From NCBI RefSeq assembly GCF_021919345.1, contig NZ_CP089293.1:1-64000 (forward strand): a stretch of DNA of 64,000 nucleotides, read 5' to 3'. The DNA is from Paenarthrobacter nicotinovorans (GTDB taxonomy: Bacteria > Actinomycetota > Actinomycetes > Actinomycetales > Micrococcaceae). Shown here in pieces: positions 1 to 64,000 of the stretch; position 1 is the stretch's first letter; each line of letters starts with the position of its first letter. Below the pieces are notes generated by a model, which ran no database searches, was not told where the DNA came from, and was given only the letters and a program-made list of their open reading frames with translations. The position numbers and the translations under genes were made by a program.

Positions 1-1419
1 ATGACAGTAGACGAAGCCAACCACGCCAACACTGTCGGAAGTTCCTGGCGCAGGGTGCTAACCCTCCTGGAACAGGACGACCGGGTCACACCCCGTCAGC
101 GTGGTTTCGTCATTCTCGCCCAGGCCCAAGGCCTTATCGGTTCAACCTTGCTGGTGGCCGTGCCCAATGAGCTAACCCGCGAAGTCCTCCAGACGCAGGT
201 CAAGGATGCTCTGGATGACGCCTTGCGAAATGTCTTCTCCGACGACATCCGCTGTGCCATCGATGTCGACACCGATCTGGTACCCGTCCATGCCGAGCCG
301 GAACCCGCCGTCGAGCTTTCCGCCGTTCCTGACTTCGCTGAGCCGAAGCCGCAGCCAACCCCGCCGAGCACCTCACATGAGTTCGGCCGCCTGAATCCTA
401 AGTACATCTTCGACACTTTCGTGATCGGTTCCTCGAACCGGTTTGCCCATGCGGCCGCCGTCGCTGTCGCAGAAGCGCCGGCAAAGGCGTACAACCCGCT
501 CTTCATCTACGGCGACTCGGGCCTTGGCAAGACGCACCTGCTGCACGCGATCGGGCACTACGCACGCAGGCTCTACAGCGGCATCCGGGTCCGCTACGTG
601 AACTCGGAAGAATTCACGAACGACTTCATCAACTCCATCCGTGATGACGAGGGCACCAGCTTCAAGACCACGTACCGCAACGTGGATGTCCTCCTGATCG
701 ATGACATCCAGTTCCTGGCAGGCAAGGACCGGACGCAGGAAGAGTTCTTCCACACGTTCAACGCGCTGCACAACGCCAACAAGCAGGTTGTCATCACCTC
801 GGACCAGCCACCCAAGATGCTGGCCGGCTTCGAGGACCGCATGACTTCCCGCTTCGAGTGGGGCCTTCTGACGGACATCCAGCCGCCGGAACTCGAAACG
901 CGTATCGCCATCCTCCGCAAAAAGGGATTGAGCGAAGGCCTCTCGGCTCCCGATGACGCCTTGGAGTACATAGCGTCCAAGATCTCCAGCAACATCCGCG
1001 AACTTGAAGGCGCACTGATCCGCGTCACGGCTTTCGCCAGCCTGAACCGCCAACCGGTGGATGTCGCCCTCGCAGAGATGGTGCTCAAGGACCTGATTAC
1101 CGACGACGGCGCCCAGGAGATCACGGCGAAGCAGATCCTTGACCAGACTGCTGACTACTTCAAGCTCAGCATGGAAGAGCTCTGCAGCAAGTCCCGTACC
1201 CGCACCCTGGTGACCGCACGCCAGATCGCGATGTACCTCTGCCGCGAACTGACGGATATGTCGCTTCCCAAGATCGGGCAGGAGCTCGGCGGACGTGACC
1301 ACACCACGGTCATCCACGCCGACCGCAAGATCCGCGAGCTCATGGCCGAGCGTCGTGTGATCTACAACCAGGTCACAGAGCTCACCAACCGCATCAAACA
1401 GCAGCAACGCGACTCCTGA
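1..1419 (+). CDS. dnaA: Chromosomal replication initiator DnaA
   Basis: This 472-residue protein is the replication initiator: it binds DnaA boxes at the origin as an ATP-bound oligomer and opens the duplex. The Walker A motif GDSGLGKTH lies near residue 171 and the Walker B stretch LLIDDIQFL near residue 231. The C-terminal DNA-binding domain IV ends with the signature [16 protein letters not shown] proline- and glutamate-rich linker (about residues 95-125) separates domain I from the AAA+ core, as is usual in Actinobacteria. The window begins at its ATG, so its promoter is outside. The next gene is dnaN, separated by an oriC-like spacer. Confidence 0.98.
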
Positions 1420-1995
1420 AATCCACATCGCGTCCGCCACTACATACCTTATTAACAGGCACATGTGGATAAGCCTGTGGATACTTAAGGGGACAAGCAC
1501 GGTTAATGGGCTTAAAACCCTTAAGCCGTCTGTGGATCGTTAAAAACCGGCTTTGGAGTTGTCCCCATCCACAACCTGTTTAAAACCCAGTTAACGCACA
1601 GTCCATGAACAGGGCTTAACCCCGGATCTGCGCCGCGGGATGGGGTTATCCACAGTTTCCACAGCAGTTATTAACACTACGAATCCCAAAAAATTGAAAT
1701 CCCTCAAATAACAATCTCGTTCTGCCACCCACCCGACCCTCCGAAGGACATGCCAAGTTCCGGGCCAAGGCCAGCCTGCGGCTGTCCACATAGGACGGGT
1801 CGGAGCAATCGGGGATGGGTTAATCGCGGATCTTCCGGCTAAGCTGTCAGCAGCGCTCCCATCCTTGGGTCTTGTTTGTAGTTCGCTGAGTGCGGACCAT
1901 GCAGGTTCCGATGCCGGACTGCGAAGATTTAGCGGTTTCCAAGCAGGAATCCGCGGCTACTACATGGCAGCAGCAATGAAAGGCGGCACCCCTCC
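1420..1995. other. oriC: Putative chromosomal origin (oriC) in the dnaA-dnaN spacer
   Basis: This non-coding spacer holds DnaA boxes. Perfect matches to TTATCCACA (either strand) are at 1464-1472 and 1646-1654. Degenerate boxes are at 1419-1427, 1476-1484, 1531-1539, 1565-1573, 1655-1663 and 1782-1790. An A/T-rich tract at about 1665-1725 beside the 1646 box is a candidate DNA unwinding element. Several TTAA-rich words lie between the boxes. The dnaN promoter must also be in here; dnaN starts at GTG 1996 with an AAAGGCGG-like ribosome site. Origin assignment rests on position and boxes, not on measured skew. Confidence 0.85.
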
Positions 1996-3120
1996 GTGAA
2001 GTTCAGAGTCGACCGCGACGTCCTGGCAGAAGCCGTTACGTGGACCGCGCGGTCGTTGTCTCCGCGGCCGCCCGTTCCTGTGCTTTCCGGCCTCCTCCTC
2101 AAAGCTGAGGCGGGAACCGTAAGCCTCTCGAGCTTCGACTACGAAACATCGGCGCGCCTGGAAATCCCCGCTGATATAGCCGTCGAGGGCACCATCCTGG
2201 TTTCCGGACGCCTCCTGGCAGACATCTGCCGCAGCCTCCCCTCGGCTCCGGTCGAGGTTGAAACAGACGGAAGCAAAGTCACTCTTACCTGCCGTCGAAG
2301 CAGCTTCCACCTGGCCACAATGCCTGAGTCTGAGTACCCGGCCCTTCCTGCGCTTCCGGCCATCAGCGGCACCTTGCCCGGCGACGCTTTCGCCCAAGCC
2401 GTGTCCCAGGTCATCATCGCTGCGAGCAAGGACGACACCTTGCCGATCCTGACCGGCGTCCGCATGGAGATCGAGGATGACCTCATCACGCTCCTGGCTA
2501 CGGACCGCTACCGGTTGGCCATGCGGGAAGTGCCGTGGAAGCCAGTAACTCCCGGCATCTCAACCAGCGCACTCGTGAAGTCCAAGACCCTGAACGAAGT
2601 CGCCAAAACCTTGGGCGGCAGCGGTGACATCAACCTGGCCCTCGCGGACGACGACAGCCGGCTTATTGGTTTCGAGAGCGGCGGCCGTACCACGACGTCG
2701 CTCCTGGTAGACGGCGATTACCCGAAGATCCGCTCACTTTTCCCGGACTCTACCCCGATCCACGCAACAGTCCAGACCCAGGAATTGGTGGAGGCTGTAC
2801 GTCGCGTTTCCCTCGTTGCAGAGCGCAACACTCCCGTCCGCCTCGCCTTCACGCAGGGCCTGCTGAACCTCGACGCCGGCACCGGCGAAGACGCGCAGGC
2901 TTCCGAAGAGCTCGAAGCACAGTTGTCCGGCGATGACATCACCGTGGCCTTCAACCCGCACTACCTCGTTGAAGGTTTGAGCGTCATCGAGACCAAGTAC
3001 GTTCGCTTCTCCTTCACCACCGCTCCCAAGCCGGCCATGATCACGGCCCAGGCTGAGGCCGACGGCGAAGACCAGGACGACTACCGCTACCTCGTGATGC
3101 CGGTCCGCCTTCCCAACTAA
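1996..3120 (+). CDS. dnaN: DNA polymerase III beta sliding clamp
   Basis: This 374-residue protein is the ring-shaped processivity clamp of DNA polymerase III; it also docks MutS, ligase and translesion polymerases. Length fits the three-fold repeated clamp architecture. The C-terminus ends with the family's YLVMPVRLPN tail, the last beta strand next to the hydrophobic partner-binding pocket. Start is GTG 1996 with a purine-rich AAAGGCGG upstream. It sits in the canonical actinobacterial order dnaA-dnaN-gnd-recF. Confidence 0.98.
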   Translation: MKFRVDRDVLAEAVTWTARSLSPRPPVPVLSGLLLKAEAGTVSLSSFDYETSARLEIPADIAVEGTILVSGRLLADICRSLPSAPVEVETDGSKVTLTCRRSSFHLATMPESEYPALPALPAISGTLPGDAFAQAVSQVIIAASKDDTLPILTGVRMEIEDDLITLLATDRYRLAMREVPWKPVTPGISTSALVKSKTLNEVAKTLGGSGDINLALADDDSRLIGFESGGRTTTSLLVDGDYPKIRSLFPDSTPIHATVQTQELVEAVRRVSLVAERNTPVRLAFTQGLLNLDAGTGEDAQASEELEAQLSGDDITVAFNPHYLVEGLSVIETKYVRFSFTTAPKPAMITAQAEADGEDQDDYRYLVMPVRLPN

Positions 3121-3162
3121 TCGGCAAAACCCGCCCCGCTTTCGCAGAAAAGAGTTCGCACT

Positions 3163-4047
3163 GTGCACATCGGATTGATCGGCCTTGGAAAAATGGGTTT
3201 CAACATGCGGGAACGCATGCGGAAAGGCGGCATCGAGGTCACAGGCTTCGACCGGAATCCCGAGGTCACCGATGCCGCTTCGGTCGACGAGCTCATTGCC
3301 GCCCTTCCTACTCCGCGGCTCGTGTGGGTCATGGTTCCCTCAGGGGAGATCACTGACGCGGTCGTGACGGAACTCGGCGGGAAACTGAGCCCCGGCGATA
3401 TGGTGATCGACGGCGGAAATTCACGTTTCACCGAAGACCAGAAGCACGCTGCCGCGCTGGCCGAGAAGGGCATCCGCTTCGCTGACTGCGGTGTTTCCGG
3501 CGGCGTCTGGGGTCTCCAGAACGGTTACGGCCTCATGGCTGGTGGAGCTGACGAAGACATCGAACTTGCCATGCCGGTCTTCGACGCTCTTCGTCCTGAA
3601 GGCGATCGGGCCGACAGCTTCGTCCACGTTGGCGGCGTTGGCGCCGGCCACTACGCCAAGATGGTGCACAACGGTATCGAGTACGGCTTGATGCAGGCCT
3701 ACGCCGAGGGATATGAACTCCTCGCCGCAAAGGACATCGTCAAGGACCTTCCGGGAACGTTCCGCGCATGGCAAAAGGGAACGGTTGTCCGGTCCTGGCT
3801 CCTGGACCTCATGGTGAAGGCACTCGACGAAGATCCGGGGCTGGCCTCCATTGACGACTACGTCGAAGATTCCGGCGAGGGCCGCTGGACCGTGGAAGAA
3901 GCCATCGCCAATGCTGTTCCAGCACCGGCCATCACGGCTGCGCTCTTTGCACGCTTTGCTTCGCGCGAAGACAACTCACCGGCCATGAAAATGGTTTCCG
4001 CCCTGCGTCACCAGTTCGGCGGACACGCCACCCGTCCGGCCAACTAG
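3163..4047 (+). CDS. gnd: 6-phosphogluconate dehydrogenase, decarboxylating (short GndA type)
   Basis: This 294-residue enzyme oxidatively decarboxylates 6-phosphogluconate to ribulose 5-phosphate in the pentose phosphate pathway. The N-terminal Rossmann motif GLIGLGKMG begins at residue 3. The substrate-binding segment DCGVSGGVWG and the catalytic helix KMVHNGIEYG are both present. At about 294 residues it belongs to the short class rather than the ~470-residue form. The insertion of gnd between dnaN and recF is a known actinobacterial arrangement. Start is GTG 3163. Confidence 0.95.
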   Translation: MHIGLIGLGKMGFNMRERMRKGGIEVTGFDRNPEVTDAASVDELIAALPTPRLVWVMVPSGEITDAVVTELGGKLSPGDMVIDGGNSRFTEDQKHAAALAEKGIRFADCGVSGGVWGLQNGYGLMAGGADEDIELAMPVFDALRPEGDRADSFVHVGGVGAGHYAKMVHNGIEYGLMQAYAEGYELLAAKDIVKDLPGTFRAWQKGTVVRSWLLDLMVKALDEDPGLASIDDYVEDSGEGRWTVEEAIANAVPAPAITAALFARFASREDNSPAMKMVSALRHQFGGHATRPAN

Positions 4048-4070
4048 GCCGCAGGAGTCCTGCAAACGGC

Positions 4071-5264
4071 GTGTACCTCGAACATCTTTCGCTGACTGAT
4101 TTCCGCAGCTACGCACAGGTAGACCTGAAACTGGGTCCCGGTGTCACCGTGCTGGTGGGTTCCAACGGCATCGGCAAGACAAACCTCATGGAAGCCATCG
4201 GCTATTTGGCTACCCTGAGCTCGCACCGTGTCAGCACAGACGCGCCATTGCTTCGTTTTGGTTCAGAACGCGCATTGATCCGGGCCCGTTTGGTCCGTGG
4301 TGAGCAAGCGACGGTCATCGAGCTTGAAATCAATGCCGGGCGCGCCAACCGGGGACGCATCAACCGGGGAAACCCGGTGCGCGCACGGGACATCCTGGGC
4401 ATTTGCCACACGGTGCTGTTCGCGCCCGAGGACCTGGCACTGGTGAAGGGGGACCCCTCCAACCGCCGGCGCTTCCTCGATGAACTGCTGGTCAGCCTGG
4501 TACCCCGCCATGCTGCCACCCGCAGTGACTACGACCGCGTCCTGAAACAGCGGAACGCCCTGTTGAAATCGGCCCGTGCAGGCAAATTCACTGCGGGTCA
4601 TGAAGCAACCCTGGATGTGTGGGACCAACACATGGCCAAGGCCGGGGCCGAACTGCTGCACGCCCGGCTGGAGTTGGTGGAGCGGTTGCGTCCGCACCTG
4701 AACAGCGCCTACGCCCAACTCACGGATGGTTCCAAGGACGCCGGGGCGGTTTACCGCTCCACCATCCAGGACATCCTGGACGACGACGGCGGTCCGGCCG
4801 ACTACGGAACGGAACCTTCGCCGTCGGTTGAGGACCTCAGGCTGCTGTCCGTCGACGAACTCACCGAACGCTATGTCCAGGCCTTCGCAGCCTCGCGGAA
4901 AAAGGAACTTGAGCGGGGCATCTCGCTTGTTGGCCCGCACCGCGACGAGTTGGAACTCGTTCTGGGACAGGCTCCAGCCAAGGGCTATGCCTCCCACGGC
5001 GAAACGTGGTCCATGTGCCTGTCCTTGCGCCTCGCTTCCTACTACGTCATGTTGGACGATGCCCGGACTGGTGGAACTGCGCCGATACTGATTCTGGACG
5101 ATGTTTTTGCCGAATTGGACGTGCAGAGGCGGCGTAAACTGGCTGCAATAGTGGCCGGCGCCGAACAGGTTCTGGTGACTGCTGCCGTCGATGCCGATAT
5201 CCCTGAGGAGCTGGCCGGACGGCGCGTAACCGTTGTTCCGGGAGGCATCGATGGCGAAGGATAG
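4071..5264 (+). CDS. recF: DNA replication/repair protein RecF
   Basis: This 397-residue SMC-like ATPase recognises gapped DNA and helps load RecA with RecO and RecR. The N-terminus carries Walker A GSNGIGKTN (about residues 30-38). The Walker B/signature segment LILDDVFAELD near residue 340 is typical of RecF. Start is GTG 4071, giving the conserved N-terminus MYLEHLSLTDFRSY. Its 3' end overlaps the next gene (dciA) by 14 bases, suggesting translational coupling. Confidence 0.97.
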   Translation: MYLEHLSLTDFRSYAQVDLKLGPGVTVLVGSNGIGKTNLMEAIGYLATLSSHRVSTDAPLLRFGSERALIRARLVRGEQATVIELEINAGRANRGRINRGNPVRARDILGICHTVLFAPEDLALVKGDPSNRRRFLDELLVSLVPRHAATRSDYDRVLKQRNALLKSARAGKFTAGHEATLDVWDQHMAKAGAELLHARLELVERLRPHLNSAYAQLTDGSKDAGAVYRSTIQDILDDDGGPADYGTEPSPSVEDLRLLSVDELTERYVQAFAASRKKELERGISLVGPHRDELELVLGQAPAKGYASHGETWSMCLSLRLASYYVMLDDARTGGTAPILILDDVFAELDVQRRRKLAAIVAGAEQVLVTAAVDADIPEELAGRRVTVVPGGIDGEG

Positions 5265-5805
5265 TCCCGAAGGACTGCAACCGGGCCGGGATCCGGACGA
5301 AATTGATGCTGCCCAGGCGGCGCTGAACCGCATGCGTGAAGCAGCCGCGGCCCGAGGTGAAGTAAGGCTGCGTGCCCCCAGGCCCGGATCTGCTCCCAAA
5401 CGCAAGGGTCTGCGGGATACCCGGGGTTTTGCGCAGTTTCATGGCAGCGGCCGCGACCCCTTGGGCTTGGGCAATGTTGTGGGAAGGCTTGTGGCAGAAC
5501 GCGGTTGGACTTCTCCTGTTGCCGTCGGTTCCGTCATGGCCGAATGGGAAACGTTGGTTGGGTCGGACATCTCCGCCCACTGCACCCCGGAGAGTTTCAC
5601 CGACACCACGCTGCATGTCCGCTGTGACTCAACGGCATGGGCCACGCAATTGCGGTTGCTCAGTACCAGCCTCTTGGAGATGTTCCGGAATGAGCTGGGT
5701 GAAGGGGTTGTCACCAGCATCCAGGTACTGGGGCCATCAGCTCCAAGTTGGCGAAAAGGCGGGCGCAGTGTCAACGGCCGCGGCCCCCGGGATACTTACG
5801 GCTGA
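5251..5805 (+). CDS. DciA-family (DUF721) protein, predicted helicase loader
   Basis: This 184-residue protein belongs to the DciA/DUF721 family, which loads or operates the replicative helicase DnaB in bacteria without DnaC. The C-terminal half has the DUF721 pattern: a conserved WETLVG segment, then the hydrophobic LHVRCDSTAWATQLRLL segment. The N-terminal 60 residues are charged and low in order. A longer reading frame starts at TTG 5233, but ATG 5251 has GGAGG at 5241-5245 five bases upstream, so I use 5251. It overlaps recF and precedes gyrB, the usual actinobacterial position. Confidence 0.9.
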   Translation: MAKDSPEGLQPGRDPDEIDAAQAALNRMREAAAARGEVRLRAPRPGSAPKRKGLRDTRGFAQFHGSGRDPLGLGNVVGRLVAERGWTSPVAVGSVMAEWETLVGSDISAHCTPESFTDTTLHVRCDSTAWATQLRLLSTSLLEMFRNELGEGVVTSIQVLGPSAPSWRKGGRSVNGRGPRDTYG

Positions 5806-8222
<2,417 letters not shown>

Positions 8223-8285
8223 GGGCCCAGCAGGGCACCTGAATATTCCAGAACCGACATATACCTGAAACGGAAACCTTAGATT

Positions 8286-10958
8286 ATGAGTGACGAAACT
8301 CCCGAAGTCCCGGCTGAATCGAACGACGCCGAGGAAGTTGTTCTTGAGGGTGATGTGCTGACCGACCGCGTGGAGCAGGTGGACCTGCAGACAGAGATGC
8401 AGCGGTCCTACCTGGACTACGCCATGGCCGTGATCGTCGGCCGCGCCCTCCCGGACGTCCGCGACGGACTCAAGCCAGTTCACCGCCGCGTTTTGTACGC
8501 AATGTTCGACGGCGGCTACCGCCCCGACCGCTCCTTCAACAAGTGCGCCCGCGTCGTGGGTGACGTCATGGGTACCTACCACCCTCACGGTGACATGGCG
8601 ATCTACGATGCCCTGGTGCGCCTGATCCAGGACTGGACCATGCGCTACCCGCTGGCACTGGGCCAGGGTAACTTCGGCTCGCCCGGCAACGACGGCGCTG
8701 CTGCACCGCGTTACACGGAAACCAAAATGGCGCAGCTGGCCATGGAGATGGTCAGGGACATCGACGAGGAAACCGTCGATTTCCAGGACAACTACGACGG
8801 CAAGAACCAGGAACCGACCATCCTGCCGGCCCGTTTCCCGAACCTGCTGGTCAATGGCTCCTCAGGCATCGCCGTCGGCATGGCAACCAATATCCCGCCG
8901 CACAACCTCCGTGAAGTTGCCGAGGGCGTCCAGTGGGCACTGGAAAACCCCACCGCCACGCGCGAAGAGTTGCTTGAAGCCCTGTTGCTGCGTATCAAGG
9001 GACCCGACTTCCCCACAGGCGCCACCATCCTGGGCCACAAGGGTATCGAGGACGCTTACCGCACTGGCCGCGGCTCCATCACGATGCGCGCGGTAGTCAA
9101 CGTTGAAGAGCTCCAGGGCCGTACCTGCCTGGTAGTCACCGAGCTTCCGTACCAGGCCAACCCGGACAACCTGGCGATCAAGATCGCCGAGCTGGTCAAG
9201 GACGGCAAGATCCAGGGCATCGCCGACCTCCGCGATGAGACCTCCGGCCGCACCGGCCAGCGCCTGGTGATCGTCCTCAAGCGCGACGCCGTGGCCAAGG
9301 TGGTCCTGAACAACCTCTACAAGCACACGCAGCTGCAGGACAACTTCTCGGCGAACATGCTGGCAATTGTCGACGGCGTGCCGCGCACCTTGAGCCTGGA
9401 TGCCTTCATCCGGCACTGGGTTGCCCACCAGATGGACGTCATTGCGCGCCGCACCCGTTACCGGCTGCGCAAGGCCGAGGAAGAAGCGCACATCCTGCGC
9501 GCACTCCTCAAGGCACTGGACATGCTGGATGAAGTCATCGCGTTGATCCGTGCGTCCAACACCACGGAAGCAGCCCGCGAAGGCCTGATGGAGCTGTTGG
9601 AGATCGACGAGCTCCAGGCCCGGGCCATCCTCGACATGCAGTTGCGCCGCCTGGCCGCCCTGGAGCGCCAGAAGATCCAGGACCGGCACTCCGAGCTCGA
9701 AGCGATGATCGAGGAATACAACTCGATCCTGGCTTCCGAGGAACGCCAGCGCCAGATCATCAGCGAGGAACTCGCTGAAATCGTTGCCAAGCATGGTGAC
9801 GACCGGCGGACGCACATCCTGATGGGCTTCGACGGCGACATGTCCATGGAAGACCTGATTCCTGAAGAGGAAATGGTTGTCACCATCACCCGCGGCGGCT
9901 ACGTCAAGCGCACCCGCAGTGACAACTACCGTTCGCAGCAACGCGGCGGCAAGGGCATCAAGGGAGCCCAGCTGCGTGGCGACGACGTGGTTGAGCACTT
10001 CTTCGTCACCACCACCCACCACTGGCTGTTGTTCTTCACCAACTTGGGCCGCGTTTACCGCGCGAAGGCCTACGAACTTGCCGAAGCCGGTCGCGACGCC
10101 AAGGGTCAGCACGTTGCCAACCTTCTAGCCTTCCAGCCGGACGAGCACATCGCCCAGGTCCTGGACCTGAGGGATTACCAGCAGGCTCCGTACCTGGTTC
10201 TGGCCACCAAGAACGGCTTGGTCAAGAAGACGCGGCTGGAAGACTACGACACCAACCGCACCGCCGGCGTCATCGCCATTAACCTGCGCGATGGTGACGA
10301 ACTGGTTTCAGCCCAGCTGGTCAGTGAAACAGACGATCTCCTGCTTGTCTCACGCAAGGGCCAGTCCATCCGCTTCACAGCCACGGATGACGCCCTGCGG
10401 CCCATGGGCCGTGCCACTTCAGGTGTTACGGGTATGAAGTTCCGTGAGGACGACGAACTGCTGGCCGCGGACGTGGTTCAAGATGGCTCGTTCGTGTTCA
10501 TCGTGACCGAAGGCGGTTATGCCAAGCGGACTGCCGTGGATGAGTACCGGCTCCAGGGCCGCGGCGGTTTGGGTATCAAGGTAGCCAAGCTGGCCGAGGA
10601 CCGTGGCGACCTTGTAGGCGCTTTGATCGTCCAGGAAGAAGACGAAGTCCTGGTGGTCATGGAGGGCGGCAAGGTGGTCCGCTCAGCCGTGACCGGCGTT
10701 CCCGCCAAGGGCCGCGACACCATGGGCGTCATCTTTGCCAAACCGGACAAGAATGACCGCATTATTGAAGTTGCCCGCAACAGCGAACGCGGTTTGGAAG
10801 GCGAGGAATCCGAAGACGGAGCCGACGATGACGTAACGTTGGCTGCAGAGGACGGCGCCGCTGCGGTGACCGCAACGCCCGCAACGGAAAACGACGCAGA
10901 CCCGGAAAGTGAATCGGGCGCGGAGCTGAACGAAGACAATACCGGAGGTAACGAGTGA
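8286..10958 (+). CDS. gyrA: DNA gyrase subunit A
   Basis: This 890-residue subunit cuts and rejoins DNA. The catalytic tyrosine is Tyr143 in AAAPRYTE. The GyrA-box appears as [10 protein letters not shown] in the C-terminal beta-pinwheel that wraps DNA. In the quinolone-resistance-determining region the motif reads [10 protein letters not shown], so Met104 occupies the position of E. coli Ser83, while Asp108 (E. coli Asp87) is kept. The last 65 residues form an acidic Glu/Asp/Ala-rich tail. Its stop overlaps the GTG of the DUF3566 gene (GTGA). Confidence 0.98.
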
Positions 10959-11680
10959 GTAATTCCGACTCATATCCCAAGCCGAGCACAGGTGTCCCCG
11001 GCGGACTCCGGCAGCCCTCGGGCAATGCACAGGCAGGAACGCCTGCACGGCCCCAGCAACGACCCGGAGCAGGAGCCACCGGTTCAGGAGCCACAGGCGC
11101 ACGACCGGCGACGGGTGCCAACTCCGCTCCGCGACCTGCCGGTGCCCCCGGACAGCGTCCCGCTCAAGCCGGACAACGACCTGCCCCGGCGGGACAACGT
11201 CCTGCGGGTGCCCCCGGGCAGCGTCCGGCCCAGCCCGGCCAGCGGCCTGCAGGGGCCCCGGGCCAGCGTCCGGCCCAGGGTGCCCCCGGCTTGGTAAAGC
11301 CCGCTCCCAAGGCGAAGGTGCGCCGTGCACGCCTCCTGGTCAGCAAGGTGGACCCGTGGTCGGTGCTCAAGATGGCGTTCCTGCTGTCCGTAGCGCTGGG
11401 CATTGTCACTGTCGTGGCCGCAATCGTTCTGTGGACTGTGCTGGACCTTACGGGAATCTTCAACCAGGTGGACAGCCTCCTGGGCACTCTCGCAGGTTCT
11501 GAAGGCGGCGGTTTCGAGCTGAAGAAGATTGCCTCGCTGGGCCAGGTTGCCTCGTTCGCCACCATCATCGCCGTGGTGAATGTTGTTCTGCTGACGGCGC
11601 TGTCCATGCTGTCGGCTGTGCTGTATAACATTTCTGCAACATTGGTTGGCGGCGTCGGCGTCACCCTGACGGACGACTAG
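10955..11680 (+). CDS. DUF3566 transmembrane protein
   Basis: This 241-residue protein has a long disordered N-terminus (about 1-110) rich in Gly, Gln, Arg, Pro and Ala. It is followed by the DUF3566 membrane domain: the segment [14 protein letters not shown] leads into one hydrophobic helix (about 142-165), and a second lies at 203-225. The C-terminus ends GVGVTLTDD. The biochemical role of DUF3566 is not established. The gene is fused to gyrA by a GTGA overlap, so the two are translated together. The position just before tRNA-Ile is conserved in Actinobacteria. Confidence 0.9.
11136..11285 (+). repeat. GC-rich tandem repeat coding for GQRPA units
   Basis: Within the DUF3566 gene, about 150 bases encode six or so imperfect copies of a unit reading GQRPA with PAGAP spacers. 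The DNA copies differ at synonymous sites, so the repeat is maintained at the protein level. Copy number probably varies between strains. Confidence 0.75.
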
Positions 11681-11793
11681 AAGAAATCCGCGGAATTTCG
11701 CCATTTTCGGCGGAAATCTTCCGCGAAATTGCCTCGATTTGAGATCGGGCCGGGAAGTGCTGTACAGTCATATCTCGGCCCGATGAGGCATCG

Positions 11794-11867
11794 GGGCGTA
11801 TAGCTCAGGCGGTTAGAGCGCTTCGCTGATAACGAAGAGGTCCCAGGTTCAAGTCCTGGTACGCCCA
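11794..11867 (+). tRNA. tRNA-Ile (GAT)
   Basis: A 74-base cloverleaf. The acceptor stem GGGCGTA pairs with TACGCCC. The D-arm is TAGCTCAGGCGGTTAGAGCG and the anticodon loop CTGATAA places GAT as anticodon. The T-arm contains GGTTCAAGTCC. Discriminator A is at 11867 and CCA is not encoded. Confidence 0.98.
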
Positions 11868-11914
11868 CGGAACCAAAACAGGTTCAGGTAAAACTGAGCC
11901 GGAATGAGGTACTT

Positions 11915-12034
11915 GTGAAGAAGTTGCTGATAGTTGTGGCAGCGGCAATCGCAGGTGTCCTGGTTTATAAAAAGAACCAGGAATCCGAAGCCCGGAAAGA
12001 TGTCTGGAGCAAATCAACCGATACGGTTGATTAG
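11915..12034 (+). CDS. DLW-39 family small membrane protein
   Basis: This 39-residue protein starts at GTG 11915 and reads MKKLLIVVAAAIAGVLVYKK, then a charged tail ending KDVWSKSTDTVD. The length of exactly 39 residues, the D-x-W tail motif (here DVW) and the position just downstream of tRNA-Ile match the actinobacterial DLW-39 family. It has one hydrophobic helix (residues 4-18), suggesting a membrane anchor. Function is unknown. Confidence 0.85.
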   Translation: MKKLLIVVAAAIAGVLVYKKNQESEARKDVWSKSTDTVD

Positions 12035-12105
12035 CCGAGGATCCCGGTTCTGAACTGGTAAAAGCCAGTCCGGAGATGGGGTATGATTGACGGGTTGCTT
12101 CTTAT

Positions 12106-12178
12106 GGGGGCATGGCGCAATTGGTAGCGCACCTGCTTTGCAAGCAGGGGGTTCGGGGTTCGAGTCCCCGTGCCTCCA
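12106..12178 (+). tRNA. tRNA-Ala (TGC)
   Basis: A 73-base cloverleaf. The acceptor stem GGGGGCA pairs with TGCCTCC. The anticodon loop TTTGCAA gives anticodon TGC. The T-arm contains GGTTCGAGTCC. CCA is encoded at 12179-12181, directly after discriminator A. tRNA-Ile and tRNA-Ala usually sit in rRNA spacers in other bacteria; here, as in other Actinobacteria, they follow gyrA. Confidence 0.98.
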
Positions 12179-12186
12179 CCATAAGG

Positions 12187-12216
12187 AAAGTCCCGGTCAG
12201 GAATGACCGGGACTTT
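12187..12216 (+). terminator. Rho-independent terminator after tRNA-Ala
   Basis: A perfect 13-base-pair stem: AAAGTCCCGGTCA at 12187-12199 pairs with 12204-12216 around a GGAA loop. The stem starts with A residues and ends in T residues, so it can work in both directions. Confidence 0.9.
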
Positions 12217-12297
12217 CGCATTTAACACCAGGATCCGGAATATGATCTGGCCGGCAGCTCGAATGGACAGGGAACTCCGGCGCACTAGGGTTGGTCT

Positions 12298-13221
12298 GTG
12301 AACCTTCTCATCGCCGCCCTGGGAGTCCTGGGTGTTGCCTCCTCCGGACCACTGATTGCCGGGACCTTGGGTGCCACCTCGGTGACTGCACTGGCCATCG
12401 CCTTCTGGCGGAACGCCATCGGGGCTGTGGTGATGGCGGCGCCTGTAGCTATCCGGGAGCCGAGAGCGTTCGGCAGGATCACCCGGCGTGAGTTCGGCTG
12501 GTCGACGGTGGCCGCCGTCGCATTGGCATTCCACTTCGCGTGCTTCATCACCGCACTCCAGTTGACGTCCGTTGCGGCCGCTACTGCTCTGGTCTGCCTG
12601 CAGTCAGCCTGGATCGCGGTCTTCCAGATGTTCCGTGGTACCCGCCACCGCTGGCCTGTCCTGGCCGGCCTTGGCATCGCATTCGTGGGCGTTGTGGCGA
12701 TCACGGGATTCGATATGGGTTCTTCCCCCGAAGCACTGCTCGGAGATCTCCTGGCCGTCGCGGGCGGGGCCCTGGCAGGTCTCTACACCCTGGCGGGCGG
12801 CAAAGCCCGGCAGTCCATGGCAACGGGAACCTACACCACGCTCTGTTACGGCATGTGCGCGGCCCTCGTGGCATTGATGGCGCTGGTCAGTGGGCAGCCG
12901 TTGTCAGGATTCGACGCCGGCGGCTGGCTGGGCATCATCGCCATCACCGTTTGTGCGCAGTTGGTGGGCCATACGGCCTTCAATCACTTGCTGGCAACGA
13001 TGAGTCCCCTGCTGGTATCCATGATCATCCTGCTGGAGATCCCAGGGGCCGCCATTCTGGCAGCCATCTTCCTCAACGAAACATTGCCGCCCGGTATCTA
13101 CGCCGGATTGGGACTTATACTCGCCGGCCTGGCCGTTGTGGTGGCCGGACAGAGGCGCAAGCGCCCGGGAACGGACCGCCCGGAAGCTGACCGGCGGGAA
13201 GCCGAGCTAGGCACTGACTGA
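12298..13221 (+). CDS. EamA/DMT-superfamily transporter
   Basis: This 307-residue membrane protein has about ten hydrophobic helices arranged as two EamA repeats, the pattern of drug/metabolite transporters. The substrate cannot be told from sequence. The start is GTG 12298, giving an N-terminus that is already the first helix (MNLLIAALGVLGVASSGPL). The C-terminus is a charged cytoplasmic tail (RKRPGTDRPEADRREAE). It is convergent with the following glycosyltransferase gene, with 34 bases between them. Confidence 0.85.
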   Translation: MNLLIAALGVLGVASSGPLIAGTLGATSVTALAIAFWRNAIGAVVMAAPVAIREPRAFGRITRREFGWSTVAAVALAFHFACFITALQLTSVAAATALVCLQSAWIAVFQMFRGTRHRWPVLAGLGIAFVGVVAITGFDMGSSPEALLGDLLAVAGGALAGLYTLAGGKARQSMATGTYTTLCYGMCAALVALMALVSGQPLSGFDAGGWLGIIAITVCAQLVGHTAFNHLLATMSPLLVSMIILLEIPGAAILAAIFLNETLPPGIYAGLGLILAGLAVVVAGQRRKRPGTDRPEADRREAELGTD

Positions 13222-13255
13222 AGTGCCGGCGTCGTACGTCGACGGCTTACAGGCG

Positions 13256-14131
13256 TTACAGACCGCCGCGGCGGACGCCCTGAGCCGAATTGGCTGTGTG
13301 GATGGCCCGCAGCAATTTGGCGGGGAAATACACGGAGAAGAACACCACCATGGGGGCTTTCAGGGCCATCTTTTTGACGTTATGTGCCTTATAGGTCCGG
13401 TCAAAGCGTTGGACGTAGTAGCGGTAGTCCCTCGGTGAGTCTTCCAGCCTGCGCGCGGACATGCCCGAGACCATCTGGGGCACGTACTGGACTTTGAGGT
13501 CGTGCTCAAAAAGGTGCAGCGAGAGGTCGATGTCCTCGTGCATCTCATCCTTCTCATCGAGGCATGCCTCGTCGCGGATGGTTTCCCAGGCAGTCCGGCG
13601 AAGGGCCATGTTGGAGCCGAACAGGAAGTGGTACTGGTGCTTGGCCAGGCGCAGCATGAGTTGGCGCATCTTGTCATCGGCCTTGAGTCCGAACCGGCGC
13701 ATGGGCATGTCGTAGTACACCACCGGCCCCGTGGCAGCGGCCACGGACTTGTCAGTGAACGCCTTCTGGACCTGCTCAACCCAATCCGGTTCCAGGACAG
13801 AGTCGGCATCGATGCGGCCCACGACGTCCCCCGTAGCGCTGTTCAGGCCGTGGTTGCGTGTGGGGATGAGACCCTGCGTTGCGTCCTGCCGCAGGAGAAT
13901 GATGGGGCTCTCGGGGTATTCCTGCTGCATCTGCCGCACAATCCGTGCTGTCCGGTCCGTGGACATGTTGTCCACCACGATGATCTCGTCAGCAGGGACA
14001 GACTGGTAGATGGCAGCGATGAGGCACTGGCGGATGACGCTTTCTTCGTTATACGCCGGGATGACGATGGAGACCCCGGGGGGTTCCGGGGCATCCTGGA
14101 GGGCACCCGTCAAGGGGCTATCGGCTGACAT
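13256..14131 (-). CDS. Glycosyltransferase family 2
   Basis: This 291-residue GT-A enzyme transfers a sugar from a nucleotide sugar. The N-terminal SIVIPAYNEE and VVDNMSTDRT segments bind the nucleotide. The DxD-type motif appears as RIDADS (about residue 112), and the later EDIDLSLHL segment is typical of the catalytic-base region. There is no strong transmembrane segment, so it is probably cytoplasmic or peripheral. The acceptor is unknown. It is monocistronic, with a hairpin at 14195-14232 separating it from the gene upstream. Confidence 0.88.
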   Translation of the reverse strand: MSADSPLTGALQDAPEPPGVSIVIPAYNEESVIRQCLIAAIYQSVPADEIIVVDNMSTDRTARIVRQMQQEYPESPIILLRQDATQGLIPTRNHGLNSATGDVVGRIDADSVLEPDWVEQVQKAFTDKSVAAATGPVVYYDMPMRRFGLKADDKMRQLMLRLAKHQYHFLFGSNMALRRTAWETIRDEACLDEKDEMHEDIDLSLHLFEHDLKVQYVPQMVSGMSARRLEDSPRDYRYYVQRFDRTYKAHNVKKMALKAPMVVFFSVYFPAKLLRAIHTANSAQGVRRGGL

Positions 14132-14194
14132 CTCTCCAAATCTAACACCCGCATCCTCGCCCCAGCCGGAGGCTTTGGTTACAAGCCGGCAAAC

Positions 14195-14232
14195 ACTGGA
14201 GGGACCCCGGCTGCTGCCGAAGTCCCTCCAGT
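14195..14232 (-). terminator. Terminator-like hairpin
   Basis: A perfect 11-base-pair stem (14195-14205 with 14222-14232) encloses a 16-base GC-rich loop. It lies just downstream of the minus-strand gene at 14261-15232, so it probably ends that transcript. There is no long T run, so efficiency is uncertain. Confidence 0.55.
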
Positions 14233-14260
14233 ATTGAAGCGGTGCCTATCTGAAAAGCAC

Positions 14261-15232
14261 TTAGCTGTTTGTACCCTTGGCGTCAGCCCCGGTACCTTCG
14301 GTGTCCTTGTTCAAGCTGGCCGCGATGTTCTTCACGGCCGTCTTGGCGTCGGTTGCCACCCTGGCGGTGGAGTCCTCGACGTTCTTGAAGGCGTCCTTGG
14401 TGGCCTGCTCGGCCTCGGCTGCTGCATCTTCCGGGGTGATGTCCGTTGCACCCGGCTTGGCAGCTTCCGCAGCCGTTGCCGATGCTGCGGTGTCCGCGGG
14501 AGCCGGTGCCGGGGCGGCCGGAACCGGAGCCGGCGTGGGGGTGACCGGAGAAGGCGTCTTCCACGGATCCTCAACCGGCTTGGAAGCCTTCCAGGCGGCA
14601 ACACCGGCGGCCGCAGCTGCGGCAATGACGGTGAAGATCAGCCATCCACGTTTCTTGGGCTTCGGTTCCTTGCCCAACTTCGTGGAGACGGCCTTGGTGG
14701 CCTCGTCAGCCACGGCCTTGATCTGCTTGCCGGTAGCGTGTGCCTGCTCCTGGACGCTGTGCACCACGCCTGAATCAACAAGCTTCTGCGCAACCGCGTC
14801 AACCTGTGCGGGGGCGTTCTCCAAAACGTGGTGAACGGCTACAGAGGCCTGGCCCAACTGTTCAGAGAGCTTGGGCAGGTACTCGTCCACGACTTTGTCC
14901 CGCGCAATACCCAGAGCCGGAGTGGCCTTGTTGAGCGTCTCCTGGATCCGGGGTGTTGCGTCCTCTACGACGTCGTGGATCTTCGGCGCGAGGTGCGCCA
15001 GCCCATCCTGGATCCGCGGCGTTACAACTGCCACGCCGTCGGCAAGGTTGTGCGCGGCGGACTTCAGCCCCTCTTGGATCCTGGGGGAAGCGGTGTCAAT
15101 GCCGTGCTGGATGCGCGGAACAGCCCAATTGACGGCTGCTTCCACACGGGGCGCAGCCCAGTCGCGTGCGTTATCCACACCAACCGCAACGGATTGTTCG
15201 AGTTCGCGGGCAATACGGTCTGTTTTCTTCAC
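14261..15232 (-). CDS. Membrane protein with N-terminal 11-residue PRIQ repeats
   Basis: This 323-residue protein has no family I can name. Residues 28-100 contain an 11-residue repeat: the P-R/K-x-x unit recurs at Pro28, 39, 50, 72, 83 and 94, with a degenerate copy at 61. A further amphipathic region follows (110-185), then one transmembrane helix (about 197-214, preceded by KPKKRG). The C-terminus is Pro/Ala-rich and then Ala/Glu-rich. This suggests a helical cytoplasmic stalk with an outside tail. The frame is open to 15289, but GTG 15232 has GGGAGG five bases upstream and is the better start. Confidence 0.8.
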   Translation of the reverse strand: MKKTDRIARELEQSVAVGVDNARDWAAPRVEAAVNWAVPRIQHGIDTASPRIQEGLKSAAHNLADGVAVVTPRIQDGLAHLAPKIHDVVEDATPRIQETLNKATPALGIARDKVVDEYLPKLSEQLGQASVAVHHVLENAPAQVDAVAQKLVDSGVVHSVQEQAHATGKQIKAVADEATKAVSTKLGKEPKPKKRGWLIFTVIAAAAAAGVAAWKASKPVEDPWKTPSPVTPTPAPVPAAPAPAPADTAASATAAEAAKPGATDITPEDAAAEAEQATKDAFKNVEDSTARVATDAKTAVKNIAASLNKDTEGTGADAKGTNS

Positions 15233-15385
15233 AACTACCTCCCGATACACGTGCTCGTTTGTTGCTAGCCTACGTCGCTTGGGGAACACCGGCTATTCAT
15301 CTGCCGGATTCGACCCGGATTTCACCGAGCGCGGAACCGGCTTTACAACGGCAACGGCGTTGACCCTGCATGGAAGAATGGCCCT

Positions 15386-15928
15386 ATGACCATTGCAACT
15401 GCAAAAGCAACGATCCACACTACCCTCGGCGACATCAAGGTTGACCTCTTCGGCAACCACGCGCCCAAGACGGTAGCCAACTTCATTGGCCTGGCTACGG
15501 GCGAGAAGTCCTGGAACCACCCCGAAACGGGCGAGGACAAGACCGGAACTCCCCTGTACAACGGCACGATCTTCCACCGGATCATCAAGGATTTCATGAT
15601 CCAGGGCGGCGATCCCCTGGGCCGCGGCGTCGGTGGCCCCGGCTACCAGTTCGATGACGAGATCCACCCGGAACTGACCTTCAACGCTCCGTACAAGCTG
15701 GCCATGGCAAACGCCGGCATCCAGATGGGCAAGGGCACCAACGGGTCACAGTTCTTCATCACCACGGTCAACACCGACTGGCTGTTCGGCAAGCACAGCA
15801 TCTTCGGTGAAGTCACGGATGAGGAATCCCGCAAGGTTGTCGACGCCATTGAGGCTGTCCGCACCGGCATGGGCGACCGCCCCGTTGAGGACGTCGTCAT
15901 CAACAGCATCGACATCGAACAGCTCTAG
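15386..15928 (+). CDS. Cyclophilin-type peptidyl-prolyl cis-trans isomerase
   Basis: This 180-residue cytoplasmic cyclophilin isomerises Xaa-Pro bonds. The catalytic segment FHRIIKDFMIQGGDP and the substrate-pocket segment GSQFFIT are intact. There is no signal peptide. Actinobacteria keep a ppi gene in this part of the origin region (PpiA in mycobacteria), followed by a rhomboid gene as here. Confidence 0.95.
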   Translation: MTIATAKATIHTTLGDIKVDLFGNHAPKTVANFIGLATGEKSWNHPETGEDKTGTPLYNGTIFHRIIKDFMIQGGDPLGRGVGGPGYQFDDEIHPELTFNAPYKLAMANAGIQMGKGTNGSQFFITTVNTDWLFGKHSIFGEVTDEESRKVVDAIEAVRTGMGDRPVEDVVINSIDIEQL

Positions 15929-15948
15929 TCATTCACTGAGCTGAATCC

Positions 15949-16803
15949 ATGAGTTACGGAATCCCGTCGGCAGAGCCGTCCGCTGATATTCCGGTGTGCC
16001 CGCGGCACCCGGACAGGCCCTCCTATGTGCGGTGCCAGCGCTGCGGGCGCCCCGCGTGCCCCGAGTGCCAGCGGACGGCCGCCGTCGGGTTCCAATGCGT
16101 TGACTGCGTCAACGAACAAAAACGTACGACGCCGGCGTACCGGTCCCCGTATGGCGGCGCCCTGGCCGTCGGCCGTCCTTTGGTGACGTTCACGATCATC
16201 GGGCTTTGCGTGCTGGTGTACATCCTTCAGTGGATTGTCCCCGGCGACCTGATTTTCCAAGACTTTGCGTTCGCGAATGCTTTTGCGGCCACGGAACCCT
16301 GGCGGATGTTGACCGCAGCGTTCCTGCATTCCCAGGGATTCCTGCTCCACATAGTCCTGAACATGTATACGCTGTGGATCTTCGGACAAGCCCTCGAGCC
16401 ACTGCTCGGGCGGATCCGCTTCCTGGCTGTCTATCTCTTGTCTGCTGTCGGTGGCTCGATTGGCTATCTCCTGCTGACCCCTGACTACCCTCTGTCCGGC
16501 GTCGTCGGTGCCTCCGGTGCCATCTTCGGCCTCTTCGGGGCCATGCTGGTGGTTCAACGGCACCGCGGTGGCGACACCCGGCAACTGTGGATCCTGATCG
16601 CCATCAACGGCGCTATCGGATTCTTTGTCCCCAACATTGCCTGGCAGGCCCACCTGGGCGGGCTGATTACCGGTGGCCTGGCCGCAGCAGCCATCGCCTA
16701 CGCGCCCCGGGGCAAGAACCAGGCCCTGCTCCAAGCCGGCGGCTTGGTCCTCGTGGCCGGCTTGCTGGCCGTGGTGACCTGGTTCCGCATTACGGCCGGC
16801 TAG
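15949..16803 (+). CDS. Rhomboid-family intramembrane serine protease with N-terminal zinc ribbon
   Basis: This 284-residue protein combines a cytoplasmic Cys/His-rich segment (Cys17, His20, Cys29, Cys32, Cys37, Cys40, Cys50, Cys53), probably binding two zinc ions, with a six-to-seven-helix rhomboid domain. The catalytic pair is Ser189 in GASGAIFG and His235 in AHLGG; the HxxxN-type segment HIVLNMYTLW is also present. The family cleaves membrane helices, but the substrate is unknown. It starts 20 bases after the cyclophilin gene, so the two are probably co-transcribed. Confidence 0.9.
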   Translation: MSYGIPSAEPSADIPVCPRHPDRPSYVRCQRCGRPACPECQRTAAVGFQCVDCVNEQKRTTPAYRSPYGGALAVGRPLVTFTIIGLCVLVYILQWIVPGDLIFQDFAFANAFAATEPWRMLTAAFLHSQGFLLHIVLNMYTLWIFGQALEPLLGRIRFLAVYLLSAVGGSIGYLLLTPDYPLSGVVGASGAIFGLFGAMLVVQRHRGGDTRQLWILIAINGAIGFFVPNIAWQAHLGGLITGGLAAAAIAYAPRGKNQALLQAGGLVLVAGLLAVVTWFRITAG

Positions 16804-16854
16804 CAGGCTGCCCGATGCTTGGACTGGCCCCCACGCTCGCTGCTTTTCCGACCT

Positions 16855-17475
16855 TCAGTCCGTAGGGCGCACGACTGGCTGCCTAAGGATTGTCCTGAGC
16901 CTGTCCGGGGCAGTACGCCGGGGATCACCGAGGTAGATCTCATGGTGCCTCCCCGCCATGGCCAGTGAATGCTCCGGTATGAACCTGTTGTGCATCTCAT
17001 CCAGTACGGGGCCTTCGTCGTCGTAGGGGCCAACGTGAAGTGTCTGCACGCTCAAACCCTCTTCCAACGATTCCAGACGGAGTGCATCTACGGCAGGAGC
17101 CGCTCCCTTGTCGGCGACCGACCTGCACGCTGCCTCCATGTGTTCCTGTGTAAGCCACTCGGGAACCATGTTCATCAACGTCCATGACCAGAGTGATTTA
17201 TCCCGGGCGCTGGTGAAGGAATCCATGTCTTCGGCCCACCACAGGGCTTCCAGCGGCATGACACCATAATCACGCGCGAGCTCACCCTTGCTGAAGAACT
17301 TCAGTTTGTAGGCGACCGGATAAAGGGTCGACAACGCGTCCTTGTACGCCTGGGCAGTGTTGGGGTCACCCTTGCCATCGATCATCAGGTACTGCATGGG
17401 CGGGACGGTAAGCAGGGAAAACCGTCCCTTGGTCGCACTGTAGGCAGGTATCAGTTTCTTGAGGTCGGTCTTCAT
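16855..17475 (-). CDS. GyrI-like small-molecule-binding domain protein
   Basis: This 206-residue soluble protein matches the GyrI-like family, with the pattern TVPPMQYLMIDGKG near the N-terminus and a C-terminal half containing HVGPYDDEGPVLDEMH. These domains bind hydrophobic ligands or hydrolyse cyclopropanoid toxins in known cases; the role here is unknown. The frame is open upstream to 17568, but ATG 17475 begins the conserved part (MKTDLKKLIPAYSATKGRFS). The DnaA-box cluster begins about 55 bases upstream, so DnaA could influence its transcription. Confidence 0.8.
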   Translation of the reverse strand: MKTDLKKLIPAYSATKGRFSLLTVPPMQYLMIDGKGDPNTAQAYKDALSTLYPVAYKLKFFSKGELARDYGVMPLEALWWAEDMDSFTSARDKSLWSWTLMNMVPEWLTQEHMEAACRSVADKGAAPAVDALRLESLEEGLSVQTLHVGPYDDEGPVLDEMHNRFIPEHSLAMAGRHHEIYLGDPRRTAPDRLRTILRQPVVRPTD

Positions 17476-17556
17476 GGAACCCACGCTAAGCCCACAGGCC
17501 AGGGCGTCCCACCCTGCGGCACCCGTGTTATCCACAAGCGTTATCCACACTGTGAG

Positions 17557-17576
17557 TAACTTACACACGTGTAGTT
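17557..17576. repeat. 20-base repeat, copy 1, inside the DnaA-box cluster
   Basis: A 20-base word with the palindromic core ACACGTGT is repeated exactly at 17776-17795, 219 bases away. It lies eight bases after the perfect DnaA box at 17541. Confidence 0.8.
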
Positions 17577-17775
17577 ATCGTGTTAAGCCCTCGTTGCAGC
17601 CCCTGAAGCGCTAGATATCCCCCGAAAGGCATGGATTTCTCCACACCTGTGGATAACTATGTCCCCACCAGCCCGGAATTTGTGGACAAACAAGGCTAAT
17701 TTGGGATGTCTGTGGATAAGCCTGTTAATTCCGGTGCGTGGAAGCGGCTATCAACAGGCTTATCAACAATGTTAA

Positions 17776-17795
17776 TAACTTACACACGTGTAGTT
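17776..17795. repeat. 20-base repeat, copy 2, inside the DnaA-box cluster
   Basis: This is identical to 17557-17576. It follows a near-perfect DnaA box at 17760-17768 by seven bases, so the box-plus-repeat arrangement is duplicated. Confidence 0.8.
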
Positions 17796-18231
17796 CAGTC
17801 CGGCTTAGGGCCACTGAGGCCCGGCACGACAGCGATCCCTTTGCTGAAACCCACATGTTTTCCCCATCTGTGGATAACTTGTGGGTAGGGGGTTGTTGTT
17901 AAGTGGGTAACCGGCACGGACTCGGAAGATGCGAGGCGAGAGTCGACCGGTGCCTCCGGTGCCTCAAGGTAGTGGCCGGATTATTCCGCCAAGACGAACC
18001 AGGCAATCCTGCGACGTTGAATTTTTGGTGAAGCTTGGACCACTATCCACAGCTCGATGCACAGTGGGCATAAGTCGCAACATGGGCCGTTTGGCCCCTC
18101 CACACGCGGTGTGGCACCGATTTTGGACCTAAGTACGTGGATGTCCACAGAAGTTATCCACCCTTGTGGATAAAGTTACGCACTTCTGTGGACAGCGGCT
18201 CAGCCGCCCACAGCGAAGGTGGACGCTTCCC

Positions 18232-18831
18232 CTAGGTCCACACTCCAGACGTGCCGCGCCGGTGGCTGTCCACCAAATGGGTATCGATGATGCCCACTGC
18301 TTCCATCAGGGCGTACATGGTGGTGGGTCCCACGAAAGCGAAACCCTTCTTCCTCAGGGCCTTGGAGAGGGCGATTGACTCCGGCGAAGTTGTGGGGATT
18401 TCCGCCAATGTGCGGGGAGCGGGTGTGCTGTCCGGCTGGAAGGACCACACGAATTCCACCAGCCCGCCCTCCTCACGCAAGGCAATGGTGGCTTTGGCGT
18501 TCGTGATCGCGGCGTGGATCTTCAGGCGGTTCCGGACTATCCCGGCGTCGAGCATCAGGCGCTCCACGTCGGATTCCGTGAAGGCGGCCACGCTTTCCGG
18601 GTGGAAGTCCAGGAACGCCTCTCTGAAGGCCTCGCGCTTCCGGAGGATGGTGGCCCAGGAGAGGCCGGCCTGGAACGCCTCGAGGCTGATGCGTTCGTAC
18701 ATGCCCTGTTCATCGCGCACGGGCATGCCCCACTCGTGATCGTAGTAGGCCTGCATGAGCGGGTCCGAGGCAGCCCATGAGGGACGAGCCAAGCCGTCCG
18801 GTCCGATGATGGTGCCGTTATCCGGGGTCAT
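18232..18831 (-). CDS. tag: DNA-3-methyladenine glycosylase I
   Basis: This 199-residue base-excision enzyme removes 3-methyladenine from DNA. Family segments include AYYDHEWGMP, LEAFQAGLSWATILRKRE, DAGIVRNRLKI and KGFAFVGPTTMYA. Compared with E. coli Tag, two zinc-binding cysteines and one histidine appear to be replaced: RCGW is RPSW, AYHD is AYYD, and the C-terminal Cys position is Ser in DTHLVDSHRR. ATG 18831 has GGAGGAG five bases upstream. It lies downstream of the alkylation-repair operon on the same strand. Confidence 0.92.
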   Translation of the reverse strand: MTPDNGTIIGPDGLARPSWAASDPLMQAYYDHEWGMPVRDEQGMYERISLEAFQAGLSWATILRKREAFREAFLDFHPESVAAFTESDVERLMLDAGIVRNRLKIHAAITNAKATIALREEGGLVEFVWSFQPDSTPAPRTLAEIPTTSPESIALSKALRKKGFAFVGPTTMYALMEAVGIIDTHLVDSHRRGTSGVWT

Positions 18832-18848
18832 GCGCACTCCTCCGCAAC

Positions 18849-18903
18849 CATGCCGGCCCAGCGGCCGGCATGCATTTAACTGCCGGGGATATTCTTCCCG
18901 GCA
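18849..18903. terminator. Two consecutive hairpins between alkB and tag
   Basis: The first hairpin is a perfect 10-base-pair stem (18849-18858 with 18863-18872, loop CAGC). The second is a 7-base-pair stem, TGCCGGG at 18881-18887 with CCCGGCA at 18897-18903. Together they probably end the alkB operon and separate it from tag. There is no strong T run. Confidence 0.5.
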
Positions 18904-18970
18904 CCTGTGACATTAACAGCTGTCACGTCGACAGCCGGGTAGCACGGAGCCGGTTTCCACGGGTCCGGTC

Positions 18971-19687
18971 TTACGACAGACCCGTGACACGCATGGTGAT
19001 ATTGATCCGTCCACGATCGAGGCCGCAGCCCTCAGGAGCCGTATCCGGAAGGACCTTGGGGATGCCGTGATAAGCGAACCGGGAGGGCCCGCCGAAAACG
19101 AACAGATCGCCCGAACGGAGTTCCAGATCGGTGTAGGGCTTGGTCCGTGACTCGGTGTTGCCGAAACGGAAGATACACGTGTCTCCGATGCTGAGGGACA
19201 CCACCGGAGCGTTGGAATGCTCGTCCTTGTCCTGGTGCATGCCCATGGCGGCTCCATCGCCGTAATAGTTCACCAGGGCGGCATCCGGTGCGTAGTCCCG
19301 GGACAGGCCAATCAAGGATTCATCGACTCCAAGGTCCGGGGAATACGCGACAGCAACGGCCTGCTTCCCCAGGCGGACCATCCACTCAGGAAAATCGAGG
19401 ACGGGTTGGCCGTTCACGTCGGTCGCCGTCCGTGAATAGCGGTACGGCTGCCAATGCCATCCCAGGCAAACCGTGCGGACGGACATCTGATGCCCTCCCG
19501 GCAGAGTTGCAGCCCGCAAGGGAACGGGCCCCTGGGTCCATTCACCAAAACGCCCGACGATCCATCGTTGCTGTTCCAGGGTCAGCCAACCGGGGACGTG
19601 AACCGCACCCGGCCGCACCAGGCGTGGACCGGCGTCGTGGTTTTCCGGTTGAACCAGCTCCAGCGGGAACAGGGCGTCGTCGCTCAC
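18971..19687 (-). CDS. alkB: AlkB-type 2-oxoglutarate/Fe(II) DNA dealkylase
   Basis: This 238-residue dioxygenase oxidatively removes alkyl groups from 1-methyladenine and 3-methylcytosine. The iron site HxD is in MGMHQDKDE, the second histidine is in AYHGIPK, and the 2-oxoglutarate arginines are in RINITMR near the C-terminus. The segment LVNYYGDGAAMG is the family's substrate-loop region. Its start overlaps the upstream methyltransferase stop by four bases. It is the last gene of a four-gene alkylation-repair operon. Confidence 0.94.
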   Translation of the reverse strand: MSDDALFPLELVQPENHDAGPRLVRPGAVHVPGWLTLEQQRWIVGRFGEWTQGPVPLRAATLPGGHQMSVRTVCLGWHWQPYRYSRTATDVNGQPVLDFPEWMVRLGKQAVAVAYSPDLGVDESLIGLSRDYAPDAALVNYYGDGAAMGMHQDKDEHSNAPVVSLSIGDTCIFRFGNTESRTKPYTDLELRSGDLFVFGGPSRFAYHGIPKVLPDTAPEGCGLDRGRINITMRVTGLS

Positions 19688-20313
19688 GCCGCGGCCTCCA
19701 GCGTGAGCAATGCGCGTTTGGCTTCAGGACCTCCAAGGTAGCCACCGAAGCTGCCGTCGGATTTGACCACCCGATGGCAGGGAACGATCACGGGAAGCGG
19801 GTTGGTGGCGCAGGCGGTGCCCACGGCACGGACGGCGTTGGGGCTGCCGGCCGCCTGGGCCACCTGTGCATAACTCGCCGTGTTGCCGTACGGAATCCGG
19901 GGCAGGTGACGGAGGACGTTGAGCCGGAAACCGCGGGATAACCGGAAATCGAGGATGAGGTCGAAGTCGCGGCGTGTACCGGCGAAATACTCTTCGAGTT
20001 CCCGGGCAGCGTCGTCGAGGCGCGTGGGCGCTTCCAGAATGCGGGGGCTGACCGTGTCCGCCAGCAACTGCAGGACGGAGTCATGGTTTTCCAATTCGAA
20101 GGCTACCCGGATGATTCCGCGGTCCGTGGCTGCCAAGAGGAGCTTCCCCACCGGTGAATCGACGGTTCGGTAGGCGATGTCCAGGGTGTGGGTCAGTTGT
20201 GCGTCGAGGGCCAGACGGGCATGGAGGTCCGCGAGGGCGGGCCCAAGGGCAACGTCCAGTGGTTCCAGGAGTGACAACACCTCGGTGTGCCCGGGGCTGG
20301 GGTCGAGGGTCAT
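19684..20313 (-). CDS. Methylated-DNA--protein-cysteine methyltransferase (second copy)
   Basis: This 209-residue protein transfers alkyl groups from O6-alkylguanine to its own cysteine in PCHRVV. The family's helix-turn-helix region precedes it (IPYGNTASYAQVAQAAGSP). It has an extra 40-residue N-terminal section compared with the upstream paralogue, without Ada's zinc-finger cysteines or an AraC domain. It overlaps both the sigma-factor gene and alkB by four bases, so the operon is translationally coupled. Confidence 0.93.
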   Translation of the reverse strand: MTLDPSPGHTEVLSLLEPLDVALGPALADLHARLALDAQLTHTLDIAYRTVDSPVGKLLLAATDRGIIRVAFELENHDSVLQLLADTVSPRILEAPTRLDDAARELEEYFAGTRRDFDLILDFRLSRGFRLNVLRHLPRIPYGNTASYAQVAQAAGSPNAVRAVGTACATNPLPVIVPCHRVVKSDGSFGGYLGGPEAKRALLTLEAAA

Positions 20314-20840
20314 TGCACTTCACCTTTCGACGATGAATGGACCAGCGGAACGGGGGTGTGGACGGCTGCCCGGAGCGCCTTCACGCCATCTGCTCCGGCC
20401 CGGCGTGCGGCCTCCGGGGAACTGCCCAGAAGGGCGCCGATCTCTTTGTAAGGCAGCCCGGCGAGGTAGTGGTACGCCACGGCCTGGCGCTGCTTCGAGG
20501 GCAACTTGGCGACGGCGTCGAGAAGCTCGGTGTCCCGTTCGCCCGGAAGGCCCAGGCGGGTTGGTTGTTCCGGCGGTTGTTCCACAGGTAATGCCCGGCG
20601 CGCACCGGCCCGCAGATGGTCAATGCACTTCCGGTGGGCGATGGTCACCAGCCAGGCTTCCACGTTGGCCCCCACGGGAAGATCGGGATAGGCCTGGAGA
20701 GCCGCCAGGAACGTGTCCGACCAGGCGTCGTCGGCATCGTGGACGCCGAGAATTGCACGGCAAACACGAAGCACTGTCGCCCCGCGTTCCCGAACAACTG
20801 CTTCGAACGGTTTCTTGCTGGCCGCCTGTCCGTCTTCCAT
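20310..20840 (-). CDS. ECF-type RNA polymerase sigma factor embedded in repair operon
   Basis: This 176-residue protein has sigma region 2 (LRVCRAILGVHDADDAWSD, with the DA-DA pattern of ECF factors) and region 4 (LPSKQRQAVAYHYL followed by the helix-turn-helix YKEIGALLGSSPEAARR). No anti-sigma gene is adjacent. It lies between two O6-alkylguanine methyltransferase genes, with TGATG and ATGA junctions. It may direct transcription of this operon or of other repair genes; no promoter evidence supports either. Confidence 0.88.
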   Translation of the reverse strand: MEDGQAASKKPFEAVVRERGATVLRVCRAILGVHDADDAWSDTFLAALQAYPDLPVGANVEAWLVTIAHRKCIDHLRAGARRALPVEQPPEQPTRLGLPGERDTELLDAVAKLPSKQRQAVAYHYLAGLPYKEIGALLGSSPEAARRAGADGVKALRAAVHTPVPLVHSSSKGEVQ

Positions 20841-21349
20841 CAGAAGAGCTTGCCCTCTCTTACGGAATCCGGTTCTTCCAGTTCCAGGAGGAAGCGCTTG
20901 TTGCGAAGCCCGCCGGCATAGCCGGTCAGTTGCCCCTTCCGGCCCACTACCCGGTGGCAGGGGATGATGATGCTGATGGGATTACGGCCGACAGCCGAAC
21001 CAACTGCCTGCGCCAGGTGGGGATCACCCAGTTCCTGGGCCAATTCCCCATAGCTGACCGTTTCCCCGAAAGGAATGGTCTCGAGGCGTGCCCAGACCTT
21101 CTCCTGGAAGGGATTTCCGCGTGCCTCGAACGGCACGTTGAATTCGGTGCGTTGACCGGCCAGGTATTCGGAGAGCTCGCTCCGGGTGCGGGAGAACACC
21201 GGGTCCTCGATGGTGGTGGGCTCTCCGAAATAGTCGGGCGGAGGCATATGCCAGTGGCCTTCGTAAAATATGCCCGTCAAAAACTCCCCGCGGGCTGTCA
21301 GCGTCAACTGACCCAACGGGGAGTCCAACGTGGTGTGCCGGTTGCTCAT
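20840..21349 (-). CDS. ogt: Methylated-DNA--protein-cysteine methyltransferase (first copy)
   Basis: This 169-residue suicide enzyme repairs O6-alkylguanine and O4-alkylthymine. It has the active-site motif IIPCHRVVG and the preceding DNA-binding helix pair around IPFGETVSYGELAQ. Its length fits the Ogt family. It is the first gene of the operon; its stop overlaps the sigma-factor start by one base (TGATG). The 45-base gap to crgA must hold the promoter, unless transcription reads through from crgA. Confidence 0.95.
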   Translation of the reverse strand: MSNRHTTLDSPLGQLTLTARGEFLTGIFYEGHWHMPPPDYFGEPTTIEDPVFSRTRSELSEYLAGQRTEFNVPFEARGNPFQEKVWARLETIPFGETVSYGELAQELGDPHLAQAVGSAVGRNPISIIIPCHRVVGRKGQLTGYAGGLRNKRFLLELEEPDSVREGKLF

Positions 21350-21394
21350 ATCCTGTAGACGCCAGCAAGCACTGGAATGTGAGGTCCGGAATTC

Positions 21395-21649
21395 CTAGGA
21401 GCGCCAGCGCGTGGTCATGAGGAACCCGACAATTGCAATGCCGAAGCCGGCCACGATGTTCCAGGATGCCCAGTCGCGGACCGGGAACTGCCCTTCAGTG
21501 ATGTAGAAGGTGATGATCCACAGGAGGCCGAGGATCATCAATCCAAACATGACGGCCTTGTACCAAACCGGGTTGGGCTTGTACTGCTGCGTGGCCGAAG
21601 TCTGTGGGGCCTGGCGGGCAGGCCGCTTGCGGGGCTTGGACTCGGGCAC
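21395..21649 (-). CDS. crgA: Cell division protein CrgA
   Basis: This 84-residue membrane protein belongs to the CrgA family, which recruits peptidoglycan enzymes to the septum in mycobacteria and inhibits FtsZ ring formation in Streptomyces. The cytoplasmic basic N-terminus (KPRKRPARQ) is followed by two transmembrane helices (about 33-50 and 62-78), joined by a short outside loop containing FPVRDWASWN. GTG 21649 has AGGAGG upstream. The position before sortase and trpG is conserved in Actinobacteria. Confidence 0.95.
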   Translation of the reverse strand: MPESKPRKRPARQAPQTSATQQYKPNPVWYKAVMFGLMILGLLWIITFYITEGQFPVRDWASWNIVAGFGIAIVGFLMTTRWRS

Positions 21650-21822
21650 GGATCCTCCTGGACTGTTCGGTTGATACCCGTCCCTGCCGGCCTTGATATC
21701 CTGCAGGAAGGAAATTTCCAGCGGTTAACGGCCACACGGCGTTCCGGGTTGGTTCTAGCTGTCAAGTCTAGCCGCAACTCGGGATACGCCCGCGACGCCC
21801 GCGCCCTATATGAGGAGACCCT

Positions 21823-22635
21823 GTGGCGCACCAGCAGACGACGGCGGCATCAGCCGTGCCGTCCGCCAGCCCGGGGCAGGAACGGCGGCCCCGAAAGCGT
21901 CGACGGGCCTCGGATGTTATCCGTAAAATCAGCCAGATCTTCGGCGAACTCCTCATCACAGCCGGGATAGTCCTGCTGCTGTTCGTTGGCTGGGAATTGT
22001 GGTGGACAAACGTGGAAGCCGATGCCAAGCAAACGGAAGCGGTGAAGAGCTTCGCCCAGGAATTCACCGGCCCGGTAGCTCCGGCGGCGCCGGTGGGTCC
22101 GGTGGACTATGGCCCTCCCGTGGTGGGCAAGGCTCCCGGCAACGGCGGAACCATCGGGATCATGTACATCCCCCGCTTCGGCCAGGACTACACCCGCCCC
22201 ATCATTGAAGGCACGGGCTCGGACGTCCTGGACACCTTGGGATTGGGCCACTACGGAACCACCAGCATGCCTGGAGCTCCCGGCAATTTTGCGGTGGCCG
22301 GCCACAGGCAAACGCACGGTGCGGTCCTGGACAACATCCACACGTTGGTTCCCGGTGACAAGATCTACGTCCAAACCGCGGATGGCTACTACACCTACGT
22401 GTTCCGCAACAATCAGATTGTCCTGCCGGACCGTACCGACGTGCTGATGCCCGTGCCTACCCAACCGGGGGCAACCCCCACGGAAAGTTTCCTCACCATG
22501 ACCAGCTGCAATCCCCGCTTTGGTGCACAGGAACGCATCATCGCGTACTCAGTGCTGGATGGTTGGCAACCTGCCTCGGCAGGGCCGCCGTCGGAAATAG
22601 CCGCCCAAGTAGCCCGCGCCCACGGAAAGGGGTAG
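21823..22635 (+). CDS. Class E sortase
   Basis: This 270-residue transpeptidase anchors surface proteins to the cell wall. It has one N-terminal transmembrane helix (about 45-66), a Pro/Ala/Gly-rich linker, and the sortase barrel. The catalytic His is in VAGHRQTHG and the catalytic Cys in TMTSCNPRF, with the Arg further on in QERIIAYS. Class E sortases typically recognise LAXTG-type signals. GTG 21823 has GAGGAG upstream. It is likely co-transcribed with the two genes that follow. Confidence 0.93.
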   Translation: MAHQQTTAASAVPSASPGQERRPRKRRRASDVIRKISQIFGELLITAGIVLLLFVGWELWWTNVEADAKQTEAVKSFAQEFTGPVAPAAPVGPVDYGPPVVGKAPGNGGTIGIMYIPRFGQDYTRPIIEGTGSDVLDTLGLGHYGTTSMPGAPGNFAVAGHRQTHGAVLDNIHTLVPGDKIYVQTADGYYTYVFRNNQIVLPDRTDVLMPVPTQPGATPTESFLTMTSCNPRFGAQERIIAYSVLDGWQPASAGPPSEIAAQVARAHGKG

Positions 22636-22638
22636 CAG

Positions 22639-22809
22639 ATGTACGCATGGATTTTCCGGAACTTGCCCGGTCCGCTATGGGTACGGATCCTGACCTCACT
22701 GGTACTGGTGGGTGTGGCCCTTGTCTTGATGGTCGAGTTCCTCTTCCCCTGGTTTTCCCAATTCACCACATTGACTGACTCAACGATTGGTTTAGTGCAG
22801 CAGCCATGA
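22639..22809 (+). CDS. Small single-pass membrane protein between sortase and trpG
   Basis: This 56-residue protein (MYAWIFRNLPGPLWVRIL...) starts three bases after the sortase stop and overlaps the ATG of the next gene by four bases (ATGA), which supports translation. It has a single hydrophobic helix (about residues 20-35) and a short outside C-terminus. Mycobacteria also keep a small membrane protein gene just before trpG; homology is inferred from position. Function is unknown. Confidence 0.75.
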   Translation: MYAWIFRNLPGPLWVRILTSLVLVGVALVLMVEFLFPWFSQFTTLTDSTIGLVQQP

Positions 22810-23447
22810 GCACAACAAAGATTTTGGTAATAGATAACTACGACAGCTTCGTCTACACACTGGTGGGCTACCTTCAGGAACTGGGTGCGGAAACAACGGT
22901 CGTCCGTAACGACGACGTCACCCTTGCCGAGGCCATCGAACTGGCCGCAACGCGGGACGGCGTATTGGTTTCCCCCGGGCCCGGGACCCCTGCAGAAGCC
23001 GGCGTGTGCATTGAGCTGATCAAGTGGTGCGGTGAGGCCTCCAAACCCATGTTCGGTGTCTGCTTGGGACACCAGGCCCTCGCTGAGGCCTACGGCGGAG
23101 TGGTGACCCACGCGCCGGAACTCATGCACGGCAAGACATCACCCGTGCGGCATGAAGGCAAAAGCGTCTTCGTCGGCCTGCCCTCGCCCGTCACGGCAAC
23201 GCGGTACCACTCACTGGCGGCGGTTCGTGACTCCATACCGGACGTCCTGGAGGTCACAGCGGAGACGACGAACGGTGTAGTGATGGGTCTTCAACACAGG
23301 ACCGCTCCCCTGTGCGGTGTCCAGTTCCACCCGGAATCAGTGCTCACCGAGGGTGGGTACCAGATGTTGGGGAACTGGCTCGAATCCCTGGGCATGGCCG
23401 GTGCCGCCGAACGTGCCTCCAAGCTGAGCCCGCTCATTAAGCAATAA
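22806..23447 (+). CDS. trpG: Aminodeoxychorismate/anthranilate synthase glutamine amidotransferase subunit
   Basis: This 213-residue class I glutamine amidotransferase supplies ammonia for anthranilate or 4-amino-4-deoxychorismate synthesis. The nucleophile Cys is in FGVCLGHQA, and the catalytic His-Glu pair is in QFHPESVLTEGG. The oxyanion segment SPGPGTPAEAG is intact. No TrpE/PabB partner is in the window, so whether it serves tryptophan or folate (PabA) is open. It is convergent with pknB. Confidence 0.9.
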   Translation: MSTTKILVIDNYDSFVYTLVGYLQELGAETTVVRNDDVTLAEAIELAATRDGVLVSPGPGTPAEAGVCIELIKWCGEASKPMFGVCLGHQALAEAYGGVVTHAPELMHGKTSPVRHEGKSVFVGLPSPVTATRYHSLAAVRDSIPDVLEVTAETTNGVVMGLQHRTAPLCGVQFHPESVLTEGGYQMLGNWLESLGMAGAAERASKLSPLIKQ

Positions 23448-23498
23448 CTGCCGGTAAAGACTTTCCCGGCGGGACGGTGGATCCGCCCAGGCAGCAGG

Positions 23499-25361
23499 CT
23501 ATTTCTTGGTTGTCGTCGGCGTAGGCTTCGGCGTAGGCGTGTCCGTTGTGGGTGTTGGAGTGGGGGTCGGGGTCGGGACAGGCGCGGGAGCCTTCGCAAC
23601 AGTAACGGTGACCAACTTGCCCTGATCTACCTCGCTGTTGAATACCTCGCTTTGTGCCGTGACCTTGCCCGGATCCACCTGCGAGTTTTCCTGTTCCACT
23701 ACCTGCATGGTCAAGCCGTTGGCCTTCAGCGCCGCTTCGGCCTCCGCCACAGGCAGGCCAATGAGTTGGGGCATCAGGACCTTGCCCGATGAGATCTGCA
23801 GCTCCACCTTTGAGGACGTAGCTATGGGTCCGCCCGGCGCCGGGGCTGTGCTGATCACCTGGCCCATGGGTACCGTCGGGCTGTGCGTCCGGACACTGGT
23901 GATGGTGCCCGTGATACCAAGTTCCCGCAGGGCGTCGGTCGCGTTTGCTTCCGTGCGGCCCACGATATCCGCCGGTATGGTCACCGAACTCGGACCGCTG
24001 GAGACCTTGAGGATCACTTCGCCGTCCTGGGGCACCTTGGCGCCCGCTGCGGGCGAGGTGCCAATGGCCATGTCCTTGGCCACAGTATCGCTTGGCTCGC
24101 GTACGGATTTCGGTACCAGCTTGAGCGAGTAGAGCTTCTGGATCGCTTGGGATTCCGACATGTTGGCCACCACCGGAACCTCGATCTGTGCAGGTTCGGC
24201 CGGCTTGGCGTTCATGAGGTTGTAGAGCCAGAACCCGCCGCCGGCCAGTACCAGGATAGTGAAGATCACCAGGGTGGAGATCCACGCTCGACGCCGGGAC
24301 TTCTGCTGGGCGGGCCGCTCACGTTCCGCTGGGAGGCCCAAAGGAAGGGGTTCCTCGTGCTCGTGGTCCAAGGTCTCGTCCTTGAACTGGTCCACGTCCA
24401 AAAGCCCCACGGCGGTAGTGCTCAAGAGCTGCGTGGCGGGATCTTCCTGTTCCACGAGGTCGTTGGGATCTGTGGGGGCTTCGCTTGCCGGGAGTGCAGG
24501 CACGGGAATGCCATTGCTGGCTGCCCGGAGGGCCCGACGGAAGGCCGCTGCGTCCTGGAAGCGGTCAGTACGGTTTTTCTGCAGTGCCTTGACCAAAACG
24601 GAATCCAGCGCATCTGTGATATCCGGGTTGTGGGTGCTGGGCAGTTCCGGGGTTTCCCGGACGTGCTGGTAGGCGACGGACACCGGGCTGTCACCAACGA
24701 ACGGCGGCCTGCTGGTCAGCAGTTCGTACAGGAGGCATCCAGCCGAGTAGAGGTCGCTGCGGGCGTCCACGGTTTCGCCCCGGGCTTGTTCCGGGGAAAG
24801 GTACTGCGCGGTGCCAACGACTGCCTGTGTTTGGGTCATGGTGGCCGCGGAATCTGCCATGGCCCGGGCGATTCCGAAGTCCATGACTTTGACGTCGCCG
24901 GTATCCGCACACACCATGACATTGGCCGGCTTGATATCCCGGTGCACAATCCCTGCCCGGTGGCTGTACTCCAGGGCTGAGAGGACACCCAGCGTGTAGC
25001 CGACGGAGTCCTCTACGCCCAGTTCCTTCGCCTTGATCATGTCCCTCAGGGTGCGGCCCGAGACGAACTCCATGACGATGTACGGAACGCGGACATCCTC
25101 TCCGGGCCCACCTGGAACGGAATATTCTCCGGTATCGAAAATAGCCACGATGGAGGGGTGGTTAAGCGCCGCGACGGCTTGGGCTTCACGCTTGAAACGG
25201 GCCTGGAACTGGGGATCGCGGGCAAGGTCGGCACGCAGGACCTTTACGGCGATGGTTCGGCCCAGGAGGGTATCTGTTCCCTTGTAGACGTCAGCCATGC
25301 CGCCACGACCGATCAACTCACCGAGTTCGTAGCGTCCATTGAGGATGCGCTGTGAAGACAC
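23499..25361 (-). CDS. pknB: PASTA-domain Ser/Thr protein kinase PknB
   Basis: This 620-residue membrane kinase controls cell growth and division. The kinase domain is N-terminal: IGRGGMADVY, Lys40 in IAVKVL, HRDIKPAN, DFGIAR and the activation loop MTQTQAVVGTAQYLSPEQ with the Thr pair. A transmembrane helix at about 340-360 is followed by three PASTA domains that bind muropeptides or lipid II. The C-terminal ~40 residues are a Thr-Pro-rich tail. A longer frame starts at ATG 25409, but GTG 25361 has GAGAGGAGAG seven bases upstream and gives the canonical start. Confidence 0.95.
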   Translation of the reverse strand: MSSQRILNGRYELGELIGRGGMADVYKGTDTLLGRTIAVKVLRADLARDPQFQARFKREAQAVAALNHPSIVAIFDTGEYSVPGGPGEDVRVPYIVMEFVSGRTLRDMIKAKELGVEDSVGYTLGVLSALEYSHRAGIVHRDIKPANVMVCADTGDVKVMDFGIARAMADSAATMTQTQAVVGTAQYLSPEQARGETVDARSDLYSAGCLLYELLTSRPPFVGDSPVSVAYQHVRETPELPSTHNPDITDALDSVLVKALQKNRTDRFQDAAAFRRALRAASNGIPVPALPASEAPTDPNDLVEQEDPATQLLSTTAVGLLDVDQFKDETLDHEHEEPLPLGLPAERERPAQQKSRRRAWISTLVIFTILVLAGGGFWLYNLMNAKPAEPAQIEVPVVANMSESQAIQKLYSLKLVPKSVREPSDTVAKDMAIGTSPAAGAKVPQDGEVILKVSSGPSSVTIPADIVGRTEANATDALRELGITGTITSVRTHSPTVPMGQVISTAPAPGGPIATSSKVELQISSGKVLMPQLIGLPVAEAEAALKANGLTMQVVEQENSQVDPGKVTAQSEVFNSEVDQGKLVTVTVAKAPAPVPTPTPTPTPTTDTPTPKPTPTTTKK

Positions 25362-25415
25362 AGGTGTGCTCTCCTCTCGATGCGCGGGGCCGGGACGTGG
25401 CGTAGACATGGTGGC

Positions 25416-27272
25416 TTAGCGGCCTGTGGGGGACGCAGAGCTGGACGGCTTGGGGTTGCCGCTGGGAGTGACCGGATCCGTAGGGATGAGCTCCTTGGAC
25501 AGGTAGTAGGTCACCGTGGACCCTGCGGGTACCTCGGTGCCGGCGGCAGGCGAGGAACGCACGAACGTGTTCGGGCCCTGGCTGATGCTTCCGTTGACGT
25601 CCTCGCCCCTCACGTACTTAAGCCCTGCCCCCTGCAGGGCGCCCTGGACCTGGGTTTCGGAGACTCCCTGACCGATGTTCGGGACCGCAACCATTTCGGG
25701 TCCCTTTGAGTAGGTCACCGTGATGGTGGTCCCCGGGTCAACAGGACCTGTGGGGTTGAGGCTGAGAACCGTCCCGGGTGTTGCCGGATCGAAGACCTCC
25801 TGGCCGTTGACGCCGAGGCCGAGGGAACGCAGCTTGGCACTGACCGTCTCGAACGGCTGTCCTTGGAATTCCTCCGGGATGATGTTGATCTTCTGCGGCG
25901 TCGACTGGGTGGGCGACGGTGCTTCAGAGGTTTCCGTAGGCGTAGGCGTCGGCGAGGACGACGTCGATGAGGACGACGGGCTGGCAGAACGGCTCGGGCT
26001 CGCGGAAGTGGACTGGCTCGGCGAAGGGGTGGGCGAGAAGAATCCCGACTGGGAAATCAGGAAACCGACCAGCGCGAACAAGACCAGGAGGATCAACGCA
26101 ACAAGGGGCCACGTCCAGGGGCTGCGCTTCTTGCGTTCCGGTTCCTGATCGTCGTAACGTTCGTCATCGCTGTAGATGACTTCTTCGTCGTCGTTCAGTT
26201 GCCGTTCCGCCTCGAGGGCGTTGGCTCGTGTCAGTGGGTTGTCCGCGGATGCCGCAGCGGCTCCCACAGCAGCTCCGGCGGCGCCGGCGCCCAGCACCGG
26301 AAGTGCGGAGGTCGCCGTCGAGGATTGCTCCTTGCCGTAAGGTGAGGCGACGACGCCGGTGGGTGCCGTTGCGGTGTCGACCGGCGCAGTGATGGGGCCG
26401 GTTGAGTCTTCGAACAACAGCATTCCCGGCACAGCGGCATGAGCCGTGGCGATGTCGCCGTTACGGATGGCTTCAGCTGCTTCGGCAAGCTTGATGGCGT
26501 TGGCCGGCCGGTTCTTGGGGTCCTTGGCAAGCATGGACATCAAGAGGGCACGCACGGGCGTAGGCAGCGTCTCCGGCAGGGGCGGCGGTGCGTCATTGAC
26601 CTGCGCCAAGGCGATGGCGATCTGCGATTCCCCGGAGAACGGACGGTGACCTGTGAGGCATTCGTAGCCGATGACACCCAGGGAGTAGATATCCGAGGAC
26701 CCGGTGGCTGTCTGGCCGGTTGCCTGCTCAGGTGCCAGGTACTGGGCGGTGCCCATGACCTGGCCGGTCTGCGTCAGCGGAACCTGGTCCGCCAGGCGGG
26801 CGATGCCGAAGTCGGTGACCTTTACCCGGTTGTCCGGTGTGATGAGCAGGTTGCCGGGCTTGATATCGCGGTGAACCAGGCCTTGCGCGTGGGCCACGGC
26901 AAGGGCCCGGGCTGTCTGGGCAATGATGGAGAGCGTCATGTCCGGGGACAGCACCTGTTCGCGCTCCAGGATGCCGCTCAGGGGGTGGCCCGGCACGAGC
27001 TCCATCACCAGGTATGCCGAGCCGGCTTCCTCGCCGTAATCGAACACGTTGGCGATGCCCACGTGGTTGAGGAGGGCGGTGTGGCGCGCTTCGGCACGGA
27101 AGCGCTGCAGGAAGCCGGGGTCACCCGTGTATTCCTCCTTGAGCACCTTGATGGCCACGATCCGGCCAAGGATCTGGTCCTTGGCCTTCCAGACCTCGCC
27201 CATGCCGCCAATCGCAATGCGACTGGTCAGCTGGAACCTGCCGCCGAGTGTGATTCCCGAAGTAGGCCTCAC
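25416..27272 (-). CDS. pknA: Ser/Thr protein kinase PknA with PASTA domains
   Basis: This 618-residue kinase has [10 protein letters not shown], Lys in [20 protein letters not shown] and an activation loop [18 protein letters not shown]. An acidic juxtamembrane region ([22 protein letters not shown]) leads to one transmembrane helix (about 393-412), then a Ser/Thr/Pro tract and two PASTA-like repeats. Mycobacterial PknA lacks PASTA repeats, so this protein has the fuller layout. It overlaps pbpA by four bases. Confidence 0.92.
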
Positions 27273-28726
27273 TTATTCAACACCGCCTCAAAAATCTTCT
27301 TTGCGTTCGGACTGGTTAGCTGGGCACCGCTGAGCACGTCCACACGTTCCATGACAATGGTGACGGCTACTTGCGGGTCGTTTGCCGGGGCGAACCCGGT
27401 AAACCATGAGTTGTTCAAACCTGAATCACCGAGTTCCGCCGTGCCGGTCTTGCCGGCCACCTTGATGCCGGGAACGGCTGCGCCCTTGGCAATGCCGTTG
27501 TCCACTGCGCTGGTCATCCATTCGGTGATCTGGCCGGCGATCGGCTGCGTGGTGCTGGTGCGGAGTGCTTCAGGCTTTGTTTCGCTGATGACGCGCAGGT
27601 CAGGAGCACGTACTGTCTGCACCAGGTTCGGCTTCATCTGCACGCCGCCGTTTGCGATGGCTGCCGTCATCATGTTGATCTGCAGCGGAGTAGCTTTGAC
27701 GTCGCGCTGGCCCACGGACGACTGGGCGAGCTGTGCCTGGTCCAGGTCCCTGGGGAAGACGCTCTTGGCCTGCTGAAGCTTGAGCTGATCTCCGAAGGTT
27801 TCACCGAAACCGAATTTCTCGGCCTGCTCACGAATGGCGTCCTGGCCGAGGTCCAGGGCAATGCTCGCAAACGGCGTGTTGCAGGACTGCTCCAGGGCAA
27901 AGGCGAACGACGCCGTCTCCCGGACGTTGCAGTTGCCCCCGGCATAGTTGGGAAGGCTGGCATTGGAACCGGGAAGCGGGAGGCTGCTCGGGTTCGGCAG
28001 CTCACTGTCCTTGTTGTACTTGCCCGAGTTCAACGCCGCGGCCGTGTCAATGAGCTTGAAAACCGAGCCGGGAGAGAGCAGGTTTCCGGTGGGACCGCTG
28101 ACGTTCTGGTTCAGGTTGATACCCGGGATCTGGTTCAGCTGGGCCATGTTCGCCTCTGCAGCGGCAGTGTCGTGGGTGGCAATCAGGTTGGGGTCGTAGG
28201 ACGGCTTGGAGACCATCGCCAGGATGGCTCCCGTCTTCGGGTTGGTGACCACGATGGAACCCCGCTGGCCGTCCGGAATGAGGTCGTAGGCCAGCTTCTG
28301 GATGGCAGGATCAAGGGTCAGCTCCACAGAAGCGCCCTTGGGTTCCTTGCCCAGGAACATCTGGCTGATGCGGTCCAGGAACAACTGGTCCGAGTTACCC
28401 GCCAGGGTTTCCCCCATTGACTGCTCCAGCCCGGTGGATCCGAAGCCCCTCGAGAAGAAGCCGGTGACGCCCGCATAAAGCTCCGGCTGGGGGTACGAAC
28501 GCTGGAAGGCGCAGGACTCGGTTCCGGGGACGGACTCTGCCACCGGTTTCCCGCCAACGATGATGGCACCGCGTTCGTTGCAGAACGTGGCGAGGATGGC
28601 GCGCTGGTTCCAGGGATTGGCGTTGAGGTCGTCCGCGCCAATGACCTGGACGTAGCTGATGGCGCCGAAAATCAACGCGAACATGGCGACGGCGGCCATC
28701 CACGAGCTGCGAATCGCTTGGTTCAT
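27269..28726 (-). CDS. pbpA: Class B penicillin-binding protein PbpA
   Basis: This 485-residue peptidoglycan transpeptidase has an N-terminal anchor helix (about 10-30), a dimerisation domain and a penicillin-binding domain. The active serine is in the SxxK motif LSPGSVFKL, the SxN motif is in EQSCNTPF, and the KTG motif is in AGKTGTAE. It is the partner transpeptidase of the SEDS glycosyltransferase encoded immediately upstream. Overlaps of four bases on both sides indicate one transcript with rodA and pknA. Confidence 0.95.
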
Positions 28727-30150
28727 TGATGCTTCACCGCCTCAGTTGGTGCGCTTGGTGTCTGGCCTGTTGGAGTCTTGACTGTCCCGTGGGAGCTGGT
28801 GGTCGGGGGTTTGTTGACCATGGGTGTGGTGTCAACCGGTCCGCGGGCCGTATTGGAGATCATGAGCAGCAGCCCGACGATGATCCAGTTGGCCAGCAGG
28901 GATGAACCCCCGGCGGCCAGGAACGGGGTGGTCAGGCCGGTCAACGGGATGAGCCGGGTGACGCCGCCGATGACCACGAAGCACTGCAGTGCGATCGCGA
29001 AGGACAAGCCGCACGCCAGGAGCTTTCCGAAGGCGTCGCGCGTTCCCAGGGCTGCGCGGAAACCGCGGGTGAAGAGCAGCAAATAGAGCATCACCACGGC
29101 GAAAAGGCCGATCAGGCCCAGTTCTTCGCCGATGAGCGCCACGATCATGTCGCTGTTTGCGAACGGAACCAGGTCCGGGCGGCCCTGTCCCAGTCCTGTT
29201 CCCACCAGGCCGCCGTCGGCCATGCCGAACAGGCCTTGGACGATCTGTCCACTCCCGCCGGGAGACCTGCCGAAGACCTCCGGGGTGAAGGCGTTGATCC
29301 AGCTGTCGATCCTGAACGCGACGTGGGAGAAGATCTTCGATGCGATGAAACCGCCGCCGAGGATCAGGGCCAGGCCAATAACGACCCAGGAGATACGGCT
29401 GGTGGCCACGTAGATCATCACGATAAAGAGGCCGAAGAAGAGGACGGACGATCCGAGGTCGCGCTGGAAGACCAGGACACCGATGCTCACCAGCCAGGCG
29501 GTGATCATCGGACCCAGGTCCTTGAAGCGGGGGAACTGCATGGGACCGATCTTCCGGCCGGCCAGGAGGATGAGGTCCCGGTTGGACGACAGATAACCCG
29601 CGAAGAATATGGCCAGGGTGATCTTGGCGATTTCACCAGGCTGGAAAGTCATGGGGCCGATGCGGATCCAGACGCTGGCACCGAGCACCTCACCGGCGGA
29701 GATGCCGGGCACCAGAGGAAGAATCAGCAGCAATGCACTGGCCGCCAACGAGATGTAGGTGAAGCGGCGCAGGATGCGGTGGTCCTTGAGGAACCAGATC
29801 ACGGCGATGGAAACGGCCATGGCAATCAGCGTCCACCGGAGCTGGTTGTTGCCGGTGTCGTCGCCAGGGCCGTCCATGCGGTGGATCAGGGCCAGGCCCA
29901 ATCCATTCAGGGCCACCACGATGGGAAGTATTACCGGATCGGCATATTTAGCGCGGAGACGGAGCACCACGTGGAATGCAAAGGCGGCTACGGCGAGCAG
30001 GCTCGATTGGAACCAGAAGTCGCTGTCCAGTCCCAGATCCGAGTTGAGGCTGACCAGTGCGCTGGCGCCGATTCCAACGGCAAGTGCCAGCACGATGAGC
30101 AGAAGCTCGACGTTCCGGCGGGGCTTGGGGGCGGTTTCAGTCTGGATCAT
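28723..30150 (-). CDS. rodA: FtsW/RodA/SpoVE-family (SEDS) peptidoglycan glycosyltransferase
   Basis: This 475-residue membrane protein has ten or more hydrophobic helices and SEDS-family segments such as WIRIGPMTFQPGEIAK, FQRDLGSSVLFFG and TGLTTPFLAAGGSSL. SEDS proteins polymerise lipid II together with a class B PBP, here PbpA. The C-terminal 45 residues are hydrophilic and Thr/Pro-rich. It overlaps pstP and pbpA by four bases each. Confidence 0.95.
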   Translation of the reverse strand: MIQTETAPKPRRNVELLLIVLALAVGIGASALVSLNSDLGLDSDFWFQSSLLAVAAFAFHVVLRLRAKYADPVILPIVVALNGLGLALIHRMDGPGDDTGNNQLRWTLIAMAVSIAVIWFLKDHRILRRFTYISLAASALLLILPLVPGISAGEVLGASVWIRIGPMTFQPGEIAKITLAIFFAGYLSSNRDLILLAGRKIGPMQFPRFKDLGPMITAWLVSIGVLVFQRDLGSSVLFFGLFIVMIYVATSRISWVVIGLALILGGGFIASKIFSHVAFRIDSWINAFTPEVFGRSPGGSGQIVQGLFGMADGGLVGTGLGQGRPDLVPFANSDMIVALIGEELGLIGLFAVVMLYLLLFTRGFRAALGTRDAFGKLLACGLSFAIALQCFVVIGGVTRLIPLTGLTTPFLAAGGSSLLANWIIVGLLLMISNTARGPVDTTPMVNKPPTTSSHGTVKTPTGQTPSAPTEAVKHQ

Positions 30151-31853
30151 TTTGCCCCCTCACAGGGAGTCGGAACGGGAGATGGCGTGGGGCTGGCAAC
30201 GGCTGCCGTGCTGGGTACCGGCACTGTGGCCGTAGCCGACGGCGACGGCGACGGCGTGGGAGTCGCCGTGCCGGTTGGCGTCGGGCTGGGGCAATTGGCC
30301 GAGGCGCTGCCGTACTGTTTCAGGTTTTCCACGATGAGCTGGGCGTCGTCGAGGTCCCCGGCAGGAACGGTCTGGCGAACGCTCTGCTGGCCATATTCAG
30401 GCAAGGAATCCACCCTGACATCGGTTACGGCTTCCAGCCGGGAAAGCTGAATTGGGCCGAGCCTTTGCGAGATGCCGTTGAAGATGGCAACACGCTGATC
30501 GTATTCACCCACGTAATAGCGTGTCTGGGTCCAGGCGTAGCCAAGCCACAGGCCGACCACGACGCCCAGAACCAGGAATGCGGCGACGGCGGGCATCAAC
30601 CAGCGGATGCGGCGTCGTGGCGGCTCTTCGGCCTCCGCGCGGTCCTGCTCTGCTTTGTGCGTCAGGACTGTGGCAGCGCGACGGGCCACCGTGCGGCCGG
30701 CAACGGTAGGAATGGAGCCTGTTTCAGCAGCCGTTGCCGCGGCGCCAACGAGCTCATGGGGGCGGCTGGCCAGTTCCTCGCGCAGGACTTCGGCTGACAG
30801 ATGCTCACCGAGGTGGGGATCGGTGGTCGCCGGCGGTTCGGTGGAGGAATCCGAAGTCCCGGACGTTTCGTCCGCCTCGTCCGACTCCTTCGTCCTGGTG
30901 CCGTCGTCGGAAGCCGATCCTGCGTCCGGCTTCCGGTCAGCTTCCGACTTCGAGGCGCCCTTAGCCGCATCTCCGGACGGCACCTCATCGGGGGACTTGG
31001 TGGCCGTCACCGCTTCAGGCTCATCGACGGCGGCAAGCGCAGCGGCCGGTACGACGTCGACGGCGGCCGTGTTGACGTCGTCGACCGTCTCCTCGACGAT
31101 TTCCAACATGACAACCGTGACGTTGTCCGGGGCGCCCGCTTCGAGCGTGAGGTCTACGAGGATCTCGGCGCATTCGCGAAGGTCCTTGGTCTCGCGGACC
31201 ATGCGCTCCACGACGTGCCCTGCTACGTAGTTCAGGCCATCAGAGCACAGCAGCCAGCGTTCGCCGGGTTCGACGTCCAGGACGTCCAAGTCCAGCTCAG
31301 GGCTCGCGTCAACGTCGCCAAGCACGCGCATCAGGACGTTTTTATGGGGATGGGTCTCGGCTTCCTCCGGACGGAGGCGTCCCTCATCGATCAGGCGCTG
31401 GACGAACGTGTGGTCCACGCTGATCTGCTCGAACTTCTTGTTGCGCAGGCGGTAAGCGCGGGAATCGCCGATATGCGCGAAGTGGAGCTTGCGGTCCTCA
31501 AGGAGCAACGCCGTGACCGTCGTACCCATGCCTGACAGCTTGGGATTCTGGTGGACGAGCTCTGAGAGCAGTGAATTGGCGGTTTGGATCTCGTCCGCCA
31601 GGACGGTGTCGGCGCCTTCAGGGTAGTCGTCATGATCCAGGTGGATCATGTCCAGGACCGTCGAAGCGGAGGCGACATCGCCGCCCGCGTGCCCGCCCAT
31701 GCCGTCGGCGACCACAGCGAGATGGCGGCCCACATAAGCGGAGTCGTCATTCTTGGAGCGGATCCGGCCGACGTCGGAACGGGCCGCGTAGCGCATGATC
31801 AGCGGGCGCTCCGCGGGCTTTTCCTTGTCCTCGGGGGTCTCAGAAGAGGCCAT
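30147..31853 (-). CDS. pstP: PP2C-family Ser/Thr phosphatase PstP (Stp1)
   Basis: This 568-residue membrane phosphatase reverses phosphorylation by PknA and PknB. The N-terminal PP2C domain has metal-binding motifs DVGRIRSKNDDS, VVADGMGGHAGGD, HIGDSRAY and GAPDNVTVV. A long acidic Ser/Asp/Glu-rich linker (about 270-395) precedes one transmembrane helix (about 420-440). An outside tail ends in a Thr/Ser/Pro-rich tract of about 45 residues. It is translationally coupled to rodA and starts three bases after fhaB. Confidence 0.95.
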   Translation of the reverse strand: MASSETPEDKEKPAERPLIMRYAARSDVGRIRSKNDDSAYVGRHLAVVADGMGGHAGGDVASASTVLDMIHLDHDDYPEGADTVLADEIQTANSLLSELVHQNPKLSGMGTTVTALLLEDRKLHFAHIGDSRAYRLRNKKFEQISVDHTFVQRLIDEGRLRPEEAETHPHKNVLMRVLGDVDASPELDLDVLDVEPGERWLLCSDGLNYVAGHVVERMVRETKDLRECAEILVDLTLEAGAPDNVTVVMLEIVEETVDDVNTAAVDVVPAAALAAVDEPEAVTATKSPDEVPSGDAAKGASKSEADRKPDAGSASDDGTRTKESDEADETSGTSDSSTEPPATTDPHLGEHLSAEVLREELASRPHELVGAAATAAETGSIPTVAGRTVARRAATVLTHKAEQDRAEAEEPPRRRIRWLMPAVAAFLVLGVVVGLWLGYAWTQTRYYVGEYDQRVAIFNGISQRLGPIQLSRLEAVTDVRVDSLPEYGQQSVRQTVPAGDLDDAQLIVENLKQYGSASANCPSPTPTGTATPTPSPSPSATATVPVPSTAAVASPTPSPVPTPCEGAK

Positions 31854-31856
31854 GGA

Positions 31857-32345
31857 CTATGGCCTCAATTCAATGACCGTCTTGCCGATTCTCACGGGGA
31901 CACCGAGCTCCACCGGCAACGCACGAGTGAGCTGCTGATCGGCCAGGTAGGTGCCGTTCGTAGAGCCGAGGTCCTCAATGAACCATCGGCTGCCCTGCGG
32001 GAACAGACGCGCATGCCGGCCGGAGGCGTAGTCATCCTCCAGGACCAGGGTGGCTTCCTGCGCGCGTCCGAGCAGGATGGGGCTGGCCGCCAGGGGAACC
32101 GTGGTGCCCTTGAGGGGACCCTCGGTGACCACCAGGTTGCGGGCATGCTGGATGGCCGGCGGCGGTGTGGCAGCCAGTTCAGGATGCTTGCGGACTTCAC
32201 GTGCCGTAGGAACACCGGTCACTGCCTTGCGTCCGATCTGGAAGTCGCGACGCATGGTGGACACAATGCTGAAGATCAGGACCCACAGCAACAGGAGGAA
32301 GCCGAAACGAAGCGCTGTTATGGTCAGTTCGCTGACATCGTTCAC
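31857..32345 (-). CDS. fhaB: FHA-domain protein FhaB
   Basis: This 162-residue protein has an N-terminal hydrophobic helix (about 8-28) and a C-terminal FHA domain that binds phosphothreonine. The FHA hallmarks are ILLGRAQEATLVL, SGRHARLF and DLGSTNGTYL. In mycobacteria the equivalent protein links PknA/PknB signalling to PbpA and cell-wall synthesis. It overlaps fhaA by four bases. Confidence 0.93.
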   Translation of the reverse strand: MNDVSELTITALRFGFLLLLWVLIFSIVSTMRRDFQIGRKAVTGVPTAREVRKHPELAATPPPAIQHARNLVVTEGPLKGTTVPLAASPILLGRAQEATLVLEDDYASGRHARLFPQGSRWFIEDLGSTNGTYLADQQLTRALPVELGVPVRIGKTVIELRP

Positions 32346-33091
32346 GCGTGGCCACCCGGGGTCTGGGGGAGGAGGCGGAAAATAATCTTGGTACGTCCCA
32401 TCGTGATGGTTGAGCCGTCTGTGAGCTCCACGCTGCCGTTTACCTTATGTCCGTTGACGTAACTGCCATTCGTGGAGCCGAGGTCAACTGCCCACGTGCT
32501 CCCGTTCTCGGTGCGTACCTCAAGATGCTTCCGTGAAACCCCGGTGTCGTCCACCAGGATGTCGGCCTCGGAAGAGCGGCCGAGCACCACGCTGGCCGCA
32601 TTGAGGGAGTATCGCTGACCGCTGATGTCCAGGACAGGCTGGAGGCGAATTGGCTGCCGTGCGGGGGCTGCGGGAACGTTGGCCCGCGGAGGCTGCGGAG
32701 CAGGAGCTGCGTCGCCGGAGGACTTTTCGGTCCGGGAAGCGATCTCGAAGTGGCCGGCCCGTTCCTCGTCATTGCGACGGAACGAGATCCTGACCGCGCC
32801 TTGGAGCGTATAGCCCTGGCTGCGAACGTGTTGGATAACGACGTCGCACAGTTCCTCAGCGAGGGGCGTTCCCCATTCCTGGGCCCGGGCGAAGTCCTCA
32901 TCGCTGAGCAGGACATCAAAAACGTTGGGAGCAAGCGTGCGTCCGGCGGCGATGGTGATGGACTGATTGTCCAGTTCCCGCCTCAGCTTGCTCGCGATCT
33001 CCACTGGCTCAACCCGTGCCCGCGACCCCGTGGAGAAGACGTTGCGGACGGCCTTTTCAATGCCGCGCTCGACTTTGTCCAGCAAACCCAT
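32342..33091 (-). CDS. fhaA: FhaA (DUF3662 plus FHA domain)
   Basis: This 249-residue cytoplasmic protein has an N-terminal DUF3662 domain (MGLLDKVERGIEKAVRN...) and a C-terminal FHA domain with VLGRSSEADILV, SRKHLEVR and DLGSTNGSYVNG. In mycobacteria the FHA domain binds phosphorylated MviN/MurJ and regulates peptidoglycan precursor export. An in-frame extension to 33166 exists, but ATG 33091 has AAAGGAGAAGG just upstream and is the conserved start. It is the first gene of the seven-gene operon running down to pknB. Confidence 0.95.
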   Translation of the reverse strand: MGLLDKVERGIEKAVRNVFSTGSRARVEPVEIASKLRRELDNQSITIAAGRTLAPNVFDVLLSDEDFARAQEWGTPLAEELCDVVIQHVRSQGYTLQGAVRISFRRNDEERAGHFEIASRTEKSSGDAAPAPQPPRANVPAAPARQPIRLQPVLDISGQRYSLNAASVVLGRSSEADILVDDTGVSRKHLEVRTENGSTWAVDLGSTNGSYVNGHKVNGSVELTDGSTITMGRTKIIFRLLPQTPGGHA

Positions 33092-33463
33092 GTTCCTTCT
33101 CCTTTCCTTGCCGCGGCACCTGCTGTGCCTGTCCGATAGTCCTGCAATTGGTCCGACTGTGCACACACCAAAGTGCGCGCCCCACGGCCCTTCCTCTTCC
33201 CGATACTACTGGGACTGACTGGGAATGACCTTAATCCACAACGCCTTGCGCCACGGAAAAGTTCGACGGCGGCCCTTGCTGGCGGGGCTCGCAGGGGTTG
33301 AAAATCCCTTGAAGTTCTGCGGTTTCCAGGCCGTCCACCGCCTTTCCGGAGGGTGCCTCCCAGCCCGATTGGTGTTTTGCTCCGGATGTCCGTTATGCTT
33401 GATCTCGCTGCTTTTGAAGGAAACGAAGCTGGGAGACCAGCGAAGTCCGGAAAAAGAAGTTGC
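33092..33463. promoter_or_regulatory. Spacer between divergent fhaA and tRNA-Leu
   Basis: This 372-base stretch must hold the fhaA operon promoter (leftward) and the tRNA-Leu promoter (rightward). TATGCT at about 33395-33400 is a possible tRNA -10, but no well-spaced -35 was found. Plus-strand reading frames that cross it run straight through the tRNA and are not credible genes. Confidence 0.4.
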
Positions 33464-33546
33464 GCGCGAGTGGCGGAACGGCAGACGCGCTGGCTTCAGG
33501 TGCCAGTATCCGAAAGGGTGTGGGGGTTCAAATCCCCCCTCGCGCA
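33464..33546 (+). tRNA. tRNA-Leu (CAG)
   Basis: An 83-base class II tRNA. The acceptor stem GCGCGAG pairs with CTCGCGC, the anticodon stem-loop CTGGC-TTCAGGT-GCCAG gives anticodon CAG, and a long variable arm follows. The T-arm contains GGTTCAAATCC. Discriminator A is at 33546 and CCA is not encoded. Confidence 0.98.
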
Positions 33547-33554
33547 CGCAATCG

Positions 33555-33586
33555 AAAGAGCCCCGGTCTTAGGACCGGGGCTCTTT
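33555..33586 (+). terminator. Rho-independent terminator after tRNA-Leu
   Basis: A perfect 14-base-pair stem (33555-33568 with 33573-33586) with a TTAG loop, A-rich on its left flank and followed by TGTTTTG. It can serve the tRNA and, from the other side, the convergent GntR gene. Confidence 0.92.
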
Positions 33587-33612
33587 TGTTTTGTGGTCAG
33601 CCCCGCGCGAGG

Positions 33613-34311
33613 CTAGCTGCGGCCGGAACCTGCCAGCCGGCGTCGTGAGTTGCTGAGGTGAAGGCGCATGGCTGCCGCGGCAGCAACGGGATCGCCGTCC
33701 GCGATTGCTGCGTAGATAGAGGAATGCTCGTGGACCACTTGATCGAAGCGTTCGCGGGTTTCCCGGTCATCCCCGCCGACGAGGCGTGGGCGGGGCATAG
33801 TGATCATGGTCTGGCCGAGGGCGGCGATGCAGTCTGTATAAAAGGGGTTGCCTGAAGCCGCAGCCACAGCACGATGGAACTCGAAATCAGCTTTCATGGC
33901 GTGCGCCGGATGCGAAACGTTCGCAGTGAATTGTTCCAAGGCACCGTGGACGGCCTTGAGTTGTCGTTCGCTGTGGTTCCGGGCAGCAAGGGCAGCTGCC
34001 TCTGCTTCGACGCCGATCCGGAAGTCGAGCATCTGCAGCCGTTCTTCCATGCTGGACACAGGCCGGGTTCCCGGTGCCTGGGTCGGACCTTCGGCGGGCG
34101 GAGTCAGGGCAAAGCTGCCCCGCCCACGTTCGGTTTCCACAAGGCCTTCGGCCTGCAGCCGCGTCAATGCGGAGCGGACCACGGTTCGGCTCACCCCGAA
34201 TTCGCTGATGAGGGTGTTCTCGCTGGGGAGCTTCTCGCCCGGTTGGATGACGCCGTCGACAATGCGGTTGCGGAGGTCGGCGGCGAGATCCGCAGTCAGG
34301 TTTCGGCTCAT
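33613..34311 (-). CDS. FadR-subfamily GntR transcriptional regulator
   Basis: This 232-residue repressor has an N-terminal winged helix (LPSENTLISEFGVSRTVVRSALTRLQAEGLV) and a C-terminal all-helical FCD ligand domain. It lies ten bases after the dehydratase gene on the same strand, so it is co-transcribed. It most likely controls that gene in response to a sugar acid. A candidate operator matching the FadR-family consensus lies at 35507-35517. ATG 34311 is preferred over the upstream start, which would overlap the dehydratase. Confidence 0.9.
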   Translation of the reverse strand: MSRNLTADLAADLRNRIVDGVIQPGEKLPSENTLISEFGVSRTVVRSALTRLQAEGLVETERGRGSFALTPPAEGPTQAPGTRPVSSMEERLQMLDFRIGVEAEAAALAARNHSERQLKAVHGALEQFTANVSHPAHAMKADFEFHRAVAAASGNPFYTDCIAALGQTMITMPRPRLVGGDDRETRERFDQVVHEHSSIYAAIADGDPVAAAAAMRLHLSNSRRRLAGSGRS

Positions 34312-34321
34312 GCGTTCCAGA

Positions 34322-35449
34322 TTACGCGCCGAACTCCACGGTTTCGGTGGTCCACGCACGGGCCTGTTCGCTCAACGTGACGCCGAGTCCGGGACGGTCC
34401 GGGACGATCATGCGACCGTTCTTCGTCTCCAGCCGCTCCTCGAACAGCGGGTCCAGCCAATCGAAGTGTTCCACCCACGGCTCGCGCGGGTAGGCGGCGG
34501 CCAGGTGGAGGTGGATCTCCATGGCAAAGTGCGGTGCCAGGCCAAGACCTCTTTCATCGGCCAGTGCCGCCAGGCGCAGGAACTGGGTAATGCCTCCGAC
34601 GCGCGGCGCGTCCGGCTGGATGATGTCGCAGCCGTTGGCGTTGATGAGGCCCTTGTGCTCGGCGACAGAGGCAAGCATCTCACCGGTGGCGATAGGCGTG
34701 TCCAGGAGCTGTGCGAGGTGGGCGTGGCCCTCGAAGTCATAGGCATCGAGTGGTTCTTCGATCCAGATGAGGTTGAATTCCTCCAGTTGGCGGCCCATCC
34801 GCAGCGCCGTTGCCCGGTCCCACTGTTGGTTCGCGTCGACCATGAGCGGAACGTCCCAGCCAATGTGTTCGCGGACTCCCGCCACGCGGCGGAGGTCTTC
34901 TTTGGAGTCGGGCAGGCCCACCTTGATCTTGATGCCGCCGATGCCGTCGTCGATTGACTGCGTGGCGCGTTCCTTGACCTCTGCCAGGGTGGCGTTGAGG
35001 AAGCCGCCGGAGGTGTTGTAGGTCTGGACGGAATCACGGTAGGACCCCAGCAGCTTGGCCAGCGGGAGTCCGGCGCGCTTGGCTTTGAGGTCGTAGAGGG
35101 CAATGTCTATCGCGGCGAGAGCCTGCGTCGCCACGCCTGACCTTCCCACCGAGGCGCCGGCCCAGAGGAGCTTGGTGTAGATCTTGCCGATGTCGTTGGG
35201 GTCCTCGCCAATGATGCCCTCCGCGACCTCCTTGGCGTGGGCGTACTGGGCCGGCCCGCCGGCGCGCTTGGAGTAGCTGAAACCGAGGCCGCGGTGTCCC
35301 TGCTCCGTGGTGATCTCGGCGAAGAGGAACACTACTTCCGTCATCGGCTTCTGCCTGCCGGTGAAGACCTTGGCGTCGCTGATGGGAACGCTGAGCGGCA
35401 GTCGCGCCGTGGACAGTTTGACGTGGCGGATGAGGTCTACGGTACTCAC
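34322..35449 (-). CDS. Enolase-superfamily sugar-acid dehydratase (talarate/galactarate dehydratase-like)
   Basis: This 375-residue enzyme belongs to the mandelate-racemase branch of the enolase superfamily. It has the KxK base motif in GGIKIKVG, metal ligands in MVDANQQW, WIEEPL and IATGEM, and the catalytic His in LAPHFAMEIHLH. The overall pattern is closest to L-talarate/galactarate dehydratases, which take water from a hexarate to give a 2-keto-3-deoxy acid. Substrate choice cannot be fixed from sequence. GTG 35449 has AGGAG seven bases upstream. The downstream GntR gene is probably its regulator. Confidence 0.85.
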   Translation of the reverse strand: MSTVDLIRHVKLSTARLPLSVPISDAKVFTGRQKPMTEVVFLFAEITTEQGHRGLGFSYSKRAGGPAQYAHAKEVAEGIIGEDPNDIGKIYTKLLWAGASVGRSGVATQALAAIDIALYDLKAKRAGLPLAKLLGSYRDSVQTYNTSGGFLNATLAEVKERATQSIDDGIGGIKIKVGLPDSKEDLRRVAGVREHIGWDVPLMVDANQQWDRATALRMGRQLEEFNLIWIEEPLDAYDFEGHAHLAQLLDTPIATGEMLASVAEHKGLINANGCDIIQPDAPRVGGITQFLRLAALADERGLGLAPHFAMEIHLHLAAAYPREPWVEHFDWLDPLFEERLETKNGRMIVPDRPGLGVTLSEQARAWTTETVEFGA

Positions 35450-35488
35450 TGGGTCTCCTAAGGGGCGGGGCATCCTTGCCTACTACTT

Positions 35489-35518
35489 AAGATACAAGCT
35501 GAGTACTTGTATTACAAG
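35489..35518 (-). promoter_or_regulatory. Promoter with overlapping GntR/FadR-type operator
   Basis: Read on the minus strand, TTGTAA (35512-35517) and TATCTT (35489-35494) are spaced by exactly 17 bases, a fair -35/-10 pair for the dehydratase gene. The -35 lies in the inverted repeat CTTGTA-T-TACAAG (35506-35518), whose core fits the FadR-family consensus TNGTNNNACNA. A third half-site TACAAG is at 35493-35498, overlapping the -10. Confidence 0.6.
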
Positions 35519-35830
35519 AAGCTATCCTCGCCCGCTCCCCGAAGAGTCCCGGGATCCTTATGCACCAGTTCGCTGGTCCGGGAATCGTCAGTCGGTTTGC
35601 GGACGCGGGTACCTTCCAGGTCGACGTCCGGCAGGATCTTTGCGATGCCAGCAAGCAGCCACCAGGCCTTCTCCCCGAGCAGGTACATGATGGCGTGGGG
35701 TAACGGTCATTCGAACGATGAAAGCGTCCACAAGAACTCCGAAGGCCATGGCGAAGCCTAGTGGTCGCACCATGGTCACGTGAGAGAAAGATGAAGCCTG
35801 CGAAGACGCTAACCATGATGATGAGAGGTT
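35512..35830 (-). pseudogene. Decayed C-terminus of an MMPL-family exporter
   Basis: Three short reading frames on this strand together spell the last ~100 residues of an MMPL transporter. They are LIIMVSVFAGFIF near 35800, then RPLGFAMAFGVLVDAFIVRMT, then LLGEKAWWLLAGI and AKILPDVDLEGTRVRKPTD, ending at a TAA at 35512. At least two single-base frameshifts separate the pieces (near 35790 and near 35700). The first ~600 residues are absent; the remnant begins just after the hydrolase stop. The stop codon lies in the promoter of the next gene. Confidence 0.85.
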
Positions 35831-35848
35831 GAGCCGAGCAAACCCAGG

Positions 35849-36550
35849 TCAGCTCTTCAGGAAAGTAGCAGTCTCGGCGGCGATCAGCGCCGAATCGTAG
35901 TCCAGGGTGGCCACATGGCCGCTACGGTGCAGCAGGATTTCCTTTGTGGATGCTGAGGACACTCCTTCGAGTGCCTTGAGTGCGGACGTTCTCCCCTGTT
36001 CGCCATCGGCGAGCGACCGGAAAACCAGTAGGGGCGCAGTGACGGAAGGTAGATATCCACCGACGTCACGCCACAGCTGTGATAGCTGTTGGATGGCGTT
36101 CAGCGGCAGCCTCGGGTAGCTGGTGTATTCCACGGACGGGTCCTTCACCTGACTTTGACCGTTGGGAATGCTGCGCAGAATCCCCTTCAGCATCGGCACT
36201 AGCGGCAGGAACGGGTTCTGTACTCCGAGCGACGGATTTACAAGAACAATCCGACTGATGTCGCTGCGCACGGCGCCCGCGCGCAGCGAGAGCGCTCCTC
36301 CAACGGACAGTCCGACCAAGGCGACCTGGCCGGCCGTCGTCGCCTGCTTTGCGGATTCGACGGCGTGATCAACCGACGCATACCAGTCACGCCATGACGT
36401 GTCGCGAAGATCCTGCCAGCGGGTACCATGGCCAGCCAGAACGGGCGTCTCGACATGCCACCCCCGCTCACGCAGGGCGGCGGCGAGTGGAGCCATGCTG
36501 GCAGGCGTGCCGGAGAAGCCATGCACTAGTACGGCCGCGCGGGCGCTCAT
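35849..36550 (-). CDS. Alpha/beta hydrolase (carboxylesterase-like)
   Basis: This 233-residue hydrolase has LVHGFSGTP (oxyanion loop) near the N-terminus, the nucleophile elbow GLSVGG with Ser82, a late Asp in FRSLADGEQG and the catalytic His in LHRSGHVATLD. It resembles bacterial monoacylglycerol-lipase/carboxylesterase enzymes acting on short to medium acyl esters. ATG 36550 overlaps the amidase stop (ATGA). It is the last intact gene of the eight-gene operon. Confidence 0.88.
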   Translation of the reverse strand: MSARAAVLVHGFSGTPASMAPLAAALRERGWHVETPVLAGHGTRWQDLRDTSWRDWYASVDHAVESAKQATTAGQVALVGLSVGGALSLRAGAVRSDISRIVLVNPSLGVQNPFLPLVPMLKGILRSIPNGQSQVKDPSVEYTSYPRLPLNAIQQLSQLWRDVGGYLPSVTAPLLVFRSLADGEQGRTSALKALEGVSSASTKEILLHRSGHVATLDYDSALIAAETATFLKS

Positions 36551-37932
36551 GCCCATCCCGGTGCAAGCCCCAAGGCGCCACGATCGCCGAGGATACGGTC
36601 CACTTCAAGGAGCAACCGGCCTTCGCTGCCATGCCGCCCGCCGATCATCGCCCCGATCGGCAAGCCGTCTGCTTTGCTGACGGGAACAGACACGGCCGGC
36701 ATGCCTGCAATGTTGTACATCGGGGTATAGGGCATAAAGCGGCTCATGGCTGCGAAGCTCTCTTCCTCGTTGGCGGACGTTGTGAATGCCCCACGGAGCG
36801 GGGGCGGGGTGGCAAGCGTCGGCGTGACCAGGAAGTCGACACCCCCGAAGACAAACTCTTCGAGCATGAGTGCCACACCCCGGAACAAGGCCAGCGATTC
36901 GTGGAGTTGCACGCCGGTCACTGCACGACCCTGTTCGCGCATCATCCTCGTGAAGGCTCCCAAGGACGATTCGTCGTCAACCTCGTAGGACGCAGCGACG
37001 ACCGACCAAGTATCACGGAAGGCCTGGGCGACGACGTTGTCCTCGCCCAGCTCCACTGGCACCACTTCATGCCCCATCCGGGCGAGGTCGGAGGCGAGAT
37101 CCTGAGCAGCCCGGACGCATACGGGTGCAGGCTCCAATCCGGGTACCATGGGCCGTACCGAGAGCCCGATCCGGAGTTGGCCCACCTGGCCTTGCCAGGT
37201 CCTCGCTGCGGAGAGATCCCCTGGTGCCTGCCCTGCGATCACGGCCAGTAGCGCCGCAGCGTCCCCGGCGTCACGCGCCAGTACACCCGGGACTGATAGG
37301 CCTGTGACCGCAGGATCGCCAGGGTTTCCGCTCACTGTCCCGTTGCTGGGCCGAACGCCGACCAGCCCGCAGCAGGAGGCCGGAATCCGCACCGAACCGC
37401 CGGCGTCGGTTCCGAGCGCCAGCGGCGCAAGGCCGGCGGATACGGCGGCGGCCGAGCCTCCACTCGAACCCCCGGGAGTGTGCTTCTCTGACCAAGGGTT
37501 CCTTGTGTCCCCGCCGATATGGTTTTCTGCGTGGCAGGAAAGCGCGAATTCCGGCAAGTGGGTCTTGCCAAGTATCGGCTGGTGGGCAGCACGAAGCAAG
37601 CCGACCAGATGGTCATCGCCTACGGCTCCCTCGGTCCGCTCGGCGATGCCCCAGCCGGTGGGGACGTCTTCGACGTCGATGTTGTCCTTTATTGCCACAG
37701 GGACTCCATGGAGTGGGCCAACGGCGTCGGTGCCCTGGCTCCGGATTAGGTGGTCGGCTGCCGCGGCCTGTCGGAGCGCGAGCTCATCGGTTACACGGAC
37801 GTAGGCACCCAGCCGCCCGTCCAGGCGGCTTATCCGGGCGAGGTAGTGCTCGGTCAGCGCGATGGACGTCAGGTTGCCTGATTTGATGAGCGCCGCCTGT
37901 GCCCTTGCGCTGAGCTCATGCAGGGATGACAT
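36547..37932 (-). CDS. Amidase-signature family hydrolase
   Basis: This 461-residue enzyme has the Ser-cisSer-Lys triad of the amidase-signature family: Lys82 in AIKDNID, the glycine-serine stretch TPGGSSGGS (Ser156/157) and Ser180 in GTDAGGSVRIP. It is annotated as an amidase rather than GatA because no gatB/gatC is nearby and it sits in a metabolic operon. The substrate is unknown; an acyl-amide would fit the context. Its 5' end overlaps the upstream gene by 17 bases. Confidence 0.9.
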   Translation of the reverse strand: MSSLHELSARAQAALIKSGNLTSIALTEHYLARISRLDGRLGAYVRVTDELALRQAAAADHLIRSQGTDAVGPLHGVPVAIKDNIDVEDVPTGWGIAERTEGAVGDDHLVGLLRAAHQPILGKTHLPEFALSCHAENHIGGDTRNPWSEKHTPGGSSGGSAAAVSAGLAPLALGTDAGGSVRIPASCCGLVGVRPSNGTVSGNPGDPAVTGLSVPGVLARDAGDAAALLAVIAGQAPGDLSAARTWQGQVGQLRIGLSVRPMVPGLEPAPVCVRAAQDLASDLARMGHEVVPVELGEDNVVAQAFRDTWSVVAASYEVDDESSLGAFTRMMREQGRAVTGVQLHESLALFRGVALMLEEFVFGGVDFLVTPTLATPPPLRGAFTTSANEEESFAAMSRFMPYTPMYNIAGMPAVSVPVSKADGLPIGAMIGGRHGSEGRLLLEVDRILGDRGALGLAPGWA

Positions 37933-38905
37933 TATTTGCCTCCTCGAGTGCCGGGTCGTCGTTGCCCCTCACGACCGACCGCTCCGCTTGCATCGCCAGA
38001 AGCCTGAGCACAAGATGCTTCTGCCAGCCCTCGCCGTGCTGGCCTCGAAGCAATCCTTCGATGAGATCCAGGACCTTGCCGAGTTTGTCGGGCACAAGCG
38101 AGGCGAATGGCCTGGCGGTCACTTCACGCTCGTACGAGGGCCACATGAGGTGGTGATGTGGCAACGACGGTTGGGTGTGGGGCAAGGTGACAGGGTCGAA
38201 GCCGATGAGGCCCAAGTGCTGGAGTGCGCCGTCCTTGCGGCTGTCTCCGATCACGAGCCGCACTTCGTCGAGCGCCAAACTCGTCCTACCCATGGCCAGG
38301 ATGAGGTGCCATGGAATCCGGTCACGATTACTGTCGAGTGGCTCACCACCAGCCCGCACGAACCGTTTGATCTCCCATGTGTCATGCGTGGTTAGCCCGG
38401 TATGCGCGAACCTGCCGAGCAAATCAACGTGATGCGCCGTCTCGACCGGGAACATCTCCCGCCCCGGGGCGTCGAGCAGGCCAGGCTGAGGCAGCTCTGC
38501 CCCGACGAGGGCCAAGTAGCCCTGGATCCGGCCCGTCTCGTCGAGACATACTGCATGGATAGTGTTCTGGGTGCCTTCGACCGGCTCGTGCAGCAGGTTG
38601 AGCCCCCGGGCGAGAGACGCGCTCATCATGCCCAGGTTAAGGAACTCCGCCAACCGGAAGCCAAGGAGTGCCAGAAGTGTCTCCCGATCTACCTGATCGG
38701 TCCTGAAGACCACGGTTGTGAGCCCGTCCCCTACCCCTTCGACGCGGCAGATTGCGTCGTTGCCGAGTTCGCTGGCAAGTGACCTCAGTCGGACTTTCCG
38801 CTGGAAGCCGAGCAGGTGCTGGACATACGCCGCATCAAGCCCGGCCTCGGACTCTTGGGTGGATGTGGCCATCGCCTCATTTGTGGCTGGTTCAGAAGTC
38901 ATCAT
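37916..38905 (-). CDS. Unrecognised protein, possible GNAT/autoinducer-synthase-like acyltransferase
   Basis: This 329-residue soluble protein is not one I can place firmly. The middle section has a GNAT-like run: AVCLDETGRIQGYLALVG reads like the central beta strands of an acyltransferase, and TWEIKRFVRAGG resembles the E-x-x-RF motif of LuxI/FeeM-type N-acyl synthases. It has no membrane helix. The start is uncertain between ATG 38905 and 38902; both lie inside the end of the acyl-CoA dehydrogenase gene. Overlaps on both sides show it is an integral operon member. Confidence 0.6.
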   Translation of the reverse strand: MMTSEPATNEAMATSTQESEAGLDAAYVQHLLGFQRKVRLRSLASELGNDAICRVEGVGDGLTTVVFRTDQVDRETLLALLGFRLAEFLNLGMMSASLARGLNLLHEPVEGTQNTIHAVCLDETGRIQGYLALVGAELPQPGLLDAPGREMFPVETAHHVDLLGRFAHTGLTTHDTWEIKRFVRAGGEPLDSNRDRIPWHLILAMGRTSLALDEVRLVIGDSRKDGALQHLGLIGFDPVTLPHTQPSLPHHHLMWPSYEREVTARPFASLVPDKLGKVLDLIEGLLRGQHGEGWQKHLVLRLLAMQAERSVVRGNDDPALEEANNVIPA

Positions 38906-40109
38906 CGTCGTCCCGGTAGAGGCAGTCCGTGATCCCGAGGGCGAGTGCCTCCGGTGTGCCCTCAAAGATGCGGGTACCGAACGCATCTCGCAGCACTTTT
39001 TCGAGGCCGTACTCTTTCATGTAGCCGCGTGACCCCATGAGCGCGACGGCGGTATTGGCAGTGTCGATAGCCACCCGGTCAGCAAACAGCTTAGCCATGG
39101 CCGGCTCCACTTCCGGCGCGGGCAGTTGCGAATCGACCTTTACAGCGGACCTGAGGTACATCAGCCGGGCTGCCTCGACGTCGATCTTCATATCCGCCAA
39201 CCGGCGCGCGGTCATCTGGTGGTCCTTGAGCAGCTTGCCTCCCTGGAGCCGCTCACCGCACCAGTCTCGGGCCAGCTCGAACGCGTGCCGGGCGATGCCG
39301 GTGGAAACTGCCGCAACCGTGGTGCGGGCCATGTTGCCCTGTGCGATATTGATCGCCGAACCCTGGGCCTCTCCGCCGATGAGGTTGCCTGCTGGCAGGC
39401 GCACGTCGTCGAACCAAATTTCGCTGCCCAGACATGCCCGATAGCCCATTTTGTCCAAGACCACTCCACGCCGGACCCCATCGGCATCCAACGGTACGAC
39501 GATGCAGGTCAGTCCGGTGGCTCCTGGGTAGTCCTCCAGGTTGGCATAGACCGTGGCGAAGGACGCGACAGCACCGTTCGTGATGAAGCGCTTGTGTCCG
39601 TTCAGGACATATTGGTCGCCCTCGCGTCTCAGTGTGGTCCGCATGCGGGCGTCGGCGAAGTGCTGTGGGATCACCAAGTCCGTGCCTGCGTCTTCCTCGG
39701 CAACAGCGTTGCAGGCGAGGACCGCTTTCTCACCCGTGAACTGCGTGAGGAACTGGTCTTGGAGCTTTAAATCGCCGGAGAGCAGAACCGGCGTTTGTCC
39801 GAGCATGGTTGCGCCGAAGGCGAGGGCTATGCCCGGACAGGCCGCCGCCAGTTCTTCCATGGCCACGGCTACGCCGAGGACGCCCACGCCGAGGCCGCCG
39901 ATTTCAATCGGTAACAATGCCCGGGTCAGGCCGATGTCATGGCCCGCCGCGATGACGTCCCAGTCAAAAGCGTCAGCGTCTTGTTGGTCAAGCTCGATCG
40001 CTTTGGGGGCGACAATGTCCTGAGCAAACTCGCGGGCGAGGTCGCGGAACGCGATCACGGAGGCGGGAAGCAGGTCGAAGTTCAACTCGGTCTCAAGAGC
40101 TGCAGTCAT
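38892..40109 (-). CDS. Acyl-CoA dehydrogenase family flavoprotein
   Basis: This 405-residue FAD enzyme desaturates an acyl-CoA or carrier-bound acyl group. Family segments include FGATMLGQTPVLLSG, AVAEEDAGTDL (FAD/substrate region), NGHKRFITNG and GSRGYMKEYGLEKVLRDA. The likely catalytic Glu is in IFEGTPE near the C-terminus. The C-terminus ends with an acidic run (DDDDDF). It overlaps the SCP2-domain gene by four bases. Confidence 0.92.
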   Translation of the reverse strand: MTAALETELNFDLLPASVIAFRDLAREFAQDIVAPKAIELDQQDADAFDWDVIAAGHDIGLTRALLPIEIGGLGVGVLGVAVAMEELAAACPGIALAFGATMLGQTPVLLSGDLKLQDQFLTQFTGEKAVLACNAVAEEDAGTDLVIPQHFADARMRTTLRREGDQYVLNGHKRFITNGAVASFATVYANLEDYPGATGLTCIVVPLDADGVRRGVVLDKMGYRACLGSEIWFDDVRLPAGNLIGGEAQGSAINIAQGNMARTTVAAVSTGIARHAFELARDWCGERLQGGKLLKDHQMTARRLADMKIDVEAARLMYLRSAVKVDSQLPAPEVEPAMAKLFADRVAIDTANTAVALMGSRGYMKEYGLEKVLRDAFGTRIFEGTPEALALGITDCLYRDDDDDF

Positions 40110-40540
40110 GATTCGTCCTTATCTTCGGGAACCAGGGGCTGTCTCGCAACGTCCGCGATGCCATGCGCGGCAGCGATCTGGGGGTAACAGTCGAAAGCAG
40201 GCTGCAGGATCGGGACGAGCTCAAGTACTTTGGCGACCTTGCCCTTGATCCGTACTTTGCCCATGGCCAGTGCGGCTGGCATCAGGAGTGATCCGTTCCA
40301 GAGCTTGTGAGCGGTGTCGCAGCTCATTTTGATGCTGATGGCGGCGGTGTCCGGGGCCTCGTCGCCGCGCAGAACTCCTTCGGGGGATACATGGATGACA
40401 GCGTCAGGGCTGGTGTGCAGGAGACGGACGCTCAAGTTGTTCTCGCGAAGCCCGTCAGTGAAGGTGTTGTCTTCGCTCAGGATGCGGAAGAGTTCGCCGA
40501 AAACGGCGTAGGCGGTCTCGGAGTCAGCGTAAATAGGCAT
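40106..40540 (-). CDS. SCP2 sterol-carrier-domain protein
   Basis: This 144-residue protein consists of one SCP2 domain, a hydrophobic-tunnel fold that binds lipids or acyl-CoA. The typical features DTAHKLWNGSL and GKVRIKGKVAKVLELVPILQPAF are present. In this operon it may present a hydrophobic intermediate to the acyl-CoA dehydrogenase encoded next, with which it overlaps by four bases. It begins 46 bases after the ThiF gene, the only gap in the operon. Confidence 0.85.
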   Translation of the reverse strand: MPIYADSETAYAVFGELFRILSEDNTFTDGLRENNLSVRLLHTSPDAVIHVSPEGVLRGDEAPDTAAISIKMSCDTAHKLWNGSLLMPAALAMGKVRIKGKVAKVLELVPILQPAFDCYPQIAAAHGIADVARQPLVPEDKDES

Positions 40541-40586
40541 GGTGGGACTCCTTGTCGGTTGATGAAAAATGAAAATGATGCGGAAG

Positions 40587-41537
40587 TCAGCGGGGCCGTG
40601 CGTGAGAGATGAGTGAGGCGAGCAGTCGGCCGGCGGCCACTGGTTGCATCACGGATTCGACGAGACGTTGCCGCCAGGGCGAAGCTACGGCGTGGATGTT
40701 GACGGCGATGTGGTGGGCAACCGGCTGTCCGGTCACGATTCGGAAGGCAAGGCCTGTGGCGAGGGCACCGAACTGATCGGCGGCATGCACCAGCTGCGGG
40801 AATGCAAAGCCTTCCTGCCCGCCACTGGCGTGGACAAGCCGGATCAGGTCCCGTGGCACTCGGCGCGCGGGCACCAGCCGGGCCAGCAGGTTCCACATCG
40901 GAAGTGTTTCCATCTGCTCACGAGTGACCTGGCCGTCGAAGATCCGGAGGCCACGCCGGTAATCGTAGACCCTCACATACTGTGCCCCTGACATGTCCCA
41001 TCCGGTGAAGAGCGGGAGTCGCGCCGCCCGGGCACGCTCGTGCAGCAACCCTTTGGCGGCCAACCCACCACGTGTGGTGATGTCGACGCCGTCGATAATC
41101 AGGGCGACGTCATGGAGCAACTCGTCAACGGTGCCCTCCTGCACACCTTCCTCGATGATTTGTATGTCAGCGTGTGGATTGATCGCCCGAGCGCGCTCGG
41201 CCGCGACGGCCGCCTTGTTGCGCCCGAGGTCCCCGACGGTGGCGTTCTGGCGGTTGAGATTGTTGAGTTCATACATGCCGGGGTCGGCTAGGACCAGTCT
41301 TTGGAAGCCGAACCGGATTAGGGGTTCGACGGCGGCCCCGCCAATGGAGCCGCAACCAGCAATGAGAATCCGGGCTTGGACCACTGACTGCTGGTCGGCC
41401 TCGCTAACGATGCCGGTATTCCGGGAGGTCAATACCTTGTAGAACTCATCCGGGTCAAGTGCGCGCGCAGCGGCCGGGTTATCGATTTCAGGCAACTCGG
41501 TATGAGGATCGGCTCGTCCGGTGACAGTGGCCCTCAT
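40587..41537 (-). CDS. Stand-alone ThiF/E1-like adenylyltransferase
   Basis: This 316-residue protein has the E1 superfamily adenylation domain: nucleotide loop GCGSIGG (61-67), Asp85 in LADPG, LNNLNRQ with Arg96, and Lys108 in LGRNKAAV, then IIDGVD (148-152). E1-like enzymes activate a carboxyl end as an acyl-adenylate. No zinc CxxC pairs or RRE domain are seen; only about 55 residues precede the loop. No ThiS or MoaD carrier gene is near, so this is probably a MccB/PaaA-like use of the fold on a small substrate. ATGA overlap with the exporter gene. Confidence 0.88.
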   Translation of the reverse strand: MRATVTGRADPHTELPEIDNPAAARALDPDEFYKVLTSRNTGIVSEADQQSVVQARILIAGCGSIGGAAVEPLIRFGFQRLVLADPGMYELNNLNRQNATVGDLGRNKAAVAAERARAINPHADIQIIEEGVQEGTVDELLHDVALIIDGVDITTRGGLAAKGLLHERARAARLPLFTGWDMSGAQYVRVYDYRRGLRIFDGQVTREQMETLPMWNLLARLVPARRVPRDLIRLVHASGGQEGFAFPQLVHAADQFGALATGLAFRIVTGQPVAHHIAVNIHAVASPWRQRLVESVMQPVAAGRLLASLISHARPR

Positions 41538-43114
41538 GCTGGAGCTTCCTCGGCGGTGCCCTGGATCCTGGTGGGAATCCAGATTGCAGCAGCGAGTGCG
41601 CCGATGAGGAGGATTCCGATGCAGATCCAGAACGTGAGGTGCATGGAGTCCACAAAGGCAGCTTGGGCATTCGCGAGGGCAGCCTCGATAGCTGGGAGCT
41701 GTTTGGGCTCGGATGTTGCCACTTGGTTCAAGACGTATGAGGTGGACCCCAGAGAGTCTTGGGCGCGCTCGCGCAGATCCGCGGGGAGCCAGTCCAACGA
41801 GCCGCCAAGCCGGTTCTGATAGGTCATGGACAGGACCGAACCCATCACGGCGACGCCCAGGGCCGCTCCGACCTGACGCAGGGTGTTGTTGACCGCACCT
41901 CCGACGCCGGCTTTCGCGACCTCGACCGCTGACATGGCCAGTGTGGTGGTGGCCCCCATGACCAAGCCCATGCCAAGTCCGGCGACCAGCAATCCTGCCT
42001 CCAAGAGGATCAACGAAGAGTCCGCGTCGATGACGACGAAGCTGCCCAGCGCTGTAGTCAGGAGCAGCAGGCCGCCGGTGATGGATGCCTTGAAGCCGGC
42101 AATGCGCACCATTGCCGCGCTGTTGATCGCCGAGATGATGGAACCGAACGCGACCGGCAGCAGGATCAGGCCAAGCTCCAGAGGGGAATGGCCGAGTACC
42201 AGCTGGGCGAAAAAGACCAGCAGGAAAGTCCCTCCTGTGAGCGCGAAAAAGGCTAACGAGATCGAGAGCGTCCCGCCGGCGAATGCCGGGCTCCGGAACA
42301 ACGTTATGTCCAAGGCTGGGGACGTTTTGCGCCGTTCGACAGCGACCAGCACCGCTGAAAGCACCAGCCCCAGGAGGATTAGCCCACCAGTACGGGGCGC
42401 TAGCCAGTCAGAAGTCGCGCCCGCCTCGATGACGCCGTACACAAGCGCAGAGATGGCGGCAGCGGACAGTATCAGGCCCGGGACATCGAGGGCCGGTTTG
42501 ACGCTGCTACGGGATTCCGGCAACGCAACGAACAGCAGAACGAGGCAGACGGCGGCCACGGGAAGGTTTATCAGGAATACCGACCCCCACCAGAAGCCTT
42601 CGAGGAGGGTACCACCGATGATCGGGCCTAACGCGACCGAGATACCGCCGAGCGCGGCCCAGACACCCATCGCCTTGCCCTGGTCCTTTTCCGGGATGCC
42701 GTCCTTAATGATGGCCAGTGTGGCCGGAGGTACAACGGCCCCGCCGACTCCCATCACCGCACGCCAGAGGATCAGCTGTTCGGGGGTGACCGCCCAGGCC
42801 GAAAATGCCGATGCAACTGCGAACACTAGGAGGCCCAAGGCCAGCACGCGCCGCCGTCCGTAACGGTCGGCTAGCACGCCTGCGGTGAACATGAGAGCGG
42901 CGTAGACAAGGATGTAGGAGTCCACTGCCCATTGCAGTTGGGACGTCGTCGCGGAGAGGTCGTTCTGGATGTCGCGAAGAGCGACATTGAGGATGGTGTT
43001 GTCCATCATCACCATCAGGAAGCAGACACCGGTTACCAGGAGCAACAAGCCGGGCCGGACTTGTCGTCCACTCGTGATGCCCGAGGCCGGAATTGTGGTG
43101 GATTTCGTAGTCAT
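41534..43114 (-). CDS. MFS transporter, DHA2 (14-helix) drug-exporter type
   Basis: This 526-residue membrane protein has about 14 hydrophobic helices. The motif VDSYILVYAALMFTAGVLADRYGRR (A-like) lies near residue 65 and GVGGAVVPPATLAII (C-like) near 120. These mark the DHA2 proton-driven drug exporters (EmrB/QacA type). Within the operon it is the obvious exporter for the product, or a self-resistance pump. ATGA overlaps on both sides. Confidence 0.92.
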   Translation of the reverse strand: MTTKSTTIPASGITSGRQVRPGLLLLVTGVCFLMVMMDNTILNVALRDIQNDLSATTSQLQWAVDSYILVYAALMFTAGVLADRYGRRRVLALGLLVFAVASAFSAWAVTPEQLILWRAVMGVGGAVVPPATLAIIKDGIPEKDQGKAMGVWAALGGISVALGPIIGGTLLEGFWWGSVFLINLPVAAVCLVLLFVALPESRSSVKPALDVPGLILSAAAISALVYGVIEAGATSDWLAPRTGGLILLGLVLSAVLVAVERRKTSPALDITLFRSPAFAGGTLSISLAFFALTGGTFLLVFFAQLVLGHSPLELGLILLPVAFGSIISAINSAAMVRIAGFKASITGGLLLLTTALGSFVVIDADSSLILLEAGLLVAGLGMGLVMGATTTLAMSAVEVAKAGVGGAVNNTLRQVGAALGVAVMGSVLSMTYQNRLGGSLDWLPADLRERAQDSLGSTSYVLNQVATSEPKQLPAIEAALANAQAAFVDSMHLTFWICIGILLIGALAAAIWIPTRIQGTAEEAPA

Positions 43115-44259
43115 CTAGCAACGGTTCCTTTGGTGATGGCTGCGGGATCGAGCCACTCAGACACCTGACTTCGGGCAAAAGGATGGTCTGCAGAGTGAAT
43201 CGGCACGTGTACCCGCGACTGCGGGACCCGCGAGGCGATCGAGCGCCGCAGGTCCGGCACCGCAAAGCAACGCCGTAACCATCTGTCCGCGTCGTCAGCA
43301 CGGGCACTGAAGTTGGTGCGCCCATGCACGGCTTTGTCATTGTCAACGACCACCATGTCTCCTCCCTCAAGGACGTGGCCATGCAGGTTGGACAGGAGTG
43401 CCTGCCTCAGGTTGGCAAGCGCGCGCTCTCCCTCCGGATACAGAGAGGACATGGCGTGGAAGTCGACGCAGAGCTCCGGATCTGAGGGCGATCCTTGGAG
43501 CACCGCCATCGGGGCGGAAAAGACGTTGTCATCGCCAACGAATGAACTGGCAATTCGAATGCGGAAGATTGGCCGTGCAAGAGTTGTCCGGCTTCCGCCG
43601 TCCAGCCCGGCCAGAGCGCTGCGGATACCGCTTGCGAGCGTCCATGCCTGTCGTTCATGGTCGGCGCGCAGTCCGAGCAAACTGATGAAACGGGGGCGGG
43701 CCGGATGGAAGCCGTCCTCGGTGTGTAACTCAAGGAGGCAGGTGCCGGAGTTCTCCTGCCGGTGCTCAGAGCCTTGGACGGGAACGACGTCCTGGATAAT
43801 CCGGCCTTGCTTCTCGTCGGCATATGAGATGACGTCGCCGAGCACGTTCATCACCATCAGCTGGATGATGCTGGCGATCTCCACGACCCGCCAGCTCCCG
43901 TCGTAATTGCCGGTGCGTGGCGTGATGGGCAGTTCTGCGTCAATGGGCACGTTGCGCAGCAGGAGCGCACCCTCCGCGTTGCCATGATGACGGAATTCGA
44001 GAAGAGTCCTGACGAGCCTGACTGGCGCCTCGCGGTACATGGCAATACTGCAATCAACCATGAGTGCCGAGTCGTCGAGGTGATAGCCAGACGGCCGACT
44101 CGAGTGACGGTGGGCGATTTCCCGTGCTACTTCCGCCAGGTGATCGCGCTCGCTGTTGCTCAAAGCAATGGCAAGCCCCTCCAGCGGCTGGATGGCCCAA
44201 GAGCCTCCATGGCCGTCCTCAACGCGAGGCGTGGGGTGCGTTGCAGGGTTCTCCCCCAT
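43111..44259 (-). CDS. 2-oxoglutarate/Fe(II) oxygenase of the TauD/VioC-AsnO type
   Basis: This 382-residue oxygenase has the iron triad His179-x-Glu181 in LELHTED and His312 in NDKAVHGRTNF, and the 2-oxoglutarate arginine in DRWLRRCF. The HxE (not HxD) form and the segment LHTEDGFHPARP are typical of amino-acid beta-hydroxylases such as VioC (arginine) and AsnO (asparagine). A free or carrier-bound amino acid is therefore the likely substrate. ATG 44259 has AGGAGG six bases upstream. It is the first gene of the operon. Confidence 0.88.
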   Translation of the reverse strand: MGENPATHPTPRVEDGHGGSWAIQPLEGLAIALSNSERDHLAEVAREIAHRHSSRPSGYHLDDSALMVDCSIAMYREAPVRLVRTLLEFRHHGNAEGALLLRNVPIDAELPITPRTGNYDGSWRVVEIASIIQLMVMNVLGDVISYADEKQGRIIQDVVPVQGSEHRQENSGTCLLELHTEDGFHPARPRFISLLGLRADHERQAWTLASGIRSALAGLDGGSRTTLARPIFRIRIASSFVGDDNVFSAPMAVLQGSPSDPELCVDFHAMSSLYPEGERALANLRQALLSNLHGHVLEGGDMVVVDNDKAVHGRTNFSARADDADRWLRRCFAVPDLRRSIASRVPQSRVHVPIHSADHPFARSQVSEWLDPAAITKGTVAR

Positions 44260-44270
44260 TGATTCCTCCT

Positions 44271-44328
44271 ATATAAGTCAGTTTATTCATATAAGTTAAC
44301 TTATATAGAACTTCGACGGAGAGCGCAA
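44271..44328 (-). promoter_or_regulatory. Operon promoter with perfect palindromic operator
   Basis: On the minus strand TTGCGC (44323-44328) and TATAAG (44300-44305) are spaced by 17 bases. The -10 lies in a perfect 18-base palindrome, ATATAAGTTAACTTATAT, at 44289-44306. A half-site copy ATATAAGT recurs at 44271-44278, one palindrome length away. This fits the MarR protein encoded just upstream. The predicted leader is about 35 bases with a strong ribosome site. Confidence 0.7.
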
Positions 44329-44397
44329 GGATGATTCGAGAGAAGACTGCCGTCTTGGGGAAAACGCCCTAAAGCGAGGCTGAGAACTCGTTGATGC

Positions 44398-44856
44398 CTA
44401 AGATGCGAGGGCTTGGCGAGCTCGCCGCAGCAACTCGCGAAGCTGCTCAACCTCGGATTCGGTAAAAGCGTCGCGCAACTCCAGCTCAACCTTTCGAACC
44501 GCCTCGTCGGCCGCTTCCATGACCCGATGGCCTTTGAGGGTCAATGTGGTGGCCAGCGCTCGCGAATGAATCTCGGCCGGCTCCCGTGTGACCAGCGCAC
44601 GTCCTTCGAGCTTGGTCATGATCACCCCCATCGACTGTGGCGTCACATTGACCAGGCGGGCCAGCTGAGCACTTGAGGATCCGGGATTGCATTCAAGCAT
44701 GAGGAGAGCCGCATACTGCGTCGGTGTGAGGTTGAAACCGACAAGCACGTCGGTGACCCGGGCGACGAGTACGGCATCGGACTGGTTGATCAGGGTGGTC
44801 AGTCGGGCGTTTATCTCCTGCTGACGCACCGAAGCACTCATGTTGCGACGCGGCAT
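44398..44856 (-). CDS. MarR-family transcriptional regulator
   Basis: This 152-residue protein has the MarR winged helix: LTPTQYAALLMLECNPGSSSAQLARLVNVTPQSMGVIMTKLEGRALV followed by the wing REPAEIHSRALATTLT. It lies upstream of, and on the same strand as, the eight-gene operon, and is the probable repressor acting at 44289-44306. ATG 44856 has AAGGAGG eight bases upstream; the longer frame to 44907 is less likely. Confidence 0.92.
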   Translation of the reverse strand: MPRRNMSASVRQQEINARLTTLINQSDAVLVARVTDVLVGFNLTPTQYAALLMLECNPGSSSAQLARLVNVTPQSMGVIMTKLEGRALVTREPAEIHSRALATTLTLKGHRVMEAADEAVRKVELELRDAFTESEVEQLRELLRRARQALAS

Positions 44857-45120
44857 CGTCGGGGCCTCCTTGGCGTATATCTCATCCATGGGCGACAGCA
44901 GCCTCAAGTGGGTTCCGGGCAGGCGGACCTCGTCGCGCAGGCGGTGCCGTGGACCTCGGGGGCAAGTTCGACAAGATCACTGTCCTCAAGTTCACATTGC
45001 TATCCCCGCACGGTCAAGCAACACTAGGCCACCTTATAGGATTTTGCCCGGGGCCAGTCTCGCCCCTGCGCGTGCTCGGATTGGCATCGGGAGGGTTCGA
45101 TGCTGTGGTGCCACGCTGCC

Positions 45121-45792
45121 TTACCCCCGCAGAGCCCCAAAGCCCGTAATCAAAGCCTCCAAGCCCAAGCTGAAGGCAATGTCAGTGGGCCGCTCATGCT
45201 GTTCCAAGGCCAGCCGGTCCACGGCGGCAGTGAAGTTGGGGACCTGGTCGGCGAGGGTACCGGCGTCGAAGATGTCCTCAGGTGCGGTGACGTCGTAAGC
45301 GGCCCCGAAGACAAAGGCCTCGATAGCCACAATCGCGGAGATGATTTTCTCCTCCGGGAAGCCTGCGTCGCGGAAGCCGGCCGTCACGGCCTCGTACATG
45401 GCCAGGGTCTTGGGAGCATTGGCGACAGGCAGGACGGCGATGATCGGAATAAGCGGCGTGTGCTCGGAGAACACATCCCTGTAGGACCATGCCCACTTGC
45501 GAACGGCCTCTTCCCAGGGCTCAATCCCGAACGCCGACACATCAACCATCGCGGCCAAGTGGTCCTCGAGCAGGACGAGCACGTCGTCCTTGGAGGACAC
45601 GTGGTTGTACAAGGCAGAGGGGGCTACTCCCAGTGTGCGGGCCAACGCTGCCATGGTGAGTCCGTCGTAACCCTTGCTGCTGATCAGCTTGAGCGCCGCC
45701 GTCGTGATGCCGTCCTGGTCCAGAACCGCCGCCGTTGGTCGGCCGGCGCGGCGCCGGGAAGTGGCGGATGGGGCTGGGGTGGGTTCGGGCAT
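45121..45792 (-). CDS. TetR/AcrR-family regulator, probable controller of putrescine oxidase
   Basis: This 223-residue protein has the TetR helix-turn-helix: TAALKLISSKGYDGLTMAALARTLGVAPSALYNHVSSKDDVL. The C-terminal ligand domain is all-helical. It is divergent from the putrescine oxidase gene, with a perfect inverted repeat at 45873-45895 in the 140-base gap. ATG 45792 with AAAGG upstream is preferred over 45825. Putrescine or a related amine is the plausible ligand, by context only. Confidence 0.9.
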   Translation of the reverse strand: MPEPTPAPSATSRRRAGRPTAAVLDQDGITTAALKLISSKGYDGLTMAALARTLGVAPSALYNHVSSKDDVLVLLEDHLAAMVDVSAFGIEPWEEAVRKWAWSYRDVFSEHTPLIPIIAVLPVANAPKTLAMYEAVTAGFRDAGFPEEKIISAIVAIEAFVFGAAYDVTAPEDIFDAGTLADQVPNFTAAVDRLALEQHERPTDIAFSLGLEALITGFGALRG

Positions 45793-45839
45793 CGGGAGCC
45801 TTTCTGCTGCCTGTGTCCCCAGCATTATTCCATCGGCTC

Positions 45840-45895
45840 TTCACAGCCGCGCACTCAGCCGCTACTATGGAGATAAATGAATGCCATTCATTTAT
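45840..45895 (+). promoter_or_regulatory. puo promoter and TetR-type operator
   Basis: TTCACA (45840-45845) and TACTAT (45863-45868) are 17 bases apart, a reasonable promoter. A perfect inverted repeat with 11-base arms and one central base spans 45873-45895 (left arm ATAAATGAATG), overlapping the predicted start of transcription. That position suits repression by the divergent TetR protein. Confidence 0.65.
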
Positions 45896-45932
45896 TGGTC
45901 AGCCACCAACGGACGGCCACGGAGAGGACATC

Positions 45933-47306
45933 ATGCAGAATCTTGATCGCGACGTTGTGATCGTCGGTGCCGGGCCGTCAGGGCTGACGGCGGCACGTGA
46001 ACTGAAGAAGGCCGGGCTCAGCGTCGCAGTGCTCGAAGCACGCGACCGCGTGGGCGGCCGCACCTGGACCGACACCATCGACGGCGCCATGCTGGAGATC
46101 GGCGGCCAGTGGGTTTCGCCGGACCAGACGGCCCTCATGGACCTGCTGGACGAGCTCGGCCTGAAAATGTACCCACGCTACCGCGATGGCGAATCCGTCT
46201 ACATCGGCGCAGACGGCAAGCGCACGCAGTACACCGGTGACACCTTCCCGGTCAACGAAACCACCAAGGCCGAGATGGACAAGCTCGTCGCCATCCTGGA
46301 CGAACTCGCAGCAGAGATCGGCCCCACCGAGCCCTGGGCACACCCCAAGGCACGCGAGCTGGACACCATCTCCTTCCACCACTGGCTCCGCCGGAACTCC
46401 ACAGACGAAGAAGCCTGCAACAACATCGGCCTCTTCATCGCCGGCGGCATGCTCACCAAGCCCGCGCACGCCTTCTCGGCATTGCAGGCAGTCCTGATGG
46501 CCGCCTCTGCCGGTTCGTTCACGCACCTCACGGACGAAGACTTCATCCTGGACAAGCGCGTCATCGGCGGCATGCAGCAGGTTTCACTGCTCCAGGCAGC
46601 AGAACTGGGTGCCGATGTCGTCCTTAACAGCCCGGTGCGCACCATCAAGTGGGACGACAACGGCGTGACCGTTGTTTCCGAGCAGGCCACCGTCAACGCC
46701 CGTTACGTGATCATGGCCGTTCCGCCGAACCTGTACTCACGCGTTTCCTTCGACCCGCCGCTCCCGCGCCGCCAGCACCAGATGCACCAGCACCAGTCGT
46801 TGGGCCTGGTCATCAAGGTCCACGCTGTGTACGACACGCCGTTCTGGCGTGAAGACGGACTGTCCGGCACGGGCTTCAGCGCCGGTGCGCTGGTGCAGGA
46901 GGTCTACGACAACACCAACTACGGCGACACCCGCGGAACCCTGGTTGGCTTTGTGTCCGACGAGAAGGCCGACGCCGTGTTCGAGCTCAGCGCCGAAGAC
47001 CGCAAGAAGGCCATCCTGGAGTCCATCGCCGGATTCCTGGGCGACAAGGCCCTCACCCCCGAGGTTTACTACGAGTCCGACTGGGGCTCCGAAGAGTGGA
47101 CCCGTGGCGCATACGCTTCCAGCTACGACCTCGGAGGCCTGCACCGCTACGGCAAGGACCAGCACGCGAACGTCGGCCCGATCTACTGGTCCTCGTCCGA
47201 CCTCGCCGCCGAAGGCTACCAGCACGTTGACGGCGCAGTCCGCATGGGCCAGGCAACCGCCGCGCGGATCGTCGAAGCCAACAAACTGGCATCAGTGACT
47301 GTCTGA
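45933..47306 (+). CDS. puo: Putrescine oxidase (FAD amine oxidase)
   Basis: This 457-residue flavoprotein oxidises putrescine to 4-aminobutanal with release of ammonia and hydrogen peroxide. The FAD-binding motif VVIVGAGPSGLTAARE is at residues 8-23, with EARDRVGGRTW after it and the C-terminal GYQHVDGAVRMGQATA. From memory it closely tracks the Rhodococcus erythropolis and Arthrobacter enzymes along its whole length (IGGQWVSPDQTAL, FHHWLRRNS, HQHQSLGLVIKVHAVY). ATG 45933 follows GGAGAGGA. It is divergent from the TetR gene and followed by UspA and APC genes. Confidence 0.93.
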   Translation: MQNLDRDVVIVGAGPSGLTAARELKKAGLSVAVLEARDRVGGRTWTDTIDGAMLEIGGQWVSPDQTALMDLLDELGLKMYPRYRDGESVYIGADGKRTQYTGDTFPVNETTKAEMDKLVAILDELAAEIGPTEPWAHPKARELDTISFHHWLRRNSTDEEACNNIGLFIAGGMLTKPAHAFSALQAVLMAASAGSFTHLTDEDFILDKRVIGGMQQVSLLQAAELGADVVLNSPVRTIKWDDNGVTVVSEQATVNARYVIMAVPPNLYSRVSFDPPLPRRQHQMHQHQSLGLVIKVHAVYDTPFWREDGLSGTGFSAGALVQEVYDNTNYGDTRGTLVGFVSDEKADAVFELSAEDRKKAILESIAGFLGDKALTPEVYYESDWGSEEWTRGAYASSYDLGGLHRYGKDQHANVGPIYWSSSDLAAEGYQHVDGAVRMGQATAARIVEANKLASVTV

Positions 47307-47322
47307 TCGTTGTGAAACCACA

Positions 47323-47360
47323 CCGGCACGCCGGGGGAGCACCATTTCCCGGCCTGCCGG
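47323..47360 (+). terminator. Hairpin between puo and the universal-stress gene
   Basis: Thirteen-base arms at 47323-47335 and 47348-47360 pair with one mismatch around a 12-base loop. There is no T run, so this may attenuate rather than stop transcription, or protect the puo end of the message. Confidence 0.45.
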
Positions 47361-47391
47361 CTGCACTGTTTAAGAACTGAAAGGGACCACC

Positions 47392-48258
47392 ATGCGCTAC
47401 GTAGTTGGTTACACCGCCAACGCAAGGGGGCACGACGCCGTCCACCTTGCCGTCGCCTTGGCCCGGAACCAGGATGTCAGCCTGGACCTGGTCCTGGTGA
47501 TCCCGGAGGACTCCCCGTTCAACGCCGTGTACCCACCCGAAGCCGGCTACGACGACATCCTCAACCAGCAAGCCCAGCGCTGGCTTGATGAGGGCCTCGC
47601 CTTGGTCCCGGATGACATCACGGCGCACGGACACATCCGCCGCGGTGATTCCGAGGCCCAGGCGCTGATTGACGCAGCTGTCGAGATGGACGCCGCGGCC
47701 CTGGTCATCGGCGCCACGAACGGCGGTTTGTTCAAGCGGTTCACCATTGGTTCCGTGGCGGGCTCACTGCTCCATTCGTCGCCGGTCCCGGTGGCCCTGG
47801 CACCCCACGGCTACCAGCGGACTGACGCCATCACCCGGCTCAGCTGCGGTTTCGGTACGCGCCCCGGCGCAGACGAACTGCTCGACGTCGCCGTCGAGTC
47901 CGCACGCGACCGTCAACTCCCGCTTCGGCTCGTTTCCCTGTTGGCGCTCGACGGCGGTAACTCGCTGACGCTGGCAGACGCCGCCTGGATGCACGCCGCC
48001 GACCGGCTTGCCGCCGTCGGAAATTCAACCCCGGACGCACCGCTGCCTGAGCCCGAAATCGTCGTGGCGCAGGGCCGGACCATAGAAGAAGCCGTGGACC
48101 GTCTCGACTGGGAAGACGGCGAAATCCTGCTGATCGGCTCCAGCCGCCTCGCCCAGCACCGTGCCACGTTCCTTGGCAGCACCGCCAACCGGATCCTGCG
48201 CGCCCTTCCCGTTCCCATGATCGTGGTTCCCCGCGATTACACGCGCCAAAGCTCCTAG
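47392..48258 (+). CDS. Universal stress protein, two-domain UspA type
   Basis: This 288-residue protein has two tandem Usp domains. The first has VIGATNGGLFKRFTIGSVAGSLLHSSPVPV, the G-2x-G-9x-G-S/T type ATP-binding loop. The second ends LLIGSSRLAQHRATFLGSTANRILRALPVPMIVVP with the same layout. The family binds ATP and is linked to stress and dormancy. Its place between puo and the permease suggests it responds to amine metabolism, perhaps to peroxide made by Puo; this is inference. Confidence 0.88.
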   Translation: MRYVVGYTANARGHDAVHLAVALARNQDVSLDLVLVIPEDSPFNAVYPPEAGYDDILNQQAQRWLDEGLALVPDDITAHGHIRRGDSEAQALIDAAVEMDAAALVIGATNGGLFKRFTIGSVAGSLLHSSPVPVALAPHGYQRTDAITRLSCGFGTRPGADELLDVAVESARDRQLPLRLVSLLALDGGNSLTLADAAWMHAADRLAAVGNSTPDAPLPEPEIVVAQGRTIEEAVDRLDWEDGEILLIGSSRLAQHRATFLGSTANRILRALPVPMIVVPRDYTRQSS

Positions 48259-48281
48259 CAATCGCCTGAGAGGCAATACCC

Positions 48282-49784
48282 ATGTCTACTGCACCAAAGA
48301 CGGTCCAGTCGAAAGAATCAACCCTGAGTGAAAAGGGACTGAAAGCCGGATCGGTGGGCCTGATTGGCGCCGTCGTGATCGGTGTTTCCTGCATTGCTCC
48401 CGCGTACACGCTGACCGCGGCCCTGGGGCCCACCGTGTCCGAGGTGGGCGTGCACTTGCCGGCTATCTTCCTTGTGGGCTTCATCCCCATGCTGCTGGTG
48501 GCGCTCGGCTACCGCGAACTGAACAACGCCATGCCCGACGCCGGCACCTCCTTCACGTGGGCGACGCGGGCGTTTGGTCCGTGGATCGGATGGATGGGCG
48601 GCTGGGGACTGATCGCGGCCACCATCATTGTGCTGTCCAATCTGGCGGCCGTTGCCGTGGACTTCTTCTACCTGATGCTCGGGCAGATCTTCAGCAACCC
48701 GGAGCTGGGCGAGCTCAGCAAAATCCTGCCGCTGAACATTGCCACCACACTGGTTTTCATTGCGCTGGCTTGTTGGATTTCGTACCGCGGCATGGAAACC
48801 ACCAAAGGCGTCCAGTACGTGCTGGTGGCCTTCCAGTTGCTGGTCCTGGGATGGTTCGCGGTCTCGGCGTTCGTGCATGTAGCCAACGGCACGGCCTTCG
48901 ATGCCACTGCCATTTCGCCTGACTGGTTCAACCCGTTCGCCGTCGATTCGTTCTCGTCATTCGCTGCAGGTGTCTCGCTCTCGATCTTCATTTACTGGGG
49001 CTGGGACGTCACTCTGACCATGAATGAGGAGACGAAGAATCCGGAAAAGACGCCCGGCCGTGCGGCAACCATCACCGTGCTGGTCATCGTGATCATCTAC
49101 ATGACCGTCGCACTGGCTACCTTGTCCTTCGCGGGCGTCGGCGAGACCGGCCTGGGCGCCGGCAACCCGGAGAACCAGTCCAGCATCTTCGCGGTTCTGG
49201 CCGGTCCGGTGATGGGTCCGTTCGCGATCCTCATGTCCTTGGCCATCCTGAGCAGTTCCGCCGCGTCCTTGCAGTCGACCTTCGTCTCACCGGCCCGCAC
49301 CATGCTGGCCATGGGCCACTACCGCGCCATTTCGCCCCGCTTTGGGCGGATCAGTCCCACGTTCAAGTCGCCGAGCTTTGCCACCATCGCCGCGGCCATC
49401 GCGGCAGCCGCGTTCTACGTGATCACCCGGACTGTGTCCGAGAATGCCCTGTGGGACACCATCACCGCCTTGGGCATGATGATCTGCTTCTACTACGGCA
49501 TTACAGCTCTGGCCTGTGTTTGGTTCTTCCGCGCTTCAGCCTTCAGCGGTGTCCGGGCATTCTTCTTCAAGTTCCTGGCACCGTTGCTGGGCGGGGTGAT
49601 CCTGCTGGTGATGTTCGTGAAGACGGCCATGGACTCGATGGATCCCGCGTATGGCTCGGGCTCGTCCGTTGGCGGGGTAGGCCTGGTGTTTGTGCTGGGG
49701 ATGGGTGTGATCCTGCTGGGCGTTGTGGTGATGCTGGTGATGTATCGGCTGCGGCCCGGGTTCTTCAAGGGCAAGGTCCTCTAG
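48282..49784 (+). CDS. APC-superfamily amino acid/polyamine permease
   Basis: This 500-residue membrane protein has about 12 helices. The first helix carries GAVVIGVSCIAPAYTLTAALGP, the unwound-helix pattern of APC transporters. It follows the stress-protein gene by 23 bases in the puo cluster, so putrescine or another amine is the likely substrate. Confidence 0.88.
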   Translation: MSTAPKTVQSKESTLSEKGLKAGSVGLIGAVVIGVSCIAPAYTLTAALGPTVSEVGVHLPAIFLVGFIPMLLVALGYRELNNAMPDAGTSFTWATRAFGPWIGWMGGWGLIAATIIVLSNLAAVAVDFFYLMLGQIFSNPELGELSKILPLNIATTLVFIALACWISYRGMETTKGVQYVLVAFQLLVLGWFAVSAFVHVANGTAFDATAISPDWFNPFAVDSFSSFAAGVSLSIFIYWGWDVTLTMNEETKNPEKTPGRAATITVLVIVIIYMTVALATLSFAGVGETGLGAGNPENQSSIFAVLAGPVMGPFAILMSLAILSSSAASLQSTFVSPARTMLAMGHYRAISPRFGRISPTFKSPSFATIAAAIAAAAFYVITRTVSENALWDTITALGMMICFYYGITALACVWFFRASAFSGVRAFFFKFLAPLLGGVILLVMFVKTAMDSMDPAYGSGSSVGGVGLVFVLGMGVILLGVVVMLVMYRLRPGFFKGKVL

Positions 49785-49810
49785 TTTCCTCCCGTCGAGT
49801 TGGCTCCTAA

Positions 49811-49837
49811 TGACAATGTTGCCCGCCGGGATTGTCA
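49811..49837. terminator. Stem-loop between convergent genes
   Basis: TGACAAT (49811-49817) pairs with ATTGTCA (49831-49837), and CCC with GGG inside. It lies between the permease gene and the convergent membrane-protein gene, so it may terminate one or both. No T run follows. Confidence 0.4.
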
Positions 49838-49844
49838 CTAAGTG

Positions 49845-50408
49845 TCACCTCGGTGAAGGGATTGCGGACGTCGGTACACCTGCTGCCCGCTCCGCTGCCG
49901 CAAGGGCCACGGCCAGGCGCTCGACGGCGGCGCGATAGTCGGTGCCGGCAGTCACCCGGCAGTACTCGGCTTCCCGCATGGCCCTGGTGAGTGCCGCCGT
50001 TTCCGCAGTCCGAACGTCCGTCATGGCCGGAAAATCGATGGCCTGCGCGGGGTCCAGTTCGTAGCGGCGCCACTGGGCAAGGATGTGGGCATGGAGGGCG
50101 GCATCGTCAGCAAACCCGGCACGACGGCGGGGCTCAGCTGCGTGGGCCCGTTCCACTTTGCGGGCGCTGGCGAAGGTGGTCGCAGCGGTTGCAAAGCACA
50201 CGAAAACCATGATGACCCCGGCCGGCGGCCACTGCACTGACGGCACCAAAACAGCGGGCATTATGACCACGAGCCCGGCGAACACGTCCCAAAAAAGCCC
50301 GTCCGGCTCCGAGCCACGTCCATGCGTGAGTTTCTTATGCAAGACGTACGTGGTTGCCGCAGTTGCAAGAACCAGGGCAACGCCCCACAGGAGCATCATG
50401 GCGGGCAT
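49845..50408 (-). CDS. Hypothetical membrane protein
   Basis: This 187-residue protein has three predicted hydrophobic segments in its N-terminal 80 residues (about 4-22, 42-58 and 63-80). A soluble helical C-terminal domain follows with LAQWRRYELDPAQAIDFPAMTDV and an Ala-rich end. I do not recognise the family. It appears to be expressed alone, between the puo cluster and a VOC gene. Confidence 0.7.
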   Translation of the reverse strand: MPAMMLLWGVALVLATAATTYVLHKKLTHGRGSEPDGLFWDVFAGLVVIMPAVLVPSVQWPPAGVIMVFVCFATAATTFASARKVERAHAAEPRRRAGFADDAALHAHILAQWRRYELDPAQAIDFPAMTDVRTAETAALTRAMREAEYCRVTAGTDYRAAVERLAVALAAAERAAGVPTSAIPSPR

Positions 50409-50510
50409 CGGACACCTCCAGGCGACTTCGCTGCTATTGATTCAGTATGCGCCAGCGCGTGAGTGGACGCGAGGGGTCATCTGTCCTACCCCCGGCGTAG
50501 CCTTGGCACC

Positions 50511-50891
50511 ATGAGACTGAAAATGTGCAGCATCCACGTCAAGGACCCGGCAGCAGCTCACACGTTCTACACGGAGACGCTGGGGTTTGAGACCCTGATG
50601 GCCATGCCCGAGTACAACCTCTTCATTATCAAGAATCCCGGAGCGGACAACAATGCAACCGGGCTGCTGCTGGAACCCAGCGACAACCCGATCGGCGCGA
50701 ACTACATGAACGCCGTCTACGAAGCCGGGATGCCCGCTGTTGTCCTGGGCGTTCCGGATGTCCAGGCCGAGTACCAACGCCTGCTGGCTGCAGGCGTGAC
50801 TTTCAAGGGCGAGCCGGCCGAGGATCCGTCAGGAATCAGCGCAGTTTTCGACGACGGTTGCGGCAACTTCGTCCAGCTCCACCAGGACTAG
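50511..50891 (+). CDS. VOC-superfamily (glyoxalase-like) protein
   Basis: This 126-residue single-unit VOC protein has the pattern MCSIHVKDPAAAHTFYTETLGFE at the N-terminus and FDDGCGNFVQLHQD at the end, where the second Glu/His metal ligand would lie. It could be a glyoxalase, a dioxygenase or a binding protein; sequence does not decide. ATG 50511 is chosen over an upstream in-frame start because it begins the conserved beta strand. Confidence 0.85.
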   Translation: MRLKMCSIHVKDPAAAHTFYTETLGFETLMAMPEYNLFIIKNPGADNNATGLLLEPSDNPIGANYMNAVYEAGMPAVVLGVPDVQAEYQRLLAAGVTFKGEPAEDPSGISAVFDDGCGNFVQLHQD

Positions 50892-50904
50892 CGCTTAAAA
50901 GAGT

Positions 50905-50935
50905 TGCGGCCGGAGACCACCGGTCCCCGGCCGCA
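50905..50935. terminator. Bidirectional terminator between VOC and DUF5997 genes
   Basis: TGCGGCCGG (50905-50913) pairs perfectly with CCGGCCGCA (50927-50935), with an inner GACC/GGTC stem. AAAAG lies to the left and CTTTC to the right, so it can end both convergent transcripts. Confidence 0.75.
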
Positions 50936-50948
50936 CCTTTCAGAAAAC

Positions 50949-51398
50949 TTACGCGTGGTCGCGCTTGGAAGTCTTGGGAGCGTCGCGCTTTGCGGCGGCG
51001 TTGTCCCGGGCTTCCTTGGTGGCGGCCTTCCTGGCAGCCTCTTCCTTCACACGCTGTGCCTCGGAGCGGACAGCGGCGTGGGTGGCGCGCTCGGTGACCA
51101 GCCACTGCGGGGGAGCCTGCAGCAGCTCGGTGATTTCCGCCGTCGTGAGTGCATCTTCAACGCCGCCGCGGGCCAGGCCGCTGATGGAGACGTTGAGTTT
51201 CTGTGCCACGACGGGACGCGGGTGCGGGCCGTTGCGGCGGAGTTCGGCGAGCCACTCCGGCGGGTTTGCCTGGAGTTCGGCGAATTCCTCGCGGGTGATG
51301 GACGAATCCTGGAATTCCTGGGGTGTCGCGGGCAGGTAGATGCCGAGTTTCTTGGCGACTGTTGCCGGCTTCATGGACTGGGAGTTCGAGGACGTCAT
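50949..51398 (-). CDS. DUF5997 family protein
   Basis: This 149-residue protein matches DUF5997, found in Actinobacteria. It seems to hold two related units, each with an acidic helix followed by a Pro-Pro-x-Trp-Leu motif (ANPPEWLAELRR near residue 45 and APPQWLVTER near 94). The piece between them, RPVVAQKLNVSISGLARGG, looks like a helix-turn-helix. The last 40 residues are Lys/Arg/Ala-rich. It is divergent from a LysR-type ligand-domain gene with only 33 bases between the starts. Confidence 0.8.
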   Translation of the reverse strand: MTSSNSQSMKPATVAKKLGIYLPATPQEFQDSSITREEFAELQANPPEWLAELRRNGPHPRPVVAQKLNVSISGLARGGVEDALTTAEITELLQAPPQWLVTERATHAAVRSEAQRVKEEAARKAATKEARDNAAAKRDAPKTSKRDHA

Positions 51399-51431
51399 GC
51401 TTCAAGGGTATCTGGCCGGTACTGTGAGTGT

Positions 51432-52157
51432 GTGCCAGATGCTGAAGATTCCGCCGAAACCTCCGAGTCCCAACCCGGGCTTCGCTTCGCCTACGTAGCG
51501 GGCGTTACCCCCGGCAAGTGGATCCGCAGGTGGGAAGAACGGATGCCGGATGTCGCGCTGCACGCGTTCATGTCCGACGACCACGCGCAGCTTTCGGTGC
51601 TGCGCGACGGTTCCGCGGACCTCAGCTTTGTCAGGTTGCCCGTGGACCGCGAAGGTCTGAACGTCATCCCTTTGTATGAAGAGCAGCCGGTGGTCGTGGC
51701 GCCCAAAGGCCACGAAATCTCGGTGTTCGAGGAAGTGGCGCTGGATGACCTGGCCGAGGAAAACTTCCTTGACGTAGGGGAAATGGGTGGCCCGGACATG
51801 GCCCTCCAGGTGGTTGCTTCCGGAGCCGGGCTGGTGATCATGCCCATGTCGGTCGCCAGGCATTTGAACGCCAAGGACACTGTCATGCGGCGTTTGACGG
51901 GTGCGCCCGGAACGCAGATCGGCTTGGCGTGGCCGGTGGGAACGGATTCGCCGGTGATCGAGGAATTCATTGGAATCGTGCGGGGCAGGACGGCCCAGAG
52001 CTCGCGCCAACCATCCGCCCAACAGGAAAAGCCCAAGAAAGCACCCAAGCCTGATCGTCGTGGCGGGGGCCCCAAAAAGCCTGCCGTCGCACAGCGCTAC
52101 GCTCCCAATCCTGACAAGGGCCGGGGCAAGGGTTCGCGCAAGAAGGGCAAGCGCTGA
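51432..52157 (+). CDS. LysR-type substrate-binding domain protein lacking a DNA-binding domain
   Basis: This 241-residue protein has the ligand-binding fold of LysR regulators (LRFAYVAGVTPGKW at the start, LSFVRLPVD and VASGAGLVIMPMSVA later) but no N-terminal helix-turn-helix. The last ~50 residues are a Lys/Arg/Pro-rich tail that could bind nucleic acid. GTG 51432 is the start that fits the divergent layout; upstream in-frame codons run through the DUF5997 gene on the other strand. The DUF5997 protein may supply DNA binding. Confidence 0.82.
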   Translation: MPDAEDSAETSESQPGLRFAYVAGVTPGKWIRRWEERMPDVALHAFMSDDHAQLSVLRDGSADLSFVRLPVDREGLNVIPLYEEQPVVVAPKGHEISVFEEVALDDLAEENFLDVGEMGGPDMALQVVASGAGLVIMPMSVARHLNAKDTVMRRLTGAPGTQIGLAWPVGTDSPVIEEFIGIVRGRTAQSSRQPSAQQEKPKKAPKPDRRGGGPKKPAVAQRYAPNPDKGRGKGSRKKGKR

Positions 52158-52856
52158 CTACTCGCCGTGGATGGCAGCCTGCTGCTGTTCCGAACGGTTG
52201 AGATAGGCCAGGAGCAGGTCGCCCGCACGTTCCAGTTCGCCGGCCTCCAGTGCAGCGCAGATCTGCTCGTTTTCCGCGAGCCAGTCACTGTAGAAATGTG
52301 CGTTCATGGTGGCCTTGTGGAAATAGAGCCGCATCTCGGCCAGGATCTGGGCCATGATCGTGTTCAGCCGGTTGCTTTCCGCGAGGGCAACGATCGCTCC
52401 GTGGAAATGCTGGTTGGCGCTGCCCAGACCTTCATTGTCATTGGCGGCCGCAGCCAGCTTTCCCTCTTCGACGGCGGCCCTGACGGCGGCGACGCGCTCC
52501 GGTGAGCCGCCTGCGCGAATGGAACTGACCTCGATGGCACGGCGCACGGTGTAGACATCGTGGATGTCACCGGCTTCAAGGGTGGCCACATATACGCCCC
52601 TGTTTGGCTGCCGGATGAGCAGTCTCTCGCCGGCGAGTTCGGCAAACGCTTCGCGCACGGTGTTCCTGGAGACTCCCAGATCTTCTGCGATGGTGGCTTC
52701 AGTGAGTTTGGCGCCCGGAACAAGGAAGCCTTCGGCCAGTTGATAGCGCAGTTCCTCTGCGACCCGCTCAGCCACGGACGGCACCCTGAGGCGCATCCTG
52801 GCGCGCGCGCCGTCGAAGCCAGCATGTTCGCTTGATTCCTGATCTGCACTGGCCAT
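52158..52856 (-). CDS. GntR-family regulator (FCD type) of the 5-oxoproline operon
   Basis: This 232-residue repressor has a GntR winged helix (EATIAEDLGVSRNTVREAFAELAGERLL) and an FCD-type helical domain with AEMRLYFHKATMNA near its end. It is divergent from pxpA. A 23-base perfect inverted repeat at 52893-52915 lies in the 109-base gap. ATG 52856 is preferred to the longer frame (52943), which would run through that operator. Confidence 0.9.
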   Translation of the reverse strand: MASADQESSEHAGFDGARARMRLRVPSVAERVAEELRYQLAEGFLVPGAKLTEATIAEDLGVSRNTVREAFAELAGERLLIRQPNRGVYVATLEAGDIHDVYTVRRAIEVSSIRAGGSPERVAAVRAAVEEGKLAAAANDNEGLGSANQHFHGAIVALAESNRLNTIMAQILAEMRLYFHKATMNAHFYSDWLAENEQICAALEAGELERAGDLLLAYLNRSEQQQAAIHGE

Positions 52857-52892
52857 GACTCCAAAATTACACGATTGCCGAAAATTCGGATC

Positions 52893-52915
52893 GCTGGATT
52901 GTTGAACAATCCAGC
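52893..52915. promoter_or_regulatory. Palindromic operator for the GntR regulator
   Basis: A perfect inverted repeat with 11-base arms (left arm GCTGGATTGTT) and one central G. TTGAAC at 52902-52907 inside it could be a -35 for pxpA, with CATGCT 17 bases downstream as a weak -10. Repressor binding would cover the promoter. Confidence 0.65.
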
Positions 52916-52965
52916 AGATTGGTGCATGCTGGATGTAACGCACATCACGAGGCAGGGATCACACC

Positions 52966-53733
52966 ATGGCAACCATCGACCTGAACAGCGACGTCGGCGA
53001 GTCCTTCGGGCGCTGGACACTCGGGGACGACGCTGCCATGTTCCAGTCCGTTTCCAGTGCCAACGTTGCATGCGGATTCCACGCCGGCGACCCCAGCGTC
53101 ATCCGCAGCACCTGCGCGAAGGCGGTCCAGGCCGGCGTCGTGATTGGTGCCCATGTCGGCTACCGCGACCTCGCGGGTTTCGGCCGCCGCTTCATGGATA
53201 TCGATCCCAAGGAGTTGGCGGACGACGTCGTGTACCAGATCGGGGCCTTGCAGGCTCTGGCGGCCACTACGGGAGCGCGCGTCGAATACGTCAAGCCCCA
53301 TGGTGGCCTGTACAACGCAATCGTGAAGCACACAGCCCAGGCGCGGGCAGTAGTGGAAGCTGTGAAATCGGTGGACCCCAACCTCCCGATTCTTGGCCTT
53401 CCCGGCTCCGAAGTCCTGCGTATCGCTGAGGAAGCCGGCCTGCGGGGCGTTTCCGAAGCCTTCGCGGACCGCGCCTACAACCCGGACGGAACCCTCGTTT
53501 CCCGTTCCCAGCCGGGTGCCGTCCTGCATGATCCGGCCGAAGTGGCCGAACACGTCCTGCGCATGGCCACCGAACAGTCGGTCAAGGCAATCGACGGTTC
53601 CATCCTCAAGATCCGCGCAGAGAGCATCTGCGTGCATGGTGACTCACCGGGAGCCGTTGCTATGGCTACCGCGGTGAAGTCCGTACTGGGCGAGGCCGGC
53701 GTAGCCGTCGGCTCGTTCCTCCCATCCGTTTGA
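52966..53733 (+). CDS. pxpA: 5-oxoprolinase subunit PxpA (LamB/YcsF family)
   Basis: This 255-residue protein is the LamB/YcsF component of the bacterial ATP-dependent 5-oxoprolinase that opens pyroglutamate to glutamate. The N-terminal [14 protein letters not shown], the segment [10 protein letters not shown] and the late VHGDSPGAV motif are family hallmarks. It begins an operon with an MFS transporter, a PxpB-PxpC fusion and a biotin carboxylase. Confidence 0.94.
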
Positions 53734-53776
53734 ACCTGGGCTCCGCACCACACACCTCATCCCCCCGGAGGGCATC

Positions 53777-55126
53777 ATGACCAGCACCAACAACGCAGCA
53801 AAGGCAGTGACAAGGAAGCCACCGCCCGGCGCACTCAAGGCCTACGTCGCAAGCCTGACCGGCACCTCGCTGGAGTACTACGACTTCGCCATCTACTCGG
53901 TGGCCTCGGCCCTCGTGTTCCCAAAGATCTTCTTCCCGGGCAACGACGAATTCGTTGCGCTGCTCCTCTCCTTCTCAGCGTTCGCAGTTGGTTATCTTGC
54001 ACGCCCGATCGGTGGCATCATCTTCGGCCGCCTCGGCGACAAGGTCGGGCGCAAGTACGTCCTGGTCTTCACTTTGGTCCTGATTGGCGTGGCCACGGTC
54101 CTCATCGGTGCGCTGCCCGATTACTCCGTGATCGGTGTTGCGGCTCCCACCATCCTTGTCCTCCTGCGGCTCGCCCAGGGCATCGGCGTAGGTGGTGAGT
54201 GGGGAGGCGCGGTACTGCTGTCCAGTGAATTCGGCGATCCCAACAAGCGCGGATTCTGGTCCTCGGCAGCTCAGATCGGCCCGCCCGCAGGCAACCTCAT
54301 GGCCAACGGCGTCCTCGCCATTCTTGCCGCCAGCTTGAGCAACGAAGCGTTCCTCTCCTGGGGTTGGCGCGTAGCCTTCCTTGCCTCCGCACTCCTCGTG
54401 GTGTTTGGCCTGGTCATCCGCCTCAAGCTCGAAGAAACCCCGGTCTTCAAAGCCATCCAGGCCCAAGGCGACCGCCCGAAGGCCCCCATCAAGGAAGTCT
54501 TCACCCAACAGCCCAAGGCCCTGGTGGCAGCCGCCCTCTCCCGGGTCTGCCCCGACATCCTTTACGCGCTATTCACGGTTTTCGTGGCCGTCTATGCCAC
54601 CAAGGAACTGGGCATGACCACCGGCAACGTACTGTCCGCCATCCTGATCGGGTCAGCTTTCCAGCTCTTCCTGATCCCTCTGGCCGGCTCACTGACTGAC
54701 CGCTTCAACCGTCGTTGGGTCTACGGCATCGCTGCAGCCGCAACCGCTGCGTTCATCCCGCTGTTCTTCCTGATGATCCAGGGCAGGTCTGTGCTCATGC
54801 TGACCATCGGCACGGTCATCGGATTGGCATTGCACGCCTTCATGTACGGTCCGCAGGCGGCTTTCATCACCGAACAGTTCCCGGCGAGGCTCCGTTATGC
54901 GGGCAGTTCGCTGGCATACACCCTGGCCGGCGTGATCGGCGGAGCGGTTGCACCGATCATTTTCACAGCGCTCTACGGTGCGGCGAATCACGGCTGGTAC
55001 CTGATTGCTGTTTACATTCTGGTGGCATCCGTTGTCACCATCGTGGGCATGCTCCTGGGTCGCGATCCGGAGCCTGAAGAGGAAGAGCGCTTGTTGCAGG
55101 CGGCGCAGTCCCAGCCGGCAGTGTAA
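53777..55126 (+). CDS. MFS transporter, metabolite:H+ symporter (MHS) family
   Basis: This 449-residue membrane protein has about 12 helices. The N-terminal GTSLEYYDFAIYSVASALVF and the loop GRLGDKVGRKYVL are MHS-family signatures (relatives of ShiA, KgtP and ProP). The cluster suggests 5-oxoproline or a related acid as substrate. It lies between pxpA and pxpBC, 43 and 6 bases from each. Confidence 0.9.
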   Translation: MTSTNNAAKAVTRKPPPGALKAYVASLTGTSLEYYDFAIYSVASALVFPKIFFPGNDEFVALLLSFSAFAVGYLARPIGGIIFGRLGDKVGRKYVLVFTLVLIGVATVLIGALPDYSVIGVAAPTILVLLRLAQGIGVGGEWGGAVLLSSEFGDPNKRGFWSSAAQIGPPAGNLMANGVLAILAASLSNEAFLSWGWRVAFLASALLVVFGLVIRLKLEETPVFKAIQAQGDRPKAPIKEVFTQQPKALVAAALSRVCPDILYALFTVFVAVYATKELGMTTGNVLSAILIGSAFQLFLIPLAGSLTDRFNRRWVYGIAAAATAAFIPLFFLMIQGRSVLMLTIGTVIGLALHAFMYGPQAAFITEQFPARLRYAGSSLAYTLAGVIGGAVAPIIFTALYGAANHGWYLIAVYILVASVVTIVGMLLGRDPEPEEEERLLQAAQSQPAV

Positions 55127-55132
55127 CGAGTC

Positions 55133-56776
55133 ATGGAAACCGCAATGCACACCACCACCGCAAAAAAGGTACTCTCCGTCAGGCCGGTTGGCACCCGTGC
55201 TGTCCTGGCCGAACTGGACGGACTGCAGGATGTCCTTGCCCTCCAGGACATGCTGTACAAGTCCCCGCTCCCGGGACAGGTGGACGTTCTCGCCGCTGCT
55301 GAAACAGTGATGGTGGTGGGTGAGTCCGCCGCAGCTACCCGCGCCATCGGCGCCCGGCTGCTCGAGTTGGACCTCACCGTTCCGGAGGTTACTGACTCCG
55401 GGCTGGTGGTCATCGACACCGTGTACGACGGCGACGACCTCGCCGACGTCGCGGAGTTGACCGGCCTGAGCGTCGAAGGCGTCATTGCGGCCCACACAGG
55501 TCAGGTCTGGACCGTTGCCTTCGCGGGCTTCGCGCCGGGTTTTGGGTACATGGTGGGCGAAAACGAGGTCCTTACCGTGCCTCGACGTTCGTCCCCGCGC
55601 ACAGCGGTCCCGGCCGGTTCCGTCGCCCTCGGTGGCCAGTACTCGGCCGTCTACCCCCGCCGTTCCCCGGGCGGCTGGCAGCTGATCGGCCGGACCGGTG
55701 CACGGATGTGGGACCTGAACCGTCCGCAACCGGCACTCGTGAGGCCCGGTGACCGGGTCCAATACCGGGCCGTCCGCGAGGTTGTCACTGCCTCGGCCCA
55801 TGATTCCGACGCCGATTCAGACCACCACACGGGACCGGGCCTGCGGATCCTCAACCCAGGTGCCCTGAGCCTCATAGAGGACCTCGGCCGCCGCGGATTC
55901 GGCCCGCTCGGCGTCTCCGCGGCCGGTGCCCTGGACCGGGCCTCCCTCCGCAGGTCCAACCGCCTGGTGGGCAATGCCCCTTCTGCGGCGGCCATTGAGT
56001 CCGTCAACGGCGGGCTGACTGTGGAAGCTGTTGGAGACCAAGTCCTTGCCGTCACCGGTGCGCCGACAACGCTGACCGTCCAGTCGCCGTCGTGGTTTGA
56101 CGACGACGGCGACGAAGTCAGTCCCGGCGGCCAGCGGACCGTTCCCATGGCTGCACCTTTCGCACTGCTCGACGGCGAAGTCCTCACCTTGGGCGCCCCC
56201 GAGTCGGGATTCCGGAACTACGTGGCAATCCGCGGCGGTGTTGATGTGCCCGAGGTTCTTGGGAGCCGTTCGGCAGATACGATGTCCGGCATCGGGCCTG
56301 CCCCGCTGGTCATCGGCCAGGAGCTTCCCGCCGGTGACGCCACCGAATCAACAGCGGTGGGCAGCCCTGAGCTGCAACCCGGGTTCCCGGATGAGGGCGT
56401 CACGGTGTTGGACGTCGTTCCCGGACCTCGCGCCGATTGGTTCGACCAGGCTGCGCTCGACTCCCTCACGAGCCAGGACTGGCTGGTCACGCCGCAGTCC
56501 AACCGTGTGGGCATGCGACTGGACGGCACCCCGTTGAAGCGGACCCGCGAAGGCGAGCTTCCCAGTGAGGGCACCATGGCGGGTGCGCTCCAGATCCCGC
56601 CTGCCGGACTGCCGGTCCTGTTCCTGGCGGACCATCCGATTACCGGTGGCTATCCCGTGATCGGCGTGGTGCGTGATGAGCACCTGGACCGCGCAGCGCA
56701 GGTGCCCATCGGCGGCCGTATCCGATTCCGGTTCGTCCACGATTCCCCAGACTTCAGCACAACCCCAGAGAAGTGA
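55133..56776 (+). CDS. pxpBC: Fused 5-oxoprolinase subunits PxpB and PxpC (KipI-KipA)
   Basis: This 547-residue protein joins two subunits that are separate in E. coli and B. subtilis. Residues about 12-215 are the KipI/PxpB part, with the GFAPGFGYM and [17 protein letters not shown] motifs. Residues about 232-540 are the KipA/PxpC part, with [25 protein letters not shown] and RVGMRLDG. The same folds form the carboxyltransferase half of urea carboxylase. The start could also be ATG 55145. A biotin carboxylase gene follows after seven bases. Confidence 0.93.
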
Positions 56777-56783
56777 GTATTTG

Positions 56784-58544
56784 ATGCGTAAGGTCCTGAT
56801 CGCGAACCGCGGCGAAATCGCAGTCCGCGTCGCCCGAGCCTGCGACGATGCCGGCATCTCGTCGGTAGCCGTCTACGCGGATATCGACGCCGACGCCATG
56901 CACGTTGGCGCAGCCGATGAAGCCTATAGCCTGGGCGGAAACAGCCCTGCTGACACCTACCTGAACATCGGGAAGCTGCTTGGCATCGCCGCGCAGTCCC
57001 GCGCGGACGCGGTCCACCCCGGATACGGCTTCCTCTCCGAAAACGCGGACTTCGCACAAGCAGTGATCGACGCCGGGCTGGAGTGGATCGGTCCCTCTCC
57101 GGAGTCCATCCGTCAGTTGGGCAACAAGATTACTGCCCGTGAGATTGCCGTCCGGGCCGGTGCGCCGTTGGTCGCGGGCAGCGACGGACCTGTCTCCTCT
57201 GCGGCGGAAGCACGCGCTTTTGCCGAGGAACACGGGCTTCCGATGGCCATCAAGGCTGCTTTCGGTGGCGGCGGACGGGGACTCAAGGTGGTCCGCGAGC
57301 TCGCTGAAGTGGAAGAGGCCTTCGACTCCGCTGTCCGTGAAGCCGTGGCCGCATTCGGCCGTGGCGAGTGCTTCGTGGAGCAGTACCTGGACCGGCCGCG
57401 GCACGTGGAAGCGCAGATCATCGCGGACAAGCAGGGCAACGTCATTGTGGTGGGTACCCGCGACTGCTCCCTCCAGCGCCGCCACCAAAAGCTCGTGGAA
57501 GAGGCACCCGCGCCCTTCCTCAGCGATGCACAGCGGCAAAAGATCTACGACGGTTCCAAGGCGATCATTCGTGAAGCCGGCTACTACGGTGCCGGAACAG
57601 TGGAGTTCCTCGTTTCGGCAGACGGTGCCGTCGCGTTCCTTGAGGTCAATACCCGACTTCAGGTGGAGCACCCGATCACCGAGGAAACAGCGGGGATCGA
57701 CCTGGTACAGGAACAGTTCCGCGTGGCTGCGGGCCTGCCTTTGAGTGTGTCCGAGGACCCCGTCGCCAAGGGGCACTCCTTCGAATTCCGGATCAACGCT
57801 GAAGACGTCGGCCGTGGATTCCTGCCCTCCCCTGGCACAGTCGGACTTTTCGAGGTGCCTACAGGGCCGGGCATCCGGGTGGATACCGGAGTGCGTGCGG
57901 GGTCGAACGTTCCACCGCAGTTCGATTCCCTGTTGGCGAAACTGATCGTGTCCGGAGCTGACCGGCAGCAGGCACTTCGTCGCGCCCGTAGGGCCCTGGC
58001 CGATTTCACCATCACAGGCTTGGCCACGGTGCTGCCATTCCACCGGGCGGTCCTGGAGGCTGACGACTTCACTTCAGTGGCCGGACTCCGCGTACACACC
58101 CGGTGGATCGAGACTGACTTCGCCGCCCAGATCCCCGTGGACCCTGACTACAGCGCGGTGGCGCCGGGCGGAGAACGCCGGACCATCACTGTTGACGTCG
58201 ACGGCAAGCGGCTTGCCGTGGGACTTCCTGCCGATTTGCTGGATGGCTGGGCGCGCTCCGGACAAGGGCTTCCGGCCGCTACGGATGTCACGGGGCTGCC
58301 GGGTTCCCTCGGCGCCGATGATTCACCCGCCGAATCCGCCCTCGTCTCCAGCATGTCCGGCACCGTCGTCAAGTGGCTGGTGGAACCCGGAGCCGAGGTA
58401 GCTGCCGGAGACCCCCTGGTGGTTCTGGAAGCCATGAAGATGGAAACCCAGGTCCCGGCACACCGCGCAGGCACTCTCTCGGAAGTGCTCTCGGCTCCCG
58501 GTGGAGTGGTCTTGGCGGGCGCAGTGCTCGCCCACATCGAGTAG
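56784..58544 (+). CDS. Biotin carboxylase-biotin carboxyl carrier fusion
   Basis: This 586-residue protein has the biotin carboxylase domain ([19 protein letters not shown] at the start, the ATP-grasp glycine loop [27 protein letters not shown]) and a C-terminal biotinyl domain with the lysine in LEAMKMET. It looks like an AccA3-type subunit, but no acyl-CoA carboxyltransferase gene is next to it. The PxpBC folds encoded upstream may be its partner. An in-frame extension to 56673 lies inside pxpBC; ATG 56784 is the conserved start. Confidence 0.92.
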
Positions 58545-58556
58545 CGGCCCGACCCG

Positions 58557-59804
58557 CTATGAAGTAACCGTCACGCCCAGCACCGTGTCCAGCAGGGCGT
58601 TTCGGAATTTGCCCGTGGGATCGTTGGCGCTAACGAGAGCCCGGAAGTCCTCGAAACGCGGGTAGAGGGCGGCGAAGTCGTACTCGCCGGGAGTGAAGAG
58701 CTTGCCCCAGTGCGGGCGCGCACCGAACGGGCGCAGGGCTGCCTCGAGTTCGGGCAGTACGGCCTCGACCTCGGCCTGCATCGGCTTCCAGGTAAAGTGC
58801 AGCGCCACGCTCTGCTGCTGGTAGAACGGGCTGAGCCAGAAGTCATCGGCAGCAATCGTCCGGATTTCGGAGATGAACAGCAGGGGTGCAAGCTCGTCCG
58901 CGAGACCTCGGACGGCGGCCAGAGCGGCGGGTGCATGTTCCAGCGGCAGGAGGAATTCGCTCTGCAGTTCTTCCCCGTTGCTTGGGGTGAATTCGTGGCG
59001 GAAGTGCGGCAAACGGTCCAGCCACTTTCCCGCGACATCGAGTTGTTCGGTGCAGTTCTCGGCTGACATGTCCGGGAGCGGGTGCAGTGCCGCCGTCGCC
59101 GGCGTTGCTCCGAACAGCTCCGCCAGGGGAGCTTCGGTGTCCAGCGCCTTGAGCCACACTTGGGCGATGGTGTCACCCGTGTAGTTCGTGAAGAAACTGA
59201 CGCTGTAGGCACTGGAAGCGATGGTTTCGAAGTTGGCCAACGCCGCATCCCAGGACAGATCCGTGAGCACGCGTTGCCGGACCTCGTAGCTGGGCCGGAC
59301 GGCAAGCTCCAGTCCTGTCACAATGCCCAGGGCTCCCACGCCCACCACGCTGGCGAGGAATTCGTCGTCGTCGACTGTAAGGGTGACCAGCTCGCCTGAG
59401 GCGCGCACAAGGTCGACACTCACGACGGCGGCAGCCAGGGAGGGGTTATTGACTCCACTGCCATGCGTGCCGGTTTGGATGGCGCCCGCTACGGAGATGT
59501 GGGGAAGAGAGGCGAGGTTGTGGATGGCGTAACCCTGCTCTTCAAGCGAGCGGCCCAAGGCTCCGTAGCTGATGCCACCGCTGACCTTTACCGTGCTCTT
59601 TTCCCGGTCGAGGACGATTTCCTGGGGGAGGGCATCCAAGAGAATGTGCGTGCCCTCGGTGTCCGCGACCGTATTGAACGAGTGCCGGGAGCCCAAGGCC
59701 TTGATCCGGGTCGCCTGGGCCACGAGCTCGCGCAGCTCCTCCACCGACGCGGGCCGCTGGATGCCCGCCGATGAATACTCAAGGTTTCCTGCCCAGTTCT
59801 TCAT
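58557..59804 (-). CDS. FAD-linked alditol/sugar oxidase (AldO/xylitol oxidase-like)
   Basis: This 415-residue enzyme belongs to the VAO-type FAD oxidases. The histidine in ALGSRHSFN is the expected site of covalent FAD attachment, as in Streptomyces AldO. The second FAD segment is ASLPHISVAGAIQTGTHGSG. The C-terminus has the D-arabinono-lactone-oxidase-type region (RFEDFRALVSANDPTGKFRN). Relatives oxidise xylitol or sorbitol to aldoses, making hydrogen peroxide. ATG 59804 has AAGGGAAG upstream. It is divergent from a LacI gene. Confidence 0.88.
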   Translation of the reverse strand: MKNWAGNLEYSSAGIQRPASVEELRELVAQATRIKALGSRHSFNTVADTEGTHILLDALPQEIVLDREKSTVKVSGGISYGALGRSLEEQGYAIHNLASLPHISVAGAIQTGTHGSGVNNPSLAAAVVSVDLVRASGELVTLTVDDDEFLASVVGVGALGIVTGLELAVRPSYEVRQRVLTDLSWDAALANFETIASSAYSVSFFTNYTGDTIAQVWLKALDTEAPLAELFGATPATAALHPLPDMSAENCTEQLDVAGKWLDRLPHFRHEFTPSNGEELQSEFLLPLEHAPAALAAVRGLADELAPLLFISEIRTIAADDFWLSPFYQQQSVALHFTWKPMQAEVEAVLPELEAALRPFGARPHWGKLFTPGEYDFAALYPRFEDFRALVSANDPTGKFRNALLDTVLGVTVTS

Positions 59805-59842
59805 TGAATTCTTCCCTTTTGAATACATGTTGGCTCCCGCAA

Positions 59843-59858
59843 TTGTTAACGTTCACAA
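59843..59858. promoter_or_regulatory. LacI-type operator between alditol oxidase and LacI genes
   Basis: TTGTTAACGTTCACAA is an inverted repeat around a central AACGTT with one mismatched pair, the size and CG-centred symmetry typical of LacI-family sites. It lies 38 bases upstream of the alditol oxidase start. Confidence 0.55.
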
Positions 59859-59929
59859 CTAAGTGCGTCAAGGGGAGTCCACCTCGGTGAAGATAGAGTT
59901 CAAGAATCAATCGTCTGTCAGGAGCCGCC

Positions 59930-60970
59930 GTGAGCAAGGGACTCAAGCCCACCATCCGGGATGTTGCCACGGCAGCGGGCGTATCGCTGACCACCGTCTC
60001 TTACGTGCTTTCCGGCCGCCACGGAGGCACTACCAGGATCAGCCAGCCCACCCAGGACCGCGTCCTGTCGGCCGTGAAGGAGTTGGGCTACGTTCCCAAC
60101 CAGGCCGCGCGCGGGATGCGGCGCGGCAAGACAGACGTGGTGGCCGTCGCGATTGGAAACCTCGAATGGCCGTGGGATCGGGCGTTGGCCACTGCAGCGG
60201 CGAACATCCTTCCGGAACGTGGCTATCAGCCTGTGATCCTCTTGGGCGAGGACTGGCGGAAATTCATGATGTCCGGAGGCGCGGACGGTGTCATTATCGG
60301 GTACTTCCCGGAGGCGAAAACGGAGGACGAAACCGTCACGGAACTGGCTCGCCGCGGCGTAGCCCAAGTGGTGATTTCGGAAACCATGAATCCTGCCGGG
60401 TTCGACGTCCTCGCGCCCGAGACCGACGCCGGGCTGGCGGACTGCATGGAGTTCCTGACGGCGTCGCATCGAAGGATCGCTTGCATTCGGAGGTCAGATT
60501 CCACTGACCGGCCCAAGAGCCGGTTCGCTGCTTACGCCAGTGGGCTTGAAAAGGCGGGCATTCCGCTCGATCAGTCCCTCGTCCGGACCTCTCACCATCG
60601 CCCGGCCGAGGCGTATCAGTCGGCGCTTGAATTGCTGCAGCTTCCGGTCCGCCCCACGGCCATCCTCTGCACTGACGACATGGAAGCGCTCCAGGCGGTA
60701 CGGGCCGCCTTCCGGCTGGGCCTGTGCGTGCCCGAGAACGTGCAGATCGTAGGAGTGGGGAACTCCACCGAGGGGCAGGAGTTCGATCCCGCACTGACGA
60801 CGGTGGGTCCCGATCCCATTTTCGAGAAGGTGGTCCGGATGCTGCTCGACCGCCTGGAGGGAACGGCTCCCGCCGACGGCGTCCGGGTCGCCTCTCCGTG
60901 GAAGCTGCACCGTCGCGGCACCACGGTGGACGCCACCACGGTGGACGGCAGCAAGACGGCGGCGCAGTAG
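59930..60970 (+). CDS. LacI-family transcriptional regulator
   Basis: This 346-residue repressor has the LacI helix-turn-helix and hinge: TIRDVATAAGVSLTTVSYVLSGRHGGTTRIS, then VKELGYVPNQAARGMRRGKT. A periplasmic-binding-like ligand domain follows. GTG 59930 gives the conserved start. It is divergent from the alditol oxidase gene and probably controls it, with a sugar alcohol or sugar as inducer. Confidence 0.92.
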   Translation: MSKGLKPTIRDVATAAGVSLTTVSYVLSGRHGGTTRISQPTQDRVLSAVKELGYVPNQAARGMRRGKTDVVAVAIGNLEWPWDRALATAAANILPERGYQPVILLGEDWRKFMMSGGADGVIIGYFPEAKTEDETVTELARRGVAQVVISETMNPAGFDVLAPETDAGLADCMEFLTASHRRIACIRRSDSTDRPKSRFAAYASGLEKAGIPLDQSLVRTSHHRPAEAYQSALELLQLPVRPTAILCTDDMEALQAVRAAFRLGLCVPENVQIVGVGNSTEGQEFDPALTTVGPDPIFEKVVRMLLDRLEGTAPADGVRVASPWKLHRRGTTVDATTVDGSKTAAQ

Positions 60971-60995
60971 CGTCAAGACCGCGGCGCACCAAGGC

Positions 60996-61295
60996 CTACG
61001 TCTGGGCGTCGTTCCCGGGCAACTCCTCGCCCCAATGGGCCAGCGCGTTGATTGCTTCGTTCAGGGCCCGCCCTCTATCGGTCAGCGTGTAGGCCCGGGT
61101 GTTGTGGCGCAGGGGCAGCCGGGACAGGACGCCGGCGGCTTCGAGCTCACGCAGGCGCGTCGCGAGCATGTTGGTCGGCACTCCGAGGTCCCGCTGCAAA
61201 TCGCCGTAGCGTTGTGGCCCGTCGAGCAGCCGTTCCACGATGAGCAGGGCCCACCGTGAGCCGACGACGTCGAGGGCCGCGGCGAGGTTGCTCAC
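60996..61295 (-). CDS. HxlR-family winged-helix regulator
   Basis: This 99-residue protein has the HxlR pattern: ALDVVGSRWALLIVERLLDGPQRYGDLQRDLGVPTNMLATRLRELE. There is no CELPI-type N-terminal cysteine, so it is not obviously redox-sensing. GTG 61295 overlaps the stop of the upstream VOC gene (GTGA), so the two are co-translated; the longer frame to 61325 would overlap more. Confidence 0.9.
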   Translation of the reverse strand: MSNLAAALDVVGSRWALLIVERLLDGPQRYGDLQRDLGVPTNMLATRLRELEAAGVLSRLPLRHNTRAYTLTDRGRALNEAINALAHWGEELPGNDAQT

Positions 61296-61696
61296 GCGGT
61301 CGGATCGGAGTCCGGCTTCATCCAAAACGGCGAGTAGTGGTAGCCATCGGGGTCGTCGAACTGGCGCTGGTACATGAAGGGGTAGTCGTCGGTGTCACCG
61401 ATCCGCCCGCCGGCGGCGCCGGCGCGTTCGGTGAGCTCGTCCACTGCTTCGCGGCTGCCGAGGTCGAAGGAGACCGTGACCTTCGAGGGAGTGTCAGGTC
61501 CACCGACCAGCTCCTCGGCGCCACCGACGCTGGCGTACATCTCACGGCTGCCGAGCATGACGTACTGCTCGGGTGCGATCGCGAAACACGACACGTTGTG
61601 ATCGGACATCTCGGTGTTGAGGGTCCAGCCGAGGGCGGTATAGAAGGCGGTGGCACGTTCGACGCTCTCAACCGGGCAAGTAATAAAGAGGCTCAT
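61292..61696 (-). CDS. VOC-superfamily (glyoxalase/bleomycin-resistance-like) protein
   Basis: This 134-residue VOC protein reads MSLFITCPVESVERATAFYTALGW at the start and ends with DPDGYHYSPFWMKP. The metal ligands of glyoxalase I are not clearly kept, so a binding or resistance role is as likely as catalysis. It is co-transcribed with the HxlR gene that follows. Confidence 0.85.
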   Translation of the reverse strand: MSLFITCPVESVERATAFYTALGWTLNTEMSDHNVSCFAIAPEQYVMLGSREMYASVGGAEELVGGPDTPSKVTVSFDLGSREAVDELTERAGAAGGRIGDTDDYPFMYQRQFDDPDGYHYSPFWMKPDSDPTA

Positions 61697-61704
61697 GCGG
61701 TCAT

Positions 61705-61721
61705 ACTTGCAAAATGCAAGT
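61705..61721 (-). promoter_or_regulatory. Inverted repeat upstream of the VOC-HxlR operon
   Basis: ACTTGCA-AAA-TGCAAGT is a perfect 7-base inverted repeat ending nine bases before the VOC start codon. It is a good candidate for HxlR autoregulation. No Shine-Dalgarno-like word separates it from the ATG, so the transcript may have a very short leader. Confidence 0.6.
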
Positions 61722-61736
61722 GCGGCGTCAAGACCC

Positions 61737-61795
61737 CGAGGCCCGCGACTTTCGGGCCTCGTGGAAGCCTTAAGGACTGAGGCCGGAAGCCAGTC
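61737..61795 (-). terminator. Tandem terminator hairpins downstream of the BASS gene
   Basis: A perfect 9-base-pair stem, CGAGGCCCG (61737-61745) with CGGGCCTCG (61753-61761), is joined by a second hairpin, GGACT (61774-61778) with AGTCC (61791-61795), carrying an inner GGC/GCC stem. They lie between the BASS stop and the VOC-HxlR promoter. Confidence 0.65.
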
Positions 61796-61811
61796 CCCAA
61801 GAGCGCAAAAG

Positions 61812-62807
61812 TCAGTCCTTCAGCGGACGTCGCGCGAGCCACGCTGCAACGATCGCACCGGAAACGTTGTGCCACAGCGAGAACACGGCTGAGGGCAGCG
61901 CGGCCAAAGCACCGAAATGTGCTGTGGCCAGGGTCGCGGCAAGTCCGGAGTTCTGCATTCCGACCTCGAACGCCAACGCACGGCGCGCCTTGTCATCCAG
62001 GCGGCCGAGCTTGCCTGCCAGGTAGCCGAGGCCAAGACCGAAGCCGTTGTGGAGGACAACAGCCAGGAACACGATGCCGCCTGCTGCCACGATCTTGCTG
62101 GCGCTGCCGGCCACAACAATTGCAACGATCAGGGAAATCACGACGGCGGATGCCCACGGAAGTGCCGGAAGCACCTTGGCAACGAGCTTGGAAAGGAACA
62201 ACCTCGCCAGGAGGCCTGCGATGACGGGAAGCAGCACGGTCTTGACGATGTCCAGGACCATGGCGCCGGCGTCGATGTGGAGGAACGAACCGGCCAGGAA
62301 CAGCGTCAACGCGGGTGTCACCAGAGGAGCGATCAGCGTTGAGACCGATGCCACGGCAACAGAGAGCGCAACGTCGCCCTTGGCCAGGAAGGCCATCACA
62401 TTGGACGCGGTACCCGACGGCGCGCAGCCCACCAGGATCAGACCCACCGCCAGCTCCGGGGGCAGCTGGAGCAGCACGGCAATGAGCCAGCCGGCGCCGG
62501 GCATGATCACGTAGTGTGCCACGATGCCGAGCGCTACGGCCCACGGACGCCGGGCCACTGAGGCGAAATCCGGAGGGGTCAGGGTCAGGCCCATGCAGAA
62601 CATGATGACGCCCAGCAGATACGGGACCGAGACGCCCATGGGTTTGAAGAGGTCCGGTACGAGGAAGCCAAGGACACCGGCAGCCACAACAAGGAGCGGG
62701 AACACCGTGACGGCAACCCGCGCAATCCTGGCCTCGGCGGCGAGGGCGGCGTTCACGGGCGCGGCTGTTTCTTCAGACTCTGGTGCGTTATTGGTTGCCT
62801 CAAGCAT
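61812..62807 (-). CDS. Bile acid:sodium symporter (BASS) family transporter
   Basis: This 331-residue membrane protein has about nine or ten helices and the BASS hallmarks GVIMFCMGLTLTPPDF and LVGCAPSGTASNVMAFLAKGDVALSVAVASVSTL, plus the later EVGMQNSGLAATLA. Bacterial members carry organic acids, pantoate or related anions with sodium. The substrate is not decided by its neighbours. The hydrophilic N-terminus (about 30 residues) is unusual but open to a start at 62807. Confidence 0.9.
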   Translation of the reverse strand: MLEATNNAPESEETAAPVNAALAAEARIARVAVTVFPLLVVAAGVLGFLVPDLFKPMGVSVPYLLGVIMFCMGLTLTPPDFASVARRPWAVALGIVAHYVIMPGAGWLIAVLLQLPPELAVGLILVGCAPSGTASNVMAFLAKGDVALSVAVASVSTLIAPLVTPALTLFLAGSFLHIDAGAMVLDIVKTVLLPVIAGLLARLFLSKLVAKVLPALPWASAVVISLIVAIVVAGSASKIVAAGGIVFLAVVLHNGFGLGLGYLAGKLGRLDDKARRALAFEVGMQNSGLAATLATAHFGALAALPSAVFSLWHNVSGAIVAAWLARRPLKD

Positions 62808-62903
62808 TCATCCATGCTCACACCTGCCCGGCAGCCCGAACGAATTCTTTACTTGCAGGCAGGCGTATATGTCAGATGACCGCTGTTTCCGAACCCAGCC
62901 GGG

Positions 62904-64000
62904 TCAGGAGTTGAGTTTCCCCGCCAGGCGCTCACGCATGCGGACGCTGGCCTCGTTCAGTCCAATGAACTCCACCTCGCGGCCATGGTTCCGGTACTTC
63001 TCCGTCACCGAATCCAGCACCGACACGGAGGACGCGTCCCAAATATGCGATCCATGCAGGTCGATGATTACCCGATCTATGCCGTCTGAGGAATCCTTCG
63101 CGTAGTCGAACTGCGTATAGAGATCGTTGGAGGAAGCGAAGAACAACTCCCCATCCACGGTGTACGTCGCGACCCTCTCGCCGTTCAGCTCCAGTTCGGT
63201 CCGTTCGACGGTCGCGAAATGCGCCACGCGCCGGGCGAACAGCACCATGGCGGCCAGGACGCCGACGCCGACCCCCACCGCCAGGTTGTGCGTCGCCACC
63301 ACAGCGGCAACAGTCAGGATCATGACGGCGGTCTCGGACTTGGGCAGCCGCTTCAACGTCGATGGCCGTACGGAGTGCCAATCGAACGTGATCAGTGAAA
63401 CGAAGATCATCACGGCCACCAGGGCAGCCATCGGGATCATGCCCACCACGTCACCGAGCACCACTACCAGGAGCAGCAGGAACACCCCGGCCAGGAAGGT
63501 CGAGAGCCGGCTCCTTGCACCGGAGCCCTTCACGTTGATCATGGTCTGCCCGATCACCGCGCAGCCTCCCAGGCCACCAAGGAAACCGGTGACGATGTTG
63601 GCCACACCCTGCCCCCAAGACACCCGGGTCTTATCGGAGCGGGTATCCGTGATGTCGTCCACCAGTTTGGCAGTCATGAGCGATTCCAGCAGGCCCACCA
63701 GCGCCATGGAAAGGGCGAAGGGAGCGATGATCCGGAACGTCTCCAGGTTCAGTGGAACGTTGGGCAGGAAGAATCCTGGCAGGCTGTCCGGGAGTTCGCC
63801 CTTGTCGCTGACGGTGGGAACATCGATGTTGCCGAGGGCTGTCACCAGGGTGATGGCCACGATCGCCACCAGCGGTGCGGGAATGGCAGTGGTGAGCCGA
63901 GGCAGCCCGAACACGATCACCAAACCAACAATGACAATCGGATAGACCATCCACGGCACGTTGAAGAGTTCCGGCATCTGGGACATGAACACCAGGATGG
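62904..64000 (-). CDS. SulP-family anion transporter with STAS domain (partial)
   Basis: The gene is cut by the window end; about 365 C-terminal residues are visible and the start lies beyond 64,000. The SulP core has GGLGGCAVIGQTMINVKGSGARSRLSTFLAG and several hydrophobic helices. The C-terminal STAS domain holds YTVDGELFFASSNDLYTQFD and VIIDLHGSHIWDASSVSVLD. Members carry sulfate, bicarbonate or dicarboxylates; the substrate is unknown. Confidence 0.92.
   Translation of the reverse strand, partial: ILVFMSQMPELFNVPWMVYPIVIVGLVIVFGLPRLTTAIPAPLVAIVAITLVTALGNIDVPTVSDKGELPDSLPGFFLPNVPLNLETFRIIAPFALSMALVGLLESLMTAKLVDDITDTRSDKTRVSWGQGVANIVTGFLGGLGGCAVIGQTMINVKGSGARSRLSTFLAGVFLLLLVVVLGDVVGMIPMAALVAVMIFVSLITFDWHSVRPSTLKRLPKSETAVMILTVAAVVATHNLAVGVGVGVLAAMVLFARRVAHFATVERTELELNGERVATYTVDGELFFASSNDLYTQFDYAKDSSDGIDRVIIDLHGSHIWDASSVSVLDSVTEKYRNHGREVEFIGLNEASVRMRERLAGKLNS

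Follow-up and report, generated by a model that had tools for sequence, protein, structure and literature searches.

The window, a 64,000-nucleotide stretch of Paenarthrobacter nicotinovorans DNA, contains an island that, on balance, we think probably directs, through a small pathway, the synthesis and export of an N-acylated, carboxylate-activated amino acid of the oxazolone type. The island consists of nine genes, a MarR regulator and eight minus-strand ORFs at 35849..44328, and comparison with congeners marks it as a self-contained accessory unit between two resident genes (Table 1). The key enzyme would be a predicted N-acyltransferase, the 37916-38905 protein, which the initial annotation overlooked. 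For N-acylation and ring-closure chemistry, the enzyme mix of the island is unexpected.

Table 1 Features of the island and its surroundings in the window.
Feature	Position	Strand	Remarks
Mandelate-racemase-like gene	34322-35473		Resident flank of island
Accessory island	about 35520..45121		MarR plus eight genes between two resident genes
Alpha/beta hydrolase	35849..36556	-	Abhydrolase_6 2.8e-13; GLSVG nucleophile motif at residue 82
Amidase-signature enzyme	36547..37932	-	Pfam Amidase 3.9e-94
329-aa protein without annotation	37916..38905	-	Predicted AHL-synthase/FeeM fold; candidate N-acyl amino acid synthase; LitL counterpart
Acyl-CoA-dehydrogenase-family flavoenzyme (ACAD)	38892..40109	-	Acyl-CoA_dh_1 4.7e-33; candidate desaturase; LitJ counterpart
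SCP2-fold protein	40106..40540	-	Candidate lipid or acyl-CoA binder; LitI counterpart
ThiF/E1-like adenylyltransferase	40587..41537	-	Pfam ThiF 4.3e-28; candidate cyclase of N-acyl amino acid
DHA2-type MFS exporter	41534..43114	-	MFS_1 1.3e-54
Fe(II)/2-oxoglutarate oxygenase, AsnO/clavaminate-synthase type	43111..44259	-	TauD 1.4e-10; candidate amino acid beta-hydroxylase
Perfect 18-bp palindrome ATATAAGTTAACTTATAT	44289..44306		Candidate MarR operator
MarR-family regulator	44398..44907	-	Pfam MarR_2 1.1e-8; start may be further downstream
TetR gene	45121-45825		Resident flank of island

All eight ORFs lie where the initial annotation placed them, and its picture of coupled genes overlapping by 4-17 bases at all junctions but one was borne out. 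In transcription order, six of the seven junctions overlap, by 4 bp each at TauD/MFS, MFS/ThiF and SCP2/ACAD, 14 bp at ACAD/37916-protein, 17 bp at 37916-protein/amidase and 10 bp at amidase/hydrolase, and the sole gap is 46 bp between ThiF and SCP2. By blastn, congener homology ends at 35518/35519 in 6/7 and resumes at 45122-45128 in 6/7. Of 40 relatives in which both flanking genes occur, 26 have them collinear and at most 6 kb apart. The 37916-38905 gene is absent from all 98 other genomes tested. GC content showed no anomaly pointing to recent transfer (0.61-0.65 in six 2-kb segments from 34001 to 46000), and we dropped it as a sign of such an event.

Relatives' loci were found by searching genome contigs with the 37916 family as probe; ThiF as probe of the same contigs gave no matches. 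The nine-gene order was found again in two Micromonospora, and the island occurs in part in Streptomyces. A four-gene core (SCP2, acyl-CoA dehydrogenase, 37916-type protein and ThiF) recurs in other actinobacteria, where the genes remain linked and are not scattered. Since the same order is retained in other genera, the coupling is more than chance.

Some of these core-bearing clusters match litI, litJ, litL and litM of the published lipothrenin cluster, litA-S of Streptomyces aureus LU18118 (PMC10616846). The earlier statement that the gene set could not be matched to a described pathway thus holds for the whole eight-gene set, for which term searches of open-licence PubMed Central listed no paper visibly describing it, but not for four of its eight genes, which correspond to these lit genes (PMC10616846). 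They stand in the island's order, with litK between litJ and litL. Two lit-type clusters (L037 and L038) share this order, with gene lengths within a few residues except for litK and a longer start called for one L037 gene; identity to the best-matching query of the set used was 65-66% for ACAD, 49-51% for ThiF and 32-35% for the 37916-type protein. We count litI as SCP2-type through its L037 counterpart (Pfam 1.7e-5).

Lipothrenins are open-chain N-acyl amino acids; deletion of litL abolishes all of them, whereas deletion of litM leaves the L-Thr form alone and removes the D-allo-Thr forms (PMC10616846). Its authors noted the similarity of LitM to TcdA and called the LitL step a "vague hypothesis" (PMC10616846). 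The island could, then, make an open-chain N-acyl-beta-hydroxy amino acid with no lasting ring, in which ThiF inverts the alpha-centre, any oxazolone is transient and the dehydrogenase works on the acyl chain rather than the amino acid. The shared core genes and the litM phenotype agree with this, and if Thr itself is not the amino acid used, a Thr-like one would come from a beta-hydroxylase. However, the fatty-acyl ligase, carrier protein, R2-like oxidase, GMC oxidoreductase and AurF-type N-oxygenase of lit are all missing from the nine genes, while the island's AsnO-like oxygenase, amidase and MarR are absent from the lit gene table, and we consider such an open-chain product rather unlikely.

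The 37916-38905 protein belongs to no Pfam family, and its predicted fold is that of acyl-homoserine-lactone (AHL) synthases and FeeM (LuxI-class). This is the fold looked for in an acyl-oxazolone acyltransferase: for the N-acyl amino acid synthase TyzA, the closest structures are reported to include BjaI and FeeM (PMC10404671). Comparison of the 37916 family with nine TrzA-type proteins by hhalign gave a non-significant E of 0.097, with 169 collinear columns and aligned E-x-K motifs; in this comparison no sequence relationship between the island-type acyltransferases and TrzA-type proteins was detected. The only PDB sequence matches of the 37916 profile, to CFAP20 (E >= 0.42), were taken as chance. 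The plasmid search returned no match for the protein, and PHROGs nothing for it or the SCP2 protein.

A LuxI-class fold beside a MarR gene and a palindrome might also suggest an AHL-like signal that the enzyme makes and MarR reads. We regard this as improbable: none of 30 family members matched PF00765 (the LuxI autoinducer synthase) or another credible family at E <= 10, a search in which hits weaker than about 0.1 are mostly removed by HMMER's filters, and no LuxR or sensor kinase gene is among the nine. Moreover, we know of no part for ThiF, ACAD, SCP2 or amidase in AHL synthesis.

The acyl-oxazolone pathways OxzAB, TyzACB and TrzAS combine an N-acyltransferase, a ThiF-type cyclase and a flavin desaturase that is a nitroreductase-superfamily oxidase (PMC10404671, PMC12856293). 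The island's predicted FeeM-fold protein and ThiF fit this acyltransferase-plus-cyclase logic, a second respect in which the gene set can now be related to described pathways; it differs in having an acyl-CoA dehydrogenase in place of the nitroreductase and in adding SCP2, an oxygenase, an amidase and an exporter. The stieleriacine, thalassotalic acid and kyonggic acid clusters likewise join an N-acyl amino acid synthase to ThiF and a desaturase, but their desaturase is a nitroreductase and their amino acid tyrosine or phenylalanine (PMC12479983).

The window's ThiF, a candidate ThiF-family cyclase, aligns with two ThiF domains of TrzS type at 30% and 33% identity (pairwise E 4e-14 and 2e-17). 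Its residues G61, G63, G66, G67, D85, R96, K108, D149 and D152 are invariant in 9/9 sequences, and we take them to be those expected for activity. D152 aligns with the Asp of an IEECD motif in two TrzS-type proteins, neither named as the M. smegmatis sequence, and may correspond to TrzS D217, which was mutated in PMC12856293. In a ThiF tree the rows nearest the window protein were L042, L004 and L005, the one result we use from a tree distorted by mis-cropped TrzS rows, probably wrong frames in L059 and L063 and inner branches of 1.8-7.8. The best solved relatives of the family, by profile search of the PDB, are TcdA (3.9e-18), with an alignment limited to the adenylation core (profile 38-167). 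TcdA, the tRNA threonylcarbamoyladenosine dehydratase, dehydrates N-carbamoyl threonine and closes the ring onto the carboxylate of this N-substituted threonine; it differs from the proposed cyclase in working on tRNA.

With ThiF, an iron oxygenase and an MFS exporter side by side, and PaaA (0.0026) and MccB (0.0012) among the weak PDB matches of ThiF, a ribosomal peptide comparable to pantocin or microcin C might be imagined. TcdA, ThiF and MoeB are far closer to the window protein than PaaA or MccB, though, and we put this alternative last, as very improbable, because in the spaces between the operon genes, to which this check applies, the sole gap of 46 bp leaves no room for a precursor gene; a 138-bp leader precedes the first gene.

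Nitroreductase-superfamily flavin oxidases are missing from the island, and only one of 21 core loci, picked for having 37916-type and ThiF genes, has a nitroreductase-type gene (SagB-type) within 10 kb; the window genome's one PF00881 match lies 57 kb from the island. The ACAD gene adjoins in 21/21 of these loci. The enzyme matches PDB entry 1ukw best (3.5e-79), and its E383-G-T, presumably needed for activity, is invariant in 9/9. The initial annotation's SCP2 call for the neighbouring protein falls below the Pfam cut-off when that protein is scored alone (17.8 vs 21.3 bits), but it gains from the predicted SCP2 fold and from SCP2 matches at E <= 0.05 in 20 of 22 family members, the window protein included (best 8.2e-8). 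We tentatively propose, as a possibility we would not yet bet on, an actinobacterial acyl-oxazolone branch in which an ACAD-family enzyme replaces the nitroreductase and desaturates an azlactone or N-acyl amino acid delivered by SCP2, a non-CoA substrate whose alpha-proton acidity would mimic that of an acyl thioester; the LitM "epimerase" would likewise act via an azlactone losing its stereochemistry.

The oxygenase, earlier described as VioC/AsnO-type, is of that type but closer to AsnO than to VioC: its best solved relative is AsnO 2og5 (6.5e-76; 258.8 bits vs 185.2 for the next). H179, E181, H312 and R326, which we take to be the H-x-E...H iron site and the 2-oxoglutarate arginine, are invariant in 6/6, as are E149, N170, D266 and R330. 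The latter pair with E125, N146, D241 and R305, presumably the AsnO substrate residues (matched by hand from alignments, assuming a 24-residue tag), so both the cofactor site and the candidate AsnO substrate site (2og5-2og7) appear to be retained. Since a D241-type aspartate fails to separate AsnO from its relatives, the substrate would be read weakly from N170; of the five alignments listed, only that with AsnO has an Asn at this position. An Asn-like substrate is our guess. The NCBIfam name GntD was rejected for the oxygenase (186.7 vs a cut-off of 345). AsnO serves a peptide synthetase cluster, whereas no peptide synthetase is among the island's nine genes.

The exporter scores slightly below the cut-off of EmrB-type TIGR00711 (5.4e-65; 220 vs 230.2 bits). 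Amidase K82, S156 and S180, presumably the residues expected for activity, are invariant in 8/8, and the nearest solved enzymes are 6-aminohexanoate cyclic dimer hydrolase (2.8e-87) and then GatA (7.1e-73). Amidase, alpha/beta hydrolase, acyl-CoA dehydrogenase, SCP2, DHA2 pump and MarR, all present here, are each usual in catabolic or detoxifying operons, and the island might accordingly cleave and oxidise an amide or acyl compound and export the rest under MarR induction. Acyl-CoA ligase, hydratase and thiolase are absent, however, we know of no catabolic role for ThiF or a LuxI-fold acyltransferase, and the same core sits within the lit cluster, which is proven to make a biosynthetic product; such an operon seems to us highly improbable. 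Of what the initial annotation had suggested, building, modifying and exporting an acylated amino acid is favoured, while breakdown and a small peptide-like molecule gained no support.

Upstream, the MarR gene on the operon's strand and the perfect palindrome were both confirmed. The palindrome ATATAAGTTAACTTATAT lies 29 bp upstream of the TauD ATG (44259) and has no second copy in the 4.48-Mb genome with up to 2 mismatches allowed. L004 and L005 carry a 54% identical MarR at the matching position and differing palindromes of 16-18 bp located 36-37 bp upstream of TauD; L042 also has a MarR, with no palindrome listed at the corresponding place before TauD, and the regions upstream of the oxygenase gene have no palindrome in common across the islands. 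A scan of 35400-45200 gave no consensus sigma-70 promoter (0 vs 1.8 expected), so the "one promoter" claimed for the eight genes is only inferred. MarR may sense the product or a precursor at the palindrome.

In the oxazolone-type pathway that we favour, the AsnO-like oxygenase would first beta-hydroxylate a free amino acid. The 37916-38905 protein, judging from its predicted fold and the litL deletion, would then N-acylate it from a thioester, probably acyl-CoA, since neither an acyl carrier protein nor a ligase is encoded in the island. Following TyzB/TrzS chemistry and the litM deletion, ThiF would adenylate the carboxylate and the amide oxygen would attack, giving an oxazolone (azlactone) whose acidic alpha-proton would permit epimerisation, water loss or desaturation. 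The acyl-CoA dehydrogenase may take hydrogen across C-alpha/C-beta, equivalent to the nitroreductase step of Oxz/Tyz/Trz, while SCP2 may hold the lipid. Finally, the product could be opened or trimmed by the amidase and hydrolase and leave the cell through the MFS protein.

LitL, and with it a protein family without a Pfam entry, thereby gains a predicted fold and role. Azlactone formation by ThiF would offer one mechanism for both LitM epimerisation and TyzB/TrzS cyclisation, reports that, in the excerpts available, are not linked to each other. Should an azlactone prove to be the substrate of the dehydrogenase, an enzyme family well known from fatty-acid metabolism would extend to a class of compounds scarcely hinted at by annotation. 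The island also points to compact actinobacterial clusters, which in the window take a form without peptide synthetase and polyketide synthase.

Seven gaps between the island's flanking genes in relatives, drawn from those with collinear flanks at most 6 kb apart, were compared with the window. DNA homology stopped at window 35518/35519 in six of the seven and restarted at 45122-45128 in six of the seven, and therefore the inserted stretch consists of the MarR gene, the eight minus-strand genes and short ends. The search of the genus covered 62 genomes, that of the window included; the mandelate-racemase-like flanking gene is present in 41 of them and the TetR flanking gene in all 62. Both occur in 40 relatives, and in 26 of these they are collinear with no more than 6 kb between them; the spacing is at most 1.5 kb in 17 and at most 120 bp in 7, and in the window it is 9.6 kb. 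The family of the 37916-38905 protein was absent from all 98 other genomes searched (60 of the same genus; 99 with the window's), and a Paenarthrobacter protein 61% identical to it is among at least 13 database relatives. The base composition of the island is not distinct from its surroundings.

The positions of the eight genes given by the initial annotation were all confirmed, as was their coupling: neighbouring genes overlap at six of the seven junctions (by 4, 4, 4, 14, 17 and 10 bp) and are separated by 46 bp at the remaining one. The perfect palindrome it had reported is indeed present (18 bp), ending 29 bp upstream of the first ATG, and no second copy was found in the whole genome with up to two mismatches allowed. 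Since no sigma-70 consensus was found in 35400-45200 (0 versus 1.8 expected), the single promoter that it had also claimed can only be inferred.

Using a 14-sequence alignment of the 37916 family as the probe against the species-genome collection, we retrieved nine loci, two from Micromonospora, four from Streptomyces, one from Kitasatospora paracochleata and two from metagenome bins. A search for the same gene order in other actinobacteria had been proposed, and all nine genes of the island occur in the window's order in both Micromonospora loci. By tblastn, the SCP2, ACAD and ThiF genes lie nearby in all nine loci, the amidase in eight, the MFS gene in eight (two only 32-34% identical), the oxygenase in five, and MarR and the alpha/beta hydrolase in two each. 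Within 10 kb of the core loci, PF00881 is matched just once, by a SagB-family gene in Streptomyces sp. or43.

Coordinates of features in the window and in loci of other genomes
Locus	Coordinates	Feature	Remark
Window	33464-33547	tRNA-Leu (CAG)	not at the left border of the island, about 2 kb away from it
Window	44289-44306	palindrome	
L007 (Solirubrobacteraceae bin)	7429-9872	ThiF and ACAD alignments	fragmented across frames; decay or assembly error
L008 (Streptomyces sp. or43)	6382-7647	SagB-family peptide dehydrogenase gene	divergent from the core
L034	13875-17330	2-oxoacid dehydrogenase E1 alpha, E1 beta and E2 genes	~2.4 kb from the core's oxygenase gene, past an MFS gene
L036	4540-4860	106-aa ORF at the expected SCP2 place	without similarity to the compared gene set
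L037	1176-13274	lit-type cluster	
L039	6874-14210	variant locus	
L040	8491-10386	ThiF-nitroreductase fusion	assigned by Pfam
L041	8526-10418	ThiF-nitroreductase fusion	assigned by likeness to L040

The ThiF type is common: at least 778 of the 7997 candidate proteins scored reached E <= 1e-20. When genomes were searched starting from ThiF at E <= 1e-50, 13 of the 295 from Streptomyces had a match, as did 5 of the 250 from Micromonosporaceae and 1 of the 232 from the order of L007; across the phylum, the one match in 296 genomes was the window itself. These tallies take in genomes found with the 37916 probe (G103 and G106 in Streptomyces, G099 and G100 in Micromonosporaceae, G102 in the order of L007). 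A 37916-type gene lies within ~1.5 kb on either side of ThiF in 11 of 14 Streptomyces matches and not in three, and accompanies four of the five Micromonosporaceae matches, L047 being the one without. L047 and L039 represent a variant with ACAD, SCP2, ThiF, alpha/beta hydrolase and SnoaL genes and no 37916-type acyltransferase called; L039 also holds a 1061-aa gene that clusters with genes of L012 and L035. The fusions in L040 and L041 have a PAS-LuxR gene and a carrier-protein set next to them, and may resemble the ThiF gene that coronafacoyl clusters are reported to contain. One Streptomyces genome (G189) has two different core clusters, L045 and L046.

In maps of regions up to 20 kb, 21 loci, several of them near copies and the window counted, carry both 37916-type and ThiF genes. 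The ACAD gene adjoins in all 21, and SCP2 was recognised in 20 (in L038 by likeness to that of L037), the exception being L036. The core occurs as the window type (oxygenase-MFS-ThiF-SCP2-ACAD-37916-amidase), as SCP2-ACAD-37916-ThiF-amidase near an oppositely oriented MFS gene, as SCP2-ACAD-37916-ThiF-MFS, together with an oxygenase, and as the lit type (L037 and L038). Among the loci with an oxygenase, L034 has 2-oxoacid dehydrogenase complex genes and an AMP-ligase nearby, and the former could point to an acyl-CoA donor with a short and maybe branched chain in that locus.

Among the papers listed by term searches of open-licence PubMed Central, none visibly describes the window's gene set, and a single paper there contains the word lipothrenin. 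The lit-type loci, in two Streptomyces genomes, run AMP-ligase, R2-like, carrier protein, GDSL, GMC, SCP2, ACAD, 37916-type, ThiF, AurF, DUF4873, DLH and TetR, with genes named by a Pfam run on L037 and, for L038, by BLAST clustering. According to the sections of PMC10616846 drawn on here, the lipothrenin cluster of Streptomyces aureus LU18118 has this order from litD to litQ, and lengths agree within a few residues; however, neither locus has a gene called for litK (85 aa, between litJ and litL), and the length of the 37916-type gene is 402 aa in L037 (a longer called start), 310 in L038 and 311 in LitL. Therefore, litI is the SCP2-type gene and litL the 37916-type gene, both termed hypothetical in those sections. 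There, no lipothrenins at all were made once litL was lost, and the authors put forward amide formation as a "vague hypothesis". Without litM (ThiF), the L-Thr form was the only one left and no further derivative was detected, while the effects of losing litJ (ACAD) were minor. The producer also shows dehydrobutyrine forms, and the authors pointed out the similarity of LitM to TcdA and suggested dehydration (PMC10616846).

With the ThiF profile, TcdA ranked top among solved structures (3.9e-18). TcdA closes a ring on an N-carbamoyl threonine, and it is textbook peptide chemistry that an azlactone readily loses its alpha-stereochemistry. This property would account for epimerisation by LitM as well as for the dehydrobutyrine by-products, with no need of an additional dehydratase. 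That a ThiF-made azlactone lies behind them is our own inference, present in neither PMC10616846 nor PMC12856293 in the sections consulted. In the acyl-oxazolone pathways Tyz and Trz, as described in the latter, ThiF proteins were shown to use ATP to turn N-acyl amino acids into oxazolones by cyclisation, and a nitroreductase-type oxidase performs the desaturation; TrzS needs cyclisation first, and Tyz accepts either order (PMC12856293). The window ThiF is 30% and 33% identical to two TrzS-type ThiF domains. The best solved relative of the window oxygenase is AsnO (258.8 bits versus 185.2 for the next), and such an enzyme would supply a beta-hydroxy amino acid in the role that threonine has in the lit pathway. 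The pathway set out for the window, its enzyme activities and product included, is a prediction from the genes.
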